From a virus: a stretch of DNA of 50,193 nt. The notes below the pieces were generated by a model that did no database searches, was not told the DNA's origin, and worked only from the letters and a program-made list of their open reading frames with translations. Positions 1-50,193 of this stretch are shown here, piece by piece. The stretch lies in the IMG/VR virus record IMGVR_UViG_3300044630_004832, positions 1-50,193 of that record. One strand, 5' to 3'. Positions within the stretch are counted from its first letter, which is position 1. Each line of letters opens with the position of its first letter. Made by a program: the position numbers and the translations under genes.

Positions 1-1
1 G

Positions 2-775
2 GGTTACGACGCTTACGAAATGGATGAGCAAAAGGCTGCAGACATCGGCCTTGAAGCAGAACTCAAAATCAAGCGCATGTACACCGAAACGGAACGCACT
101 GAAATGGCAAAAGAGGGCATTGCAATGTCCGACGGGTCGATGCCAATTGCAGACGCAGAAGACCTTAAAAATGCTGTTCAAGCATTCGGTCGAGCAAAAG
201 ACAAGAAAGCCGCACGCGCACACATCATGAAGCGTGCCCGCGCTCTTGCCGAAGATGGCTTGATTCCAGAAGACTGGATGAAGAACGTCAAGAAGTCATT
301 TGGCGAGAACTCTTCCGATTCTGAAAAGGCTCTTGTTGACAATGAATTCCTTGCAGATTTGATGGAGTTCCAGTTGCTTGCTGAGGAAGCAGACATTAAG
401 TCTCCTTCCGAATTGGAACAGTCAGAAAAGCGCATGTACTCAGACGAATCGCGTGAAGAAATGTCCGATTCGGGAGAAGCACTGCCTGATGGTTCCTATC
501 CGATTGCAGATGAAGCGGACCTCCGCAATGCGATTCAGGCTTATGGACGAGCAAAAGACAAAGAAGCCGCAAAGAAGCACATCATGAAACGCGCTCGCGA
601 TCTAAAACTTGAGGAACTCATCCCCGAAGAGTGGACCGCCGATGGTGGCTCCAAAGAGTACTCGGAAGATGAAATGGAAGACCCAGAAGAAAAGGCAGAC
701 GGGATTTTGGCTTCTCTCGAAGAGTTCAATTCTTTGCTTGAGGCAGAAACCAAGGCTCCTGAAGTTACCGACTGA
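2..775 (+). CDS. C-terminal part of a phage protein with two DUF6582-like repeats (probably prohead protease tail)
   Basis: The frame is open to the left edge, so the N-terminus is missing and the first ATG at 20 is probably internal. About 255 residues are seen. Two copies of a roughly 70-residue module are present, each with the order RMY, then DGS, P-I-A-D, DL(K/R)NA(V/I)QA(F/Y)GRAKDK, AA, H-I-M-K-R-A-R, IPE(D/E)W (about residues 25-95 and 137-205 counted from the ATG). This matches my memory of the DUF6582 module, often found at the C-terminus of phage prohead proteases or as a separate head-region protein. The linkers are strongly acidic. The position upstream of the capsid gene supports a head-assembly role. 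The catalytic part is not in the window, so the protease assignment is inference. Confidence 0.6.
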   Translation, partial: GYDAYEMDEQKAADIGLEAELKIKRMYTETERTEMAKEGIAMSDGSMPIADAEDLKNAVQAFGRAKDKKAARAHIMKRARALAEDGLIPEDWMKNVKKSFGENSSDSEKALVDNEFLADLMEFQLLAEEADIKSPSELEQSEKRMYSDESREEMSDSGEALPDGSYPIADEADLRNAIQAYGRAKDKEAAKKHIMKRARDLKLEELIPEEWTADGGSKEYSEDEMEDPEEKADGILASLEEFNSLLEAETKAPEVTD

Positions 776-816
776 GGTCAGCATTTTCGACCACACCGAT
801 CACAAGTCTGAGAGTT

Positions 817-2904
817 ATGGACACTGAGTCAGAAAAAACAGGTGATGTGTCCGAAGACGCTGAGATCAACGATTCGGAACAACACGAAGATGAAGTCATT
901 GCTGAAATTCATTCAACAATGTTTGGTCTCCCCATCAACGGAAATCAAGAACTCGTAAATTACAAAGGCCTTATCGCCCGAGGAGTTCTTCAACCATATT
1001 TCATCGAAGGCAAAGTTGGTCTCGTCGGAAGCCGTTCTCGTCTTGGACAAACAGTCCAAGGTGTCGGGTCCATCGTCCTCCCCGGAAATGTAAGTGTTGT
1101 TCGATCGCCGGTACGTTCTGCGATTGCGCGAACCCTCACTCCGGGTGGTGGCAGTGACAATAATCTTGTCGGCCGTGCTGTTAGTTCCGCGGTGGGCCGG
1201 ACGCGACGGGCAGCACGAAAAGTTCTTCGCTGTCCTGCCGGTTTCGAATATGGCGGTCGATTTGCTTCACGGAATCTTGCGAATTGTGGCCGTCAACTAT
1301 TCGACATTCCCGGCATTGGTGACGGGATAGGCGGCGGAAGCGGCCGAGGCCTAGTCGGCCTTGTCCGACGCGCTGGAGAGCAAATTGATATTGGCAACTA
1401 TGGTTTGACTGCTACGCAAATTCAACGTGCGACTCAAATCCCTCGTGTTGGAGGCAACAACTCCGGCAAGCGGAACAGGGGCGTTGTAGCGGCTGTAACC
1501 GCCTTATCGGGTAAATCGGAATCGGATGCTTTCCTAGTTCGCCAAGATGGTTTCACACTAAAACCAGTTATTGGCACTGAGATTCTGGCAACTATCCGCA
1601 AAAATCCTGATATGGATAACGGAAGTTTTGTTTCTCGGATTTCGAACACTTCGACCATCGGTCACGACTCAACCCCAATGCTTTGGATGTCAAACGCCCG
1701 ATCAGTGGTTTTTGTTACCCCCGATGGTGGCAACATCACCGTCGAACGTGCAAAAGATTTGACCATCGGCGAAAAACGCAAACTAACAAAGTTTTGGGAC
1801 TCCTCCGCTGGCACCCCTGAAAAAGAATTCGATCTTGCTAGCCGCATCCGCTCATTAGTTGATTCCTCCGAAGGTGGACTCACTTACAACGAGCGTTTCC
1901 CCAGTGTTGATAACGCAAACGACCTTGTAACTGTTTCCGAAATTGGCAAAGACAAAAGTCAGCGTTCAGTGCGGCGCTGGGTTTACGCGAACTACATGGC
2001 GGACAATGCGCCCGGACGTAACAAAAAGCGCAAGTGGAAAGAAATCGGAAAAGCCTCTACGGGATCAATCGTTCGTGACAACGAGATCACAAAACCAAAT
2101 GAAGCAACAACCTTCTTGAAAGAGAACGGCGACCCATTCGAAGTTCCACCTTCCCTGCTTGGAGACGCTCTTAATAAATCTAAAGCGTTTACGGCAACGC
2201 AACTGCAGCCCGGCGTGGAACTGCTTGAACGTGGCGATGGCAAGAAGTTCTACCGCGTCGAGTCCACGGGAACGTACTCAAATCTGAGCCATCGTGTTTC
2301 TTCTGACGTTCACTCTGTCCTCGGTCTTGAATCAGGACGAGTGGCGTTTATCGGTACTGGCGGTGACCGCTCAGTCCTTATCGAACATCCGGAGAATCTG
2401 CCGGGAGTGAAAGTGTCTCGCGATTCAATTGCAGATTCCGATGCCGAAGATCTATTACGAATTGCTGTTTCCGATTACTTGTTAGACAATCAGAAGAGAA
2501 GTCCTGCTTCTTTGCTTGCGATTCGTAAGGGTGATGCCAAAGGTGTCATCGCCGATGACAACGGGAAAGCCGCTCTTGCTGGATTGTCTACGGAAGAGTT
2601 GAAGTCACGGCGCGCTTTGGTTCTTGGCGACTATTTTAAAGTTTCGCGAAATGAGCAGATGTCGAAAAAGTTTAATGAACTTCGTGAGACTCAGCGACGC
2701 CAATTGCTGAGGGTTTACGACGGCCTTCTCGATCGAGCGAGTAAGTTTAACTTTTCTGAGTATGCGGAAAGACTGGGAGTTGACGGTGGACTTTCATCTG
2801 CCGAAAAACAGCATCTTGAGTTGATCCAAAAACTTTATTCTCAGCGGTTAGAGAACCTGCGTAGAAGCCGAAAGCAGTTTTTGCAGATTATTGGAGTGTT
2901 GTAA
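817..2904 (+). CDS. Large head-region protein with degenerate PI3K/HipA-like kinase domain
   Basis: 695 aa starting at an ATG 41 bases after the upstream stop. The N-terminus is acidic. A block around residues 125-165 reads R-C-P-A-G, G-G, N-C-G and resembles the WRC...GG...CG block of the next three large proteins. Around residues 472-585 the order matches the kinase-like domain at 13140-15485: a lysine-containing strand (KKFYRVES), a helix with LSHRVSSDVHSVLGL, then SDYLLDNQKRSPASLL and a later ADDNG. The DRHxGN and IDxx catalytic motifs of active relatives are replaced by QKRSPA and ADDN, so it looks like a pseudokinase. The C-terminus is a charged helical tail. TAATG couples it to the next gene. 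The similarity is from reading by eye; an unrelated structural role is possible. Confidence 0.5.
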   Translation: MDTESEKTGDVSEDAEINDSEQHEDEVIAEIHSTMFGLPINGNQELVNYKGLIARGVLQPYFIEGKVGLVGSRSRLGQTVQGVGSIVLPGNVSVVRSPVRSAIARTLTPGGGSDNNLVGRAVSSAVGRTRRAARKVLRCPAGFEYGGRFASRNLANCGRQLFDIPGIGDGIGGGSGRGLVGLVRRAGEQIDIGNYGLTATQIQRATQIPRVGGNNSGKRNRGVVAAVTALSGKSESDAFLVRQDGFTLKPVIGTEILATIRKNPDMDNGSFVSRISNTSTIGHDSTPMLWMSNARSVVFVTPDGGNITVERAKDLTIGEKRKLTKFWDSSAGTPEKEFDLASRIRSLVDSSEGGLTYNERFPSVDNANDLVTVSEIGKDKSQRSVRRWVYANYMADNAPGRNKKRKWKEIGKASTGSIVRDNEITKPNEATTFLKENGDPFEVPPSLLGDALNKSKAFTATQLQPGVELLERGDGKKFYRVESTGTYSNLSHRVSSDVHSVLGLESGRVAFIGTGGDRSVLIEHPENLPGVKVSRDSIADSDAEDLLRIAVSDYLLDNQKRSPASLLAIRKGDAKGVIADDNGKAALAGLSTEELKSRRALVLGDYFKVSRNEQMSKKFNELRETQRRQLLRVYDGLLDRASKFNFSEYAERLGVDGGLSSAEKQHLELIQKLYSQRLENLRRSRKQFLQIIGVL

Positions 2905-5900
2905 TGGAACAAATCATGATCATTACTGACGCTGCGACTGATAAGACTTTTGCTGTGGCAACTGAAGAAGACGGTTCGTTGCGACTGTTTGGTGTTGATT
3001 CTGCCGGACAGGAGTGGGCGGAGTGGGTTGATCAGGAAACGAAGGGCAGGGGTACTCTTAATTCGATTATCCCAACTCTTGGTTACGCGATGCGCATTGA
3101 GGGTCCGAAGCCGTTGACTCGTCAGTTGCGGTCACGTTTGGCTGACCTTCTGCCTAAGGTTCGAGATGATGTTCGGCTGGAGTTAGTTGAAGGTCGCGTA
3201 AAGGCTTCCGGTAAGAAGACTGCGGAGATCTCTCCGTCCGCAAAATATTTGCACCGCGATTTAGTTAAATCGATTGCTGCTAATCGGATTTCAGCAACGG
3301 GCTTTCATAATCGTCAAAACGTGATCAATTATAAAGCGAAGGCTTTTTTCATTGATCGTTATCACGCTTCGATGGCCTATGAGATCAAAAACGCAAATGC
3401 CATTTGGGATCCGAATCTGGGTCCGAGTGGTGGTTGGCGATGTCCGCCGGGAACACGATTTGGTGGTTATATCACCGATGAGTGGGGCCGTAATTGCGGA
3501 TTGGGGGTGACCCGTCGAATCGTTAATGCGATTACCAGCGTCGGGCAGGGTGCTACAAATTTTACTGATCGGCGCCGGGGGCGCCGCAAACCGGAGGGTT
3601 TAGGTCCTTCGTTGCGTGATTCGGCTCGTACTGGGGCTGAGTCTGTTGATGGCGAGTATGAACTGCCTGAACCGCCTGATGCGGTAGAAGGGGAGGCTCT
3701 TACTGTTGCTGATGTTGACATGGAACTTGTCGATCTTGAAGCAGGATCCCCAGAAGCGCGCAAAAATCGTCGTCGAACCAGAAGGGGCGCTCGCCAAGAA
3801 CGAGCAGACAACTTTCGAGAAGAGAGGCGTCAAAATAGTCGCTTTTATCGCTTCTTAGAAGACTTCGATGACCTTTTGGAGTACGGCGAAATTCGCTCTA
3901 ACGAAGAAAGAGATCAAGAATTAGCAGAATACAGAGAACGTCGTGGACGACCGGCGGAACAGCGACTTAGAGATTTGGCGGACAGGCTTGATCTCGGATG
4001 GGGCAGACGAGATGAAGACGAAGAGGAGCAACCTCAGCAGTCGCCTCGTCCTAGGGGGCGTGAGCGTTCCGTAGTCGACCCCGAGACAGGCGCAGTAACT
4101 ATCTTGGCTAGGTCACAAGAACCGTTAACAGCCGCTTATAGTGACCTCCGTGAAGAGTACTCAAATGACCCTGTAGCCCTTCGCCGTATCCGCGAATCAG
4201 AGAAGGGAGCCGAAACGATTGCAGAAAGTCGACGCAAACGAGATCAATTAGAACTAGATCAAATTGAGGATGGGTCGTTTGCAGCGAAAGTTTCTAACGG
4301 AGAGATCCCTCCGGCCGTTGATGGAGAGATCGATGATGACGGGGTAAGCGATCGGACTTCAGAAATCTTCGTTATAACTAAAATTCAACGATTGCGTGAA
4401 GCCGCTGATCGTTTAACGGAATCCGCTGAAGAGTTCTCGGAGAACTTGACTCGTAGTTCTTTGACGGAAAAAATTAAAAATGCTCGGGCGTTATATGATC
4501 TAGATGAAACTCAACGCCGTATCGCAAATTTGGCTGAGTGGCTGGAGCGAAGGGGAATAGATGATGTCGATTCAGTTCCTCCGGATATCACTTTGGGGGC
4601 TTTGTTTGATGGCGTTAAGCACGATATGTGGAAGCAGGAACAAGATGCTTCATTGTTTGAGTACACCCGAGAATTGGGTGAGGGAATCACTAGAGGTCTG
4701 AATGAGCCTGAGATTTACGATGAGTTGATTGACAAACTTAATAAAAGAATTGCTGATCTTGATGACAGGGTTAACAATAAAAACGAACCTTGGAATAGCC
4801 GAGTTGCTGCACAGGCTGAAAAAAACGGTCTTGCAAAAGTCCTTTTCGAAACGGAACGACATAAGGAGATGTCTCGTCAAGGTCGCATTCGCTTGGGTGA
4901 GATAGAGGCCGAAGAGGCTGGTGGTCTTTCTGCTGCTCAAAGGCAAGGACTTAAAACTAGGCGCGCCCGCACGAGAGAGATGTATGATCGGGAATTCGAA
5001 GCGCTGAAAACCTCGACTAGAGGTTTGGCTTATTTAAGTCGAGTTATCACCGACTATGAAGTTGATCAAGAAAACGCTTTGGCGGCATCTAAAGAACCTA
5101 TTTATAGTGATTTCGGTCGTGAGGCTTCTAAAGTTGACTACGAAGAAGTCGGCAGGCAGATAGAACGGCTTAAAGCCCTTTACGCTGAATTTGAAGCCGC
5201 GGGCGTAGATGTGCACGTTAGGCCGATTGTTGCTGACCCCGCTATTGATGATGAAATTTCCGAGGCAAAGAAACTGACTGATTTCGATGATCTTCGAAAA
5301 GAATTTGAAAAAGTTCCTGAAGAAATTGAAACAGAATTAAACATTTTCCCCGATTTGGAGAGGGCTGCCGAGTTCAGGGCGGAAATTGAATCTGAACAGG
5401 CTCAACTTGAACACTTGATGCGTGAATACGCGGAAAGCGATAATCCTAGAAACACTTTTCGTCAAGCGGCTTTGTATGCTGCTGACAGTCGTGACGTTAA
5501 TTTGGATTCCGGGCGTCTTTTGAATGATCCCGGTCTTTTGTTGATTGCTGAATATTATGATGGTCTTGCTCGCAAGTATCAGGCTCTTTCGGATTTTGCT
5601 CAGAATCGCGATCCGGATTCGGAAGTTGATGTGTCGCCTACTCGCGATTTTCCTAATGCTCCCGTTTTGCTTGAAGATGAGCGAGGAGCGTATGAGCGTC
5701 TGATTCCAGCCATTGAAAGTCGGGTTGAAGAGGATGCTGTTAATGCGGAAACTGCGGCTGCCCAGTCTTGGGAAAGTCGGCCTGAACCGGTCGCCGCGAA
5801 TAACGCAGCGTTCGCATCCTTAGAGCGCGCAGCACGATCCATGGAAAGAGAAGCCGATCTTTTAGTAGAGCGTATTTCTCGTATCATGGCCGGTGAAGTC

Positions 5901-7010
5901 CTGAGTCAGAATGAGGAAGCCGGTCTTTGGCGAACTGTTCGTCGATTTATTCCCGAATTCAATGCCGAAGATCTTGGCATTAGCGTTTCAGCGTCCCTTG
6001 GTCTTGAAATAGCACGTCTGAAAAGGGAGGCTGCAGCAAGACTTGTCGAATCAATGATTCCGTATTCCACGATTCCTGACATGAGTGCACGAGAACTTAT
6101 TGCTGCTCGGGCCAAATTCGTTAAGCGTTATTCGGATCAGTCTAGACGGCGTCGTAAACTGCTTCGCGGGTATGTGACTGATAATTATGGAAGCACTCGT
6201 CCTTGGTTGCGTTTCGACGTATCAGATTTTCTTGACACCGGCGCGACGCCGGGTGATGACGATTGGGACGATCAGAGAAGCCAAGCCATTTACTGGGCGG
6301 AATCGATGTTTACGATTGAAGAGTTTGAAGGTCGAGATGGCGTTTGGTTTAAAACTGGTTCTTTGAATGTCGGTTATGGTGGGGACGGCATCGAAGTTGA
6401 TGGCGCCATTTTTGCAAAGGATGGCGAGGATGGAGACTGGGAACAAGTAGGAAAATTTGACCGAACTATTACTACAGATCAGGTCAGCAATAACTCGATG
6501 TTCCTTGGCCCATCAGCGGGTTTTCACTCTGACCTTGCACAAAAAGTCCGCAATAAAGGTTTTCAAGGTGTCTTCAACCCGCACACTTGGTTGTGGGCTG
6601 ATGCGGCTGGAATTTCAAGGGTTTACGTTTCGGCTACGACGGATGGGCCTTACGTTTGGGGTCGTGTTGGATTCCGAACTGGGGCTTACGAGTTCGACGA
6701 CATTAAGGATGCCTTGAAAGGTGCGCTGCGCGAATATGAGCGAGGCACTGAAATGGATGGGATTATCCGTACAGATTTGGATGCGAATATGATTCGCTAT
6801 CTTCTGCATATTGCCGACATTCAGGGTGGAGATGCGTGGGGATTGCCTGAATTCATTGTTGCTACTTCTGATTATTATGGTTTAGATCCACAAGAGTTGC
6901 GTGCACGGGAAGCGTTCGTCAAGAGTTGGTGGATGAGCCATGTCCCATTTTCTAGTGGCGAGATAGAGTTTAGTGATGAGTATTTTGCCGACATGTATGA
7001 CATCGTTTGA
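2904..7010 (+). CDS. Giant head-region protein with shared WRC/GG/CG block and C-terminal GNAT-like acetyltransferase domain
   Basis: 1368 aa, start codon overlapping the previous stop (TAATG). Residues 1-50 resemble the small proteins encoded at 12815 and 15488 (a pattern like DGSLRLFGV), suggesting a small gene fused at the 5' end. Around residues 165-205 lies the block AIWDPNLGPSGGWRC, FGGY, NCG shared with the 1823- and 781-aa proteins. The long middle is charged and probably coiled coil. Around residues 1180-1265 the order VGKFDRTITTD, MFLGPSAG, KGFQGVFN, GISRVYVSA, GPYVWGRVGF resembles the GNAT-fold domain seen in actinobacterial polymorphic toxins, which ends in GGYAWARxGF. Acetyl-CoA-dependent modification of a host target would follow if it is active. 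The domain call is from memory of the pattern. Confidence 0.5.
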   Translation: MEQIMIITDAATDKTFAVATEEDGSLRLFGVDSAGQEWAEWVDQETKGRGTLNSIIPTLGYAMRIEGPKPLTRQLRSRLADLLPKVRDDVRLELVEGRVKASGKKTAEISPSAKYLHRDLVKSIAANRISATGFHNRQNVINYKAKAFFIDRYHASMAYEIKNANAIWDPNLGPSGGWRCPPGTRFGGYITDEWGRNCGLGVTRRIVNAITSVGQGATNFTDRRRGRRKPEGLGPSLRDSARTGAESVDGEYELPEPPDAVEGEALTVADVDMELVDLEAGSPEARKNRRRTRRGARQERADNFREERRQNSRFYRFLEDFDDLLEYGEIRSNEERDQELAEYRERRGRPAEQRLRDLADRLDLGWGRRDEDEEEQPQQSPRPRGRERSVVDPETGAVTILARSQEPLTAAYSDLREEYSNDPVALRRIRESEKGAETIAESRRKRDQLELDQIEDGSFAAKVSNGEIPPAVDGEIDDDGVSDRTSEIFVITKIQRLREAADRLTESAEEFSENLTRSSLTEKIKNARALYDLDETQRRIANLAEWLERRGIDDVDSVPPDITLGALFDGVKHDMWKQEQDASLFEYTRELGEGITRGLNEPEIYDELIDKLNKRIADLDDRVNNKNEPWNSRVAAQAEKNGLAKVLFETERHKEMSRQGRIRLGEIEAEEAGGLSAAQRQGLKTRRARTREMYDREFEALKTSTRGLAYLSRVITDYEVDQENALAASKEPIYSDFGREASKVDYEEVGRQIERLKALYAEFEAAGVDVHVRPIVADPAIDDEISEAKKLTDFDDLRKEFEKVPEEIETELNIFPDLERAAEFRAEIESEQAQLEHLMREYAESDNPRNTFRQAALYAADSRDVNLDSGRLLNDPGLLLIAEYYDGLARKYQALSDFAQNRDPDSEVDVSPTRDFPNAPVLLEDERGAYERLIPAIESRVEEDAVNAETAAAQSWESRPEPVAANNAAFASLERAARSMEREADLLVERISRIMAGEVLSQNEEAGLWRTVRRFIPEFNAEDLGISVSASLGLEIARLKREAAARLVESMIPYSTIPDMSARELIAARAKFVKRYSDQSRRRRKLLRGYVTDNYGSTRPWLRFDVSDFLDTGATPGDDDWDDQRSQAIYWAESMFTIEEFEGRDGVWFKTGSLNVGYGGDGIEVDGAIFAKDGEDGDWEQVGKFDRTITTDQVSNNSMFLGPSAGFHSDLAQKVRNKGFQGVFNPHTWLWADAAGISRVYVSATTDGPYVWGRVGFRTGAYEFDDIKDALKGALREYERGTEMDGIIRTDLDANMIRYLLHIADIQGGDAWGLPEFIVATSDYYGLDPQELRAREAFVKSWWMSHVPFSSGEIEFSDEYFADMYDIV

Positions 7011-7024
7011 TTTGAGGTTTTTTG

Positions 7025-7336
7025 ATGTTGTCTAAAAAAGAAACAGACTACGTTCGCGGTAAGTTCTTAACCGACATTACGGACTCAGATAAAAGGTCCA
7101 AGATTCTTTTTGTTGCCGACGCGCTTGCAAGCGAAATCGACAAAGACGATAACTACTATGACGTTTACTGGTCAATAGTCGGATATTTCCTTGACCCCAA
7201 AAATGACCAAGATCTAGAAAAAGACTTCAAAGATTTAGGCGGAAGCCTCACAATCGCCCCATTTGATACCCCTTACGAAGAATACCCACCGGGTATGCTT
7301 GATCAACCGGATCACGTTTTCAAATTCCCGAAATGA
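7025..7336 (+). CDS. Small acidic protein following the GNAT-domain giant
   Basis: 103 aa from the ATG at 7025, preceded by GAGG at 7014-7017. A TTG three bases earlier is a less likely start. The protein is acidic with a Tyr/Asp-rich centre (DDNYYDVYWSIVGYF) and a Pro-rich tail. No family is recognised. It lies 14 bases after a giant gene and 7 bases before the next one, the same position as the small genes at 12815 and 15488, although its sequence does not resemble them. A partner, chaperone or neutralising protein for the preceding large protein is possible, but nothing in the sequence shows this. Confidence 0.6.
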   Translation: MLSKKETDYVRGKFLTDITDSDKRSKILFVADALASEIDKDDNYYDVYWSIVGYFLDPKNDQDLEKDFKDLGGSLTIAPFDTPYEEYPPGMLDQPDHVFKFPK

Positions 7337-7343
7337 TGTGTGA

Positions 7344-10300
7344 ATGCATCGCAAAAGTTTTGTTGAACCCAAACTTGGGGTCACGGATCGCCCAATCGAT
7401 CGGCGCAATCCGCAACTTTGGCGATCATCAATTGAATACAAAGCACTCAGGTTTCGCCGCTCCAGCCGCCTAGCCACACTATCCTACGACATAAAATCAG
7501 GCGCAGCCGAATGGGACCCAAACCTCGGACCAAGCGGAGGTTGGCGATGCCGCACTGGAACTGAATTTGGTGGCTACATCACCGACCGGTGGGGACGAGG
7601 CTGTGGAGTCGGAGTATTTCGGCGACTCGTAAACACAATCGGTGGAGCAAACCGAAATAGAGCCGACTCTAAACCCAACCGTCGACGCGCTGCCCGTGAC
7701 GCCCGCTCTGGCGCCAGAAGGCTTCGGAGAATCGCGCAAGACAGAAACAACCTAGGCTCTCCCCCTCTCGGCATGGCAGCGAGCCGCGGAGAAGAGCCGG
7801 AGCAACCCCAAGACCAGCCGTGGGCAATCGAAGGGTTCCTGAATCGACTAGCGGATCTGCTTGCCCCAAACCCCAGAGGCGAAGGGCAGTCTCCGAGAAG
7901 GAACCGTAGACGTCAAGACATCGAAGACGCCGCCACATCACTGCCTCGTCCTGCCGTAGACCGTCCAGCAGACGAACCGCTACTCACTCCTGAGCCACGA
8001 ACCCGAACAAGACAGCCTCTCATAGATCCAGACAATGTTGACTGGGATCCCACAAAATGGCAAGCCATCCGCCAAGCCTATTTCGACGAGAGGGACCGGA
8101 TCATTTCAACATGGGGTACTCGCCTTGGTCTTGACGATGGAGTGGAACCGTCTATCGTGGCTGTTGACGCTTATGTTGCTGAACGACGAGAAACTGGACG
8201 AAATGCCGGTTATGTAGCGCGGTTAGAGAATGCTGCCAATGCATGGCGCACGATGTACACGCCCCCTTCACGCTTCACGATGGACGACATGGTTCGTCAA
8301 CTCAACGAGTTGAACCCTCGACGTGGCCGAGCCATTTTGGCAAACGCAGAAGAAATCGAAGCCCTTATTCGCAACGATGTTTCAGAATCGGACACGCCTG
8401 AGCCTGATCTTCCGGATGGAGATATTCCTGAGGCAGCAGTTTCGGTTCCTCAAGATGATGACTCTGAGGAGGGAGTTGCCGTTGAAGAACGCAAGCCCTT
8501 TGCGGAATTAGAGGAAATCAGAGAGGATGCTGTTGATTCTCCAAAAATGGAGAAAGCGCGAAACATTGTTAAACGGGTAAAAAAACAGTGGCGAAAATTA
8601 GATCGCGATCTCGATGAACGAATCGGCGACCCACAGTTGGGTCGTACAAGAACTTTGCTCTCTCGTCTGCGACGCATTCGTACTGATTCAATAAACGAGT
8701 ACGAGACGGGCAAGTTTGATTCACCTGAGGACGCGGTTGCTCCGGCGTATGTAGCGCAAAACCTTGAGCAGATAATTGCAGAAATAGATAAAATTATTGC
8801 GGCGATTGATCATGAATTGCCGGAGAATGTGGACGATATTGACGTTGAAAGTCTCATCGACCCGGATGCCTCATGGCGCAACACCGCTCGGCGGTGGCTA
8901 GAGGAAACGGAACTTGACACCGACGTTGTTCAAAGGCTTTTAGAGCAGTTATCTGCAGTCAGGGATTTGTTACAAAGAGTTGATGATGACGATGAGAAAG
9001 ACTTCGCCGAAGGTCGATTTAAAATACTTGAAAACATTAAAGAACTGTCTGACAGAAATGGCGTCATGATAATGTTTTCTCGCATTTTCCCAATGCCGGG
9101 TGGTGATCGGGGAGATCGACTGAACCCCCCAGCCTTGCAAGACATTTTCCACAAATTGGCAAATGATCGACAACGAAATTTCGAGAAACGGGTTTCGTTT
9201 CTCAAATCTTTGCTTGCCGAGTTATCTGCACAGGACCGAAAAATTGAAGAAGGGGACTGGAGTCCAAGAAACAATCTTTTCGTTGGTGACCCCCGCATCT
9301 CGTTGTCTCAATGGGAGGCGCACAGGGACCCCAGTGATCCCGATTACGCAGAATTGGCATTAGACCCCATTAATGATGCCGAGAAAGACATCGTCAGCGA
9401 CTTCAACAGGGCTATCGAGAGGGACGATGTAACTGCACTCCGAGACGTGGCTTCAAGAATTTGGGGGCTTGTCGGTGGGATTTCCGCTTGGCTCGACCGA
9501 GAGGAAGCAGACATAGATGGTCGCGGCGAAGAAAGTGCGCCACTGTATTCAATAAATGCCAGACGGCGATTTGAACAATTAGAATTCCTTGCCGAAATCC
9601 TTGAACGTATCGCAGACTTGGGTATACATAACGGACGGGATGAACGCCCACTTAACGAACGATCCTCGGCTATCAATGTTGATGACATTCGACAGAAGGT
9701 GAAGTTTCTTCGTGGCGGCTTAGTTACGGACCCGGGCGGCGATAAGTATCCAAGCGAAGTTATTTCGCCTGTACCGGAGATTCCTCGACTTCAGGAACTT
9801 GACTACCCATCGATAATGGATAGCAAATATGTTCGCGATCGGGAAAATTTTAAAACTCGTCTTCAAGAATCTTTTGATCGTGATTCTGATTTGGCTCGCC
9901 AGTTGGGCCAGTTTGGTGAAATCGACCGGGATGACATCGAGGGGATGCAAAGAAATCTTGACATCCTTACCCGTAGGGTTCAGTCGCGAATCAGCATGAT
10001 TACGGAGCCGGATATCCCTGAACTTGAAGAAGTTTGGGAATTCGAATATGCTAGTTATGAAGACCGAATTTACGCTGGATTACGTCTAAAGAGACTGCAA
10101 GCGATCAGAACGCAAATGCTGCGTGACGCTGTGCGTCTTGAAGAAGCAATTATTGAAGAACGTCAACGGGCTGGGGCAGATGCCCCCGCAATCCCAAACC
10201 TTCCGGAAATCTCTAACGACGTCGCTGAAACACTTGAAAAGATAAGTGACACTGAAATTCGCAAGTGGGCTAAGTCAATGCTCGGCGACATCGATCAGGA

Positions 10301-12815
10301 ATATGATCGTGAGGTCATTCCCAGTTTGGATACTCGGGGTCTTGATGAATTTGCTTATGTTTTAGGTTCCATTGATGAAGAAATTTGGACATTAGAGAAT
10401 GAACTTGTAAGAAAAAATGAAGACGGCAAAATAGCAAATCTATTACTTATTCAAAAACTGCAAGAAAAACAAGACAAAATAGAAAATTTGCTGGAGATAC
10501 GTCGAAACGAATTAAGTTCTTTCATTGACATCAAAGGTCTGAATCGGCAAATAGGGGAAAACTGGTCGGAAAGTGATATGGACTTGTTTCTAACTCTTTA
10601 TGAAGCAAGCGTTCATAGAGCAGGGCAAGCGGATGACGTTGATATTCCAGAGGATGATCTTGAACTTTTTCTTCTTGAGTTGAAACGTCATCATGCTGAC
10701 ACCAAGAACCGATATAGGTCTCGTTTGCCGCGAGCATTAGTTTTTCAAAATGATTGGGAAGAACTAACTGAAGATGTTGAAAAGCAAATCGAAGTAGAAG
10801 AATCAAAAGTGGGTGATGAAAGTCTGCTTTTGCTTGAACGTGCGGTTGCTTTTACTAAACTTCAGTCGCTGTTAGAAACAAAACGATATTTAGATGCATT
10901 CGCTAACAAGTGGTTGATTACCGATGATGACTTGCGGGCTAATCCTCCGGGCGACACTGACAGCCTGTTGAAAAAGGCTGTTGCATCATTGAGGGCACAA
11001 GGTTTTTCTTTGGATGACATCAGGCTTGACTCCGCCTTTGGAAGTTATGATGGCGCGCCTGTAAATAGGGTGCGTGGCATGCTGACTGTGGCGAATGACC
11101 AAGAGAGTTGGATGCAAGTCTCTCTCTCTATTGCAAGAACTATTCGAGACGCAGACGAGAGCATTCGTCAGGTCGTCGAAGAAGTACCTCACTACAATCA
11201 CTCCCGGCAAACATTAGCGTATCGGCAAATGATTATTGCTAAAACCCTCATTACGGAATCAGCGATTAAGCAAGAACTAGAAAAAATAATTGAAGAAACA
11301 CCCGAAATTTTGGACTTGACCTCACTAGCACCTCGACATGTCGAACCGTCAATTGCGCCACAACCAAATCGAGATGGAGATCGTCGAGGCAAACGATTCG
11401 TAGATAGAGTGCTTCGGCCTTTCAAGGGTTTCTATCCGCAAAGACGAAATCGTATGCGCGGTCAAATCGCTCATCGCGATGGAAGTCCGCGCAACATCGA
11501 GAACCCAGATATTACGGATGTTGAATCCGCTATCGATCATTTGCGACGAGGCGGCAGTTTGGACGAAGTCCCCAACAGATATTGGCTTGTCGCTATTGAC
11601 GCGAACTCAAGTGATGAAATTTTCGATAAATCAACTCGCTTTTACAAGAAACAAAAAATAGGTGGAATTATTGGGGAAACCTTGATCTACCTTGCTCGTG
11701 ACGATAATGGTGGGGCCGTCGAACAGGGTTGGGTCTTCAAAACAACATGGGATTACGGTAATGACGCACCCGTAAATGAACTTTCCGCAGTCATTGGAAC
11801 CTATTTTCTTCACGAATTAGGTCTTCCCGTCGAAGGTGGGGGCTGGGATGGAGTTCTAACAACACCTGACGACAATCCGTTTACAGCATCGTCCCGAGCC
11901 TTTTTCGTTCAACCGTACGTTGGGAATGCACTATCCGTTTCTCCACGCCCATTTGTCGCTTCAGACGTCATGGGAGGCGGAAGCAATTTTTCTGAAAGAC
12001 TTCTGAGGGTGGCTGTTCCCGATCCGAGTCGCTACGACGCTCAGGCTCCTGTTGGTTCTCTAATGTCCAGATTTCAGGCAAGGGGTCTATTGGGTCAGTA
12101 TTGGCCGGGATGGTCGGCCCGACTTGTCAACTATTTTTCGTCAGCAATGCTTGGTCTTTCGGATCGGCATTCTGGTAATGCAGTTTCTTTTATGACTGCG
12201 GATGGACCTGTGGTAATCCCAATCGATCTTGATTCGACCGGTAATATTGACGTCATAGGTTGGATGACTTACGTTCCAATGATGAACATGGAGCACGGCT
12301 CCGGAAACGGCTTTGCGGAAGGACCGGGAACTTTTGTCGATGACGCGACTAGAGATTTTGGGTTAGGTCTTGAAGTGGCTTGGCGGACCATTCAACTTGC
12401 TGACGAAATGCTCGATAACGCGGAAAAAATGATGGATATGGACCCGGACGAGTTTGCTCGAAAAATGCTTGAAGGGTTTTCAACATCAACAGATGGCGTT
12501 GTAGAAAACGCTGAACAGAGAGCGCGCTCAACGCTTGCTGACCTTCGGCTTACTTATATGAATCTGAAAGCAGACCGCTCCAATTTTTTGGCGGGCTTAC
12601 TTCGAAGGGCACTTCAAAATGCGCCATATGAATCCAGTGAAAAAAACGCATTGATTGAAGATTTAGTGGCTAACTATGAAGAGGCTAAATTTTACGAGTG
12701 GCCTGTCGATATAACGGGTATTAGTGAAGACGAGATATCGCAAGGTCCGATGATATGGTTGAGGCTTGCGGTTGAATTAAAAGAAATCCATGATCGAAAC
12801 GCTAGGGGGGTTTGA
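7344..12815 (+). CDS. Giant head-region protein with C-terminal PI3K/HipA-like kinase domain
   Basis: 1823 aa. The N-terminal 90 residues carry the shared module: KALRFRR, LSYDIKSGAAEWDPN, GPSGGWRC, FGGYITDRWGRGCG. A basic, Pro-rich linker follows, then more than 1000 residues rich in Glu, Asp, Arg and Leu that look helical or coiled coil. The last 360 residues resemble a kinase of the PI3K/HipA type: VFKTTW with Lys about 1466, an NELSAVIGTYFLHELGLP helix with a Glu partner, LSDRHSGN at about 1605-1612 (catalytic loop) and PIDLDS at about 1627-1632 (metal-binding Asp). All key residues are present, so phosphotransfer or nucleotidyl transfer is plausible. The substrate is unknown. It shares the TGATG junction with the next small gene. 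Confidence 0.55.
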   Translation: MHRKSFVEPKLGVTDRPIDRRNPQLWRSSIEYKALRFRRSSRLATLSYDIKSGAAEWDPNLGPSGGWRCRTGTEFGGYITDRWGRGCGVGVFRRLVNTIGGANRNRADSKPNRRRAARDARSGARRLRRIAQDRNNLGSPPLGMAASRGEEPEQPQDQPWAIEGFLNRLADLLAPNPRGEGQSPRRNRRRQDIEDAATSLPRPAVDRPADEPLLTPEPRTRTRQPLIDPDNVDWDPTKWQAIRQAYFDERDRIISTWGTRLGLDDGVEPSIVAVDAYVAERRETGRNAGYVARLENAANAWRTMYTPPSRFTMDDMVRQLNELNPRRGRAILANAEEIEALIRNDVSESDTPEPDLPDGDIPEAAVSVPQDDDSEEGVAVEERKPFAELEEIREDAVDSPKMEKARNIVKRVKKQWRKLDRDLDERIGDPQLGRTRTLLSRLRRIRTDSINEYETGKFDSPEDAVAPAYVAQNLEQIIAEIDKIIAAIDHELPENVDDIDVESLIDPDASWRNTARRWLEETELDTDVVQRLLEQLSAVRDLLQRVDDDDEKDFAEGRFKILENIKELSDRNGVMIMFSRIFPMPGGDRGDRLNPPALQDIFHKLANDRQRNFEKRVSFLKSLLAELSAQDRKIEEGDWSPRNNLFVGDPRISLSQWEAHRDPSDPDYAELALDPINDAEKDIVSDFNRAIERDDVTALRDVASRIWGLVGGISAWLDREEADIDGRGEESAPLYSINARRRFEQLEFLAEILERIADLGIHNGRDERPLNERSSAINVDDIRQKVKFLRGGLVTDPGGDKYPSEVISPVPEIPRLQELDYPSIMDSKYVRDRENFKTRLQESFDRDSDLARQLGQFGEIDRDDIEGMQRNLDILTRRVQSRISMITEPDIPELEEVWEFEYASYEDRIYAGLRLKRLQAIRTQMLRDAVRLEEAIIEERQRAGADAPAIPNLPEISNDVAETLEKISDTEIRKWAKSMLGDIDQEYDREVIPSLDTRGLDEFAYVLGSIDEEIWTLENELVRKNEDGKIANLLLIQKLQEKQDKIENLLEIRRNELSSFIDIKGLNRQIGENWSESDMDLFLTLYEASVHRAGQADDVDIPEDDLELFLLELKRHHADTKNRYRSRLPRALVFQNDWEELTEDVEKQIEVEESKVGDESLLLLERAVAFTKLQSLLETKRYLDAFANKWLITDDDLRANPPGDTDSLLKKAVASLRAQGFSLDDIRLDSAFGSYDGAPVNRVRGMLTVANDQESWMQVSLSIARTIRDADESIRQVVEEVPHYNHSRQTLAYRQMIIAKTLITESAIKQELEKIIEETPEILDLTSLAPRHVEPSIAPQPNRDGDRRGKRFVDRVLRPFKGFYPQRRNRMRGQIAHRDGSPRNIENPDITDVESAIDHLRRGGSLDEVPNRYWLVAIDANSSDEIFDKSTRFYKKQKIGGIIGETLIYLARDDNGGAVEQGWVFKTTWDYGNDAPVNELSAVIGTYFLHELGLPVEGGGWDGVLTTPDDNPFTASSRAFFVQPYVGNALSVSPRPFVASDVMGGGSNFSERLLRVAVPDPSRYDAQAPVGSLMSRFQARGLLGQYWPGWSARLVNYFSSAMLGLSDRHSGNAVSFMTADGPVVIPIDLDSTGNIDVIGWMTYVPMMNMEHGSGNGFAEGPGTFVDDATRDFGLGLEVAWRTIQLADEMLDNAEKMMDMDPDEFARKMLEGFSTSTDGVVENAEQRARSTLADLRLTYMNLKADRSNFLAGLLRRALQNAPYESSEKNALIEDLVANYEEAKFYEWPVDITGISEDEISQGPMIWLRLAVELKEIHDRNARGV

Positions 12816-13135
12816 TGGCTAAAGAGTTTGCAGTTTTTAAAAGGTTCACTGGAATCCTTGCGGATAACACGGAGCCAGTTGGTTTGATCGTCTTAAACGA
12901 TGACAAAATTGAAATCTACGGGGTGGTACGAAAATGGAAGAATCAATGGGTTCCCTACTTTGAAAACTCCACATTTGAGCGACACTTAACAACAGCAAGT
13001 CCGTTGTCAAGCATTTTTGCCGCGCCATATGGAGCGCCAAGCGTCTACCCCATTTCAGATCAATACAAGTGGATTCTTGATTCAACGAAACAAAAGATGA
13101 CCGGCAAGGTCATAAAAATCACTTTAAAGAAATAG
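12815..13135 (+). CDS. Small partner-type protein after the 1823-aa kinase-like giant
   Basis: 106 aa; the ATG overlaps the previous stop (TGATG), so translation is probably coupled. The segment PVGLIVLNDDKIEIYGVVRKW resembles PAGVLIDGDNLEVWGIF in the protein at 15488 and DGSLRLFGV at the N-terminus of the 1368-aa protein, so the three probably share a small beta-rich domain. No known family is recognised. The repeated arrangement of a large gene followed by this domain suggests a cognate partner (chaperone, loading factor or inhibitor), which is inference. Confidence 0.6.
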   Translation: MAKEFAVFKRFTGILADNTEPVGLIVLNDDKIEIYGVVRKWKNQWVPYFENSTFERHLTTASPLSSIFAAPYGAPSVYPISDQYKWILDSTKQKMTGKVIKITLKK

Positions 13136-13139
13136 TTTG

Positions 13140-15485
13140 ATGCTTACCAAACCTTTTGCTCCAACTTCCAAGAAACAGCAGTATGCGACAGTTCGCATTG
13201 TTAATAATTCCGTTTCCGATTGGCAAAATACTGTAAATTTCAAGGCCCTTCAATTTCGCAGGGCGAGAGAAATTTCAAGCATTAAATATGATTTGAAAAA
13301 CAATAATGCCATTTGGGATCCGAACGTTGGCCCGAATGGTGGTTGGCGTTGCGGCACCGATCTGACTGGAGGCGGAGAGTTTACGGACAGATACGGCCGA
13401 GGCTGTGGCGGGCGAGTTCGTCGCCTTCTTGGCGCCATAGGCGGAGCAGTCCAAACAGGGCTTCCCGGTCGTATCGGAAAGAACCCAAAGCGAGTCGCCG
13501 AAACTGTGACAAGAGAAGTTGAAGTTGCCGTGGAGCGAGACCGAAGTCAAACCGCTCAATGGTGGGAAGCGTTCTCGCCAGAGAAGCCCAAGTGGTTGAA
13601 GGTCCACGAAAACATTATGCGAAGCATTCAGGGGGATGTTCAGCCAACGTCACGCAAGATTCGACAAGCGATTTCTGCAATTGAGTCGAATTTGGATTCG
13701 GTAAACAAAATCCTGAAGAGTGGAAAACTGGCACCCAAAGAAGAGAATATTCAAAAGATCAGAGGGGACATTTACGGGGACGATTTGCTTTACCTCGAAA
13801 GTCTTCTCGATGAGGCGTATGAAAATGAATTACGCACGAATCGGGCTACGGGTGTGGCGTTGAGTCGTCTAGGGAAAGATGGCGAGCAGGAGCGGGCTAT
13901 CGCTTTGGTTAAGGCAAATACGGATGCATGGCGTCTGCAGGTTGAAGACTCAATTGCCAATGGGACTCTTCAGCAACTGTCTGACATGCTGAAACAATTG
14001 ACTCGCGAATCAGCAGGTCAGTTTAAGATTCAAACAGATCAAGAAGCAGATCGATTCGACAGGGCCGTTGCGACAGCAATGGTCCAGTTTTTTAATAAAA
14101 GAATTACTGCCGTGCAGGAAGCCGCGGCGCTTAGGGAAAAAGCATTAAAAAGGCGGCAGTCAATTCTTGATAGGGTCAAAGCGGCGGCGCGTACAAAAAC
14201 TAAACTCGGGCGCCTTGACCCATCCGTAGAAGCGTGGCTTGCAGACCCTATCGTGGCGGCGGATTATCTGCGATCTTCAGTTTCGGCAAAAGTTTCTCGC
14301 CGGGGAAATCTTGCGGCTATTCCAGATGAAGTTTTAATTGAGGCAATGATCGGACGCGATACGGTTGTTGAAGAAGTCGGGAAAGGCACAGGCGGAGGCA
14401 TTCCAATTCCTCGCATTCGGGTTGATGACCCAATAGAAGTAGAAGACATTCTTACTTCGGATGCTGGCGGATTTCCGGTCGGAACGAAGTTATCAAATCC
14501 AAGATTCGACTTTGAATTAATCAAAAACAATGCTCAACGACAACTCTGGACAGTTTGGAAAGTTGTTGATAAAGACACAGGCGAAATGTATTTTCTTAAG
14601 GGTTCTAACATGAGTGCTAACGAAGCAATTGCTGAAATTGCTGGTGCCGAGATTGCCGGATTAATTGGATTTCCTCGCGACGAAAAGTTTGGTGGAATCA
14701 GGGTCGACAAGCGGCGAACGTCTAGTTCAGAAAAACGCGCTGCCCGGTGGGTGATTTCTCGACACGTTGGCCATTATCAGCCTGACGCCTTGCGCGGCGA
14801 GCGGCTTGAGGACTTCAAAAGCGCTGCGCGTGTAGTTAGGGAGGGTGGCTCAAATGTCACTTTTGTTGAGACTCGGCCCGGGGATAGGAGTACCCGAACG
14901 GATGTTCTGGACCTTGGCCCTGAAGAGACCGCAAAGATAACTTTGCTTGACTATTTGGTAGATAACCACGACCGTCATTTTGGAAATTTCTTTATTTACA
15001 ATGACACTGATGGAGTTCCAAGAATTGCTCCAATCGATCACGGCATTGTTACTGGAGGCGAGGTTGATAGAGGATTGTCGACAGTGGTTTCCGCTGATCA
15101 GTTGGCAGAGGATGCCGCTTACAGGTCGTCTTTAACACCATTTGATTTTGGGCTAAATGTTATGCATCCAGTTTTCAATTATGTTCATGTTAAGTCGTCT
15201 GACCGGATTGCTTATTTGGACGCAATTCAAGAGTTAGTTGACACTCTTAGCGAGGCGGGCATTGATGATCTTTTATCTCCGGAGCGACTTTCAAGCAAGG
15301 GGATGAGGTTGTCCTCTACCGAGAAAGCCCATTTAGCGGCAATTGCTGAAGTCGCTAAAGCGAGGTTAACTATGTTGAAAACTAAGGGTCCGAGGTTGAT
15401 GATTAAGCCATTTCAAAATCGAATTGAAACTGATATCTCTGCCGCTGATGTGGCTTCCCGGGCTGTTACTCGGAGGGACAGGTAA
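13140..15485 (+). CDS. Head-region protein with shared N-terminal module and intact PI3K/HipA-like kinase domain
   Basis: 781 aa from the ATG at 13140 (a TTG lies just upstream). The N-terminus has the shared module: FKALQFRRAREISSIKYDLK, NAIWDPN, GPNGGWRC, GGGEFTDRYGRGCG. A helical charged middle follows. The C-terminal half has kinase features in order: an MYFLKG strand with Lys about 487, a helix ANEAIAEIAGAEIAGLIGF with Glu residues, LVDNHDRHFGNF with DRHFGN about 611-616 and PIDHG about 631-635. These correspond to the catalytic loop and metal-binding motif of PI3K/HipA-like kinases and their actinobacterial relatives. It is the best preserved of the three kinase-like domains here. The substrate is unknown; delivery into the host as a virion protein is inferred from its position. 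Confidence 0.6.
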   Translation: MLTKPFAPTSKKQQYATVRIVNNSVSDWQNTVNFKALQFRRAREISSIKYDLKNNNAIWDPNVGPNGGWRCGTDLTGGGEFTDRYGRGCGGRVRRLLGAIGGAVQTGLPGRIGKNPKRVAETVTREVEVAVERDRSQTAQWWEAFSPEKPKWLKVHENIMRSIQGDVQPTSRKIRQAISAIESNLDSVNKILKSGKLAPKEENIQKIRGDIYGDDLLYLESLLDEAYENELRTNRATGVALSRLGKDGEQERAIALVKANTDAWRLQVEDSIANGTLQQLSDMLKQLTRESAGQFKIQTDQEADRFDRAVATAMVQFFNKRITAVQEAAALREKALKRRQSILDRVKAAARTKTKLGRLDPSVEAWLADPIVAADYLRSSVSAKVSRRGNLAAIPDEVLIEAMIGRDTVVEEVGKGTGGGIPIPRIRVDDPIEVEDILTSDAGGFPVGTKLSNPRFDFELIKNNAQRQLWTVWKVVDKDTGEMYFLKGSNMSANEAIAEIAGAEIAGLIGFPRDEKFGGIRVDKRRTSSSEKRAARWVISRHVGHYQPDALRGERLEDFKSAARVVREGGSNVTFVETRPGDRSTRTDVLDLGPEETAKITLLDYLVDNHDRHFGNFFIYNDTDGVPRIAPIDHGIVTGGEVDRGLSTVVSADQLAEDAAYRSSLTPFDFGLNVMHPVFNYVHVKSSDRIAYLDAIQELVDTLSEAGIDDLLSPERLSSKGMRLSSTEKAHLAAIAEVAKARLTMLKTKGPRLMIKPFQNRIETDISAADVASRAVTRRDR

Positions 15486-15487
15486 GC

Positions 15488-15847
15488 ATGGCTAAGCGTT
15501 ATTTGGTCCTTGAGAATCTTAATAAACTGGCAGACGACCCCGATCGGTATCCAGCCGGAGTTCTTATTGATGGCGATAATCTGGAAGTTTGGGGGATTTT
15601 CAAGACCTATCTTCTTCGTGGTGGCGGCTTTAATGCTTCCTACGCAAAACTTTTTGTTGAGGCTCGTGAAGCCGAATGGGCATTGACTGACCTAAGTCAA
15701 GTCATGTCATATCAGGACATGCCCAACAAAAAAGAATCACTTCTTTTAGAAGTTGAAGCAGAGGAAGAGGAAATGTCTGCAATTCGTGATCTGGTCCCTA
15801 AAGCCGAGAGAGTAAGATTAAAAAACCCCTATGGCCGCGACAACTAA
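15488..15847 (+). CDS. Small partner-type protein after the 781-aa kinase-like protein
   Basis: 119 aa, ATG two bases after the previous stop. The segment YPAGVLIDGDNLEVWGIFKTY resembles the core of the small protein at 12815, and both start MAK. The C-terminal third is acidic and helical (EVEAEEEEMSAI). Its last 17 bases overlap the start of the next gene. No known family is recognised. Its position directly behind a kinase-like gene supports a large/small gene pairing, but the function is unknown. Confidence 0.6.
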   Translation: MAKRYLVLENLNKLADDPDRYPAGVLIDGDNLEVWGIFKTYLLRGGGFNASYAKLFVEAREAEWALTDLSQVMSYQDMPNKKESLLLEVEAEEEEMSAIRDLVPKAERVRLKNPYGRDN

Positions 15848-16529
15848 CTCCGAACAGGCATTTCCGAGCAAACGACAAGCAAGTCGCGTTGCTCGCATGC
15901 TCGGCTGCAATAGCAGCCATCAAGATGAAAACGGCATGTGGATGCCCTGCGCAACCCACGATCAATTGATTGGGTTGACAGCGGCAAGCGGGAAATCCGT
16001 AAAACGTAAAAGACGCGGAACTGGAGCCAAGCGTCCTAAAAAATACGAAAAACTAATTGAACGTGGCGTTCTAGGGATTGACACCTTGGCAGACGGCAGT
16101 CTTGTCTCTACCCCAATATCCGCAAAGGCCGCGCGCCGCTTGGCCGCAACACCTGCACCCCCCAAAGACCGAGTTTACGGCTCAACCAGAAATTCTAGAA
16201 ATTCTGCTTCCTCTAAAAGAAGCGCCGGAAAAATCTCAATTGACTTCACGACCGAACAGAGTCTGAAGGCAAAAGTCAAAGATCATAACGAAAAACTGTC
16301 TCCTGATCAGGCGTGGAAACGTACGAGTCTGGCAACCCTGAAAGCGGTTTACAGGAGAGGTGCTGGGGCTTTTAGCGTCAGCCATAGACCGGGCATGAAT
16401 CGAAATCAATGGGCGATGGGACGCGTAAATGCTTTCCTGAAGATGCTTCGATCCGGCAAGCCAGACAATAAACGCTATGTGACGGATAATGATTTGTTGC
16501 CGCGCAAGCACCCATGGCGGAAACCCTAG
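15831..16529 (+). CDS. Conserved phage head-region basic protein
   Basis: 232 aa, very basic. The N-terminal part has paired cysteines (MLGCNSSHQ, MPCATH) followed by a KRKRRGTGAKRPKK stretch. The C-terminal 80 residues contain HNEKLSPDQAWKRTSLATLK, VYRRGAGAFSVSHRPGM, NQWAMGRVNAFL and DNDLLP. This resembles a short conserved domain found in proteins near the portal, protease or capsid genes of several phage groups; I cannot name it securely. It is the last gene before the capsid gene and overlaps the preceding gene by 17 bases. A head-assembly or nucleic-acid-binding role is plausible. Confidence 0.55.
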   Translation: MAATTNSEQAFPSKRQASRVARMLGCNSSHQDENGMWMPCATHDQLIGLTAASGKSVKRKRRGTGAKRPKKYEKLIERGVLGIDTLADGSLVSTPISAKAARRLAATPAPPKDRVYGSTRNSRNSASSKRSAGKISIDFTTEQSLKAKVKDHNEKLSPDQAWKRTSLATLKAVYRRGAGAFSVSHRPGMNRNQWAMGRVNAFLKMLRSGKPDNKRYVTDNDLLPRKHPWRKP

Positions 16530-16673
16530 ACATCGGCTGAATTTACAAAAAAAGCAATAGTTGCCTTCAACGCATGGTCACTAGATGTATTGTGAATTTT
16601 GACTAACGGTTGGGTGCTCACCTAAACCATCAGGTCGCTCAACCAATCCGATCTAGTTATAGGAGAAATCCAA
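16530..16673 (+). promoter_or_regulatory. Leader region and ribosome binding site of the major capsid gene
   Basis: 144 bases without a gene. A strong AGGAG at 16661-16665 lies 8 bases before the ATG at 16674. A TTGACT at 16599-16604 could be a -35 element, but the matching -10 region around 16623 (TAAACC) is weak. A dedicated promoter is expected because the capsid gene has its own downstream terminator and a distinct codon style. Confidence 0.35.
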
Positions 16674-17987
16674 ATGTCGTTTGACGAGAGTCGCCTGCGG
16701 GAACTTCAGGGTGCCCTGCGGGAAAAGATGGCCAGCAACAAGGAGATCGCTGACTCCTTCCGCGTAGAGGGCGGCACCGTTATGGTGTCGACCGAGCAGA
16801 AGAGCGCGTTCGACAAGAACATGGCCGACATCAAAGAGATCAAGTCCCTTATCGATGGCATGGAAAACATGCGTTCGATCGAAGACTGGGGCGTTCAGGC
16901 CCCCGTCGAGTCGCTTGCAGCCGCTGTGGCCGCTGGCGAATCGCTTGGTCGCTATTCATCCACCAAGAGCCTTGGCTCAATGTTCCTTGAATCAGCAGAG
17001 TTCAAGTCTCTTGATGGTGGCCGTAATGGAGCCAACATGCCCTCCCCGTTCACCCTCAGCCGAGGCGACGTCACCGGCATGTGGAACCAAAAGGATATCT
17101 TCTCGGCACTGCCGTCAGGTACCCCGGGTTCCTTCGGCACCATTGAGCGCGATCCGATCGTGGTTCCGCCAATGCGTACCCGTCGCGTCCGTGACCTGTT
17201 CCCGACTCGTACCACCACCGCTGCGGTGATTGAGTACTTCCAGATGACGGGCTTCACGAACAACGCTTCGTCGGTCGCCGAGCGCAACCCCGGCAACACC
17301 GCGTTCCAGACCAAGCCACAGTCGTCCTTCACCTTCACGGGTCAACAGGCTCCGATTCGTACGCTTGCCCACTGGGAAGCAGCGCATCGCAATGTTCTCG
17401 CTGACGAACCGCAGTTGCGTTCGATCATCGACAACGAACTGCTTTACGGCCTTCGTCTTCAGGAAGACGCCCAGATCCTCAATGGTGATGGTATTGGTGA
17501 AAACCTCACCGGTATTCTTCAGACCTCTGGTGTTCAGCAGTACTCATGGTCCAGCGGTGCAACGCTTCCGGTTCCGGACACCAAGGCTGATGCGATCCGT
17601 CGTGCAGCCACTCTCTCGTTCCTTGCTTACTACGAGCCAACCGGCGTCGTCGTGCATCCGAACGATTGGGAAGACATCGAACTGACCAAGAACGATCAAG
17701 GCACCTACCTCATGGCAGTGTCCATGCAGATGGGTTCCGAGGCTCGTATCTGGCGTATGCCAATCGTCGACACCCCGGCCATCACCGAGGGCAAGGCTCT
17801 TGTTGGTGCGTTCGGTACTGGCGCTCAACTGTACGACCGCGAGCAGGCTTCGATTCGAATCAGCGAACAGCATTCGGACTTCTTTGTCCGCAACGCAATC
17901 GTGATTCTTGCCGAGCAGCGCCTCGCCCTTGCGGTGAAGCGTCCAGAGTCGTTCGTCGAAGTTACCTTCAACAACGCTCCTGCCTGA
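16674..17987 (+). CDS. HK97-fold major capsid protein
   Basis: 437 aa. Residues 1-60 are helical and charged, like the scaffolding delta domain. The rest reads as a phage_capsid family protein: an N-arm, VPPMRTRRVRDLFPT, EYFQMTGF, PQSSFTFTGQQAPIRTLAHWEAAHRNVLADEPQLRSII (given here in parts: the E-loop/spine helix region), then LLYGLRLQEDAQILNGDG, the P-domain feature GVVVHPNDWEDIELTK, IVDTPAI and a DREQASIRISEQHSDFF A-domain strand. This forms the icosahedral shell. Codon choice is richer in C-ending codons than in its neighbours, as expected for a highly expressed gene. It has a strong ribosome binding site and its own terminator. The prohead protease usually precedes it directly; here about 15.7 kb intervenes. 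Confidence 0.93.
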   Translation: MSFDESRLRELQGALREKMASNKEIADSFRVEGGTVMVSTEQKSAFDKNMADIKEIKSLIDGMENMRSIEDWGVQAPVESLAAAVAAGESLGRYSSTKSLGSMFLESAEFKSLDGGRNGANMPSPFTLSRGDVTGMWNQKDIFSALPSGTPGSFGTIERDPIVVPPMRTRRVRDLFPTRTTTAAVIEYFQMTGFTNNASSVAERNPGNTAFQTKPQSSFTFTGQQAPIRTLAHWEAAHRNVLADEPQLRSIIDNELLYGLRLQEDAQILNGDGIGENLTGILQTSGVQQYSWSSGATLPVPDTKADAIRRAATLSFLAYYEPTGVVVHPNDWEDIELTKNDQGTYLMAVSMQMGSEARIWRMPIVDTPAITEGKALVGAFGTGAQLYDREQASIRISEQHSDFFVRNAIVILAEQRLALAVKRPESFVEVTFNNAPA

Positions 17988-18003
17988 TCGATTCGATCAC
18001 GAC

Positions 18004-18032
18004 AAAAACCCCCTCTTCGGAGGGGGTTTTTT
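18004..18032 (+). terminator. Rho-independent terminator after the capsid gene
   Basis: Stem CCCCCTC/GAGGGGG with a TTCG loop at 18016-18019, flanked by a run of A on the left and six T on the right. It lies 17 bases after the capsid stop, and the A/T tracts would also allow function for the convergent minus-strand operon that ends at 18040. Confidence 0.92.
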
Positions 18033-18039
18033 AGTTCCC

Positions 18040-18405
18040 TTAAACTATTGCTCGCTCAAGCCGTTCAGCGCTTTTCGTAAGAAAATTCGTAACATCACTT
18101 AAAGTGACGTCGCTGCTATCTGCCCAATCTTCAAATTCTGGGTGGCAGGCGTTTAGAACATCTAAGGCCATAAAGTATTTGGCTTCATTTGCTGTCGCCA
18201 CAGAGAAATCCACAGTGCTTACAGAACTCACCAGTTCAGTTTCAGTTGCACCACAACAAATCGCCAGAGCAGCAATTATGTCGATTGCCCCAGTTGCAGG
18301 GTCAATTCTCAATCCTTTTGCCAGCCCTTTTGATTGCAGTAGGTCTGCTGTTGCATGTAGGAGTTTATCGACTCCGTGCAATCGATAAAATTTCAGACCC
18401 GGCAT
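18040..18405 (-). CDS. Hypothetical protein, DUF6197-like
   Basis: 121 aa, last gene of the ribonucleotide reductase operon; its start overlaps the previous stop by one base (TAATG). The order LLHATADLLQSKGLAKGLRIDPATGAIDIIAALAICCGA (parts of one stretch), then ALDVLNACH and a closing helix ending LTKSAERLERAI resembles the DUF6197 family of actinobacterial and phage proteins. Function is unknown for that family. The family call is from memory and moderately weak. Confidence 0.5.
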   Translation of the reverse strand: MPGLKFYRLHGVDKLLHATADLLQSKGLAKGLRIDPATGAIDIIAALAICCGATETELVSSVSTVDFSVATANEAKYFMALDVLNACHPEFEDWADSSDVTLSDVTNFLTKSAERLERAIV

Positions 18406-18653
18406 TAGTGGCCATCTACGAAGTTATCCCACAAGAGGGCTTCATACATTTCAGATGAAACAGCGACAAAGCATTCCATACAGCGAGGTGGCTGTGATGG
18501 AGCATCACTTGCTATTACGTCAAACACGGGTTTTTCAATTTCACAACTAAAACAGAATCCGTGATTGACAGGGCTGAGCCATCCAATTTCGACTGCCCTT
18601 AAAATGGCAGCCTCCATGGCGGTTTCTAGGAATTCTGGATCTTCAAAGATCAT
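18405..18653 (-). CDS. Small zinc-ribbon-like protein downstream of nrdJ
   Basis: 82 aa from the ATG at 18653, which overlaps the nrdJ stop as ATGA; an ATG at 18665 would give four more residues. CFSC and CMEC, about 25 residues apart, form a likely zinc site. The N-terminus is helical and acidic. It sits between nrdJ and a DUF6197-like gene in one translationally coupled operon. No specific function is recognised; a small redox or zinc protein assisting the reductase is only a guess from context. Confidence 0.6.
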   Translation of the reverse strand: MIFEDPEFLETAMEAAILRAVEIGWLSPVNHGFCFSCEIEKPVFDVIASDAPSQPPRCMECFVAVSSEMYEALLWDNFVDGH

Positions 18654-20572
18654 CGGACTGGGCATGCGCCAGTAGCGCAGGACGGGTCGTCGAGCAAGTT
18701 GTCATCGACGGTGGAGCCGATTGGAATGCTCATATCGACCTTTGCGACCATTTTGTCGTAAGTCGCTTCGTCAATTTCTTCGTAAGGGGCAAGAAGGAAA
18801 TTGTGGTCCGAATGCAACAAGAAAGAAACCGACTTGACAGACGTGTCGAAATTTTCGCTGAGCCATTCTTTAATGCTGGGTAGTTCTTCCATGCGGTAAT
18901 AGACCGTGACGGAAACAGCGTTATCGGCCCATTCGGTTTGCATTTTTTTAACCCATTGGAGTTGCTCCACGGCGGTCATGTCCGAAGCGAGGATCGCGTT
19001 GTCTGGAGATTTGGCCGGGAATTCCACAACCCATTTGGTGTGATCCTCTCGTCCGTCAAGCCCGATTTCAGGGACCACGGTGTATCCACGTTGACGACAC
19101 GCATCAACGAGGGGGTCTGCTGCGCTGAATCGGACCCTGCGAATGTAGAACCGGGCGTATGCCGGGTGAATGCCCGGTGTGACGCCGGGGAGCAATGAAA
19201 GCGTGCCGGAGGGCTGAACCGTGGTGAGGCGCACAGAGCGAGGAATCCCCAAGGCGTCGGAGTGCTTCTCGTCAAGGGCTTTCAAGTACTCGTATCCGCT
19301 GTCAAGCCATGACAGTTGTTCTTTGTTCGCTTGAAGTACGCCAGTGATTGATTGTCCAAGACGTCGGTTTTTAGCGACGATGCGGTTTGTTTTTGCGTAT
19401 GGGTAACGAAGGTTTGTGATCTGTTTTTGAACAAGGTAGAGAAGGCGACTGATCTCTTTAAATTGCTTGAGTGACTCTACGTTGGGGAGGAAGATTGTTG
19501 CCAAGTTGCATGATTCCCCGTCGGCTAACGCAATCTCGGCGCATGGGTTAAATCCCTCGATTGACGGGTCTGGTCGCTTTTCTCCAAGGCGCCCGACCGT
19601 TCTTGCAAGTTTCCGGTTGAGTAGACCGTATGGCTCTCCAGAGCCGTCATAGCCCTTCCAGAGTTCTGACATGATCTCATCGAACCCGTCCGCGTAGATT
19701 GAGTTATTTGAGTTTGCGCGCCATGCAGGGACCGTGCCTGAAGCCCAATTTTTTGCTCTCAGGAATAGGATGTCGTCAGGGTCGCCAATAGCGATTTGAG
19801 CGGAGCGACGGCTGGATCCAGAAACCACGATTCGACCGATGATGTTAGCAATATCGAGAACGTCTACTGATCGGAGTTTCTTGCCTGCTCGGTTGTCCAT
19901 GACTTTGCAAATATCAGCGATTCCGTCAATGAGTGAGCCGGGTCCTGAGGCTGTTCCTCCAAACGTTTTGAGTGGGGCGCCAAATTCGCGGATGAGCATC
20001 GTGGAGTAGGAGAACGATTTCCCTGTGTAGAAATATGACTTAAGCACGGCGTGGAGGATGCGCTTCCATCCTTCGCGGCTGTCGGGGACAATAATGTCTG
20101 CATCGTTTGTTCGTTCGTGGAGAATCTCTACCCCGGAGCGAATCTTTGGGAACTCATGGATTTTGGAGCGTTCTACGGAGAATCCGACTCCACCGCCGAG
20201 CATTAGGTGGTCGAAAAGGAACTCAAAGTCTTCAATGCTCTCGATGTTGACAAAATAGCAGTTGTTAAGTGAAGCCCCATTAAACTGTTGAACGAGGGGT
20301 GTTCCTAGTTGCCATAGTGCGCGACCGCTGAAAGAGCAGCGGAGATGGAACATATGGTCAAAGAGCATTTCTGCTTCTTTGTCCGTATATGGGGTTCCGA
20401 TTTCGATAGCGCCGTTGATTACGCGAGCGACTGTTTCGGGCCAAGTTTCGTTTCGGTTTTGATCTTCGATGAATCGGCTGTAGGTCCGAAGGTAGACAAT
20501 TTCGCCTAATCCGCCAAATCCCCATGGTGGCTGCTTGGTTGCGTATGACTTTAAGAATGCTTCTGAAAGCAC
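18650..20572 (-). CDS. nrdJ: Adenosylcobalamin-dependent (class II) ribonucleotide reductase, monomeric RTPR type
   Basis: 640 aa, GTG start with AGGAG about 12 bases upstream. Reduces ribonucleotides to deoxyribonucleotides for phage DNA synthesis using coenzyme B12. Key residues are visible: C105 in LNNCYF (disulphide partner), FNPCAE with the thiyl C344 and nearby Asn and Glu, C355 in ESCNLATI (second redox Cys, 11 residues later as in Lactobacillus RTPR), QPSGTLSLLPGVTPGIHPAY, and a C-terminal C-x4-C pair (CATGAC) that relays electrons from thioredoxin. It is shorter than the 739-residue Lactobacillus enzyme. It is the second gene of a four-gene minus-strand operon. Such reductases are common in actinobacterial phages. 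Confidence 0.95.
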   Translation of the reverse strand: MLSEAFLKSYATKQPPWGFGGLGEIVYLRTYSRFIEDQNRNETWPETVARVINGAIEIGTPYTDKEAEMLFDHMFHLRCSFSGRALWQLGTPLVQQFNGASLNNCYFVNIESIEDFEFLFDHLMLGGGVGFSVERSKIHEFPKIRSGVEILHERTNDADIIVPDSREGWKRILHAVLKSYFYTGKSFSYSTMLIREFGAPLKTFGGTASGPGSLIDGIADICKVMDNRAGKKLRSVDVLDIANIIGRIVVSGSSRRSAQIAIGDPDDILFLRAKNWASGTVPAWRANSNNSIYADGFDEIMSELWKGYDGSGEPYGLLNRKLARTVGRLGEKRPDPSIEGFNPCAEIALADGESCNLATIFLPNVESLKQFKEISRLLYLVQKQITNLRYPYAKTNRIVAKNRRLGQSITGVLQANKEQLSWLDSGYEYLKALDEKHSDALGIPRSVRLTTVQPSGTLSLLPGVTPGIHPAYARFYIRRVRFSAADPLVDACRQRGYTVVPEIGLDGREDHTKWVVEFPAKSPDNAILASDMTAVEQLQWVKKMQTEWADNAVSVTVYYRMEELPSIKEWLSENFDTSVKSVSFLLHSDHNFLLAPYEEIDEATYDKMVAKVDMSIPIGSTVDDNLLDDPSCATGACPVR

Positions 20573-20644
20573 GGTTGTGCGCTCCTGCTCGATGTTTTTA
20601 TATTTGGATTACCAAATTACAAGATGGATAAATACAGTAATGGT

Positions 20645-20956
20645 CTAGCAAAGCCCTAAATCTTGGGCTTTGGACATTGGGATAACTTGCCCCTTTCTGG
20701 CAACCAAAACACGCGTAAACGTTTGTCCTGAAATCTGCTTTTGTTCCCACACATCTTCTGTCGCTACGAACACATTCTCATGACCAAGCGACTTAAACAA
20801 ATCCGGGCCAAGAACACGAGTGGGCGGAGGGGAGTCCCCCGCACAATCGCCAGTTTCGTGACCGCACACTGGACATGGATTACGATCGGCCTTCAGCAGC
20901 CATGCTGAACCATTTAAAATGGACTCTGATTGAGGGCCTGTCTCGTACACGGCCAC
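20645..20956 (-). CDS. Hypothetical protein with CPVCGHETGDC zinc-binding motif
   Basis: 103 aa from a GTG start at 20956. The segment CPVCGHETGDC gives three Cys and one His, a likely zinc site, around residues 28-38. A Pro-rich turn follows, then a beta-rich C-terminal half (NVFVATEDVWEQKQ, RVLVARKGQVIP). Similar small proteins recur in actinobacterial genomes and phages without known function. It is the first gene of the nrdJ operon, 72 bases before nrdJ. The divergent small membrane gene starts at 21029, so the promoters of both units lie in 20957-21028. Confidence 0.65.
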   Translation of the reverse strand: MAVYETGPQSESILNGSAWLLKADRNPCPVCGHETGDCAGDSPPPTRVLGPDLFKSLGHENVFVATEDVWEQKQISGQTFTRVLVARKGQVIPMSKAQDLGLC

Positions 20957-21028
20957 ACTTTACATCTCGCTTTGAAGTTTCAAACCACAGAATGAAATTA
21001 TTTCTCACGTTGATTTGCTGAGGTCCTC

Positions 21029-21133
21029 ATGTTAAGCAATATGATTACAATCGCCGTATGCTTTTGTGGAATATTCGCATTCATGCTCATTGCGTTTCTA
21101 ATACCGAAAGATAAAGACAACCATGACGACTGA
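21029..21133 (+). CDS. 34-aa single-pass membrane peptide
   Basis: The ATG at 21029 follows GAGG at 21020-21023, a well-placed ribosome binding site. The peptide is one hydrophobic segment of about 25 residues (MITIAVCFCGIF, then AFMLIAFLIP) followed by a charged KDKDNHDD tail. The stop overlaps the start of the next gene by 11 bases, typical of phage gene packing. No family is recognised. The size, the ribosome binding site and the overlap make a real gene likely, but the peptide could be dispensable. Confidence 0.5.
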   Translation: MLSNMITIAVCFCGIFAFMLIAFLIPKDKDNHDD

Positions 21134-21413
21134 ACAAGACTTACTCGTAAAAATTGACCTTGCAATTCAACATGCCGCCGCACTAATGGACATGCGCGAT
21201 TACGAACATCTTGAAGAAGATACGGACGAATCACTGGATGCAATGGAAGAACGTTTTCACTGCGGAACATGCATTGTGCGTACCGTAATGGAAGCAGTGT
21301 GGCCAAGCGTCGAGGAGTATGTGGACTATCTGAAAAAGTTATCCGTCGATCTTGTAGCGTTAGGCGTCGATCTTGCATTCAGGGAACAGGAATCCGATGT
21401 CATGGACGCCTGA
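21123..21413 (+). CDS. Hypothetical acidic protein with a CGTC motif
   Basis: 96 aa, very acidic and mainly helical. A single CGTC at about residues 42-45 (FHCGTCIVRTVMEAVWP) could bind metal or be redox active. The start overlaps the upstream membrane peptide. No family is recognised. It is the second gene of a plus-strand run of short genes leading to whiB. Confidence 0.65.
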   Translation: MTTEQDLLVKIDLAIQHAAALMDMRDYEHLEEDTDESLDAMEERFHCGTCIVRTVMEAVWPSVEEYVDYLKKLSVDLVALGVDLAFREQESDVMDA

Positions 21414-21585
21414 CAGCGAGTGGGCTTTTGAAAATCTGCCCACCCCTTTCCGCCCAGAAAAATGCCCCCACTGTGGAGCGCGATGCGCTGGTTCTTATTG
21501 GATCCACCGAGCGCTTGAACATTCTGAATTAAATCCGCCGTTGCCTCGATCAGAGGGAAAGCCCAAAAAGAAAAAAAAGAAGTGA
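21397..21585 (+). CDS. Small zinc-finger-like protein with Lys-rich tail
   Basis: 62 aa from the ATG at 21397, with AGGA at 21388-21391 before it; a TTG at 21373 is an alternative start. CPHCGARC then IHRALEH gives three Cys and two His, a likely zinc finger. The C-terminus ends in a run of six lysines with GKPK before it, suited to nucleic-acid binding. It overlaps the end of the preceding gene by 17 bases. Confidence 0.6.
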   Translation: MSWTPDSEWAFENLPTPFRPEKCPHCGARCAGSYWIHRALEHSELNPPLPRSEGKPKKKKKK

Positions 21586-21586
21586 C

Positions 21587-21802
21587 ATGGAAAACCAAGA
21601 AACTGAACCAACCCCAGAAGAGCGTGCAGTAGAAATCCTTTCCCTATTGTCCGAGCGACTCCCCACGCATGAATCAATTCTCAAAGGCGAATCATTGCCT
21701 GATTGGCTTCTTCAGCCTTGGGCTTCACGCCTTGGCGATTTAGACGATCCGGAACTTCCTCAAACGATTTTGAAAGCAGACGAGTGGCTCAAAAATCACT
21801 GA
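21587..21802 (+). CDS. Hypothetical acidic helical protein
   Basis: 71 aa, one base after the previous stop, with a purine-rich AGAAG upstream. It is acidic (MENQETEPTPEERAVEIL) and Leu-rich. No Cys and no known motif. Its end overlaps the start of the next gene. Function unknown. Confidence 0.6.
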   Translation: MENQETEPTPEERAVEILSLLSERLPTHESILKGESLPDWLLQPWASRLGDLDDPELPQTILKADEWLKNH

Positions 21803-22227
21803 AGCAAGCGCCACGTCGACAAATCGAAAGCATTGATCGAGTTGGTGACTGGGGAGACGTCACCTACAGGCATAATCTGTCATGCGGACATGCGGAGATT
21901 CGGAAACGTAAAAGCACCAAAACTCATATTGCCTGCATGGGCTGCTTGAAGGCCTTTGATTTTCAAAACACAGCCTCTCCAGTGGTCCCACGGATTGAGC
22001 CGGTAGAACCCGTACTTCCGGAATGGACCGTTATAGAAGAAACCGCCTCGGGCGAGGCTCAGATAGAAAGACTTAGGGCCGCTATTGCAGCCCATAATGG
22101 CATTGCTGTCGATGCTGTCGATGTGGTTACGTCACAGCAGACGGCAGCCACGGAAGTCGCGTATGTCTTGGCTTTTATCGATACTGCTTCAGCGCTCCGA
22201 ATTCTTCGAAAAACGCACGATACTTGA
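21784..22227 (+). CDS. Hypothetical zinc-binding protein (SCGH...CMGC type)
   Basis: 147 aa from the GTG at 21784; a TTG at 21703 would add 27 residues but lies deep inside the upstream gene. The N-terminal part has LSCGHAEIRKRK, then IACMGC, a C-H-C-C pattern I associate with small actinobacteriophage proteins. The C-terminal part is helical and Ala-rich. The stop lies 24 bases before the whiB ATG. DNA-binding is possible, but no specific function is known. Confidence 0.6.
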   Translation: MAQKSLKQAPRRQIESIDRVGDWGDVTYRHNLSCGHAEIRKRKSTKTHIACMGCLKAFDFQNTASPVVPRIEPVEPVLPEWTVIEETASGEAQIERLRAAIAAHNGIAVDAVDVVTSQQTAATEVAYVLAFIDTASALRILRKTHDT

Positions 22228-22250
22228 CAAAACCCTATACGCTTGTATTT

Positions 22251-22532
22251 ATGAACACTACAGAGACTGATGAATGGGCTTGGGTTGCCGACGCAGCGTG
22301 TAAGGGGTATGACCCCAATATGTGGTTTGAGCCGACCGTAAATGATTTTGAAACTCAAGCAAAAAATAAAATTGCTAAATCGATTTGCTTATCCTGTCCG
22401 GTTAGGGACATGTGCCTTGAGTATTCTTTGCATTTCGAGCGTTACGGGATTTGGGGTGGGCTTGCTGCTAATGATCGAGAAAAAATTCGTCGCAGAAAGC
22501 ACATAGACATAATTGTTCGTCGCCTAATTTAG
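22251..22532 (+). CDS. whiB: WhiB-family iron-sulphur transcription regulator
   Basis: 93 aa from the ATG at 22251; an upstream TTG at 22224 would add nine residues and overlap the previous stop as TTGA. C17, C46, C49 and C55 (AACKG, CLSCPVRDMC) are the four ligands of a 4Fe-4S cluster. GIWGG and the basic EKIRRRKH tail complete the WhiB signature. WhiB proteins bind the host primary sigma factor and occur only in Actinobacteria and their phages. The WhiB of mycobacteriophage TM4 blocks host septation and aids superinfection exclusion, so a similar host-control role is plausible. A TATACG nine bases before the ATG could give a leaderless transcript. Confidence 0.92.
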   Translation: MNTTETDEWAWVADAACKGYDPNMWFEPTVNDFETQAKNKIAKSICLSCPVRDMCLEYSLHFERYGIWGGLAANDREKIRRRKHIDIIVRRLI

Positions 22533-22662
22533 TTTTTATTCGATAGTCATTTAGATTTACGATTTTCGATGCTGTCGTTATTAACTGCTAGGCACAATGA
22601 TAAACCCTAAAACGTACAGATATTCGGTGGAACTCAAATAATTTCCCCGTAAAGTAATCATC

Positions 22663-23157
22663 ATGATTACTAACATGCAAAACGCACTCACCACATCCGA
22701 CATGGTCACAGTCCCCGTCATTAGGAATATCAGGGAATCTAAAAATCTCTGCCTTGACTTTGACGCCGTACTCACCGCAGGGCCATCCCTCCGAGAAGTT
22801 AACTGGGGTCACCCCAATCACACCGTCATTGAATTCGACGACGTATGTGACCCAATGGACAATGCGCCACAAATGACCCACATCGAAAAAATCGTTGACT
22901 TTTCGATTGCCTCAAACTCCAAGCGAACGCTAATCCATTGCCACGCAGGCATGTGTCGTTCAACTGCCTCCGGAATCATCTTTCTCCTTACCCATGGAGT
23001 AGACGCCGAATTGGCCGTATCGACGCTCGCTTCAATTCACCCCGAAGAACGCACTTTCTGTCCGAATCCACAAATGATCAAACTTGCAAGCACATTCTTC
23101 GATTTGCCGGAATTGTCCGAAATCGTCGATTCCCACATCTACATCCCCAGCAGGTGA
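22663..23157 (+). CDS. Dual-specificity protein phosphatase-like protein
   Basis: 164 aa. LIHCHAGMCRSTAS at residues 90-103 holds the Cys-based phosphatase P-loop HCxxGxxRS, with nucleophile C93 and R99. The upstream VIEFDDVCDPMDN region can supply the general acid Asp. After the P-loop come the helices typical of this fold (ASGIIFLLTHGVDAELAVSTL in parts). It would remove phosphate from protein Tyr/Ser/Thr or another phosphoester. The stop lies 4 bases before the deacetylase-fold gene, so the two are probably co-translated. It could oppose the kinase-like domains at 7344-15485, which is inference. Confidence 0.82.
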   Translation: MITNMQNALTTSDMVTVPVIRNIRESKNLCLDFDAVLTAGPSLREVNWGHPNHTVIEFDDVCDPMDNAPQMTHIEKIVDFSIASNSKRTLIHCHAGMCRSTASGIIFLLTHGVDAELAVSTLASIHPEERTFCPNPQMIKLASTFFDLPELSEIVDSHIYIPSR

Positions 23158-23161
23158 TCAA

Positions 23162-24034
23162 ATGACCCACAAAGTTTTTTTCAATAACGATTATGTGGCT
23201 TGTAATTACTCATTCGACACAACTCGCAAATCTGAAGAGATAGCAAAAAGTCTTAAAAATGTTTCTTCTGTATCCATAGAGGATCCATCCGCGTTTACAA
23301 AGACCACAGAAAACGTAATTCAACAGATTCACTCACCCGAGTATGTGCACGCCGTGAAAACCGGTAAGCCGCTACACCTTGCTGAATCTCAGGGGTTTCA
23401 ATGGGATCCTGACATTTACACGATGGCCGTTGCTCACAACTCCGGGGTTGTGGCCGGGGTAGATCTGGTGCTGCACTCCACCGAGCGTTTTGTCGGAACC
23501 CTGTCTTCCGGCTTACATCATGCTAGTCGTGAGGCTGGCGAAGGTTTTTGCACTTTCAATGGACTGTCAACGGCCAGTCAGCATGCTCTTAATTGTGGTG
23601 CCGAGCGGGTTTTGATTTTAGACTTCGACGATCATTGTGGTGGAGGGACCAGATCAACAACTGATGCCACGAAGGTCATCCAAGTTGATGTGTCAACAAA
23701 CTATTACGACTCCTATAGCCCGGTCAATGAATTCGACTACTTTTCATGCTCTAAAGTTGGTGCCTACCTAAAAGAAATCACTCTTGCTCTTCAGCATGCA
23801 GCCACTCTTGGTGGATTCGACCTCGTCATTTACAACGCTGGCATGGACCCCGCAAACAGCGGCGTGGACTACCCCACACTCCTCGCCCGTGAAGCCTTTG
23901 TATGCGAATGGGCACTCACTCAGAATGCGCCTTTGGTTTACACGATGGCTGGCGGTTACCTTGGAGCCGAGTTGGACATGGACGGACTGGTCTCGTTGCA
24001 TCGCTTAACAATCGACACGTTTGCCTCTGCCTGA
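23162..24034 (+). CDS. HDAC-fold deacetylase (histone deacetylase / acetylpolyamine amidohydrolase family)
   Basis: 290 aa from the ATG at 23162, preceded by AGGTGAT; a longer frame upstream overlaps the phosphatase gene and is rejected. Family motifs in order: the active-site His pair H119-H120 in SGLHHAS, GEGFCTFNG, DFDDHCGGGT with metal ligands D156 and H158, YNAGMDP with metal ligand D229, and AGGY with the transition-state Tyr at 266. This is an intact zinc amidohydrolase removing acetyl groups from lysine, polyamines or related amines. Such genes are rare in phages. It is coupled to the phosphatase gene and followed after 25 bases by the metallopeptidase gene. Confidence 0.88.
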   Translation: MTHKVFFNNDYVACNYSFDTTRKSEEIAKSLKNVSSVSIEDPSAFTKTTENVIQQIHSPEYVHAVKTGKPLHLAESQGFQWDPDIYTMAVAHNSGVVAGVDLVLHSTERFVGTLSSGLHHASREAGEGFCTFNGLSTASQHALNCGAERVLILDFDDHCGGGTRSTTDATKVIQVDVSTNYYDSYSPVNEFDYFSCSKVGAYLKEITLALQHAATLGGFDLVIYNAGMDPANSGVDYPTLLAREAFVCEWALTQNAPLVYTMAGGYLGAELDMDGLVSLHRLTIDTFASA

Positions 24035-24059
24035 TCCATTCTTGCCATAAACTGTGAAC

Positions 24060-26774
24060 ATGGCACGTCGTCGCAACTTGCGCTGGATGAATCGAATTAG
24101 AGCATTGGGTCGCGGCATTGGCGCCGGATCTTCAAACGACCCAAGAGACGGAGACGGCGACGGTTTCTATAGTCGAAAGCCGGGGATGCCAGATGAAACC
24201 CCAGTCCCCGCGCGCGTTGGGGCGAGTGAGACTTCTTCCGCGCGTGGGATCGGAATCCAAGACAGGTTTGCAGAAATTTTCTTAGCGAGAGACAGTCAGT
24301 TCACCCTTGAAAATCAACGCGAAGCCCATAAATCTGCCTTAGAGCGACAGCAGAGGGTCATCACCAAATATGGCGATATTCGATCAAAACGAAAAGCCGC
24401 ACAGGCGTTGATGCGCGCTTATCCAAACTCGAACTTTCGTGATCTTTTTGATGATCAAGACCGAAGCCTCAATGACGCCGCTTTCGACATGGTCGTTGGA
24501 ATGCTCGACATGGCTGACCAATATCCAAAGATTGCGCTGAGAACCCTCGTCATTAAAAAGGATAAAGGCGGAAAAGAGCGCGGCGGCAGTCACACGTTGA
24601 CGGATAAAAGATTGTCAGGGCTACATATGAACAATCCGGCACCGATTGGACACATATTCTCCTTGAATACTTCCTACGCCGCGATCGAAAGGATCACAGA
24701 CGAAGACAACGATCCTGCGACTTCAGCCTTCCCTTGGGCATTACTAATGGGCTTAGCAATGAAAGAAAACTCCTCTGAGTTTTCCGATGAAGACGTGGCG
24801 CGGATTGTTAATCAGGGAATTGCGGTCCACGAGTTCGGCCACGCCCTTCACGCATCCTATGGGTTTGAATGGCATGGAATGTTGCCCGAAGGCAAACCCG
24901 GTCCGACTGATGGTTATGAAGATTCATTGTTTGACGTTTTGGATAGATTTTATACATATAAAATATCAAGCGTAATTGATATTGATGAAGTTAAAGAAGC
25001 GTGGGACGACGCATCGGAAACAAAGCAACAAGAATCCCCCATTAATAATCCGACAGAAAACCATGAACGCTTAATTGAAGTTGGACGCACAGTAATTAGA
25101 GATATTGTGGAGCGTGAGGGACTCGTCGATGACGCCGTTAAAGAACTAACACAAAAGTGGGTAAGTGAAATTGCGGCTCGCCACTACTGGGATGGCTATT
25201 CAGGCGACCCGGAAAAACGCCTAAATCTTCGAAAAGGCTTGAGCAAAGTTTCCACATACGCAATAAAGGGTAATCGAACTGATCCATCTAGCCAATATAT
25301 AGAAGGCGTTGCTGAGACTTTCAGTGCGCAACAGTTTGGCTATCGCGCTGAGGCGGAAGCAGTAAGGGAACATATTGTTGAGATAATGAAGCAGGCGCAA
25401 AAAGTTGCCACTCAAGAAACCAAAGGATACGAATTCGATCCAGATCGAGTTGACGAGAATTTCAACAAGCCGATTAAAGGCGAATTACCCGTCGCGCAGG
25501 GTTGTCTGGGACTTGAACCGCTGCCGCTTGAAACTGTTGATCGCGAGGCTCAACGCGCTCCGCGCAAACTTAAAGGGAAGGCTTTAGGTGCGCCCATCGG
25601 GGGAACTGATGAGCCTCAAGATGGCGACAATGATGGAAAGTACACAGCGGTTCCGGGTGGCGAAGACAATGTCCCCATGCCCCCAAAATCCGTTAAGGAA
25701 GTCGTTGAGTGGGAAAGAATACAAGACATCATCAACTTCGATGTTTTCTCAGAAAGAATCACCGATCTAGATGAGGACGACGCTGCGTATGACGTCCGTC
25801 AGCAGGGTGTAGATGCATGGAGCATGTGGGGGGCGTGCAGATCCATTAGGAAAGCCGCTTACAGGTTGGCCGGACTTTCCCCAGATATTCAAGACCCGAA
25901 CATTGAACGTCAAGGCGGATACTTTGGTGGCGGTTGGGAAGTGGCAGAAGACGATGATCAAATCACCGAATACGCGAGATACTTCATGGCCGAACTTGTT
26001 GTTGGCACGCGCGGTGGATATTCAGGAAATAACCGAAGCCTTTTTCGGTCTGCTGATGTCGATGAAGATGAACGTGAAGGGTTCGAGAAGGCGATGTCTA
26101 AGGGTTCAATCGTTGACATTCCTCTTTTAGCGACCGCAGATCGTCGCAGCCAAGGCTTGAAAGAGTATTTGACGAGATACGGCAAAGACTATTTGATTGA
26201 AATCGAAAGCGGTGCGGAAAGTGCCGAAGCCGGAGCATTCGATCCGATGTGGAGCCGAAAAGACGAAGACGACACCCTGAACCGAATCGAGGGGCTGGCC
26301 CAGTCAATACAGGATGAAATCGATGCTGGTTATTTCGATGATGATAAAGACGAAAAAAAAGAACGCGAAGAACAAGTAAAACTCATGCGCGAACTTGTTG
26401 ATGCCTACGAAAAGGCGCGTGAAGAAAGTTCCGAAAAGCGAGCCAAGGCGCGCGAACAACTCGCAGAAGCAGTCTCCGATTATTTCGGTGGGGACGTAGA
26501 AGGCACCTTCGAAGACGGTGAAGGTTTGAACTGGGAAGGTGAAGAGATAACCGAAGATGACGGGCAAGCCTTTTGGGAGGCTTACGACTCGCTGTACATG
26601 GGCGGATATTCCGAAACCCAGCCAAGAGAACAAATAACGGGTGGCAGATTCGAAGTTCGTGAAGTAGCCGAAGACCCTGAAGGTGTTTACGGCAAAATCA
26701 TTAGGTTGCGGCAAATCGGTGTCTTCGATCCGCAAAACCCCGGTCTTGTAGTCCCCAAAGTAAAGAAAGACTAG
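24060..26774 (+). CDS. Zinc metallopeptidase with C-terminal ADP-ribosyltransferase-like domain
   Basis: 905 aa from the ATG at 24060 (a GTG lies six bases upstream). A basic N-terminus leads into PRDGDGDGF, a Ca-binding-like DxDxDG loop. IAVHEFGHALH at about 254-264 is a zincin HExxH site; a later EGVAETFSA at about 415 can supply the third ligand. A second loop, QDGDNDGK, lies near residue 520 and starts a second half. That half has LFRSADVD, VDIPLLATADRR, YLIEIESGAES and near the end REQITGGRFEV, then KIIRLRQIGVFDP. This order matches the R, S/T and E elements of ADP-ribosyltransferase exoenzymes, with E of REQ as the possible catalytic Glu. The peptidase motif is clear; the transferase call is tentative. 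Confidence 0.6.
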   Translation: MARRRNLRWMNRIRALGRGIGAGSSNDPRDGDGDGFYSRKPGMPDETPVPARVGASETSSARGIGIQDRFAEIFLARDSQFTLENQREAHKSALERQQRVITKYGDIRSKRKAAQALMRAYPNSNFRDLFDDQDRSLNDAAFDMVVGMLDMADQYPKIALRTLVIKKDKGGKERGGSHTLTDKRLSGLHMNNPAPIGHIFSLNTSYAAIERITDEDNDPATSAFPWALLMGLAMKENSSEFSDEDVARIVNQGIAVHEFGHALHASYGFEWHGMLPEGKPGPTDGYEDSLFDVLDRFYTYKISSVIDIDEVKEAWDDASETKQQESPINNPTENHERLIEVGRTVIRDIVEREGLVDDAVKELTQKWVSEIAARHYWDGYSGDPEKRLNLRKGLSKVSTYAIKGNRTDPSSQYIEGVAETFSAQQFGYRAEAEAVREHIVEIMKQAQKVATQETKGYEFDPDRVDENFNKPIKGELPVAQGCLGLEPLPLETVDREAQRAPRKLKGKALGAPIGGTDEPQDGDNDGKYTAVPGGEDNVPMPPKSVKEVVEWERIQDIINFDVFSERITDLDEDDAAYDVRQQGVDAWSMWGACRSIRKAAYRLAGLSPDIQDPNIERQGGYFGGGWEVAEDDDQITEYARYFMAELVVGTRGGYSGNNRSLFRSADVDEDEREGFEKAMSKGSIVDIPLLATADRRSQGLKEYLTRYGKDYLIEIESGAESAEAGAFDPMWSRKDEDDTLNRIEGLAQSIQDEIDAGYFDDDKDEKKEREEQVKLMRELVDAYEKAREESSEKRAKAREQLAEAVSDYFGGDVEGTFEDGEGLNWEGEEITEDDGQAFWEAYDSLYMGGYSETQPREQITGGRFEVREVAEDPEGVYGKIIRLRQIGVFDPQNPGLVVPKVKKD

Positions 26775-26784
26775 GATTGTAACT

Positions 26785-27006
26785 ATGGGTAATCCGGTAT
26801 GGATCGACGATTTCAATAAGCCGCTAACCGATGGCGTTAGAACTCGGTCCCCTCGACATGCGGACCGTCAGCGCGCTAATCCTAATGTGGCGTTGCGTGA
26901 TGGTTCTCGTAGTGAAACGAGGCGGGATGGAATTAAACCACTGAAGTCCGTTCGCTACGACTCAGATTTAACAGGCGGTTTTGCTGACACCGTACCCGGC
27001 GTTTAG
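26785..27006 (+). CDS. Small basic hypothetical protein
   Basis: 73 aa, AGGA nine bases before the ATG. Rich in Arg, Asp, Pro and Gly with little hydrophobic core (RSPRHADRQRANPN, SRSETRRDG), so probably extended or disordered. It directly follows the metallopeptidase gene and ends 4 bases before the convergent glycosyltransferase gene. No family is recognised; a small virion component or partner of the preceding protein is possible. Confidence 0.55.
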   Translation: MGNPVWIDDFNKPLTDGVRTRSPRHADRQRANPNVALRDGSRSETRRDGIKPLKSVRYDSDLTGGFADTVPGV

Positions 27007-27010
27007 AAAA

Positions 27011-27721
27011 CTACTCACGGACAACACTCATGTCGGCGTGTCCACGGCTTTCTACGGAACCAATGCACTCTGGGTAATGGCGACCGATGCAGTCTTTGCG
27101 GACATAGGTCGGCACGCCATGAAAATGAAGCGCATCGTAATGAAGGCAAGGATCGTCGGACATTTGAGTTTCAAGGTCCCAGCGCCAGCGTACGAATCGA
27201 AGCAAGTCCCTGCGAATCATGATAAATGCCGCAGTGGCCATGTGCTCTTGCACTGGGAATGGGTATCTATCAACGACCGGCCCTTCAAGACAGTACGTTG
27301 AAACCTCTCCGCCAACTAAGGCGTGATCGAGTTCGAGCAACTTGTCGATTGCGTCACCGGGCGGTTCGCAGTCGGCCGCCATAAAGAGAAGATGCGTGCT
27401 TGTTGGAACGGAAATCGTGTAGTCCGTAACAATGTTTTGACCAAGCGTGATGTGACGAAGTCTGTTCTTCGTTGTGACTTCGGTACGTCCATCATCAAGT
27501 GAGTATGTGAAGTATTCACCGCCGACTTCAGCAAGACGGTCTAGTAGGGGCTGAAATGGAGCGATTCCCCTAGCGTCAACTTCGATTGCAGCAAAGAAGT
27601 GAACTGGATAGCCAGCCTCAGACCCACGCTGTTGCATTTCTTCAGCGGTTCTGATCCATGCTCCCCATGTGTCCGGGTCGTCCATAATGAAGGCTGCGCA
27701 CGTTGTTCCAACAACAATCAC
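27011..27721 (-). CDS. GT-A-type glycosyltransferase
   Basis: 236 aa from a GTG at 27721 that overlaps the methyltransferase stop by 4 bases (GTGA); a longer frame upstream only reads through that gene. The N-terminal VIVVGTTCAAFIMDDP strand, the middle THLLFMAADCEPPGDAI with an acidic DxxP-type metal site, LVGGEVSTYC and a late IMIRRDLL are typical of small GT-A transferases that use a nucleotide sugar. It is the last gene of a three-gene operon with an epimerase and a methyltransferase. A likely job is adding a modified sugar to DNA, virion or host surface; the acceptor is not evident. Confidence 0.65.
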   Translation of the reverse strand: MIVVGTTCAAFIMDDPDTWGAWIRTAEEMQQRGSEAGYPVHFFAAIEVDARGIAPFQPLLDRLAEVGGEYFTYSLDDGRTEVTTKNRLRHITLGQNIVTDYTISVPTSTHLLFMAADCEPPGDAIDKLLELDHALVGGEVSTYCLEGPVVDRYPFPVQEHMATAAFIMIRRDLLRFVRWRWDLETQMSDDPCLHYDALHFHGVPTYVRKDCIGRHYPECIGSVESRGHADMSVVRE

Positions 27722-28293
27722 TTCATGCTCCAAATCTGGTAGGAGTAGGTGTCTGAAAACACTACGTCGATTCGACAGATGGTTTCTCCCCATCCGGATT
27801 TATTTAAAATACTAAGCAGGCCCTCTTGGTCCCAGCCCCAAAGATGCTCCGGGTTAGCCTCGCCGTCTTCGTCAAGGTCTTCGCCAATGGGAGTTGAAAG
27901 TAAAAGCAGCGTTGATTTTTCGCGAATCTTGCGAAGAGCCGCTTCTGGGTTTTCTAAATGCTCAATGGTTTCTGAAAGTACAAATAGATCCACATTAGGA
28001 ATCTTATCAATGGTCTTGCTTATGGGTCCAGTAAGGTCATAACCCTTTGCAAAATCGCCAAGAAACAGCGTCGTGTTCTCATCGGCAATACCTTTGGGGA
28101 TAGCAGCATTACCGGTGGAGAGATCCGCTATCGAATGAATAGGGAACTGACGTCCCAGCCATTTGCCCATTTCGATAGTTGACTGGACCCTTATGTCGTG
28201 GCTGGAACCCCACGCCATGTGGTCGTGAGGCTCTGGGTAGAGTTCTTTCAACTCCACGCTGTCTGGATTGGTTCGAAGCCGTTTAATGTACAT
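27718..28293 (-). CDS. Class I SAM-dependent methyltransferase
   Basis: 191 aa; the ATG shares bases with the epimerase stop (TGATG). SIADLSTGNAAIP is motif I for SAM binding, followed by FLGDFAKGYDL, then VDLFVLSETIEHLENPEAALRKI, the post-I region of methyltransferases, and LLLLSTPIGED. GHLWGW-type residues (PEHLWGWDQEGL) resemble sugar or small-molecule methyltransferases. In context it may methylate the sugar made by the epimerase or its product. Confidence 0.8.
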   Translation of the reverse strand: MYIKRLRTNPDSVELKELYPEPHDHMAWGSSHDIRVQSTIEMGKWLGRQFPIHSIADLSTGNAAIPKGIADENTTLFLGDFAKGYDLTGPISKTIDKIPNVDLFVLSETIEHLENPEAALRKIREKSTLLLLSTPIGEDLDEDGEANPEHLWGWDQEGLLSILNKSGWGETICRIDVVFSDTYSYQIWSMK

Positions 28294-29186
28294 CAGGACT
28301 TGAGGGCCTCAGCGATTCCTTGTTCCAAGGAGATCTTTGGCGTGTAGAAATTGCTGAGTTCTACGGTGCTTCCAACCCGGTAGACGGCACCAATCGGCTC
28401 GTCTTTGAAATGAACGATTTCGCCAGTGTAGCCAGCGGTTTCCATAAACTTCTCGGCAAGGGTGTTGAAGTCGGTTGCGATTCCCGTTCCAAGATTTAAT
28501 GGGCCGTCAATGTCTTCTAGGCCCACAAGGATCGATGCTGCGGCCACGTCATCGATGTGGATGAAGTCTCTGACTTGAGTTCCGTCTCCCCAGACAGGAA
28601 ATGGGTTGACTCTTTCCCTAGCCCGTTTTGCAAATGAAGGGAAGGGGTAGTCGAGGTCTTGGTCCGAACCGTATCCAGAGAATGGTCGGAGGACTGAAAC
28701 TTGTCCGCCAGATTTCTGGTACCAATGAGCGAGATGTTCGCCGGTTAACTTTACCCAGCCGTAAGATGTGTCGGGCGTTCCAACGGTCTCCTCGCCAATA
28801 CGGATGTCTGACTCTTTTAGTTGATAAGCGTCCTTCTGTAAGTGCATGGGGTAGGCGGCGCTAGATGAGTAATAAATGATACGTCGAGGCTTCTTACGTT
28901 CTGCCCATTCGAAGAGCGCAGCGTCCAACTGGAGGTCTCTGGTGGCAAGCGTGAGCGGTTGATACTCAATGGTGTGGCGACCACCGACTAAAGCGGCGCA
29001 GTGGTACACGAGGTCAAACGCTGGTCCATCGTCGTCTCGAAAGAACTGTTCTGCGGATTTCCCGGATTTTAGATCAATGCCAACAATGTCGACATTGAGG
29101 TCAGAGCGACTTTTGAGTTGATGCTCTAAATGACGACCGATAAAGCCTTCATTGCCTGTAATCAATACTCTCAGGGTTACCATCAT
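28293..29186 (-). CDS. NAD-dependent epimerase/dehydratase (extended SDR family)
   Basis: 297 aa, first gene of the sugar operon; a second ATG is three bases downstream. LITGNEGFIGRHL is the GxxGxxG NAD-binding loop. YYSSSAAYP, YGWVKLTGE with the catalytic YxxxK, VLRPFSGYG, GDGTQVRDFIHIDDVA and LNLGTG are all hallmarks of nucleotide-sugar 4,6-dehydratases and 4-epimerases. It converts an NDP-sugar for the glycosyltransferase encoded two genes on. The promoter should lie in 29187-29263, divergent from the DUF932 gene. Confidence 0.9.
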   Translation of the reverse strand: MMVTLRVLITGNEGFIGRHLEHQLKSRSDLNVDIVGIDLKSGKSAEQFFRDDDGPAFDLVYHCAALVGGRHTIEYQPLTLATRDLQLDAALFEWAERKKPRRIIYYSSSAAYPMHLQKDAYQLKESDIRIGEETVGTPDTSYGWVKLTGEHLAHWYQKSGGQVSVLRPFSGYGSDQDLDYPFPSFAKRARERVNPFPVWGDGTQVRDFIHIDDVAAASILVGLEDIDGPLNLGTGIATDFNTLAEKFMETAGYTGEIVHFKDEPIGAVYRVGSTVELSNFYTPKISLEQGIAEALKS

Positions 29187-29263
29187 TTGGTCATTCTAAC
29201 TCGCCTCAAACGCAAGAGCGAGGGAGCCTTTTCTAAATTCTTTTATGACATTTGACACTTGTG

Positions 29264-29323
29264 TTGTGATTTAACTGGGGAGTCGGTAAGATTCATCCAT
29301 CGAACTACTTACCCCCTAAGGAG
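29264..29323 (+). promoter_or_regulatory. Candidate promoter and ribosome binding site for the DUF932 gene
   Basis: TTGTGA at 29264-29269 and TAAGAT at 29287-29292 are 17 bases apart, placing a start near 29299. AAGGAG at 29318-29323 lies 6 bases before the ATG at 29330. A TTGACA at 29252 has no matching -10 at a usual distance. Confidence 0.5.
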
Positions 29324-29329
29324 ATACAA

Positions 29330-30346
29330 ATGCACGATCTTGAAATCGACGACCGAGGCGCCCGCATGGCATTCGCTGGTCAGATCCCATGGCACCGACT
29401 CGGCCAACAGATGAACGGCCTTCAAAACATCGACGCAATGCTCGAAGCGGCACGAGCCGACTTCGAAGTTCGACTCACCCGAGTCGCAGCAGTAGACGAA
29501 GATGGCAACCTCATCATCAACCCCGATGGCACACCAGTAATCGTCGAAGACTCCCGTGCCACCGTTCGGATGAATCCAGACGGTTCAGTCGATGGTCTCG
29601 CAACAGTCGGGACCCGATTTGTCGTAAAGCAAAACCGCGAAATCACAGAACGTGCGCTCGCCGTCGTCGGAGCATCACACGGTGACGCCGTAATCGACAC
29701 AATGGGCGTCCTTGACGGGGGCCGCGAATTCTTTACCTCAATCGATCTCGGCTCACTCATCATCGACCCAATGGGCGTCAGCGATGAAATCAAGCGATTC
29801 CTTCTAGTCCGGAATGGCCATAACGGCAAAGTTCCGATCGTCTACGCCAACACAGACATTCGAGCAGTGTGCAAGAACACCGTCATGATGGCCATGAACG
29901 ACGCTCAGCGTGTGTTCAAGGCCCGCCACACAGCAAACGCGGACTCTGCAATTGAAGACGCACAGCAGGTCCTGCAAATCAGCACAGAATGGGCCAAGTC
30001 ATTCAAGCAGACGGCAGAAGAAATGCTTTCAATCCCCGTCAGCGTCGGCAGCGGTCGAATTGACCGGGTTCTAAACAAGGTGTTCCCCGAGAAGTCCGGT
30101 GAATCTGACCGTCAAAAGCAGAACCGACTCGAAGTTGTCAGCCTCGTCCGAGGTATCTACGGCAACGATCGAAATGCTGGAGGATTCGGCGAAAACGGTT
30201 GGTCGCTTTACAACTCAGTGGTTGAGTATCTTGACCATTTCCGAGATGGCAAGCCCGACGAACGAGCGCTCACCTCTATGGATGACAACTCTTGGGTCAC
30301 TAAAACCAAGTTGACCGCTCAGGCTGCAGTTCTCGCCCTAGCCTGA
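29330..30346 (+). CDS. DUF932 / TIGR03299 phage-plasmid protein
   Basis: 338 aa with strong ribosome binding site AAGGAG. The N-terminus MAFAGQIPWHRLGQQM, the ATVGTRFVVKQNREI segment, GGREFFTSIDL, FLLVRNGHNGK and TDIRAVCKNT match the DUF932 family common in phages and plasmids. The family function is unknown; its conservation near SSB and replication genes has suggested a role in DNA metabolism. It is a single-gene unit with its own promoter and terminator, so probably well expressed. Confidence 0.88.
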   Translation: MHDLEIDDRGARMAFAGQIPWHRLGQQMNGLQNIDAMLEAARADFEVRLTRVAAVDEDGNLIINPDGTPVIVEDSRATVRMNPDGSVDGLATVGTRFVVKQNREITERALAVVGASHGDAVIDTMGVLDGGREFFTSIDLGSLIIDPMGVSDEIKRFLLVRNGHNGKVPIVYANTDIRAVCKNTVMMAMNDAQRVFKARHTANADSAIEDAQQVLQISTEWAKSFKQTAEEMLSIPVSVGSGRIDRVLNKVFPEKSGESDRQKQNRLEVVSLVRGIYGNDRNAGGFGENGWSLYNSVVEYLDHFRDGKPDERALTSMDDNSWVTKTKLTAQAAVLALA

Positions 30347-30362
30347 GTAAACGAATAGGAAG

Positions 30363-30397
30363 AAAAGAACCCCGGAGCAGTTGGCCGGGGTTCTTTT
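30363..30397 (+). terminator. Rho-independent terminator after the DUF932 gene
   Basis: Stem GAACCCCGG (30367-30375) with CCGGGGTTC (30385-30393), then a T run. An A-rich left flank also allows use from the minus strand, where the convergent gene ends at 30398. Confidence 0.9.
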
Positions 30398-30649
30398 TTA
30401 TTCCATCATGCTGGGAGGCGCACCGTCCCCAATCCACAGGGAAACATTGGCGCGATCGCCGTCCACTGAAATGACCTCACAATCAATGACTTCCAAAATG
30501 ATTTGAGCAGCATCACTCATTGCTTCACGAAATTCATCTGATTCGGCTTGTGTCAGATCTTCCCCGTCGCTTAAATCATAAAGAAGATTAGAGATAATCT
30601 CTAAAATCTTTATACGAGCCTCGGGAACTGTAATTTTTTCTGTTGACAT
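30398..30649 (-). CDS. Hypothetical acidic helical protein
   Basis: 83 aa from the ATG at 30649, with AAGG about nine bases upstream; an upstream in-frame ATG at 30673 is less well placed. Acidic, with two helices (ARIKILEIISNLLYDL; AESDEFREAMSDAAQIIL) and a beta tail (CEVISVDGDRANVSLWIG). No family is recognised. It shares the bidirectional terminator with the DUF932 gene and is divergent from ssb. Confidence 0.6.
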   Translation of the reverse strand: MSTEKITVPEARIKILEIISNLLYDLSDGEDLTQAESDEFREAMSDAAQIILEVIDCEVISVDGDRANVSLWIGDGAPPSMME

Positions 30650-30729
30650 AGGTTGTACCTTAGCATCACACAAGGTAAGGTGACCGCCTCGCCGTTACGA
30701 CGGACGAGACATCTGGAGGAACCGGAGAC

Positions 30730-31182
30730 ATGGCAGCATCACCCACAACACTTGTTGGCAACCTGACAGCGGATCCCAATCTTACGTTCACTGGAGCCGG
30801 AGCGGCTCGACTGACGTTTTCGATTGCGGTTAATCACGTTTGGCGGGATGCCGACGGCGAACAGCAAAAAAAGGTATCTTTCTTTGATTGCGTTGCATGG
30901 CGTCAGACAGCAGAAAACGCTGCTGATGTTCTTGAAAAAGGTGTCGGCGTAATCGTCGTCGGTCGCCTTGAGCAGCGTTCTTGGGAAGACAAAGAAACTG
31001 GCGACAAGCGGTCGAAGATCGAGGTTGTTGCAGACGACATTGCGGTGTCGGTGCGAGCAATCGAAGGAATTACCCGTCGAGCCGCTAGCGAAAACGGTGC
31101 ACAGAATGGAAAGGCCCCCAGCCCTTCCACTCCACGCCGACCCGCTCGTCAGACAGTTGCAGACGACGAAGAGCCGTTCTAA
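30730..31182 (+). CDS. ssb: Single-stranded DNA-binding protein
   Basis: 150 aa, GGAGG before the ATG. The OB-fold is clear: TTLVGNLTADPNL, RLTFSIAVNHVWRD, VSFFDCVAWRQTAENAADVL and GVIVVGRLEQRSWEDKETGDKRS (parts of one stretch). A disordered Pro/Ser linker leads to the acidic tip DDEEPF, which docks replication and repair partners. It coats single-stranded DNA in phage replication and recombination. It is a single-gene unit with its own terminator at 31204. Confidence 0.95.
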   Translation: MAASPTTLVGNLTADPNLTFTGAGAARLTFSIAVNHVWRDADGEQQKKVSFFDCVAWRQTAENAADVLEKGVGVIVVGRLEQRSWEDKETGDKRSKIEVVADDIAVSVRAIEGITRRAASENGAQNGKAPSPSTPRRPARQTVADDEEPF

Positions 31183-31203
31183 ACTAAAAGTGTGACCAAG
31201 AGG

Positions 31204-31229
31204 ACCCCTGCTTCGGCGGGGGTTTTCTT
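31204..31229 (+). terminator. Rho-independent terminator after ssb
   Basis: Stem ACCCCTGC (31204-31211) with GCGGGGGT (31216-31223), one T-G wobble, TTCG loop and a T-rich tail. It has the same TTCG-loop style as the capsid terminator. Confidence 0.85.
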
Positions 31230-31263
31230 GTTTTATACCTATTTTATTTTTGGAGAGAAAGAA

Positions 31264-31785
31264 ATGACTGAACACCTAAACGTTTGGGTTGAAATGTCCT
31301 CCCACGAACTTCTCTACGCAGCAATGGCAGGATGCCAACGTCGCGTGATAGCGATGGGCCGCAACCGACCTCAATATTACGGCGCAGAAGAGCGCATGAA
31401 CTACTGGCAGATTGACATCCAAGGCGCAATCTCAGAGTATGCCTTAGCCAAATCGCTCAACATGTTTTGGGAACCGGCAACAAACGAATGTTTGAAAGAC
31501 CTGCCCGGCGATGTTGGGGAATATCAAATCCGCTCAACCTCATATAAAACTGGCCACTTGATCGTTCACAGCGCAGACAACGATGAAGCCGCATTCATCT
31601 TCGCTATCATCGCCGAACCGTATGTGAAACTGGCTGGCTACCTTATGGGTCATGAAGCCAAGGCGGTTGGCGAAAAGCACAACTACGATGACCTTTGGGT
31701 TCATCAATCGAAACTCCGATCGGTAACTGAGATTCTGCCAATTGTCGAAAGTGACAAAGTCAAAATCAAAACTAAAAAACAGTAA
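31264..31785 (+). CDS. Hypothetical phage protein with PD-(D/E)XK nuclease-like pattern
   Basis: 173 aa from the ATG at 31264, with GGAGAG just upstream; a GTG at 31192 would read through the ssb terminator and is rejected. IQGAISEYALAKSLNMFW supplies a Glu-bearing helix, and GDVGEYQIRSTSY gives an Asp, then Q-x-R on a beta strand, followed by HLIVHSADNDEAAFIFAII. This order resembles the E...D...(E/Q)xK/R core of PD-(D/E)XK phosphodiesterases in small phage proteins. Position next to ssb supports DNA metabolism. The fold assignment is by eye. Confidence 0.5.
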   Translation: MTEHLNVWVEMSSHELLYAAMAGCQRRVIAMGRNRPQYYGAEERMNYWQIDIQGAISEYALAKSLNMFWEPATNECLKDLPGDVGEYQIRSTSYKTGHLIVHSADNDEAAFIFAIIAEPYVKLAGYLMGHEAKAVGEKHNYDDLWVHQSKLRSVTEILPIVESDKVKIKTKKQ

Positions 31786-31845
31786 CCAACACTCCCTAGT
31801 CGCTTAAATCTAAACGCAGTAGAAAGTTCGTTGCTAAAATAAACC

Positions 31846-32346
31846 ATGAACCACATCGACGCCCTCAAACACGCCCACCACCTCGGACTCCCAGCACTCG
31901 ACATGGGAGCCGCGCACAACAAACCAGACGGCTACCTCGGAGTAGACCAATACCCACACCCCAACGTGGAACTCGTCTGCGACGTAACAAAAGGCATCCC
32001 AGTCCCAGACTCATCCATCGGCGCAATCCGTGCACACGACTTCATCGAACACATCCCAAACGGAATCGCCCTATTCAACGAATTCCACCGCATCCTCGCC
32101 CCCGGCGGAATCCTCCTAACCCAAACCCCATCAACAGACGGACGCGGCGCATTCCAAGACCCAACCCACGTCTCCTTCTACAACCAAAACTCCTTCTGGT
32201 ACTACACAGACCCCTACTACCAAAAATTCGTACCAGCAATCACCTGCCAATACGAAGCACTAACCCTAGAAACCATGTACCCAACCGCATGGCACGTCAC
32301 CCACAACATCCCCTATGTAATCGCCCACCTCAAAGCAATCAAATAA
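31846..32346 (+). CDS. Class I SAM-dependent methyltransferase (type 11-like)
   Basis: 166 aa. ALDMGAAHNKPDGYLGVD is motif I with the Asp that binds the SAM ribose. VELVCDVTKGIPVPDSSIGAI and HDFIEHIPNGIALFNEFHRIL form the post-I region; LAPGGILLTQTPS is motif III. A later DPTHVSFYNQNSFWYYT is typical of small phage and surface-glycan methyltransferases. The gene is very rich in C and poor in G on its coding strand, like the genes up to 33155, unlike the rest of the window. No ribosome binding site is obvious. Confidence 0.8.
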   Translation: MNHIDALKHAHHLGLPALDMGAAHNKPDGYLGVDQYPHPNVELVCDVTKGIPVPDSSIGAIRAHDFIEHIPNGIALFNEFHRILAPGGILLTQTPSTDGRGAFQDPTHVSFYNQNSFWYYTDPYYQKFVPAITCQYEALTLETMYPTAWHVTHNIPYVIAHLKAIK

Positions 32347-32353
32347 CACACAA

Positions 32354-32429
32354 TCCGGTGTGGTGTAACTGGCAACACGCCTGACTTTGGATCAGGAGAG
32401 TCCTCGTTCAATCCGAGGCACCGGAGCCA
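32354..32429 (+). tRNA. tRNA-Gln (anticodon TTG)
   Basis: Full cloverleaf: acceptor TCCGGTG/CACCGGA, D-stem GTGT/ACAC, anticodon stem CCTGA/TCAGG with loop CTTTGGA (anticodon TTG), T-stem CCTCG/CGAGG with loop TTCAATC, discriminator G and an encoded CCA. It reads CAA, the codon used for nearly every Gln in the neighbouring C-rich genes. Confidence 0.95.
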
Positions 32430-32452
32430 CCAACAAACAGGAAACCAAAACC

Positions 32453-32641
32453 ATGTGCGACGGACAACGAACAATCACAACCAAACTCACAGAAGCCCAA
32501 TACGACGTATACAAATACGCAATAGACGAAACAATCAAATTCTGGGAAACCGGCACCACCCAACAAAAACGAGACGCCCACACCCTCCAACGCGCACTCG
32601 ACAAACTCCACCAAGCATGGACCGAAGCCCCCCGCTCCTAA
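32453..32641 (+). CDS. Small hypothetical protein
   Basis: 62 aa from the ATG at 32453, AGGAAA upstream; longer readings would run through the tRNA. Mostly helical: KLTEAQYDVYKYAIDETIKFW then AHTLQRALDKLHQAW (parts). One Cys only. Same C-rich codon style as its neighbours. Function unknown. Confidence 0.55.
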   Translation: MCDGQRTITTKLTEAQYDVYKYAIDETIKFWETGTTQQKRDAHTLQRALDKLHQAWTEAPRS

Positions 32642-32726
32642 CCGCGCACGCAACCCCAAAAAACACCAGCCAACCAAAACCTACAACCGAAACCAAAAAA
32701 TATTTTCACCGGCAGAAAGCAACAGC

Positions 32727-33155
32727 ATGCAAACATTCCTCCCCTACCCCGACTTCACCCAAACAGCACGCTGCCTCGACCGGCAACGCCTCGGCAAACA
32801 ACGCGTCGAAACACTCCAAATCCTCAACGCCCTCACCAACCCCCAAAAAGGCTGGCAAAACCATCCAGCCACCAACATGTGGCGCAACCACGAACACACC
32901 CTCGTCGCCTACGGACTCACAATCTGCGAAGAATGGATCAGGCGCGGCTACAAAGACACCTGCCTACAAAAAATCCTCAACATCCAAGAACTCCACCACG
33001 AAAACTGGAACACACACCAACCCGCATGGCTAGGCAACCCCGCACTACACCTATCGCACCAATCCAACCTGCTCCGCAAAAACCCCGACCACTACAACAC
33101 CTACTTCCAAAACGTACCCCCAGACCTGCCATACATCTGGCCAACCATCAAATAG
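32727..33155 (+). CDS. Pyrimidine dimer DNA glycosylase family protein (MSMEG_6728 type)
   Basis: 142 aa. The N-terminus MQTFLPYPDFTQTARCLD, then RLGKQRVETLQIL, HPATNMWRNHE, YGLTICEEWIRRGYKD, PAWLGNPALHLSHQSNLLRK and the closing LPYIWP match the actinobacterial family annotated as MSMEG_6728 / Pyr_excise, related to T4 endonuclease V. Such enzymes cut the glycosidic bond of UV-induced pyrimidine dimers and nick the strand, useful for a phage of sunlit habitats. It has the strong C-over-G bias of 31.8-33.2 kb. The family is confident; activity is inferred. Confidence 0.8.
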   Translation: MQTFLPYPDFTQTARCLDRQRLGKQRVETLQILNALTNPQKGWQNHPATNMWRNHEHTLVAYGLTICEEWIRRGYKDTCLQKILNIQELHHENWNTHQPAWLGNPALHLSHQSNLLRKNPDHYNTYFQNVPPDLPYIWPTIK

Positions 33156-33226
33156 CCCCACACACCCCAGTCAGATAAATCTAAAACACAAGCAGTCCAT
33201 AATCACTACCGTGTTCACACGCAGCG

Positions 33227-33355
33227 GTGGTGGAATTCTTCAAAAAGTTCAAACGGATTGGCTGTTTAGCCATTTTTGTTTTTCACTTTGTGTTGGGCAT
33301 TTGTCTGGTCTTTGCGTGTGGATCTGTGCGCTGTGTGTGTGGTGTGTTGTCATAG
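33227..33355 (+). CDS. Possible 42-aa membrane peptide
   Basis: GTG start; a basic FFKKFKR segment followed by about 20 hydrophobic residues (CLAIFVFHFVLGICLVFAC), then a Cys-rich tail. It could be a small membrane protein or a lipoprotein-type signal ending at VFAC. No clear ribosome binding site, and the G/T-rich sequence readily yields hydrophobic frames by chance. Confidence 0.25.
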   Translation: MVEFFKKFKRIGCLAIFVFHFVLGICLVFACGSVRCVCGVLS

Positions 33356-33403
33356 GCGGGCGAGTGGTTCTGTGGGTGGGTGGGTGTAGTTGGTTGTTGA
33401 TCT

Positions 33404-33565
33404 ATGCCCGGCTTCAGGGCTTGTGGGTATTGCGGCATGATCGTGTACCGGTATTCCGTGCCGGGTTGGTGTCGACAGTGTAGGGATATGTACGTTCAGT
33501 CTTCCAAGGGATGTGGTTGCGAACGGGTGGTGTCCACCGGTTCGATTTTGGGTGATAACTATTAA
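33404..33565 (+). CDS. 53-aa zinc-ribbon-like protein
   Basis: An ATG at 33404 opens a 53-codon frame to a TAA at 33563. It has CGYCG, 12 residues later CRQC, then CGC: a CxxC-x12-CxxC arrangement typical of a zinc ribbon. Gly, Tyr and Arg content is like a folded small protein and unlike the random G/T-rich surroundings. A clear ribosome binding site is not seen. No family is recognised; DNA or RNA binding is plausible. Confidence 0.5.
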   Translation: MPGFRACGYCGMIVYRYSVPGWCRQCRDMYVQSSKGCGCERVVSTGSILGDNY

Positions 33566-33574
33566 TGGTTATCA
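33553..33574. repeat. AT-rich inverted repeat at the convergent gene junction
   Basis: TGATAAC (33553-33559) and GTTATCA (33568-33574) with an 8-base TATTAATG centre. It overlaps the stop of the 53-aa gene and lies before the convergent minus-strand operon end. It could be an operator or a weak terminator stem; no T run follows. Confidence 0.4.
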
Positions 33575-33638
33575 GGAGCGTTACGTCATCAGTAATCAGG
33601 GATATTGAACGTGATCTGCTCTTTCATCCCCACTAGCG

Positions 33639-34271
33639 CTATGTCCCTGTCTCTGGATCAATGTGTTCAAGGTCGTAGTGGACGTGGAAGCCAAACGCTT
33701 CGATGTCTTTTGCGATCGCAGAGTTCCATGTGTCGTCGTCTACTCGTTGTGTGTCGACTGGGAGTTTGAGGATCTTCTTGATTGACTTGATGAACTCGTT
33801 GTCTGTTGGGTGTGTTGGGTAGCGTAGGGGTGTATCCCATCTGATATGGCGAGGAACGGCGTATGTGTATGGGAGTGCGATGATCTCGATGTTGTTGTTC
33901 TCTACATGCGTTACTGTCAAGCATTCTCGTACCTCTCGGTTGGTTACGAATTGCTCTGACAGGGGTTTGGTTGTGTCGACTTCTGATGGGTCGGCAGCGC
34001 AGTAGCCCTCTGCGATGAATGAGATTGCGTCTGTCCTGAAGCCGAACCTAGCGATTGCGATTGCCTCTAGCGTTCGGTGTAGACGGTCTTCTGATGATGC
34101 GTGTTGTGGTCGGAGTTGGAAGATGGATGTGATGGCGTCTTCTCTCCAGCAGAGGACGTTGTAGCAGAGGTCTTCGCCTATGCCTTCTTCCATGCATGTG
34201 TATTGCTTGGCGACCTTGGCTGATTCGCAAGCGAGGAGTACTTTGTCCATGCGGTCTGGGTATGTGTCCAC
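33639..34271 (-). CDS. Hypothetical protein
   Basis: 210 aa from a GTG at 34271; an ATG at 34250 (MDKVLLACES) is an equally fair start. No known family. Cys residues are scattered (TCMEEGIGEDLCYNVLCW). The C-terminal part has INTP-like polar helices (NEFIKSIKKILKLP) and ends with DLEHIDPETGT. The coding strand is A/C-rich, mirrored by the G/T-rich plus strand. Last gene of a four-gene minus-strand operon with a lipoprotein. Confidence 0.55.
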   Translation of the reverse strand: MDTYPDRMDKVLLACESAKVAKQYTCMEEGIGEDLCYNVLCWREDAITSIFQLRPQHASSEDRLHRTLEAIAIARFGFRTDAISFIAEGYCAADPSEVDTTKPLSEQFVTNREVRECLTVTHVENNNIEIIALPYTYAVPRHIRWDTPLRYPTHPTDNEFIKSIKKILKLPVDTQRVDDDTWNSAIAKDIEAFGFHVHYDLEHIDPETGT

Positions 34272-34290
34272 GCCTATAACTTAAACGACG

Positions 34291-34590
34291 TTACATGGTC
34301 GGGGGTGAAGGTTTCCCTTGACTGTATGGCGTGTCTTGGTATTCGCGTCTCTCGTCATGGACTGCTGGCTGTTTCACAGGGCCATGAGGGTTCCTTGATA
34401 GGCCTAGTGTTTCTTCACATCCGGATGGCTCTACCTTGTACCCGTCCTCTAGTAGTTCGGGGTCGCCATAGAACATGTCATCAAGCAGGCTGTTCCATTG
34501 GGCGGAACACATGTAGACGCTAGTGACACCGTTTGTGACGTGGAGGACTGATGGGCCTGCCTTTTGGCAGAAGGAGCATTGCTCGCTCAT
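34291..34590 (-). CDS. Small protein with N-terminal zinc-binding CxxC
   Basis: 99 aa; its ATG overlaps the lipoprotein stop as ATGA. CSFCQKAGPSV with a later MCSAQW resembles the zinc motif of ClpX-type fingers (CSFCgk...), here partial. The C-terminal half is Pro/Gly/His-rich and probably disordered. Function unknown; translational coupling links it to the lipoprotein. Confidence 0.6.
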   Translation of the reverse strand: MSEQCSFCQKAGPSVLHVTNGVTSVYMCSAQWNSLLDDMFYGDPELLEDGYKVEPSGCEETLGLSRNPHGPVKQPAVHDERREYQDTPYSQGKPSPPTM

Positions 34591-34982
34591 GTGCGACCGA
34601 AGCGGTCAATCTCCGATTGGAACTGTGGGCAGAATGCGGGCACTGAGATGGCGAACATTGCTGCAGCGTCCCCAGCCATTTCCACGGTCCAGTCAGGATC
34701 AAGCGCAATTTCAATGAGAGTTGCCGTTACCGACCCGAACGACTGAATGGTTTCACAGGAGGTCTTACCCAAACTGATGAGTGTTTCGTCGTCTGAACGG
34801 GGGTACAGGTCGCGGGCTTGAACTAGGAACCGATTGACTGACTTGGAATAGGGCGAGGTGGTGGTTGTGGCTCGTTGGATTGTGTCAGGGGTGGTGATTG
34901 TCCCTTGGCTTGATCCGCAGCCGATGACTGCTAGTCCGAGGACTGCTACTAGGGCAGTTGTGGTGAGTGTCTTCTTAATCAT
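34587..34982 (-). CDS. Secreted lipoprotein, DUF732-like
   Basis: 131 aa. Positively charged MIKK, a hydrophobic run (ALVAVLGLAVIG) and the lipobox AVIGC predict export and lipid attachment. A Thr/Ser-rich spacer follows. The mature part has FLVQARDLYP, SLGKTSCETIQSFG and AFCPQFQSEI, two Cys in the positions of the actinobacterial DUF732 domain. A phage lipoprotein on the host envelope could act in superinfection exclusion or lysis. The start and stop overlap both neighbours by 4 bases. Confidence 0.7.
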   Translation of the reverse strand: MIKKTLTTTALVAVLGLAVIGCGSSQGTITTPDTIQRATTTTSPYSKSVNRFLVQARDLYPRSDDETLISLGKTSCETIQSFGSVTATLIEIALDPDWTVEMAGDAAAMFAISVPAFCPQFQSEIDRFGRT

Positions 34983-35293
34983 TTCGTTTCCTTATCCTTA
35001 GTAACCGCAGGTTGCGATTGGTCAACGATTGTTCGATCGGCGATGTTCTTCTTGGCCTGTTCGGCGATTTGGCGCAATGTGCTGCATCGCGTCTCGATTC
35101 GATCAGCAGCACCCTCGTAATACGAAGAGAGTCGTGCTGTGTAGTCGTCTTCGTCTTCAGGGAATGAGCCGATGTCAAGGATCCGCTTCATTCGGCCTTG
35201 CTGCTCAAGACGTTCGTTCTTGCTTGCATCATCATCGGCCCGTTGAGTCGAGACTTGGTCCTGCAAGTCCTTGTTTTCCATCTCGTTTGCCAT
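34979..35293 (-). CDS. Hypothetical charged helical protein
   Basis: 104 aa from the ATG at 35293, with AAAGGA six bases upstream; a longer upstream reading lacks a ribosome binding site. Very hydrophilic and helical (NEMENKDLQDQV, DRIETRCSTLRQIAEQAKKN). One Cys. First gene of the lipoprotein operon; stop and next start overlap as ATGA. Function unknown. Confidence 0.6.
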   Translation of the reverse strand: MANEMENKDLQDQVSTQRADDDASKNERLEQQGRMKRILDIGSFPEDEDDYTARLSSYYEGAADRIETRCSTLRQIAEQAKKNIADRTIVDQSQPAVTKDKETK

Positions 35294-35332
35294 GTTGATC
35301 CTTTGGTCTAGTACGGATAGGGGAGAGGTGGC

Positions 35333-35375
35333 GGACCGGCCGCTCAACGAACGGCGGGAACGGAGCGGCCGGTCC
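35333..35375. repeat. Perfect 13-bp inverted repeat between divergent genes
   Basis: GGACCGGCCGCTC (35333-35345) and its exact complement GAGCGGCCGGTCC (35363-35375) around a 17-base loop, with GATAGG and CCTATC further out. It sits in the 35294-35535 gap between the lipoprotein operon and the endolysin gene, and may be an operator or attenuator; no T run follows. Confidence 0.55.
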
Positions 35376-35535
35376 TATCTTCATCCACCCGTGGCGGAAC
35401 GGGCTGCCCGAAAGGGGGGAAGGGCTGGATGAAGATGTGCGACAACTGTACACGGCACTGCCAAGTGACACAACCATGCCTTATGAATATGTGCGATCAT
35501 GTAGTCTGATCAACCCCCAACCCCAAGGACATGAC

Positions 35536-36600
35536 ATGGGATACTTCCTTCTTGATAACCCGCCAGCAAGCCGCCAGTTCCATACAGGGCGCCCTAATGG
35601 CCTCTCTGGTGGTGTCGTTATCCACACGACTGAAGGTGTTGGAGGTGACGATTCAGCGGAGAACACAGCCCGTTATATTGCCCGTCGCTCCACCCCGGGC
35701 AGTTATCACATGATTGTTGACACGAATTCGTCTGTCCCTATGCTGCCCGACGATCATGTGGCGTTCGGAGTCGCAGCGTCTGGCTACAACAGCCGTTGCT
35801 GGATGATTGCCATTGCTGCTCAGTCCGCCGCTCTCAACCCTGACTCCCCTGAAAGCCAGACGGAGATCGATCGCATGGGTCATGAAATCGTGGAGTTCTG
35901 GCGTCGCAACGGGATTGACCCCAAGTCGGCTGCCCAGTTCATTGGTGAAGAGGTCAAAGATCGACCCGGCCTCGCCCATCACGGGGATGTGCAGCCTTCA
36001 GATCGAAGCGACGCTTGGAGTCGCCGTGAGGATCGATGGATCTTTGACTCGATGCTGGTTCAGGCCATTGAACGTCATTCGGGTGAGGTCATTTCGACTC
36101 CTCCCCCTGTTGCGCTTCCGGAACTTCCTGAGTCAGCGGTCTGGCAGCAGGGTTCGACTGGGGACAAGGTCCGTGCCATCCAAGGGATCGTGGGAGTGCC
36201 TCAGGACGGCGTATACGGCCCTCTCACGGCTCAGGCGGTCAATCAATGGCAAGCCAACCTCGGCCTTGCTGCTGATGGAATCTGGGGTCCACGGACCGAA
36301 GAGGCCACGAACAACCTCTTTGCCTTCCTCGCGAACCTGCCTGTGGTTCAGGAAGTGGCTCCCAACAATCCATTCTTCGAAGCCCTGAATGAAGCAGTGA
36401 AGCAGATTGTTCGTCCGGGTGCATCCGGTGGTCCTGTCAAGATGATTCAGGCAAGTCTGAATGGGCGGGGTTACCCACTCGTCGCTGACGGCACTTTTGG
36501 CCCTCGGACTGAAGCGGCTCTACGCAAGTTCCAATCAGACCGTGGCCTCACTTCAGACGGGATCGTTGGCCCCAAGACTTGGGCTGCTCTCGTTTCCTGA
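35536..36600 (+). CDS. Endolysin: N-acetylmuramoyl-L-alanine amidase with two peptidoglycan-binding repeats
   Basis: 354 aa from the ATG at 35536, with AAGGA six bases upstream; the frame is open for 33 codons upstream but without a ribosome binding site. The N-terminal 170 residues are an amidase_2 domain: GGVVIHTTEG with a zinc His near 30, YHMIVD, then GLAHHGDVQPSDRSDAW with the second His and catalytic residues. Two PG_binding_1 repeats follow (GDKVRAIQGIVG...DGVYGPLTAQAV; VKMIQASLNGRG...DGTFGPRTEAAL). It cuts the amide bond between muramic acid and the stem peptide during host lysis. No holin is recognised beside it; it has its own terminator. Confidence 0.9.
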   Translation: MGYFLLDNPPASRQFHTGRPNGLSGGVVIHTTEGVGGDDSAENTARYIARRSTPGSYHMIVDTNSSVPMLPDDHVAFGVAASGYNSRCWMIAIAAQSAALNPDSPESQTEIDRMGHEIVEFWRRNGIDPKSAAQFIGEEVKDRPGLAHHGDVQPSDRSDAWSRREDRWIFDSMLVQAIERHSGEVISTPPPVALPELPESAVWQQGSTGDKVRAIQGIVGVPQDGVYGPLTAQAVNQWQANLGLAADGIWGPRTEEATNNLFAFLANLPVVQEVAPNNPFFEALNEAVKQIVRPGASGGPVKMIQASLNGRGYPLVADGTFGPRTEAALRKFQSDRGLTSDGIVGPKTWAALVS

Positions 36601-36616
36601 TCCACCGCAAGTTGTT

Positions 36617-36657
36617 AGAGGCCCGGCCCCAACCTTTGTGGGGACCGGGCCTCTTTC
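36617..36657 (+). terminator. Terminator after the endolysin gene
   Basis: Long stem of AGAGGCCCGG plus CCCC with GGGG and CCGGGCCTCT, one unpaired A, and an AACCTTTGT loop, then a TTTCT tract. It begins 16 bases after the stop. Confidence 0.85.
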
Positions 36658-36678
36658 TATTAGACCAACCTTTGTGGG
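36629..36678. repeat. 14-bp direct repeat linking terminator loop and tRNA-Lys 3' end
   Basis: CCAACCTTTGTGGG occurs at 36629-36642 (terminator loop and stem) and again at 36665-36678 (3' flank and acceptor stem of tRNA-Lys), 36 bases apart. Confidence 0.6.
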
Positions 36679-36746
36679 AGTGGTGGGGGTCGAACCCACG
36701 CTCGTCGGATTAAAAGTCCGCTGCCTTACCGCTTGGCCACACCCCC
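36675..36746 (-). tRNA. tRNA-Lys (anticodon TTT)
   Basis: On the minus strand: acceptor GGGGGTG/CACTCCC with one G-T pair, a D-arm starting GGCCAAGCGGTAAGGC, anticodon stem GCGGA/TCCGA (one mismatch-type pair) with loop CTTTTAA (anticodon TTT), T-stem GTGGG/CCCAC with TTCGACC-type loop, discriminator A. CCA is not encoded. It reads AAA, favoured by the A-rich phage genes. Confidence 0.93.
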
Positions 36747-36753
36747 TGCTCCT

Positions 36754-37077
36754 CTACAGGGTCAAGTCTCCAAGTTCGCCTGATTCGATGCGTCGTTTCC
36801 AGTACATCGCTTCGGCATACCAGTCGCAATCAGAGCAGTCTTCGCAGCATTCTTCTGGTGGCGTGCCAAGTTCCAAACCTAATCGCACGTCTTGCAGCAT
36901 GTATGGGATCAACTCGGCAACGAGGTCACGCAATCGCTCAATCTGATCGGCGGATTGATGATGGAGCCAGCAGTCGGTGTGACCGTGATCCTCTTTGGGT
37001 CGATCTCCAGTATGAGCGAGTCCTGCCGGGCAGGCCCGATCTCGAAGCATTCCAACAAGTACTTCTACTGTATCCAA
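36754..37077 (-). CDS. Hypothetical Cys-rich phage protein
   Basis: 107 aa. N-terminal CPAGLAHTGDRPKEDHGHTDCWLH and C-terminal CCEDCSDCDWYAEAMYWKRRI are Cys/His-rich, so zinc binding is likely. A helical middle (IERLRDLVAELIPYML) separates them. The start could also be the ATG ten codons in. It is the last gene of the long minus-strand operon, directly before tRNA-Lys. No family function known. Confidence 0.6.
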   Translation of the reverse strand: MDTVEVLVGMLRDRACPAGLAHTGDRPKEDHGHTDCWLHHQSADQIERLRDLVAELIPYMLQDVRLGLELGTPPEECCEDCSDCDWYAEAMYWKRRIESGELGDLTL

Positions 37078-37128
37078 CTTGCCTGCTCCTCCGTGTCAAC
37101 CGTCATGAGGGCCAGCCTAGCCTCGTGA

Positions 37129-37659
37129 TTAGAGCCAGCCAAACTTACGACTACAGCCCGGCCAAGCCTTCCAGCCCGATCCTGCGAGGACTCGCTCTGC
37201 GATAACGATCTGTTGTTCGCGACTTGCTTCCCAAGGATGTGGTGCGAACTCTCCACCACCGTAGGACAGCCACGTTGAGTACGAGCGTTGGTGCATGAAC
37301 TGGAGTCCGCCACCGAATCCGTTGCCGGTGTTGGTGGCCCAGTTGCCTCCGGTCTCACACTGAGCGAGTCGGTCCCACCTGTCTGTGGTGGTTTCAACTG
37401 TCACTGGTTCAGTGTTCCGGTATTTCGGAACAGCAGCAGCAGCAGCAGCAGCAGCCTCTCGTTGCTTTTGTTCTTCGACTGCCGCAATATGCTGAGCAAT
37501 CGATTCCGCTATAGCCGCTTCCGCAGCCGCTACATCAGGTGTTGTTATGACAATGGTAGTAGAAGTAATTGGTGCATCTGCTCCCTCACTAGCAGCAGCA
37601 ATGCCGCACCCGGATAGCAAAACACTCAGCAGCACGAGGCTGTATAACTTGATACGCAT
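37129..37659 (-). CDS. Rpf-like transglycosylase lipoprotein
   Basis: 176 aa from the ATG at 37659, with GAAAGG about nine bases upstream. [19 protein letters not shown] is a lipoprotein signal with lipobox LSGC. A helical Ala-rich spacer with eight consecutive Ala follows. The C-terminal 75 residues, [41 protein letters not shown] and GWKAWPGCS, match the resuscitation-promoting factor / transglycosylase domain, including the catalytic Glu of CETGGNW and both Cys. It cleaves peptidoglycan glycan strands. In actinobacteria Rpf proteins wake dormant cells; here it could serve lysis, entry or host revival. A TATAAT promoter lies upstream. Confidence 0.88.
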
Positions 37660-37708
37660 GTAACGCGCCTTTCTGTCGGTCGGGTATGGCAGTAGGTTTC
37701 GTCCCACT

Positions 37709-37714
37709 ATTATA
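37709..37714 (-). promoter_or_regulatory. Candidate -10 element of the Rpf-like gene
   Basis: On the minus strand the sequence reads TATAAT, preceded by TTCGG, and lies about 50 bases before the ATG at 37659. The -35 region is not canonical. Confidence 0.45.
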
Positions 37715-37760
37715 CCGAACTGTCAGAGAGTGTCGTGCTTCAGCAAAAACCCAAGGGGTA

Positions 37761-37922
37761 TCAGGGTTTGCAGGGTTCAGCAGCAGCGCGATCCCAAGGT
37801 GCGGCGCTGCAGCGAGAGCAGTAAACATCAACCTCATCAGGACCAACCTGACTGGTTTTCCATGAATGAGAGTCGAAGTTCAGCAGACTTTGTTTACGTT
37901 TCTGAATTTTGTTAAGACTCAT
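37761..37922 (-). CDS. 53-aa zinc-binding-like protein
   Basis: The ATG at 37922 lies within the last codons of the helicase-like remnant (a frameshifted overlap, as in natural phage gene pairs). The protein starts basic (MSLNKIQKRKQSLLNF) and ends with VYCSRCSAAPWD and a third Cys near the C-terminus, a likely small zinc site. It was probably the original downstream neighbour of the helicase gene before the HNH insertion. No family is recognised. Confidence 0.5.
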   Translation of the reverse strand: MSLNKIQKRKQSLLNFDSHSWKTSQVGPDEVDVYCSRCSAAPWDRAAAEPCKP

Positions 37923-37992
37923 GACGGCCCAACCCTAACTGTAAATACTTGTTACCAATAAGTGTAGCCGCATTCGATCCCACGTCCTCATC
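37912..37992 (-). pseudogene. Remnant duplicate of the helicase 3' end
   Basis: The minus strand reads DEDVGSNAATLIGNKYLQLG then LGRHES and a stop. This parallels the helicase C-terminus VGSNSATHIVSKYLQLG then LSGLNDE. At the DNA level about 47 of 55 bases agree between 37930-37984 and 38440-38494. No start codon or catalytic part remains. It lies directly downstream of the HNH gene. Confidence 0.75.
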
Positions 37993-38009
37993 ACTCAGGG
38001 GATGGTGAG

Positions 38010-38429
38010 TCAAACGTGTTTCCAAGTCCGCCTATTGACAATGCTGCTGATTGTGTGCGCGGTTACTCCAAACCTTGCGGCAAGTTCACGATTGTTCTTG
38101 CCATCGCCAGAAAGCCTCCGAATCAACTGGACTTGCCTCACAGTCAAGACCGAAAAGCCATTCCGCTCCCCGGGTGCCCCACGCGCACGACCCTTCTCCC
38201 TCATGTCCGCCATGTTCTCCTCCTGAGTTCCCCCACGCAAATGCCTCGGGTTATAACAAGGCGGGTTGTCGCACGAATGAAGAACCTGCTCAGGGAAATG
38301 ACCGTTGTACGCAAAAAAGACTTCGCGATGAACTGCTCGAACTTTTCCATCCATCCACTTCATCCCATACCCACCAGAAGTGAACGATATCCCGCACTCG
38401 GGGGTAGGAACCCAACACTCACTCATCAT
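38010..38429 (-). CDS. Free-standing HNH homing-type endonuclease
   Basis: 139 aa from the first of two adjacent ATGs at 38429, which overlap the helicase 3' end. AVHREVFFAYNG, then VLHSCDNPPCYNPRHLRGG and QEENMADMREKGR form the HNH core (I-HmuI/HNH_3 type): His metal/base residues, Asn and the C-x-N-P-x-H-L motif. The C-terminal LTVRQVQLIRRL...NNRELAARFGVTAHTISSIVN is a helix-turn-helix that recognises DNA. It makes a double-strand break or nick that promotes its own spread. Its insertion left a helicase 3' duplicate on its far side. Confidence 0.9.
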   Translation of the reverse strand: MMSECWVPTPECGISFTSGGYGMKWMDGKVRAVHREVFFAYNGHFPEQVLHSCDNPPCYNPRHLRGGTQEENMADMREKGRARGAPGERNGFSVLTVRQVQLIRRLSGDGKNNRELAARFGVTAHTISSIVNRRTWKHV

Positions 38430-40356
38430 TGAGACCACTCAACCCCAACTGTAAATACTTGCTGACAATGTGTGTAGCCGAATTCGACCCCACGAACTCA
38501 CCACCATCAGTAGCAGCACTCACCACGTCACGTTTGCGTTGCACCAAATCGTAGATGTCTTGATCAACAGTGTCGGCCGCAAGCATGTAAGTAGCCGTGA
38601 CTGAACCCTTCTGACCAAGCCGATGGCATCGCGAATACGTTTGCTCAACATCCGCCCAATTCCAAGGCAACTCACAAAACAAAACATCCTGTGCCGCAGT
38701 CAGAGTATGTCCAGTCTTCGCAGCCTGAATCGACAGCACAATAACCGGCGCTTCCTCCACCGACAGTTCCTGAAACCGGCGCTTATGCTCTTCCACTTCG
38801 CTCACATCCTGACCGCCTTGGATCTTCAGACCACCAAACTTGTGCGCCAAGTCAGAAACAATCTCACGGTGATGTGCAGCAATCACAACTTTGCGGCCCT
38901 CGCCCGTAACCTGTTCAACCCACTCAGTGATTGAATTCATCTTTGCGCGTGCAGCGAGGCGTCTCAGAACTGACATTCGAACAAGATGTTCATTCGACTC
39001 CGCAGCCATCCGAGCACGAACCTTCGCAGACTTCACAGATGTCCCCAACTCCAATGCGATCTGTTCAGCCCTTTCGACCAAATACTTCACAATGTCGGCT
39101 TCAGCGCGTCGATAGTCAACCATCGATGCCGAATCGACAGCCAACACGATAGGAGCATGACGAACAGGTGGAAGATCCTTCAGCACCTGCTCCTTGACTC
39201 GCCTGACATAGCAAGTAGATCGCAACTTGTTGTTCAACTCGTCCAAGTTCGAGTTGCCGTCGATGTGCCATTGCCCCCACCGGTCACGGAAAGCGTTGCA
39301 GTAACGGCGATAGAACCCCCACTTGCCACCAAGATCAGACAGGCGACCCATCATTTCGAGTTGGGCTGCGTACTCGGCTGGCTTGTTAGTCACCGGGGTT
39401 CCAGTCAAAGCCAACACGAACCCATCCTTTGGGACAGTCTTAGCGACTTTGACGACAGCCTTCGTTCGCTTTGCGTCATACGACTTCGCATAGTGGGATT
39501 CATCCGCAATAAGTGACTTGTGGCCTTTTGCTTGCTGCTCCCAATGAGCAATGTTCGACCATCCAAGTACCACGACATCGTATGTACCCGCCTCGGGGAA
39601 TCTCTTACGGTCAGTGACTACAGCCACCGTGCGATCTGGGAGCCACTTCTCGTATTCCGCTTTCCAGTTCAGGACAAGCGAAGGCGGGCAAATCACTACA
39701 GTCGGATAGGCGTTTCCAGCCTCGATGGTCGCAATCGACTGAATAGTTTTACCCAAACCCATGTCATCAGCGATGAAACAACGTTTCGCATGCAACGCAT
39801 ACGCCACCCCAGCACGCTGATACGGCAGCAACGGCAACCCGGCAACTTCAACTTCAGCATCGGTCGCTCGGGAAGCGTCAATCAGAACCTGACTCTGCTC
39901 AACGACACTACGAGCATGTGACTCAAGGTCTTCAGGGACGTGGAGATCAAAGCGGCGACAGAACTCAATGGCCTCGCTCGCAGCAGTGATCGGCACCTTC
40001 CATGCCTTGGTCTTCGAATCCCACGTTACGCCGGGAACTTGTTTGACGCCTGAGACTAAAACCCTGTCGTAATTGAATCCAAGCCAAATCCAATTGTCAT
40101 CAAAGCGAACGCCCCCATAGTCAACGTCACGAGAAGGCAACTCAAGCATCACAAGATCAGGCGAAACCCACATGTCGTATCTAAGAGCAAAGGCGCGAAC
40201 GTCGCTTAGCGAGGAAAGCGGAATACGCCAGACGCGGGCGGCTCGATCCCATTTAGCGCCAGCAATCTGCTTTACTGCGGCGACTAGAGTTGTGTCGTAT
40301 TCGAATGTGACGGCAAGATGGTCCTCAGCCAAAAGGACTTGCCTGATGTCAGCCAT
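38419..40356 (-). CDS. SNF2-family DNA helicase, SMARCAL1/HARP-like
   Basis: 645 aa. Two N-terminal HARP-like repeats at about 20-47 and 96-123 (YDTTLVAAVKQIAGAKWD...VWRIP; YDRVLVSGVKQVPGVTWD...AWKVP). The SF2 motor follows: LPYQRAGVAYAL (Q motif), DDMGLGKT with K203 (Walker A), ADESHYAKS (motif II, DESH), LALTGTPVTN (III), VVIAAHHREI (IV), IVLSIQAAKTGHTLTAA (V) and QTYSRCHRLGQKG (VI). Relatives anneal or remodel forks and recombination intermediates. It overlaps the small gene upstream by 8 bases and the HNH gene downstream. The last 25 codons are duplicated at 37912-37992. Confidence 0.92.
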   Translation of the reverse strand: MADIRQVLLAEDHLAVTFEYDTTLVAAVKQIAGAKWDRAARVWRIPLSSLSDVRAFALRYDMWVSPDLVMLELPSRDVDYGGVRFDDNWIWLGFNYDRVLVSGVKQVPGVTWDSKTKAWKVPITAASEAIEFCRRFDLHVPEDLESHARSVVEQSQVLIDASRATDAEVEVAGLPLLPYQRAGVAYALHAKRCFIADDMGLGKTIQSIATIEAGNAYPTVVICPPSLVLNWKAEYEKWLPDRTVAVVTDRKRFPEAGTYDVVVLGWSNIAHWEQQAKGHKSLIADESHYAKSYDAKRTKAVVKVAKTVPKDGFVLALTGTPVTNKPAEYAAQLEMMGRLSDLGGKWGFYRRYCNAFRDRWGQWHIDGNSNLDELNNKLRSTCYVRRVKEQVLKDLPPVRHAPIVLAVDSASMVDYRRAEADIVKYLVERAEQIALELGTSVKSAKVRARMAAESNEHLVRMSVLRRLAARAKMNSITEWVEQVTGEGRKVVIAAHHREIVSDLAHKFGGLKIQGGQDVSEVEEHKRRFQELSVEEAPVIVLSIQAAKTGHTLTAAQDVLFCELPWNWADVEQTYSRCHRLGQKGSVTATYMLAADTVDQDIYDLVQRKRDVVSAATDGGEFVGSNSATHIVSKYLQLGLSGLNDE

Positions 40357-40597
40357 TCTTGATTGGTTTGCCGCTCTCGTCTACAGGTTTCCAGTAACCG
40401 CGAGCAAGCGCCGATTGAATGTTGATTTGCACAATCACGTTGGACGTATGGTTCTGCAATACGCCAAGGTTGTCCTTGAGTTGATACAGCGATGCGTCTT
40501 GTCCCTGAACGGCAATGAGTTTCGCATTGGCGGGAACGCGATCCATTTCAATCATTGGAATCGGTTCTGGCATTTCCATGTCATCTTGAGTTTTCAT
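40349..40597 (-). CDS. Small hypothetical protein between the giant gene and the helicase
   Basis: 82 aa; ATG overlaps the giant gene's stop (ATGA) and its end overlaps the helicase start by 8 bases, so all three are translationally coupled. N-terminus is Met/Pro/Glu-rich, then KLIAVQGQDASLYQLKDNLGVLQ and NVIVQINIQSALARGYWKP, a small beta-helix pattern. No family is recognised. Confidence 0.6.
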   Translation of the reverse strand: MKTQDDMEMPEPIPMIEMDRVPANAKLIAVQGQDASLYQLKDNLGVLQNHTSNVIVQINIQSALARGYWKPVDESGKPIKNG

Positions 40598-43500
40598 TGA
40601 TCAAAGCCCCTTGGGGATAAAGAGAATGGGATGTTGCGGTCTTCCAGAAGTTTAACTAGAGCAAGCGGAACTTCAGATATGTCAGCATACGGAAGAATGA
40701 CCTTTTCGATGTCCTCAATGTCGACACCTCCATGGATCTGGGCTTCAGTGTACTGGTATCCCATCCAGTTTGAATCCCCTATTGATCCAACCCTGAATAC
40801 CCCACTGTCTAAAATTAACTTTCGAAGCATCGCTTCTTTTCTTGGCGATTGCCGTCGCATGAGACCCTCCATCGCCAAAATAGAAATCGTTTGATGGCTA
40901 GGTGCGCCGCTAAACGACAGCATGTAGACGATGTTCTTGACTCTGTCCAAGTCGATCTCGTTGTCTTCTGTAAAGTAACCAAGAACAGCACCGATTTCCT
41001 CAAGGACTGTTTCGTCTAACGGAACTACTGCACCTCGTGATCCGAAGGAATCTCCAATAGTGGCAGTCGTGCGATCCCGAATCTCGCCCCTCAAAATGAT
41101 CTGATGGTCGCCATAAGGGCGAGACGATTGATTCGGGGGGACGTCTGTCAGCGGCGTTACTACCAATTCGTCATCTTCGTTCCATCCGAAATCGCGCTGC
41201 TGATCTGCAAAGAATCCATAGATGGGACGCAGGGTCTCTGGCAGGTTTTGGGGGATCCCCATAATACGATTTTCAATATTTTGCCGAAATTCTGGAGCAA
41301 ACGAGCCTTGACTGTAACCCGTTTCGAACTGACTTTTCACCCTGCCTTCCTCCAGAACCAACAACAGGGCCTCACTGCCAATTGCGATCCGAATAGGACC
41401 GCTTGTGAGCAATTCGATTTCGTCTCGATATGCCTCAACAATTGCATCAGCGATATCTGCATCGAAATGTTCAGAAAACATTTTTTCGAGCAAATCATAT
41501 GTCTGGCCGTGCATCATGATGGAGTTGCGGCCCGGACGGGTTATGCGACTCAGTTCCTCGCGAAATGCTTCAGGGCTAACAATGATTGGCCCAAACATGT
41601 CAACTAATTCATCAGCGGCTCTTGGACTGTCAAGGGCCATTGTTTCGCTCAGTTGATCAAGGAAAGTTTCGATCAGTTTACTTAGGAAGAGTCCACGGAC
41701 ACCCTCCACCTGTGTCGCCATGTACTGCCTCATGCGGTTTTGCATGTCGTCTGTTTGTACAGAGTACAAACCTGAAACTCCCGGCATGTATCGACGCCGA
41801 ATGCTTTTACGATCAGGAATAGGTCGATCACGCCGCGCGTCCACCCCAGAAGGCACCTGTGGTGTCTGCCCTTCAGGCACAGGTGCAAGAGGCGCTGCCG
41901 CCGGACGTGCCGTCTGACGCACCGACGACGCTCCAAGTTCCTGCAACGAAGGCGTACCAACATCAGAAAGAGGCGAACCACGCTTCTTCGGTTTCGCTGC
42001 ATCCACTTCACTTCCAACAGGCTTCGGCACTTCGCCTTGCTCAGCCGGTTCCGGCGTCAAACGACCAAGGTCTGCACCAATCGTGCCTTCTTCCGGTTTC
42101 GGCATGTACGTTGGGACGTAATTCACTTCGTTTCCGGCTGCATCCCGAATGACAAGGTTGTTTGGTCGTGCCGTGATCGACGTGGATTGAATTCTCTGTC
42201 CACGAGTTACAGGCTTTCCGTCTATGTAAAGTTTCGTGCCAGCCGGGCGTTCCCATACAGTCCATTCTTGAACAATCCCATCCCCATCGCCGTCACGGGC
42301 ATCTGGGTCATAGGGTTCATCGATGAGCGCTGCTCGTCTACTTGCAGCCTTCGCTTCAATGCGGGGTCCAACAAAAGCCTTTGTGTCGGTTTGTTCAGAC
42401 GCATTTGGTGTGATGAACTTCCAGCCAACGTCGGTTTCCAAAGGAACCCTGCCGTCTGCGGTAACCACGGGAATTGAGCGCTCCCTTGCCAGACGCAGGA
42501 CCTCACGAATGTCCTCTCCGAGAGATTCCGTAGAGTTGGGAAGCACGATTTCGGCTACATCCTCTAAGGCGACGCCACCGTGAATCTGGGTTTCAACGTA
42601 CCTAGGGTTTTGGGGTCGGATCATGGCTTGTGCTTCTTCTGAACGGATTCGTCGGAGCACGCCTCGGCGTAACTCTTCGGGCAGACGGTCAATCCATGCG
42701 CGAGCAGCGATGCTTGCCGCAGCCTCATGAAAGTCATCTGAAACGGCGGCATGGAGAAGCCCAGTCCGTACGTCCCCTCTAGAGCCGTTGGTGGGGTCAG
42801 GGAATGATGCAAGCAATGCTTCACGCGCTGCTTCCGTAAGAGGAACTGCAGTGCCAACGCTTCCGGTCATAGAGTCACCGAAAGTCGCTGTAGTTCTTGC
42901 TCTCACATCGTCTTTAAGACGGAACAGGACAGGACCATGCATTGTTGCTGCGTCTCGTGTTGGATCTGGATCTAACTGTGAATTGCCAGCGAAGCCAGCA
43001 TCAGGGGTTCGTGGAATGAACCCGTAGATCGGTCTTCCTCGATCCGCCGTGTCTCGCGGAACTCCAAGCAATTCCGATTCCACCGAGGCTCTGTCTCTCA
43101 ACGATTGGGTGAAGCCTTCCGGTTGTGTCTCGAAATGAGTTTGAATTCTTCCTTCGGCGATGATGGTTGCTGCTGTGGATTCAGTTGCGGGGACATAAAT
43201 CTGTTTGACGAGTTCCCTGTCGGCATACTCATTCAATGCGTTGTCGATGAGTTCATTGATGAAGTCATCGTCACGCTCCAGCAGTGGGGTGAGTTTCTCT
43301 GCTAGCCATTCCCGCCGCAGCCTTGGGTCGCTAACGTCGACTTCTTCACGGCCTAAAGCATCACGAATGGCGCTCGACAGGCGCTCCCATTCGAGATCTC
43401 CCTCTTCCCCTTTGCCGACATCAGCGAGGAGATCGATGAGTTTCTCCATCATCAGTGACTTTGTTGCTGCGCGACTTGTTGCTGCTCTTTCGATTACCGC

Positions 43501-46500
43501 TTCACCAGTGGCGGGTCCGGGTGTGTAGGGGACTCGTACATCAGGAATTTCGGTGTCTTTGGATTCAGACAACGCACGTCGGTATTCGAAAACCTGTTTG
43601 TTGTATTCACGCATTGCATCTCTGTGCTTTGCCATGGATACCGCATGTTCCTGCTTTTGCTTTTCGTATAGATCGGCCATGTATGCGTTATCCAAGACAC
43701 CGACTTCGGCGCGTTCGTTGTCTACGGCGGAGAGAAGTCCTCGTCGCAGAACTTCGTTGGTTGCGTCTACGTCAGCCATTGCGTCATGAGCGCCATCGCC
43801 AAGTTCATAACCCAGATAACTCGCCAACGAGCCGAGTGCATGGCTGGTTGGGCCGGTTTCCTCTCCATCTCCCTTGGGAACAGCCATGCGCATGAGTGCG
43901 AGGGTGTCTACCGAGCCTCCCAATTGCAAGGTGCCATCGTTCTCGTCGACGATGCGTTGAAGTACCTCTAAATCGAATGGGGCGTTGTGGGCTACAACGA
44001 TTTGCCCGTTTAATACTGCTGACAGCCGTCCTTGAGCGTCTTCAACGGAAATGCCGTTCTCGGCTAACCATTCTTCCGTGAGTGGATTGCCATCACCATC
44101 GCGAAGATGTTGACGAGACCATTCAGAAAGTGGTCGGTCGGGGTTAATGAACTGATTAATGCGTTGAACGACTTTTCCGTCTTGAACCCGAACCATCGCT
44201 ACCTGCGTCGGCATGTTGCCGTGATCGAAACCTGTAGTTTCAAAATCCAGAAGCCAATATCCCTCTTCATCGAGGAGTTCCAAGACTCGTTCAAAATCGC
44301 CTTCAGCCCGATCAACGATTTCTGCGGCACGCCCAGAGAACGGCGGGGGCGCTGGAGTGTAAGGAGCGCGAGGCTTTACAGGCGCAATCAACTCATCTCG
44401 GTCCATGGAATCAGCGTTTGTTCCCGGCGACATATCCATGTCTTCAATACTTGCTGAAGGGATTGGATCAGGCTTAGACCCAGTGAACGTGGACGACGAA
44501 GCCGATGCCTGTGCTTTTGGGGCCTGAGGTGTCGCCGAATAATAAACGGTTTTCTTGCGATTCTCGTCTTCCCAACTAACCGTGAAACCATGTTTCCTCG
44601 CTGCCGCAAGAAGCCGCTTTGCATGTGGATTAGCGGAAGCAAGGAAGTCAGGTGCAAGTGGTCGGCCTTCGTTGTCTCCATCAAACTGGAGTCGAACCGG
44701 AAGGACAATTTCTTCAACGTCACTCAAATCTACGCCACCATGGATCTGAGTTTCGATGTAGTCGAGACTTCGTCCCAACCCTGCTTCGATCTGGCCGGGG
44801 TTCCAAATGTCGCTCAAAGAGTCATTGCCCGACAGGTTCTCTTCGATGAATCGATCAACGAGCCGTGCCGCCAAAATGTCTTCCGCTGCACCACCGAGCG
44901 CTCCGACGATTAAAAGTTCTTGCCCAGAAAGTGCGGCACCCTCCGCATCCAGTTGTCGAACATGTTCATCTCGCAATTCCTTATCTAGCGGAATCGGATA
45001 AAGCCGATGATCTAAAGAGTCACCCAATGAGACTGTGGTCCGTTCGGAAACTTCGGGTCGCAACCGAATAAACACTCCGCCCCCACCTGTATAAACCCGC
45101 GCCCGATCGCCACTTGCGTCAGGTTCTATCCCGTCATCCTTCATCCGGCTGGGGATGTAACCGTAAATCGGTCGTTCAAAATCAGCCGCGTCCTCCGGTA
45201 CGTTCATGTGGTCAAGTTCAAATTCGCTTCTATATTCGGGATTGTAAAGTCCTTGCGAGGTCCATGTCTCAAACTGGGACTTGATGCGTTCATCACGAAT
45301 GATTCCGGGTTCAAAAATTACTCCTTGTTCCACATCCTCTTCATTGCCGTCTTCCCCAAAAAGTGCGTAAAACGGCACCGCGACGTATACGCCTCTTTCA
45401 TCGTGCAACTCTTGAATGAATTCTTCCGCTTCTTCAAACAACTGCTTGCTTGCTTCCTGCCACCGTTCAGCGACCGCCGGTTCTGGTGATACCGGAAACA
45501 CAATCTCGGCGGCATCTCTTAATTTAGAAAAACCCGCGAAACGGGAAGGAATACCTAAAGCAGTTGAAATCCGGTCTGCACGATCTTCCTCTTCTGCAAT
45601 GTTGTCTGCATTAGGCGAACTGAAGGTCCTGAGTCTCCCGATATTCAAAAAAGCAGTTCGTGCTGCGGACATCACAGACATAAAGCGGCTTGTATAACTC
45701 GTTGCGATGGGGCCATCCCCACTTCGGGCCTGCCCTCGCTTCCCCTTTGCGGCAGTGCGCAAATAATCAGGCACCCGACTTGGCCTGTTCACATTTGGAT
45801 CGACAGCAACCGAGTCCTCCGCATCACGCTCCGGGCCACGCACCACACCCACAGACCGTCCGATAGTCCCAACATCGCTGCGTTCGTAAGACGGCACATA
45901 ATCGACAGCGTTACCATTCGTATCAACGATCCGGTGACTTCGAGAACGGAAAGTTGAAATCTGGCCTCTAGCAATCTCTGTGCCAGATGCATCCATAATC
46001 CGTGTGCCAGCAGGCCGCTCCCAAGGTGTGCCTTCCTGCACAATGCCATCCCCATCACCATCGCGGGCGTCTGGATCGTAAGGCTCTTCGATGAGTCGGC
46101 GCCGGAAATTCAGAGGGGCTTTGATCTGCAGTGCTTCGTAGAGTCCTTTGGTTACGACCGCTTCAGGATCACCCGTGGCCGCCTCAATGACCTGCGCTAC
46201 AGCATCCTCAAGTTCTTCCTGTATCTCATCCGCAACCTTCTGCTTCAAACCATCCCAATAGGCGTCAAGTTCATTGATCGCCTCCTGAACTTCCCGCTCA
46301 AGCGACTCAACCGTAACCTCAACCCCAGAGTCGCCCATGAGAAGTTTCACGCCATGCTGGTTTTTCAACTTCTTGACCAACTCAACAGCCTGCTGCTTCG
46401 ACTTCAACTTGTACAAAGATCCGAAACCAACAAAATCTTTCAGTTCATACGAACCCTGCTTTTTACGCTCAAGCAAAAACTTGATTTGGCTTTCCGTAAA

Positions 46501-48132
46501 ACCAACAGATTCCAAAAATTCTTGTGAGAAATACTCGTCGATCACTTCTTCATCGACGTTCGGAGTTGCTTCCAACGCATCAAGAGAGTTAATCCTGATC
46601 GAATCAACTTCATCCAAGTCGAAACTTCCAGCAATGTTCGCCTCTAAATAGTCGTGCGTGCTTTCACCAGTACGCCATTCCGTCGCACCAAACCCCGACT
46701 GGCTGCTTTGTGTTGTCCCCCGAGTAGACCCGTTACGCTCACTTTCGAGCATGTTCAAAATCACAGCAGTCGGATTTTTCTGTCCAGATCCATTAATCAA
46801 AACTGACGCAATGTATTCCGGATCATCTTCATCCATACCCACAACACCCGGTCCCCCATGATTGATGGAATCTCCAAGACTCCACGCAGTTCGATCAAGA
46901 ACCTCCGGCTTCAAGTCAATCGTAATATCCCCGTAGATGTCGCTAACGCCCGTAAGTCTTTTCTCCAGTTTTTGGTCTTCACCGCCCGCACCGTCATCAA
47001 CCAAATCAGCCACTTCCCGAGTAATGAGATAACCGGCTGCAGGACGAACGTCAACAGGAGCACTTGGTGGAATACCTATTACGCGCGCATCCGTCGTAGT
47101 TCGACCAGCAACTCCCGCGTTATCAGTCGCAGTGCCACGATCAAACACCGTCTTATAGCGTCCATCGCGAATAAACCCTGCGAGTTTGCTCCACGTCATC
47201 TTTACGCGAACTCCGCCGCCCTTAACTTCTTCCTGCACCCTACTCGCCTGCGACAAAAGCATCTGGTTCAGTTCCTGATCAGAACTTTCCAAAACAAGAG
47301 TTTTCAACTCATCCGGCATCGCATCGATACTTTTGCGATCCACCTCTCGAAGTGCGAACTGTCCGTTTGCATCGAACTCGCCCGTTTCCAAATATCGGCG
47401 AACCGAGAACAGTGAATTTGCCTGTATCTTGCGTCTGCGCGCGATCGCCTCCGCTCTCGTCACTGGCACCCCGAGATTCGATTCAGTACCCTCGTCGGCC
47501 TCTTTCTGTCGAGCCTCTTTGTACTCATCATCGATACGACCCATCATTGCGCCCGCCTCGATAAGTTTCTGCTTAATCGAAGCGTTCTTCTTCCGGATCT
47601 GCTTCGGAGTCATAGCAGTCAATTCCGATTCAGCCTCCGGCTCCGGCGTCTCTGCTTCTGGCGCGCGCGGCGTTTCGACTGCAAGGAAATCCAGCACCTC
47701 AGGATCAAGCGGTTCAAGATTCAGACCTTCCCGCTCCCGCTGCGCCAGAAGAGCATCAGGCCTACCAAAAGGAACCCGCTCAGGAGGCGTAACAAGATCA
47801 CGAATACTCGGCAAACCGCTTTCGCCAATACTTACCGCACCATGCTCACTAAGAGCAGTACCGCCCGCAGCGCCACCAGCCGTCTCATACGAAGGCGTGT
47901 AATCGACCTTATTGCCCTGAGCATCAACAACCCGAACTCCACGAAGTCGCGTAGCAGAATTCGCCCCAGCCGCAATTGGAGAACCAGCGGAATCCTGCAG
48001 GAACGTACCGTCAGGACGCTCCCACGCTGTGCCTTCCTGAATGATCCCATCGCCATCGGCGTCGCGCGCTTGAGGATCATATGGCTCTAACCGGAGTCCC
48101 CCCCAACGCGTGCTTGTGCCAGAAATTGCCAT
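40594..48132 (-). CDS. 2512-aa multidomain protein: four DUF3626/ADP-ribosyltransferase-like modules and a DEDDh exonuclease
   Basis: Built from repeats. Three DxDxDG Ca-binding-like loops followed by QE(G/W)T and WERP lie at about residues 16-35, 685-705 and 1950-1970, each followed by a beta-rich stretch ending (D/N)YxPxY. Four DUF3626-like modules lie at about 320-515, 940-1140, 1660-1860 and 2265-2480. The last three have SQFET or THFET, RPIYG(Y/F), a RTT(V/A)(S/T)(L/F/I)GDS and Y(I/V/T)E(T/A)QIHGGV with DVEEIVLP; the first is divergent (YLEANIAGS). Between modules 2 and 3 (about 1285-1460) is a DEDDh exonuclease: DFETTGF (D1296), AHNAPFD and HDAMADVDAT. The order suggests arginine/serine/glutamate elements of an ADP-ribosyltransferase fold, which is inference. 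Role unknown; effector or virion protein is likely. Confidence 0.7.
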   Translation of the reverse strand: MAISGTSTRWGGLRLEPYDPQARDADGDGIIQEGTAWERPDGTFLQDSAGSPIAAGANSATRLRGVRVVDAQGNKVDYTPSYETAGGAAGGTALSEHGAVSIGESGLPSIRDLVTPPERVPFGRPDALLAQREREGLNLEPLDPEVLDFLAVETPRAPEAETPEPEAESELTAMTPKQIRKKNASIKQKLIEAGAMMGRIDDEYKEARQKEADEGTESNLGVPVTRAEAIARRRKIQANSLFSVRRYLETGEFDANGQFALREVDRKSIDAMPDELKTLVLESSDQELNQMLLSQASRVQEEVKGGGVRVKMTWSKLAGFIRDGRYKTVFDRGTATDNAGVAGRTTTDARVIGIPPSAPVDVRPAAGYLITREVADLVDDGAGGEDQKLEKRLTGVSDIYGDITIDLKPEVLDRTAWSLGDSINHGGPGVVGMDEDDPEYIASVLINGSGQKNPTAVILNMLESERNGSTRGTTQSSQSGFGATEWRTGESTHDYLEANIAGSFDLDEVDSIRINSLDALEATPNVDEEVIDEYFSQEFLESVGFTESQIKFLLERKKQGSYELKDFVGFGSLYKLKSKQQAVELVKKLKNQHGVKLLMGDSGVEVTVESLEREVQEAINELDAYWDGLKQKVADEIQEELEDAVAQVIEAATGDPEAVVTKGLYEALQIKAPLNFRRRLIEEPYDPDARDGDGDGIVQEGTPWERPAGTRIMDASGTEIARGQISTFRSRSHRIVDTNGNAVDYVPSYERSDVGTIGRSVGVVRGPERDAEDSVAVDPNVNRPSRVPDYLRTAAKGKRGQARSGDGPIATSYTSRFMSVMSAARTAFLNIGRLRTFSSPNADNIAEEEDRADRISTALGIPSRFAGFSKLRDAAEIVFPVSPEPAVAERWQEASKQLFEEAEEFIQELHDERGVYVAVPFYALFGEDGNEEDVEQGVIFEPGIIRDERIKSQFETWTSQGLYNPEYRSEFELDHMNVPEDAADFERPIYGYIPSRMKDDGIEPDASGDRARVYTGGGGVFIRLRPEVSERTTVSLGDSLDHRLYPIPLDKELRDEHVRQLDAEGAALSGQELLIVGALGGAAEDILAARLVDRFIEENLSGNDSLSDIWNPGQIEAGLGRSLDYIETQIHGGVDLSDVEEIVLPVRLQFDGDNEGRPLAPDFLASANPHAKRLLAAARKHGFTVSWEDENRKKTVYYSATPQAPKAQASASSSTFTGSKPDPIPSASIEDMDMSPGTNADSMDRDELIAPVKPRAPYTPAPPPFSGRAAEIVDRAEGDFERVLELLDEEGYWLLDFETTGFDHGNMPTQVAMVRVQDGKVVQRINQFINPDRPLSEWSRQHLRDGDGNPLTEEWLAENGISVEDAQGRLSAVLNGQIVVAHNAPFDLEVLQRIVDENDGTLQLGGSVDTLALMRMAVPKGDGEETGPTSHALGSLASYLGYELGDGAHDAMADVDATNEVLRRGLLSAVDNERAEVGVLDNAYMADLYEKQKQEHAVSMAKHRDAMREYNKQVFEYRRALSESKDTEIPDVRVPYTPGPATGEAVIERAATSRAATKSLMMEKLIDLLADVGKGEEGDLEWERLSSAIRDALGREEVDVSDPRLRREWLAEKLTPLLERDDDFINELIDNALNEYADRELVKQIYVPATESTAATIIAEGRIQTHFETQPEGFTQSLRDRASVESELLGVPRDTADRGRPIYGFIPRTPDAGFAGNSQLDPDPTRDAATMHGPVLFRLKDDVRARTTATFGDSMTGSVGTAVPLTEAAREALLASFPDPTNGSRGDVRTGLLHAAVSDDFHEAAASIAARAWIDRLPEELRRGVLRRIRSEEAQAMIRPQNPRYVETQIHGGVALEDVAEIVLPNSTESLGEDIREVLRLARERSIPVVTADGRVPLETDVGWKFITPNASEQTDTKAFVGPRIEAKAASRRAALIDEPYDPDARDGDGDGIVQEWTVWERPAGTKLYIDGKPVTRGQRIQSTSITARPNNLVIRDAAGNEVNYVPTYMPKPEEGTIGADLGRLTPEPAEQGEVPKPVGSEVDAAKPKKRGSPLSDVGTPSLQELGASSVRQTARPAAAPLAPVPEGQTPQVPSGVDARRDRPIPDRKSIRRRYMPGVSGLYSVQTDDMQNRMRQYMATQVEGVRGLFLSKLIETFLDQLSETMALDSPRAADELVDMFGPIIVSPEAFREELSRITRPGRNSIMMHGQTYDLLEKMFSEHFDADIADAIVEAYRDEIELLTSGPIRIAIGSEALLLVLEEGRVKSQFETGYSQGSFAPEFRQNIENRIMGIPQNLPETLRPIYGFFADQQRDFGWNEDDELVVTPLTDVPPNQSSRPYGDHQIILRGEIRDRTTATIGDSFGSRGAVVPLDETVLEEIGAVLGYFTEDNEIDLDRVKNIVYMLSFSGAPSHQTISILAMEGLMRRQSPRKEAMLRKLILDSGVFRVGSIGDSNWMGYQYTEAQIHGGVDIEDIEKVILPYADISEVPLALVKLLEDRNIPFSLSPRGFDQ

Positions 48133-48254
48133 ATCTTGAGATTACTGTATTCGTGGCTTTAATGTTTCAGGTAAACAGTCCCGCTGGGAAAAATCCACCC
48201 GGGGCTGCGAAATGCTTTGGTATTTAGTTTGTTACGGTGTCGATTTCGCGCGGG

Positions 48255-48298
48255 TTATCCACAGGTTTTTGTCCGTGCTGTGGAAAACGTTATCCACA
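48255..48298 (+). promoter_or_regulatory. DnaA boxes, cassette 1
   Basis: Perfect TTATCCACA at 48255-48263 and 48290-48298; a related TGTCCACA follows at about 48303. Confidence 0.75.
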
Positions 48299-48327
48299 GG
48301 GCTGTCCACAGGCTGTGGAACGTGGAT

Positions 48328-48420
48328 CGAACACTTGTTCGTGTGACGGGGGTCACTGGTGGGGGTGGGGGTCGGGTGGGTGTGACGGGTGTCACGGGTG
48401 GGGCGTGTGACATATTTCAC
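48328..48420. promoter_or_regulatory. SOS-type box and GTGAC dyads, cassette 1
   Basis: CGAACACTTGTTCG at 48328-48341 fits the actinobacterial LexA box CGAAC-N4-GTTCG. GTGACGGGGGTCAC at 48343-48356 and GTGACGGGTGTCAC at 48382-48395 are dyads of equal geometry; GTGACATATTTCAC at 48407-48420 is a variant nearest the promoter. Confidence 0.7.
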
Positions 48421-48452
48421 GGTGGAATCCGGTGCAGTCCGGTGCTGGACCC

Positions 48453-48499
48453 TATAAGGTGCAGTCATGACATCGAACGGCGGAGAGGGGGTGAATGAA
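48453..48499 (+). promoter_or_regulatory. -10 element and conserved leader, cassette 1
   Basis: TATAAG at 48453-48458, then exactly 8 bases to an ATG at 48467, the start of the conserved leader ATGACATCGAACGGCGG. A strong GGAGAGGGGG follows and serves the ATG at 48500. The spacing would allow a leaderless transcript starting at the first ATG. Confidence 0.55.
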
Positions 48500-48706
48500 A
48501 TGAACGAAATGACAGAGTATGAACTACTCAAGATGACGCGTGAGTTGTTTGCGAACAAGGGCGCTCAGTTTGGGCGTGCGGTCAGCAACCAAGGGTACGA
48601 CGTCTTCACTGCTCATGATCTGGCGAGGTTGTTTTGCCCGCTTGATCCAGACGAGGCAGACGCGTTTCTCTACGGGGTGACGCAGGCGTATCTCGCTAGG
48701 GCCTAG
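48500..48706 (+). CDS. Small helical protein of cassette 1
   Basis: 68 aa from the ATG at 48500, 8 bases after GGAGAGGGGG. An in-frame ATG at 48467 would add MTSNGGEGVNE, but that stretch matches a leader that is out of frame in cassette 3, so it is probably untranslated or regulatory. Helical and charged: MTEYELLKMTRELFANK, ARLFCPLDPDEADAFLYG, TQAYLARA. No family is recognised. Confidence 0.55.
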   Translation: MNEMTEYELLKMTRELFANKGAQFGRAVSNQGYDVFTAHDLARLFCPLDPDEADAFLYGVTQAYLARA

Positions 48707-48716
48707 CCCAAGGGGT

Positions 48717-48738
48717 GGCCCCCGGTTCGCCGGGGGTC
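48717..48738. terminator. GC-rich TTCG hairpin after cassette 1 gene
   Basis: Stem GGCCCCCGG/CCGGGGGTC (one G-T pair), loop TTCG, no T run. It could end transcription in a Rho-dependent or tract-less way. Confidence 0.55.
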
Positions 48739-48754
48739 ATCCTCTCCCGATCTG

Positions 48755-48779
48755 TTGTCCACATCCCCCCTGTGGATAA
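48755..48779. promoter_or_regulatory. DnaA boxes between cassettes 1 and 2
   Basis: TTGTCCACA at 48755-48763 (actinobacterial consensus) and TGTGGATAA at 48771-48779, the complement of TTATCCACA, form an inverted pair. Confidence 0.65.
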
Positions 48780-48782
48780 CTT

Positions 48783-48816
48783 GAGGCCCTCCCCGTTCCG
48801 CCGCGGGGAGGGCCTC
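48783..48816. repeat. 12-bp perfect inverted repeat
   Basis: GAGGCCCTCCCC at 48783-48794 and GGGGAGGGCCTC at 48805-48816 around a 10-base loop; a terminator-like stem closing cassette 1, followed by CCCCTTT. Confidence 0.6.
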
Positions 48817-48972
48817 CCCCTTTGCGAAACAGCCCCGCTGGAGGGTTTGGTCTATTTTTTTTACGGTGGCGATTTCGTTTTTGTTGGGGGGGGGTATTTA
48901 GTCCCGCCTGCACCTGTTGGTGCCGGGGCTGCGAAGGCTGCGATGCGTTTTCCGCTCCGGGGCTGTCCGCGG

Positions 48973-49009
48973 TTATCCACAGGCTTGCGCGGGTCGTTGG
49001 TTGTCCACA
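48973..49009 (+). promoter_or_regulatory. DnaA boxes, cassette 2
   Basis: TTATCCACA at 48973-48981 and TTGTCCACA at 49001-49009. Confidence 0.7.
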
Positions 49010-49039
49010 GGTTTGTTCATGCCCTGTGGATTGTTGGTT

Positions 49040-49101
49040 CGAACGATTGTTCGGTGACGGGTGTCACGTTTGGGGGGGGTTGAGGGTGTGACAGGATTCA
49101 C
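49040..49101. promoter_or_regulatory. SOS-type box and GTGAC dyads, cassette 2
   Basis: CGAACGATTGTTCG at 49040-49053, immediately followed by GTGACGGGTGTCAC at 49054-49067; the variant GTGACAGGATTCAC at 49088-49101 lies nearest the promoter, as in cassette 1. Confidence 0.7.
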
Positions 49102-49135
49102 ACGGCTGCAGGTTGTAGGTGTCAATTGTTTCTGG

Positions 49136-49177
49136 TAGTTTCGGTGCATGATCACGAACGGCGGAAAGGGGGTGAAC
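49136..49177 (+). promoter_or_regulatory. Possible -10 element and conserved leader, cassette 2
   Basis: TAGTTT at 49136-49141, 6 bases before the leader ATG at 49148. The leader carries the conserved ACGAACGGCGGAAAGGGGG block, whose GGAAAGGGGG is the ribosome binding site for the ATG at 49178. Confidence 0.45.
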
Positions 49178-49351
49178 ATGGAAAATCTTCAGAAGTGTTC
49201 CGAGTGCGGCGACAGCGTTGCCACATTGTGGAATCGCGGTCGTTGTTGGGACTGTCACGACGCCTCGTGCGCGTACAGCCTCAACGGTGATTCGGCCCCT
49301 GATGCGTTCGATCCCGCTTATGCGGGTGAGCGTTGGGATGACGATTACTGA
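49178..49351 (+). CDS. Small zinc-finger-like protein of cassette 2
   Basis: 57 aa from the ATG at 49178, 5 bases after the GGGGG; ten more residues if read from 49148. CSECGDSVATLWNRGRCWDC is a CxxC-x12-CxxC zinc-ribbon pattern with a third Cys soon after. The acidic tail ends ERWDDDY. Probably binds DNA, RNA or a protein partner; no family is recognised. Confidence 0.6.
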   Translation: MENLQKCSECGDSVATLWNRGRCWDCHDASCAYSLNGDSAPDAFDPAYAGERWDDDY

Positions 49352-49423
49352 TCGGCTCCGCGCTACTGACTAGGATTCGGCGCCGCCGGGGGCGTGGCAA
49401 CAGCACCCCGGCACCACCATTCT

Positions 49424-49459
49424 CGCGACCCCCTGTGATCCGCCGCACGGGGGGTCGCG
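49424..49459. terminator. GC-rich hairpin after cassette 2 gene
   Basis: CGCGACCCCC (49424-49433) with GGGGGTCGCG (49450-49459) around a 16-base loop; no T run. Confidence 0.55.
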
Positions 49460-49603
49460 TGCATCCCCGGCGCGTGTCGCGCGCGGGCCGACCCCGGGGC
49501 TGTCAGGCGCTTTGGTCTATTTTTTCTTACGGTGGCGATTTCGGCAAGGATTTCGAGGCGAAAGTCCCGCTGGAGGTTTGCGCGTTGCGGGGCTGTCGGG
49601 AAG

Positions 49604-49672
49604 TTATCCACAGCGGCCTGTGGATAAGGTTGTCCACAGGTTTTTGCACAGGGTGTGGATAAGTTATCCACA
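49604..49672. promoter_or_regulatory. Dense DnaA-box cluster, cassette 3
   Basis: TTATCCACA at 49604-49612, TGTGGATAA at 49619-49627, TTGTCCACA at 49630-49638, TGTGGATAA at 49654-49662 and TTATCCACA at 49664-49672: five strong boxes in 69 bases, in both orientations. Confidence 0.8.
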
Positions 49673-49682
49673 GGCGGGTGGT

Positions 49683-49807
49683 GTGACGGTTGTCACATTC
49701 GAACGTCTGTTCGTGTGACGGTGGTCACATGTGACGGGTGTCACTTTCGAACATGTGTTCGTGTGACGGGTGTCACATTCGAACGGGTGTTCGGTGACGT
49801 TTGTCAC
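49683..49807. promoter_or_regulatory. Array of eight 14-bp dyads: three SOS-type boxes among five GTGAC boxes
   Basis: Starts: GTGAC type at 49683, 49715, 49731, 49763 and 49794; CGAAC-N4-GTTCG type at 49700, 49748 and 49780. Every element is 5 bp + 4 + 5 bp, and starts are 14-17 bases apart. Degenerate copies (GTCGAATGTCAC, CTTGTCACAAG) continue to about 49852. Confidence 0.8.
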
Positions 49808-49875
49808 AAAGTGTTTGTGTGTCGAATGTCACATGTGCCTCTTGTCACAAGAGGTTGGTTTTTGACCTTAGGCCC

Positions 49876-49921
49876 TATAGGGTACTGGTATGACATCGAA
49901 CGGCGGAAAGGGGGTGACAGA
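49876..49921 (+). promoter_or_regulatory. -10 element, conserved leader and short upstream frame, cassette 3
   Basis: TATAGG at 49876-49881, then 8 bases to the leader ATG at 49890. The leader frame is 16 codons (49890-49940) and is out of frame with the gene at 49922, whose ribosome binding site GGAAAGGGGG lies inside it. Confidence 0.55.
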
Positions 49922-50119
49922 ATGGAAACTATCGAAGTAGTCGACTGCAAGGTCGAGGTCGAGGACATCGAGGGTCGGCCTACCTATCGGGCGTACCTAC
50001 CCGATGGCGAATGGTTCGCAACCTACGTCGAGGGCGTAATCCCGCCCCCGGGCTACCCGTCCGGGCGTTGGTCCTCGCCTGAGCAATTCATCGCATGGAT
50101 CAAGTGGGCTAGGTCCTAA
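49922..50119 (+). CDS. Small protein of cassette 3
   Basis: 65 aa from the ATG at 49922, 7 bases after GGGGG; longer upstream readings would cross the whole dyad array and are rejected. A beta-rich pattern (METIEVVDCKVEVEDIEGRP, YRAYLPDGEWFATYVEG) is followed by PPPGYPSG and a Trp-containing helix (EQFIAWIKWARS). No family is recognised. Confidence 0.6.
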   Translation: METIEVVDCKVEVEDIEGRPTYRAYLPDGEWFATYVEGVIPPPGYPSGRWSSPEQFIAWIKWARS

Positions 50120-50129
50120 CATCGAGCGT

Positions 50130-50153
50130 CCCCCGGGGTCCGCCCCCCGGGGG
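50130..50153. terminator. GC-rich hairpin after cassette 3 gene
   Basis: CCCCCGGGG at 50130-50138 pairs with CCCCGGGGG at 50145-50153 around TCCGCC; no T run. Confidence 0.5.
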
Positions 50154-50164
50154 TTCGCTTCGGG

Positions 50165-50193: not shown

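What the first reader, a model, noticed from the sequence alone, without database searches (positions are those of the whole stretch)
817..15847. Possible capsid-associated effector island between protease tail and capsid gene
Four large genes (695-1823 aa) lie where protease and capsid genes are normally adjacent. They share an N-terminal Cys block (in three of them WDPN-x-GP-x-GGWRC, GG, CG; a looser form in the first), have long charged middles, and end in different enzyme-like domains: pseudokinase, GNAT-like and two PI3K/HipA-like kinases. A constant N-terminus with variable C-termini is the logic of polymorphic toxins and of cargo targeting. Observation: the shared block and the domain motifs. 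Inference: the block is a packaging or delivery tag and the tails act on the host.
Basis: partly seen in the sequence, partly recalled or inferred. Interest (0 to 1): 0.9.

Follow-up and report, generated by a model that had tools for sequence, protein, structure and literature searches.

The report
Swappable effector cassettes in phage heads
A large group of uncultured environmental phages carries, next to the capsid gene, a row of big proteins that share a short two-cysteine tag but end in exchangeable enzyme-like domains (kinases, acetyltransferase-like and others), each paired with its own small partner gene, which looks like a previously undescribed set of effectors loaded into the virus particle and delivered to the host.

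Summary
Window proteins A (817-2904), B (2904-7010), C (7344-12815) and D (13137-15485) each contain exactly two cysteines, 18 residues apart, inside the shared block. The block defines a family found almost only in viral contigs: 231 and 283 stretches for two of its three types; the spacing is 18 in 175 of 176 proteins. Within 20 whole records it occurs only in one head-module interval, in the order portal-MuF, S78 protease, acidic protein, block genes, DUF3721, capsid. C-terminal domains vary: HipA/PI3K-like kinases, a pseudokinase (A), a GNAT-like fold (B), exonuclease, zincin motif. New here: every B-type gene (57/57) is followed by a small ORF whose family follows the C-terminal domain and not the tag (kinase pairs: 23/24 similar at E<1e-60, 0/184 when unrelated). 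One exchange (L106/L113) replaced domain plus partner as one unit between flanks 84-86% identical. This is the architecture of polymorphic toxin-immunity cassettes on a new, non-MuF tag, in phages without a detected integrase. Packaging, ejection, enzyme activity and inhibition by partners are inferred, not shown. Best analogues: MuF toxins, polyvalent proteins, T4 Alt/P1 Dar. No library, cultured phage or paper searched here contains the block.

The parts
2..775 (+). 3' part of an acidic protein with two DUF6743-like repeats; in relatives it lies between the S78 protease and the block genes
817..2904 (+). Gene A (695 aa): block plus HipA/PI4K-fold pseudokinase; conserved in the related loci
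1225..1311 (+). two-cysteine block of A (Cys139, Cys157); modelled as disordered (pLDDT below 50)
2904..7010 (+). Gene B (1368 aa): N-terminal domain homologous to the stand-alone protein that follows gene A in relatives, then block, charged linker, GNAT-like C-terminus
3405..3500 (+). two-cysteine block of B (Cys180, Cys198)
6048..7007 (+). GNAT-like C-terminal domain of B, shared with 22 other viral loci
7022..7336 (+). small partner of B (104 aa); family p0, which accompanies the GNAT-like domain in 12 of 12 cases
7344..12815 (+). Gene C (1823 aa): block, long charged middle, HipA/PI3K-like kinase (K1466, DRHSGN, PID)
7512..7607 (+). two-cysteine block of C (Cys69, Cys87)
12812..13135 (+). 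small partner of C (107 aa), overlapping the end of C
13137..15485 (+). Gene D (782 aa): block plus HipA/PI3K-like kinase (K488, NHDRHFGN, PIDHG)
13314..13409 (+). two-cysteine block of D (Cys72, Cys90)
15488..15847 (+). small partner of D (119 aa)
15831..16529 (+). DUF3721/DUF5824 protein that closes the island before the capsid gene in relatives too
16674..17987 (+). HK97-fold major capsid protein

Best explanation
The island is a head-module array of polymorphic effectors. Each block gene makes a protein with a constant N-terminal tag (two cysteines 18 apart, in a probably flexible segment), a long linker and an exchangeable C-terminal enzyme domain. The tag most likely brings the protein into the prohead, where portal-MuF, the S78 protease and the capsid assemble, so that it is ejected with the DNA into the next host. 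There the kinases and the GNAT-like domain would modify host proteins early in infection. The small gene directly downstream most likely encodes a cognate inhibitor of that C-terminal domain, protecting the producing cell (or the assembly process) until the effector is packaged. Gene A, a pseudokinase, is the invariant member and may be a structural or regulatory anchor; its own partner has become the N-terminal domain of gene B. Shown by computation: the tag family, its confinement to the head module, exchange of the C-termini, and coupling of the partner to the C-terminal domain. Inferred: packaging, ejection, enzymatic activity, host targets, inhibition by partners.
For: Tag: spacing 18 in 175 of 176 block proteins; 50 of 56 complete B-type proteins (mean 1400 aa) have no other Cys. 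In 20 whole virus records the blocks of each genome (up to five) lie in one head-module interval and nowhere else. Order portal-MuF, S78 protease, acidic protein, block genes, DUF3721, capsid is conserved in about 100 loci. All 1953 B-type pairs share the tag region but only 490 share the C-terminus; 421 pairs have at least 60% tag identity and no C-terminal similarity. B genes are followed within 40 bp by a 60-160 aa ORF in 57/57, N-type 37/50, gene A 1/68, other large genes 101/338. Partner similarity: 86/204 pairs with similar C-termini against 3/1021 with dissimilar ones, permutation p < 0.001. Among kinases 23/24 (E<1e-60) against 0/184 (unrelated), while tag identity of at least 80% gives only 12/37. 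L106/L113 exchange of C-terminus plus partner between flanks 84-86% identical. Structural relatives of the A fold are fused to portal, minor capsid and ADP-ribosyltransferase proteins in other phages. Gordonia phages with related capsids carry VIP2-like ADP-ribosyltransferases in the same interval.
Against: No protein has been seen in a virion. The B GNAT assignment rests on a weak structural match and the C kinase on motifs. The partners have no recognisable antitoxin domain and could be chaperones. No integrase was found in 20 records, so the usual lysogen-competition rationale for polymorphic toxins does not obviously apply. The tag is predicted disordered, so its binding partner is unknown.
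Confidence: 0.62

Rival explanations
1. The proteins are effectors but stay in the producing cell: late-expressed kinases and acyltransferases that exclude competing phages or reshape the cell before lysis, as was proposed for HipA kinases between portal and capsid genes in Gratiaviridae. The partners limit self-damage.
For: The same gene position and the same kinase superfamily were read this way in PMC8008677. Nothing here shows packaging.
Against: It does not explain a common cysteine tag confined to the head module across A, N and B types, nor such kinase folds fused to portal and minor capsid proteins elsewhere.
Confidence: 0.15
2. They are mainly structural: internal scaffold, head decoration or fibre proteins in which enzyme-like folds are reused as rigid modules, and the small ORFs are folding chaperones.
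For: Gene A is a universal pseudokinase. Neighbouring proteins of cultured relatives are annotated as minor tail, head fibre or virion structural. The linkers are long and charged.
Against: Active-site residues of the D and C type kinases are kept. The C-termini are exchanged wholesale together with the partner, unlike structural genes.
Confidence: 0.13
3. The partner is a domain-specific chaperone or adaptor that keeps the C-terminus unfolded for packaging and ejection, rather than an inhibitor (a variant of the best explanation, not exclusive of packaging).
For: Translationally coupled, domain-specific, small; gene A's partner is fused to the next protein, which is odd for an immunity protein.
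Against: Chaperones of delivered effectors usually go with the targeting part, whereas this one goes with the enzyme domain; a pseudokinase needs no immunity, so gene A argues both ways.
Confidence: 0.3
4. Selfish or host-defence cassettes have merely inserted in a permissive spot between protease and capsid genes.
For: Exchangeable cassettes with small partner genes resemble toxin-antitoxin or defence islands.
Against: The cassettes are in-frame C-termini of tagged proteins, and the tag and position are conserved over deeply diverged contigs.
Confidence: 0.05

Closest known systems
MuF polymorphic toxins of temperate phages (PMC5576092)
   Same: Conserved head-associated N-terminus, variable C-terminal toxin, small ORF directly downstream (89.4% there; 57/57 for B-type here), head-gene location
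   Different: Tag is a two-cysteine block and not MuF (MuF sits on the portal here); up to five tagged genes in tandem per genome; kinases and GNAT-like domains; no integrase detected; proteins of about 700-2800 aa
Polyvalent proteins of phages and conjugative elements (PMC5512222)
   Same: Large multidomain phage proteins predicted to be injected; kinase, GNAT, zincin and ART themes
   Different: I found no description there of this tag or of domain-specific small partners; the kinases here are HipA/PI3K type, not the truncated Ser/Thr kinase group of that paper
T4 Alt and P1 Dar internal head proteins (PMC12810830, PMC9024508)
   Same: Proposed mode: protein carried in the head and ejected with DNA; P1 DarB is about 2000 aa
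   Different: No sequence relation found; no domain-specific partners or C-terminal exchange known to me
HipA kinases between portal and capsid genes of Gratiaviridae (PMC8008677)
   Same: Kinase superfamily and gene position
   Different: Single kinase with no shared tag or partner reported; superinfection immunity proposed there
HipA/HipT toxin kinases with HipB/HipS
   Same: Kinase fold, small adjacent protein
   Different: Fused to a long tagged protein; partners not recognisably HipB or HipS

Membership tests
Polymorphic toxin system (general) | conserved N-terminal trafficking module with exchangeable C-terminal domains | tested here: met
   constant N-terminus and exchange shown; that the N-terminus is a trafficking module is inferred
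Polymorphic toxin system (general) | cognate small gene directly downstream that follows the C-terminal domain | tested here: met
Polymorphic toxin system (general) | C-terminus is toxic and the small gene neutralises it | not testable with these tools
   needs expression assays
MuF polymorphic toxins | N-terminal MuF domain (PF04233) on the effector | tested here: not met
   no MuF hit in block proteins; MuF is on the portal of relatives
MuF polymorphic toxins | encoded by temperate phages | tested here: inconclusive
   no tyrosine integrase in 20 records, some of them fragments; serine integrases not searched
Polyvalent proteins | several disparate catalytic domains in one polypeptide | tested here: inconclusive
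   N-type proteins combine an HExxH motif with RNase_T; window proteins show one recognisable domain each
HipA/PI3K kinase superfamily | catalytic DRHxxN and IDxG with nucleotide-binding Lys | tested here: met
   D in full, C with PIDLD in place of IDxG; gene A lacks DRH in 43 of 43
GNAT acetyltransferase (gene B C-terminus) | GNAT fold | tested here: inconclusive
   most top Foldseek hits are GNATs but the best E is 0.017; no Pfam or PDB profile hit
Phage internal head cargo (T4 Alt, P1 Dar type) | present in virions and ejected | not testable with these tools
   no proteomics available

The most novel reading that the evidence does not exclude
The two-cysteine block is a true head-loading and delivery signal that defines an unknown class of virion-borne polymorphic effectors in lytic phages. 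Up to five tagged proteins are packed per particle, and their C-terminal domain plus dedicated inhibitor are exchanged between phages as a single cassette.
Probability: 0.5. Interest if true: 0.88.

Novelty: new variant of a known kind. Interest (0 to 1): 0.82.

Why it matters
If right, a widespread group of uncultured phages loads the head with exchangeable kinases and transferases through a short, recognisable tag. That would make virion cargo predictable from sequence, supply a compact head-targeting signal, show that toxin-immunity style cassettes also serve phages without a detected integrase, and place HipA/PI3K-like kinases among the first proteins to meet the host cell.

Tried and rejected
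Close-relative scans with window proteins or single blocks found no relative, so block alignments were used. Reading 2-775 as a protease tail was rejected. No Pfam, PHROG or NCBIfam family covers the block. A scan of bacterial and archaeal genomes gave one true hit, a 12-kb contig binned as Phycisphaerae, and one marginal hit, so no host is assigned. An ADP-ribosyltransferase reading of the third C-terminal class (12 members, R..GxG..GxGEYF pattern) got no support from the PDB profile search and is left as a guess. Profile comparison did not unify the partner families with each other. Scanning the HExxH region of N-type proteins against the PDB gave nothing. A first attempt at two domain alignments failed on frame errors and was redone.

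Full report
WHAT IS THERE. The window is a 50.2-kb uncultured virus record. Four large genes lie between an acidic repeat protein (2-775) and a DUF3721/DUF5824 protein plus HK97-fold capsid (15831-17987). They are A 817-2904, B 2904-7010, C 7344-12815 and D 13137-15485. B, C and D are each followed by a small ORF: 7022-7336, 12812-13135 and 15488-15847.

THE BLOCK. B, C and D share the N-terminal block at pairwise E 1e-18 to 1e-28. A is linked by a profile built only from other contigs (A 72.6 bits, B 11.2, C 10.7, D 6.4; best of 4000 shuffles 7.9), so D joins A through B and C. Each window protein has two cysteines only, both in the block, 18 residues apart. Scans of viral contigs found 231 stretches with the A-type block and 283 with a third, N-type block (RCPPGTPxANQFTD...C). 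Spacing is 18 in 175 of 176 distinct block proteins, and 50 of 56 complete B-type proteins (mean 1400 aa) carry no other cysteine. The sets were chosen by a motif that includes the first cysteine but not the second. The block is absent from 50,697 cultured phage records by tblastn at the thresholds used, from Pfam, PHROGs and NCBIfam, and nearly so from 84,980 bacterial and archaeal genomes. In the AlphaFold2 model of gene A the block lies in a low-confidence, probably flexible stretch.

PLACE. In about 100 loci the order is portal (with MuF fused; PF04860 and PF04233), S78 prohead protease (PF04586), acidic protein, N-type gene, small protein, A, zero to three B-type genes, DUF3721 protein, capsid; not every locus has or shows every gene. 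In 20 whole records of 50-172 kb, all blocks of a genome (up to five) fall in one interval. The closest cultured capsids are from Brevibacterium, Gordonia and Streptomyces phages; in Gordonia phages the same interval holds VIP2-like ADP-ribosyltransferases and very large proteins, and in Streptomyces phage Gilgamesh a protein of about 4600 aa.

C-TERMINAL DOMAINS. Gene A has a HipA/PI4K/CtkA fold (Foldseek E 1e-4), but none of 43 homologues keeps DRH or the D.H..N pattern: a pseudokinase. Gene D matches PI3_PI4_kinase (1e-5) and, as a profile, class III PI3K structures (1e-3), and keeps K488, NHDRHFGN and PIDHG. Gene C belongs to a second kinase subgroup with DRHxxN and PID; PDB profile hits are PI4K but weak. 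Gene B ends in a domain shared with 22 viral loci whose model mostly resembles GNATs, at E 0.017 or worse. Across relatives, N-type proteins add RNase_T exonuclease, KTSC and HExxH motifs. Structural relatives of the A fold in other phages are fused to portal, minor capsid and ADP-ribosyltransferase proteins.

EXCHANGE AND PARTNERS. All 1953 pairs of B-type proteins share the tag region and 490 share the C-terminus; 421 pairs have at least 60% tag identity and no C-terminal similarity. A small ORF of 60-160 aa follows within 40 bp in 57/57 B-type, 37/50 N-type, 1/68 A-type and 101/338 other large genes. Partner families track the C-terminal domain: GNAT-like with p0 (12/12), the third class with p1 (10/10); off-class sharing is 3/1021 pairs. 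Among kinases, partner similarity is 23/24 for close kinases and 0/184 for unrelated ones; high tag identity alone predicts it poorly (12/37). In L106 against L113, DNA identity of 84% stops inside the gene (L106:5753, L113:3909) and resumes at 86% about 10-15 bases before the end of the partner ORF (L106:7540, L113:6149); the C-terminal kinase and its partner were replaced together. Gene A has no separate partner here, but the protein that follows A in relatives without B genes is homologous to the N-terminal domain of B (hhalign probability 98.6, E 1e-15), as if A's partner had fused to B.

MECHANISM. Best reading (0.62): tagged effectors are taken into the head through the block, carried with the DNA and ejected; kinases and the GNAT-like enzyme act on host proteins; the small gene restrains its own C-terminal domain in the producing cell. 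Steps shown: tag, place, exchange, coupling. Steps inferred: packaging, ejection, activity, inhibition. The main uncertainty is delivery; the second is inhibitor against chaperone.

KNOWN KINDS. MuF toxins share the logic, including the downstream ORF (89.4% in PMC5576092), but the effectors here have no MuF domain, and no tyrosine integrase was found in 20 records. Polyvalent proteins (PMC5512222) and T4 Alt/P1 Dar (PMC12810830) are the models for injection. HipA kinases between portal and capsid were noted in Gratiaviridae with a different proposal (PMC8008677). I found no paper describing this tag or these partners; the library searched is open-access only.

LIMITS. Contigs are fragments and partly redundant (identical sequences were removed); ORF starts are mechanical; the host is unknown; no experiment supports activity.

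Noticed in passing
window 40594-48132 (-): A 2512-aa protein without any cysteine holds an RNase_T exonuclease and a DUF3626 domain; segments match N-type block proteins of relatives (E 2e-43) in a different order, so the N-type domains seem relocated here without the block.
   Followed up: partly
window 40594-48132 (-) residues 24, 691, 1947; window 24054-26774 residue 32; L060, L198, L012, L089: A second repeated tag, YDPxARDGDGDGIVQEGTxWERPxGT or DGDGDGF..GxDGxDNIP, recurs in many large proteins of these phages and looks like another shared linker or targeting motif.
   Followed up: partly
window 15831-16529; L012:14367-16931: The DUF3721 protein before the capsid has its own cysteine pair (CNSSHQDENGMWMPC) and varies widely in length between relatives, so it may be another tagged family.
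   Followed up: no
window 23084-24034 (+): A histone-deacetylase-family enzyme (PF00850, E 8e-23) is encoded by this phage and conserved in relatives; notable beside a GNAT-like head protein.
   Followed up: partly
L031:11770-18159 and 11 similar proteins: A third C-terminal class with R..G.GG..G.GEYF and NRSA motifs, always with partner family p1; possibly an ADP-ribosyltransferase, unproven.
   Followed up: partly
L048:11793-19073 (also seen as L118:4484-11764): One 2426-aa protein carries matches to both the GNAT-like domain of window gene B and the kinase region of window gene C, suggesting gene fusion.
   Followed up: partly
window 32354-32429 (+) and 36674-36746 (-): Phage-encoded tRNA-Gln and tRNA-Lys genes.
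   Followed up: no

What the first reader, a model, noticed from the sequence alone, without database searches (positions are those of the whole stretch)
11730..15485. Two apparently intact PI3K/HipA-like kinases in phage head-region proteins
Both C-termini carry, in order, a Lys strand (VFKTTW; YFLKG), a Glu-bearing helix, DRH(S/F)GN and PID(L/H). The order, and the spacing of the last two motifs, fits catalytic and metal loops of the PI3K/HipA fold. Kinases fused to putative virion proteins would be unusual.
Basis: partly seen in the sequence, partly recalled or inferred. Interest (0 to 1): 0.75.

Follow-up and report, generated by a model that had tools for sequence, protein, structure and literature searches.

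The report
Exchangeable kinase effectors beside phage capsid
A water-borne bacterial virus, and many of its relatives, carries enzymes of the PI3K/HipA kinase kind at the ends of very large proteins encoded next to its shell protein; they are probably tools loaded into the particle and injected into the bacterium with the viral DNA.

Summary
Both C-termini carry the quoted motifs, and their AlphaFold models (pTM 0.82, 0.79) match CotH, CtkA, HipA and PI4K kinases (best Z 15.3, 13.3). A profile built without the window finds them at 1e-34 and 7e-42, with nothing in shuffled or reversed ORFs. Among 36 relatives grouped by catalytic Asp, Asn and metal Asp, 32 keep the lysine and 34 the helix Glu.

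Of 39 relative groups with 8 kb upstream of the capsid gene, 29 carry kinase-like domains; 9 of the other 10 carry zeta-toxin-like domains there, two of them with PolyVal metallopeptidase and ArdC.

I read the kinases as effector modules of a polyvalent-protein locus, probably packaged and injected; packaging, activity and substrate are untested. Closest precedent: a HipA-family kinase between portal and capsid genes of "Gratiaviridae" phages. Weak point: in the 1823-aa protein the helix Glu is one turn off the family column.

The parts
7344..12815 (+). 1823-aa protein P1 (C-terminal K1-type kinase)
   Evidence: ORF
7425..7640 (+). P1 N-terminal two-cysteine module (WDPNLGPSGGWRC..GGYITDRWGRGCG)
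   Evidence: NT profile E 9.8e-30; alignments
11502..12590 (+). P1 kinase domain (aa 1387-1749): Lys1466, Glu1479 (displaced), Asp1607, Asn1612, Asp1628
   Evidence: leave-window-out HMM 7.1e-42; AF2 pTM 0.79; CotH Z 13.3, PI4KIIalpha 12.0, CtkA 11.7, HipA 11.4
13137..15485 (+). 782-aa protein P2 (likely start ATG 13140), C-terminal K2-type kinase
   Evidence: ORF
13224..13433 (+). P2 N-terminal two-cysteine module
   Evidence: NT profile E 1.7e-27
14304..15413 (+). P2 kinase domain (aa 390-759): Lys488, Glu500, Asp612, Asn617, Asp634
   Evidence: Pfam PI3_PI4_kinase 5e-6; leave-window-out HMM 1.3e-34; AF2 pTM 0.82; CotH Z 15.3, CtkA 13.1, HipA 12.6
817..2904 (+). 695-aa protein with a degenerate kinase domain (K3 type) and its own two-cysteine motif (about 1216-1299)
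2080..2895 (+). degenerate kinase domain: Lys, catalytic Asp and Asn replaced
   Evidence: leave-window-out HMM 3.1e-16; motif table; conserved SDxLTDxRxRxPxS branch
2904..7010 (+). 1368-aa protein of the same layout with a non-kinase C-terminus of unknown kind
   Evidence: NT module E 7.1e-36; no kinase hit
2904..3143 (+). extra N-terminal module shared by the matching slot gene in relatives, which there often ends in a kinase
7022..7336 (+). small companion ORF with homologues beside effector ORFs in relatives
12812..13135 (+). small ORF between P1 and P2 (ATG 12815 overlaps the P1 stop); no relatives found in the loci held
15488..15847 (+). small ORF after P2; no relatives found in the loci held
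15831..16529 (+). DUF3721/DUF5824 protein; in relatives DUF3721 opens the large proteins in this position
16674..17987 (+). HK97-type major capsid protein
   Evidence: Phage_capsid 6.3e-44, phrog_10 1.7e-61
20..775 (+). acidic protein with weak similarity to a head maturation protease family
   Evidence: phrog_80 2.1e-5

Best explanation
The region is a polymorphic effector locus in the head-gene operon of an uncultured tailed phage whose nearest named relatives infect actinobacteria. Large proteins share N-terminal modules, one with two cysteines, that probably direct them into the prohead (inferred). Their C-terminal domains are exchanged between relatives (shown). Here two C-termini are PI3K/HipA/CotH-fold kinases with the catalytic and metal residues present (fold and residues shown, activity inferred), and a third is a pseudokinase (residue loss shown, role inferred). 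The proteins are made late, packaged with the DNA and injected, and the kinases then phosphorylate host proteins early in infection (all inferred, from position and from what replaces them in relatives).
For: Fold. Motif conservation. Statistics and controls. Sequence link to known kinases: 24 of 36 domains match Pfam PI3_PI4_kinase at E <= 0.1, best 2.1e-7; the family profile hits DNA-PKcs 0.0014, PI3K alpha 0.0027 and CtkA 0.0039 in the PDB. Location: same strand and tightly packed from 20 to 16529, next to the capsid gene. Relatives: of 39 capsid-gene groups with at least 8 kb upstream, 29 have kinase-like domains, 19 with the catalytic motif. Replacement: all 10 groups without a kinase were examined; 9 have a zeta-toxin-like domain in the same interval, and 2 of these have MPTase-PolyVal plus ArdC. 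Exchange: 19 of 35 ORFs with the same N-terminal module end in a kinase and 16 do not (the rows include repeat views of some contigs).
Against: No virion proteomics and no activity data exist for any member here. P1 and P2 each have one recognisable catalytic domain, so taken alone they are not multi-domain polyvalent proteins. The N-terminal module has no known function and no fold was predicted for it. Some K1 domains lack the Lys (4 of 36). P1 has a displaced helix Glu. The stretches held of five cultured relatives (Cantare, ChisanaKitsune, DalanDe, GMA6, Gilgamesh) gave no convincing kinase hit (kinase profiles at E <= 1 gave only one 0.0058 hit, on a reverse-strand frame of GMA6, which I take as chance).
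Confidence: 0.58

Rival explanations
1. The kinases are real but are not packaged. They are made late and act inside the producing cell, for example to block superinfection or alter the envelope, as suggested for the Gratiaviridae kinase.
For: Same portal-to-capsid position in the published case, where late expression is argued (PMC8008677, passages read). A weak match of P2 to a PADLOC candidate-defence model, PDC-M03A, E 0.00069.
Against: It does not explain the shared N-terminal modules across proteins with different C-termini, nor the replacement by polyvalent proteins, which are thought to be injected (PMC5512222, passages read).
Confidence: 0.2
2. The kinases serve particle assembly: they phosphorylate scaffold, protease, capsid or neighbouring head proteins, and the pseudokinase is a structural or regulatory partner.
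For: Head-operon position; degenerate K3 domain present in 20 of 39 groups; size and shared N-terminus suit minor head proteins.
Against: 10 of 39 groups lack any kinase-like domain and a further 10 lack the catalytic kind in the stretch held, so catalysis does not seem needed for the particle; C-termini are exchanged.
Confidence: 0.12
3. The domains have the kinase fold but do another reaction (for example AMP or glutamate transfer) or have lost activity and only bind nucleotide or proteins.
For: Kinase-fold enzymes with other reactions are known (recalled). Four of 36 lack the Lys, P1 has a displaced Glu, and the K3 branch has lost the catalytic residues.
Against: Asp, Asn and metal Asp are all present in every one of the 32 K1- or K2-labelled domains (a grouping by profile, not by these residues), and the Lys and Glu in nearly all.
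Confidence: 0.08
4. They are HipA toxins of ordinary toxin-antitoxin pairs that happen to lie in the head region.
For: HipT and HipA are among the best structural matches.
Against: No HipB-like helix-turn-helix partner in the three small ORFs (Pfam); no HipA N-terminal domain match; the domains are fused to long, modular proteins.
Confidence: 0.02

Closest known systems
HipA-family kinase of 'Gratiaviridae' gut phages (Benler et al. 2021, PMC8008677; abstract and passages read)
   Same: Kinase related to HipA, encoded between portal and major capsid genes of a tailed phage.
   Different: Five gut phages; no shared N-terminal module, pseudokinase, multiple copies or fusion to giant proteins is described in the passages read.
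Polyvalent proteins (Iyer et al. 2017, PMC5512222; passages read)
   Same: Large modular phage proteins beside portal/terminase genes, with exchangeable enzyme domains, thought to be packaged and injected. Their hallmark MPTase-PolyVal and ArdC domains occupy this slot in two groups of relatives.
   Different: The kinases described there are Ser/Thr/Tyr-type domains lacking the C-terminal subdomain; these are PI3K/HipA/CotH-type with a helical C-lobe. P1 and P2 show one catalytic domain each.
CotH, CtkA, HipA/HipT, PI4K, PI3K and Fam20 atypical kinases
   Same: Fold and the Lys, Glu, DRHxxN, metal-Asp set.
   Different: 8-16% identity over aligned residues; cellular proteins with other partners and no head-region context.
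VIP2-like ADP-ribosyltransferase in the same interval of Gordonia phage ChisanaKitsune
   Same: An effector-type enzyme gene between portal and capsid genes of a phage with a related capsid protein.
   Different: Different enzyme; known here from the annotation only.

Membership tests
PI3K/HipA/CotH-type atypical kinase fold | Two-lobe kinase fold of this kind | tested here: met
   P2: CotH Z 15.3 (278 aligned, 4.3 A), CtkA 13.1, HipA 12.6, HipT Foldseek E 1.1e-5. P1: CotH 13.3 (265 aligned, 4.5 A), PI4KIIalpha 12.0, CtkA 11.7; best Foldseek E for P1 only 5e-3
PI3K/HipA/CotH-type atypical kinase fold | Catalytic Asp and Asn (DRHxxN) and metal Asp | tested here: met
   Present in P1 and P2 and in all 32 K1- or K2-labelled domains
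PI3K/HipA/CotH-type atypical kinase fold | ATP-binding Lys on strand 3 | tested here: met
   P1 Lys1466 and P2 Lys488 lie on predicted strands; Lys in 32 of 36 of the catalytic set
PI3K/HipA/CotH-type atypical kinase fold | Helix Glu that pairs with the Lys | tested here: inconclusive
   P2 Glu500 fits (Glu in 34 of 36). P1 has Ala in that column and Glu one turn earlier
PI3K/HipA/CotH-type atypical kinase fold | Phosphotransfer activity | not testable with these tools
   Needs protein
HipA toxin of a HipBA/HipBST pair | Adjacent HipB-like helix-turn-helix antitoxin | tested here: not met
   Small ORFs 7022-7336, 12812-13135, 15488-15847: no Pfam match at E <= 0.01
HipA toxin of a HipBA/HipBST pair | HipA N-terminal domain before the kinase core | tested here: not met
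   No such Pfam match in P1 or P2 at E <= 1
Polyvalent protein | Encoded by a phage near portal/packaging and head genes | tested here: met
   Position just before the capsid gene. Portal-like and protease-like ORFs upstream in L005-L008 were recognised by reading the translations, not by a family search
Polyvalent protein | Two or more disparate catalytic domains in one polypeptide | tested here: not met
   P1 and P2 show one each. L006 has two kinases in one protein; relatives L042 and L087 do meet it
Polyvalent protein | Packaged and injected | not testable with these tools
   Needs virion proteomics

The most novel reading that the evidence does not exclude
A virion-borne kinase and pseudokinase system. 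N-terminal two-cysteine modules sort a set of catalytic kinases and a conserved pseudokinase into the head; the pseudokinase holds or regulates the kinases until injection, and the injected kinases then reprogramme host proteins before any phage gene is read. The C-terminal kinases are swapped between phages much as toxins are in polymorphic toxin systems.
Probability: 0.3. Interest if true: 0.82.

Novelty: new variant of a known kind. Interest (0 to 1): 0.62.

Why it matters
Few phage protein kinases have been studied; PMC8008677 (passages read) counts two characterised examples. A large family with intact catalytic residues, present near the capsid gene in about half of the sampled relative groups (19 of 39) and interchangeable with zeta-toxin and anti-restriction proteins, would make kinase injection a common infection strategy in aquatic bacteria. 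It also gives a clean biochemical test: one compact domain (P2, about 370 aa) with a well-placed catalytic residue.

Tried and rejected
Led nowhere: tblastn of P1, P2 and relatives' kinase domains against cultured phage records gave nothing convincing. A single-sequence search of viral contigs with P2 found nothing. A kinase-alignment search of genome contigs found nothing. Pfam, NCBIfam and PHROGs name no function for the N-terminal module, the small ORFs or the 2904-7010 C-terminus. BFVD matches in Gordonia phages GodonK and Sixama (E 1.2e-4 and 3.9e-4) could not be placed in their genomes, because I did not find the records.

Considered and rejected: chance motifs (0 of 40,000 shuffles; no hits in shuffled or reversed ORFs); HipBA toxin-antitoxin pair; the short-lobed Ser/Thr/Tyr kinase group of published polyvalent proteins, since these models have a helical C-lobe and PI3K-type loops.

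Limits of the counts: the 80 viral loci are the best of 558 by capsid similarity, so they lean to close relatives. At most 10 kb upstream was held, so absence is not proof. The 36-member set was grouped by Asp, Asn, Asp, so those three counts are circular; the statement on 32 K1/K2 domains is not. The 55 domains came from an iterated search seeded with window sequences. One K3 fragment (76 aa) was kept in the count of 55 but left out of the alignment of 18. One search dropped L012, L013, L052, L010 and L011 before clustering 91 loci. Pfam was run on the giant ORFs of three of the ten no-kinase groups; the other seven were compared with those by BLAST only.

Full report
What was checked. The window is a whole IMG/VR virus record of 50,193 bases. 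In shuffled versions of the two proteins, the DRH.GN-to-PID arrangement was never seen in 40,000 trials. Pfam matches P2 to PI3_PI4_kinase (1.2e-5 for the whole protein, 5e-6 for the domain) and HipA_2 (3.9e-4 and 8e-5), both just under the curated cut-offs; P1 has no such match on its own.

Relatives. Searches with the kinases or the N-terminal module found five related viral contigs. A search with the capsid protein found 558 relatives, of which the best 80 were kept, plus seven contigs from metagenome-assembled genomes. The nearest named capsid relatives are Brevibacterium phage Cantare and Gordonia phages at 45-47% identity, so an actinobacterial host is likely but not shown. Iterated profiles seeded with the two reported kinases and with a third protein converged on one another, giving 87 domains, or 55 after removing near-duplicates.

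Conservation. In the 36 domains that keep the catalytic Asp, the Asn and the metal Asp, the Lys is kept in 32, the helix Glu in 34, the Arg of DRH in 34 and the His in 29. That set was chosen by Asp, Asn and Asp, so those three are circular. Labelled by best profile instead, all 26 K1 and all 6 K2 domains have the three residues, as do 4 of 23 K3 domains; 18 K3 domains have lost the set and one is a fragment. A profile rebuilt from the 34 members outside the window finds P1 at 7.1e-42, P2 at 1.3e-34 and the third window protein at 3.1e-16, with nothing in shuffled or reversed ORFs. A result against intactness: P1 and its relative in L007 have Ala in the Glu column.

Fold. AlphaFold models from the 36-sequence alignments have pTM 0.82 (P2) and 0.79 (P1). 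In both, the Lys lies on a strand, the Glu-bearing helix follows it, the DRH lies in the loop between a long helix and a strand, and the metal Asp follows the next strand. Foldseek's first match for P2 is the HipT kinase (1.1e-5); for P1 it is CtkA at only 5e-3. The second structural aligner ranks CotH first for both (Z 15.3 and 13.3), with CtkA, HipA and PI4K II next. The family profile hits DNA-PKcs, PI3K alpha and CtkA in the PDB at 0.0014 to 0.0039. The predicted viral structures include uncultured Caudovirales proteins (best 1.2e-18) and Gordonia phages GodonK and Sixama.

Architecture. Four large proteins in the window (817-2904, 2904-7010, P1, P2) carry an N-terminal motif with two cysteines 18 residues apart; in three of them the surrounding residues are 43-51% identical. 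The genes from 20 to 16529 are on one strand with small gaps or overlaps, and the capsid gene follows at 16674. The third protein, 817-2904, is a degenerate kinase with a conserved pattern of its own, SDxLTDxRxRxPxS, in an alignment of 18 non-redundant members. The gene after it has a further N-terminal module; among 35 ORFs with that module, 19 end in a kinase domain and 16 do not, the window's own copy being among the latter (some rows are second views of one contig, and L009 is cut by a contig end). In L006 one protein has two kinase domains in tandem. The small ORF 7022-7336 has homologues beside effector ORFs in several relatives, so a companion role is possible.

What else fills the slot. 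After clustering capsid proteins at 97% identity, 39 groups have at least 8 kb upstream of the capsid gene. Of these, 29 have a kinase-like domain, 19 a catalytic one and 20 a degenerate K3 one. In the ten groups without a kinase, ORFs of up to 3,224 residues lie there. Pfam scans of three of them gave MPTase-PolyVal (7.9e-43), ArdC N-terminal (4.1e-25), zeta toxin (best 1.7e-20), DnaJ, NUDIX and pentapeptide repeats. BLAST comparison of the remaining seven with these showed zeta-toxin-like stretches in six, so 9 of 10 in all; L024 has none but has the two-cysteine module. Zeta-like stretches also occur beside kinases in L027, L050, L071 and L081. The gene next to the capsid gene carries DUF3721 near its start in the window and in L014, L042 and L058 alike.

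Reading. The interval behaves as a place for exchangeable effector proteins of the polyvalent kind, which Iyer et al. argue are packaged and injected (PMC5512222, passages read). The kinases are one class of effector in it. Packaging and injection are inferred. Benler et al. report a HipA-family kinase between portal and capsid genes in five Gratiaviridae phages and suggest superinfection immunity instead (PMC8008677, abstract and passages read); that remains the main rival.

In print. Eight full-text searches on phage kinases in head or virion context (listings seen) turned up those two papers as the only close ones. A freshwater phage survey (PMC6802176, searched for terms) has no occurrence of 'kinase'. 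I found no report of this family, but the library lacks most subscription papers and preprints.

Confidence by step: kinase fold 0.95 (P2) and 0.9 (P1); catalytic activity about 0.8 (P2) and 0.6 (P1); effector locus about 0.8; packaged and injected about 0.6; substrate unknown.

Noticed in passing
window 40594-48132 (-): A 2512-aa protein with an RNase_T exonuclease domain (8.5e-12) and DUF3626 (3.3e-19), perhaps another polyvalent-type protein outside the head region.
   Followed up: no
window 2904-7010, C-terminal 270 aa: Same N-terminal layout as the kinase proteins but a C-terminus with no relative in the loci then held and no family match; a candidate unknown effector domain.
   Followed up: partly
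window 7022-7336, 12812-13135, 15488-15847: Each large two-cysteine protein from 2904 on is followed by a small ORF of 104-119 aa; only the first has detectable homologues. Possible chaperones or immunity proteins.
   Followed up: partly
L006 16055-20035; L015 6578-10840: Two kinase domains in tandem in one polypeptide; all four have Gln or Ala in the Lys column.
   Followed up: partly
L108 2657-16531 (Streptomyces phage Gilgamesh): A 4624-aa unannotated protein between a portal-MuF fusion and the capsid gene of a cultured phage; no kinase hit, contents not examined.
   Followed up: no
window 18650-20572 (-): Ribonucleotide reductase gene (phrog_367, 1e-145) soon after the capsid gene on the other strand, where named relatives have head-tail genes.
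   Followed up: no
L096-L102: Phage capsid genes of this group sit in contigs filed under Phycisphaerae, Gammaproteobacteria, Verrucomicrobiales and actinobacterial MAGs; probably viral contigs binned with cells.
   Followed up: no
L018 262-3120: Two-cysteine protein with an acidic repeat stretch resembling procyclic acidic repetitive protein (4.5e-12), likely low complexity.
   Followed up: no

Follow-up and report, generated by a model that had tools for sequence, protein, structure and literature searches.

The window analysed here, that is, the whole stretch of DNA under study, is a virus record of 50,193 bases. Its phage-type genes encode a major capsid protein (16674-17987), a class II (B12-dependent) ribonucleotide reductase (18650..20572, minus strand; Pfam RNR_Alpha 5.3e-24; neighbour cluster 3), a WhiB-like regulator (22224..22532, plus strand; Pfam Whib 2.4e-17; neighbour cluster 8) and a phage-type SNF2 helicase. 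Downstream of the WhiB-like gene lie two intact plus-strand open reading frames, as the sequence-only reading had recognised. One encodes P0002, a dual-specificity-type (R-P superfamily) cysteine phosphatase of 164 aa with an ATG start (22663..23157), and the other encodes P0001, an HDAC-fold zinc amidohydrolase of 290 aa (23162..24034) that begins with the ATG at 23162 and ends with a stop at 24034. They are separated by four bases (23158..23161, plus strand), and the HDAC gene may have its ribosome-binding site in an AGGTGA stretch that overlaps the stop of the phosphatase gene. An alternative in-frame TTG start is present upstream at 23084; the starts of the relatives lie near the ATG. The WhiB-like gene, a neighbour common to several HDAC-bearing phages, indicates an actinobacterial host, and the ribonucleotide reductase likewise accompanies the pair in related phages (cluster 3 occurs in 13 viral loci). 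The phosphatase-deacetylase pair is carried by a virus of Actinobacteria.

Several other features of the window deserve mention. A protein of 906 aa encoded right after the HDAC gene (24054-26774, plus strand) contains a HEFGHALH stretch resembling a zinc-peptidase motif; Pfam and PHROGs gave no family for it. A very large multi-domain phage protein of 2512 aa (40594-48132, minus strand) combines DUF3626 with an RNase_T exonuclease domain, and an NAD-dependent sugar epimerase (28293-29186, minus strand) adjoins a weak methyltransferase match (27718-28293, minus strand). The window also holds tRNA-Gln (ttg) at 32354-32429 (plus strand) and tRNA-Lys (ttt) at 36674-36746 (minus strand). Direct megablast of positions 1-25000 against phage records returned no match.

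P0001 matches Pfam Hist_deacetyl (PF00850) with E=5.5e-23 and 82.2 bits, above the curated cut-off of 27.9. In an alignment to HDAC8, whose residue numbering we take as the reference for the active site, its zinc ligands are D156, H158 and D229, its tandem His residues are H119/H120, and its catalytic Tyr is Y266, located in a GGY motif; D154 is also present. The ligands, the tandem His and the Tyr are invariant across 49 aligned rows. Thus, the metal ligands and the catalytic Tyr named in the sequence-only reading are indeed there, but the HDAC set is not complete, since the second-shell position that corresponds to Asp183 of HDAC8, the acid partner of the catalytic His, is Gly161 in P0001 and Gly in 49 of 49 relatives. 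In some HDAC classes, this position is occupied by Asn. The Asp/Asn partner of the second His, a criterion for the HDAC superfamily, is therefore absent from P0001. As Gly161 is not a zinc ligand, its presence limits the claim of normal catalysis and not membership of the HDAC fold superfamily. Directly following the ligand His, 48 of the 49 rows have Cys, Gly or Ala. Asp157 is unique to the window HDAC, with Ala in the other 48. With the signature FDTTRK…GLHHA…DxDAH[C/A/G]GGGT, P0001 belongs to an uncharacterised HDAC subfamily, for which PHROGs holds no family matching P0001 and which was not reported in the literature searched for phage deacetylases.

The AlphaFold2 model of P0001 has a confident HDAC (arginase/deacetylase) fold (pLDDT 95.8, pTM 0.93). 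Its closest structure is HdaH of V. cholerae (9gkv; Z=35.3, rmsd 1.9 over 278 residues), followed by Leptospira HDAC11 (9gz5; Z 34.3), with acetylpolyamine amidohydrolases lower, at a Z of about 31. The window clade lacks the loop (PFEGC..G...GI) that most other bacterial members, those of polyamine operons among them, have after the third zinc ligand, so that the entrance to the active site, and perhaps the substrate, should be different in this clade.

The match of P0002 to Pfam DSPc (E=3.1e-5, 24.2 bits) lies below the curated cut-off of 33.5, and the family call is backed by the fold and the phosphatase loop. The loop, H92-C93-HAGMC-R99 (HCHAGMCR), conforms to the HCX5R pattern, and the best PDB matches of the AlphaFold2 model (pLDDT 80.9) are dual-specificity phosphatases, with a Z of about 11. 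Cys93, Arg99 and Asp60 are invariant in an alignment of nine phage rows, and Asp60, upstream of the P-loop, is a candidate general acid. When P0002 was the only query sequence, neither phage records nor viral contigs yielded relatives; these surfaced only beside an HDAC gene or through a profile search. Stand-alone relatives were met on two Acidimicrobiia contigs (G231 and G008), with no adjoining HDAC in the stretches read.

Counting the window, 12 viral contigs have the order phosphatase then HDAC, the two genes being a few bases apart; in the other 11 (L006, L010, L011, L103-L108, L115 and L116), the phosphatase is directly upstream of the HDAC gene. Relative to the window, their HDACs are roughly 40-50% identical and their phosphatases 35-39%. 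Some of these contigs are near-copies (L010/L011, L103/L105 and L106-L108), and many have further neighbours in common, namely the ribonucleotide reductase, the WhiB-like gene and a 103-aa protein; hence, the contigs represent fewer independent cases, from roughly six lineages. In L010 and L116, the further neighbours differ. Chance does not account for the pairing. Viral HDAC-fold proteins and phage dual-specificity phosphatases (DSPs) are already known; a conserved phage DSP-HDAC pair was not found in the literature searched. More distant viral HDAC-fold proteins (L123-L162, e.g., L133 and L145) have an Asp/Asn where HDAC8 has Asp183, show the motif DGDGHHGDG or DLDMHYGNG, and form separate families.

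Bacterial matches to the HDAC came from about 300 loci, and gene contexts were read for the best 80. No relative found is more than 55% identical to the window HDAC. In the tree, the window HDAC forms a supported set (97/91) with seven Acidimicrobiaceae genes, and most of the other phosphatase-linked phage HDACs fall in the neighbouring set. A single origin of all phage HDAC copies was not supported, the viral rows being scattered on the tree.

Among the best 80 of the about 300 loci, an ADP-ribose-type context was found in Acidimicrobiia, Mycobacteriales, Planctomycetes and Thiocystis. The neighbours of the HDAC genes in such loci are ARPP-1, ADP-ribosylglycohydrolases (ARGs), R-P phosphatases, NrtR-Nudix regulators, vWA, HD_4 and cREC, never all in one lineage. 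ARPP-1 lies beside the HDAC gene in L233 and L239 and directly upstream of it in the close relatives L023, L024, L026 and L027; in L024 (DSP / ARPP-1 / HDAC), it was recovered by profile only, gene-caller output being unreliable for neighbours in G+C-rich loci. ARGs are found beside the HDAC in L025, L068, L078, L233, L238 and L239, and five ARGs at HDAC loci are fused to a DSP or vWA domain. In the close relative L025, an ARG-DSP fusion is located about 0.9 kb downstream of the HDAC gene. The other host loci read NrtR-Nudix / ARG-vWA / ARPP-1 / DSP / HDAC / HD (L239), ARG-DSP / NrtR-Nudix / DSP / HDAC (L238) and HDAC / ARG (L068), while L233 contains ARG-DSP, ARPP-1, DSP, HDAC and vWA, and L078 contains an ARG-DSP-Macro arrangement. 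A vWA gene is upstream of the HDAC in six Mycobacteriales loci. In Thiocystis (L083, L096 and L097), a gene for cREC (cyclic-phosphate-processing receiver) directly follows the HDAC gene or overlaps it.

The linkage was surveyed in 296 Acidimicrobiia genomes, of which 13 have the HDAC (16 genes), 26 have DSP and 30 have ARPP-1. HDAC and DSP occur together in 11 of the 13 HDAC genomes (Fisher p=1.7e-11), and HDAC and ARPP-1 in seven genomes (p=6e-5). A DSP gene lies within 5 kb of nine of the 16 HDAC genes and an ARG within 5 kb of five, with about 0.07 expected in each case. These p-values are indicative, since one genome (G225) accounts for three of the five HDAC-ARG pairs and since genes next to HDACs were the source of the host DSP profile, a choice that somewhat favours the HDAC-DSP link. 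The sparse occurrence of the family in the sampled hosts and the identity ceiling of the window HDAC led us to reject the recent capture of a strictly host housekeeping gene, a possibility that the sequence-only reading had named as fatal to its proposal. The phage phosphatase shares just 12-17% identity with the HDAC-adjacent host phosphatases, too little to establish joint capture of the pair.

Known ARG-centred conflict systems list ARG, R-P phosphatase, ARPP, Nudix/WYL regulators, vWA, HD and Macro as components (Iyer, Burroughs, Anantharaman, Aravind 2022, PMC9503650, section 3.8), and a text search of PMC9503650 gave no mention of HDAC. The host HDAC loci have those components as neighbours, cREC not being among the listed ones. 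The presence of the HDAC subfamily in ARG-type loci was not reported in the literature searched, and we suggest from these gene neighbourhoods that, in bacteria, ADP-ribose-processing conflict operons centred on ARG often have a member of the subfamily as an accessory enzyme, or more exactly that the bacterial members often serve such operons in that way. The phage pair shares with them the coupling to an R-P phosphatase, placed four bases upstream of the HDAC gene; it consists of phosphatase and HDAC only, with no ARG, ARPP-1 or regulator found in the phage fragment, and because the 50-kb fragment has no ARG, we do not file the pair as an ARG-centred operon. PADLOC matched neither the phage pair nor the host proteins of L239 and L238.

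Among characterised deacylases, the cluster 5 / class IV enzymes HdaH (9gkv) and HDAC11 (9gz5) share the tandem His, zinc ligands and Tyr of P0001 and are its closest solved folds, HdaH being retrieved by profile as well (6e-44). However, the identity is about 23%, and P0001 has Gly where they have Asp/Asn at the HDAC8 Asp183 position. Phages are not mentioned in the main text of the reports on these enzymes (PMC11532494, PMC13325672). The putative histone deacetylase gp202 of Rhodococcus phage E3 (HM114277) is a member of the same subfamily, 45% identical to P0001, but it is not preceded by a phosphatase and in the larger tree stands outside the window clade, near Rhodococcus genes, so it is probably a separate acquisition.

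It is more likely that the pair handles ADP-ribose-type molecules than that it generally erases protein marks, because the nearest bacterial relatives of the HDAC reside in small ADP-ribose-processing operons. Our preferred account, held tentatively and with somewhat less than even confidence, is that the phage pair is a two-enzyme fragment of an ADP-ribose-processing network that performs the same chemistry during infection. Both enzymes would be catalytically active in a common substrate pathway: the phosphatase would remove a terminal phosphate from an ADP-ribose-derived small molecule or an ADP-ribosylation-marked target, and the HDAC-fold deacylase would hydrolyse an acyl-amide or ester on such a molecule or target, so that a host signal or adduct would be neutralised or recycled, in a presumed counter-defence. 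No HDAC-fold enzyme is known to act on ADP-ribose. The viral records also argue against this account, given that the window fragment contains neither ARG nor Macro, that 11 of the 13 other viral records with an HDAC lack ARG (the matches, two in 14 records, are in those of L009 and L017), and that no Macro domain was found in any of the 14. The record of L009 (G322) is a 147.5-kb virus with a subfamily HDAC, and its ADP-ribosylglycohydrolase match is at 35954-36199 (minus strand), about 10 kb off. The many bacterial HDAC loci without an ARG-type neighbour weigh in the same direction, as do the betaproteobacterial members located in polyamine transporter operons.

These members are the basis of another explanation, which we regard as unlikely, namely that the HDAC is an acetylpolyamine deacetylase acting as an auxiliary metabolic gene, which would supply translation or DNA packaging with putrescine or spermidine released from N-acetylpolyamines, with the phosphatase as an independent neighbour. 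In ten betaproteobacterial loci, the HDAC gene is the end of a PotABCD/PotFGHI-type polyamine transporter operon, several of these genes overlap the permease gene by four bases, and L045 adds glutamylputrescine-synthetase-like and aminotransferase genes. Moreover, Imitervirales encode active acetylpolyamine amidohydrolases, with homologues reported only in giant viruses (PMC9992855). They are viral HDAC superfamily enzymes like P0001, but they were found with the M. ramosa APAH (cluster 4) as a query, are about 345-354 aa long and belong to a different subfamily. Cluster-4 polyamine deacetylases carry an RPPGHH motif (PMC11532494) that is absent from P0001, which reads LSSGLHHA (SSGLHH at the motif). 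Further marks of cluster-4 enzymes are an L2 specificity loop and a head-to-head dimer; solved APAHs have 341-348 aa, and P0001, at 290 aa, was modelled as a monomer. The bacterial acetylpolyamine amidohydrolases, with which the sequence-only reading proposed a comparison, fit by operon context one betaproteobacterial branch and no other. The polyamine context is confined to that one subclade, whereas the ADP-ribose context is scattered over the tree, which by parsimony favours the ADP-ribose role as the older one; in addition, the PFEGC..G...GI loop of the polyamine-operon enzymes is missing from the window clade, and the recurrent phosphatase partner is left unexplained.

The pair could also act during takeover on proteins of the host or the phage, stripping them of phosphate and of acetyl or longer acyl groups, a reading to which we give a similarly low probability. 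The DUSP-like phosphatase fold is consistent with such a role, as is an HDAC fold nearest to HdaH and HDAC11 (Z 34-35), which are acyl-lysine or fatty-acyl enzymes (PMC11532494, PMC13325672). The sequence-only reading had gone further and proposed that the phage both writes and erases phosphorylation and acetylation, with the help of kinase-like and GNAT-like domains encoded elsewhere. This proposal is not supported: Pfam found no GNAT-like domain or other acetyltransferase in the ORFs scanned, and the kinase-like domain, probably that of a 782-aa protein (13137-15485, plus strand), amounts to weak matches to PI3/PI4-kinase and HipA_2, neither of which reaches the curated cut-off. The conserved bacterial partners are mainly ADP-ribose genes (ARG, ARPP-1, NrtR-Nudix, vWA and HD) and not, as a rule, protein kinases or acetyltransferases, and no finding links the pair with acetylation of proteins. 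Finally, the two could be independent accessory genes that are adjacent in one related phage group by shared descent, with no joint function. The neighbours common to many of the 12 contigs would fit this view, as would the other HDAC phages, in which a ParB-like gene is upstream in place of the phosphatase. Nevertheless, adjacency has been kept through long divergence, as protein identities of 35-50% show, the further neighbours of L010 and L116 differ, and both families adjoin in host genomes too; we find shared descent by itself improbable.

The observation of the pair holds, and its interest is greater than the sequence-only reading stated, though for another reason. Should its substrates be acetylpolyamines, viral polyamine release would be extended from giant viruses to phages of Actinobacteria. 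A bolder form of the ADP-ribose account, which we consider rather unlikely, is that bacterial ADP-ribose conflict systems include a hitherto unrecognised deacylation step, carried out by the subfamily, and that phages took up the phosphatase-deacylase part as an enzymatic counter-defence of a new kind, by which immune signals or adducts derived from ADP-ribose are reversed or cleared. If this were true, the predicted bacterial ADP-ribose conflict operons would gain an acyl-removing enzyme, their chemistry could be tested with a defined two-gene phage cassette, and the presence of HDAC-fold proteins in phages would in part be accounted for.
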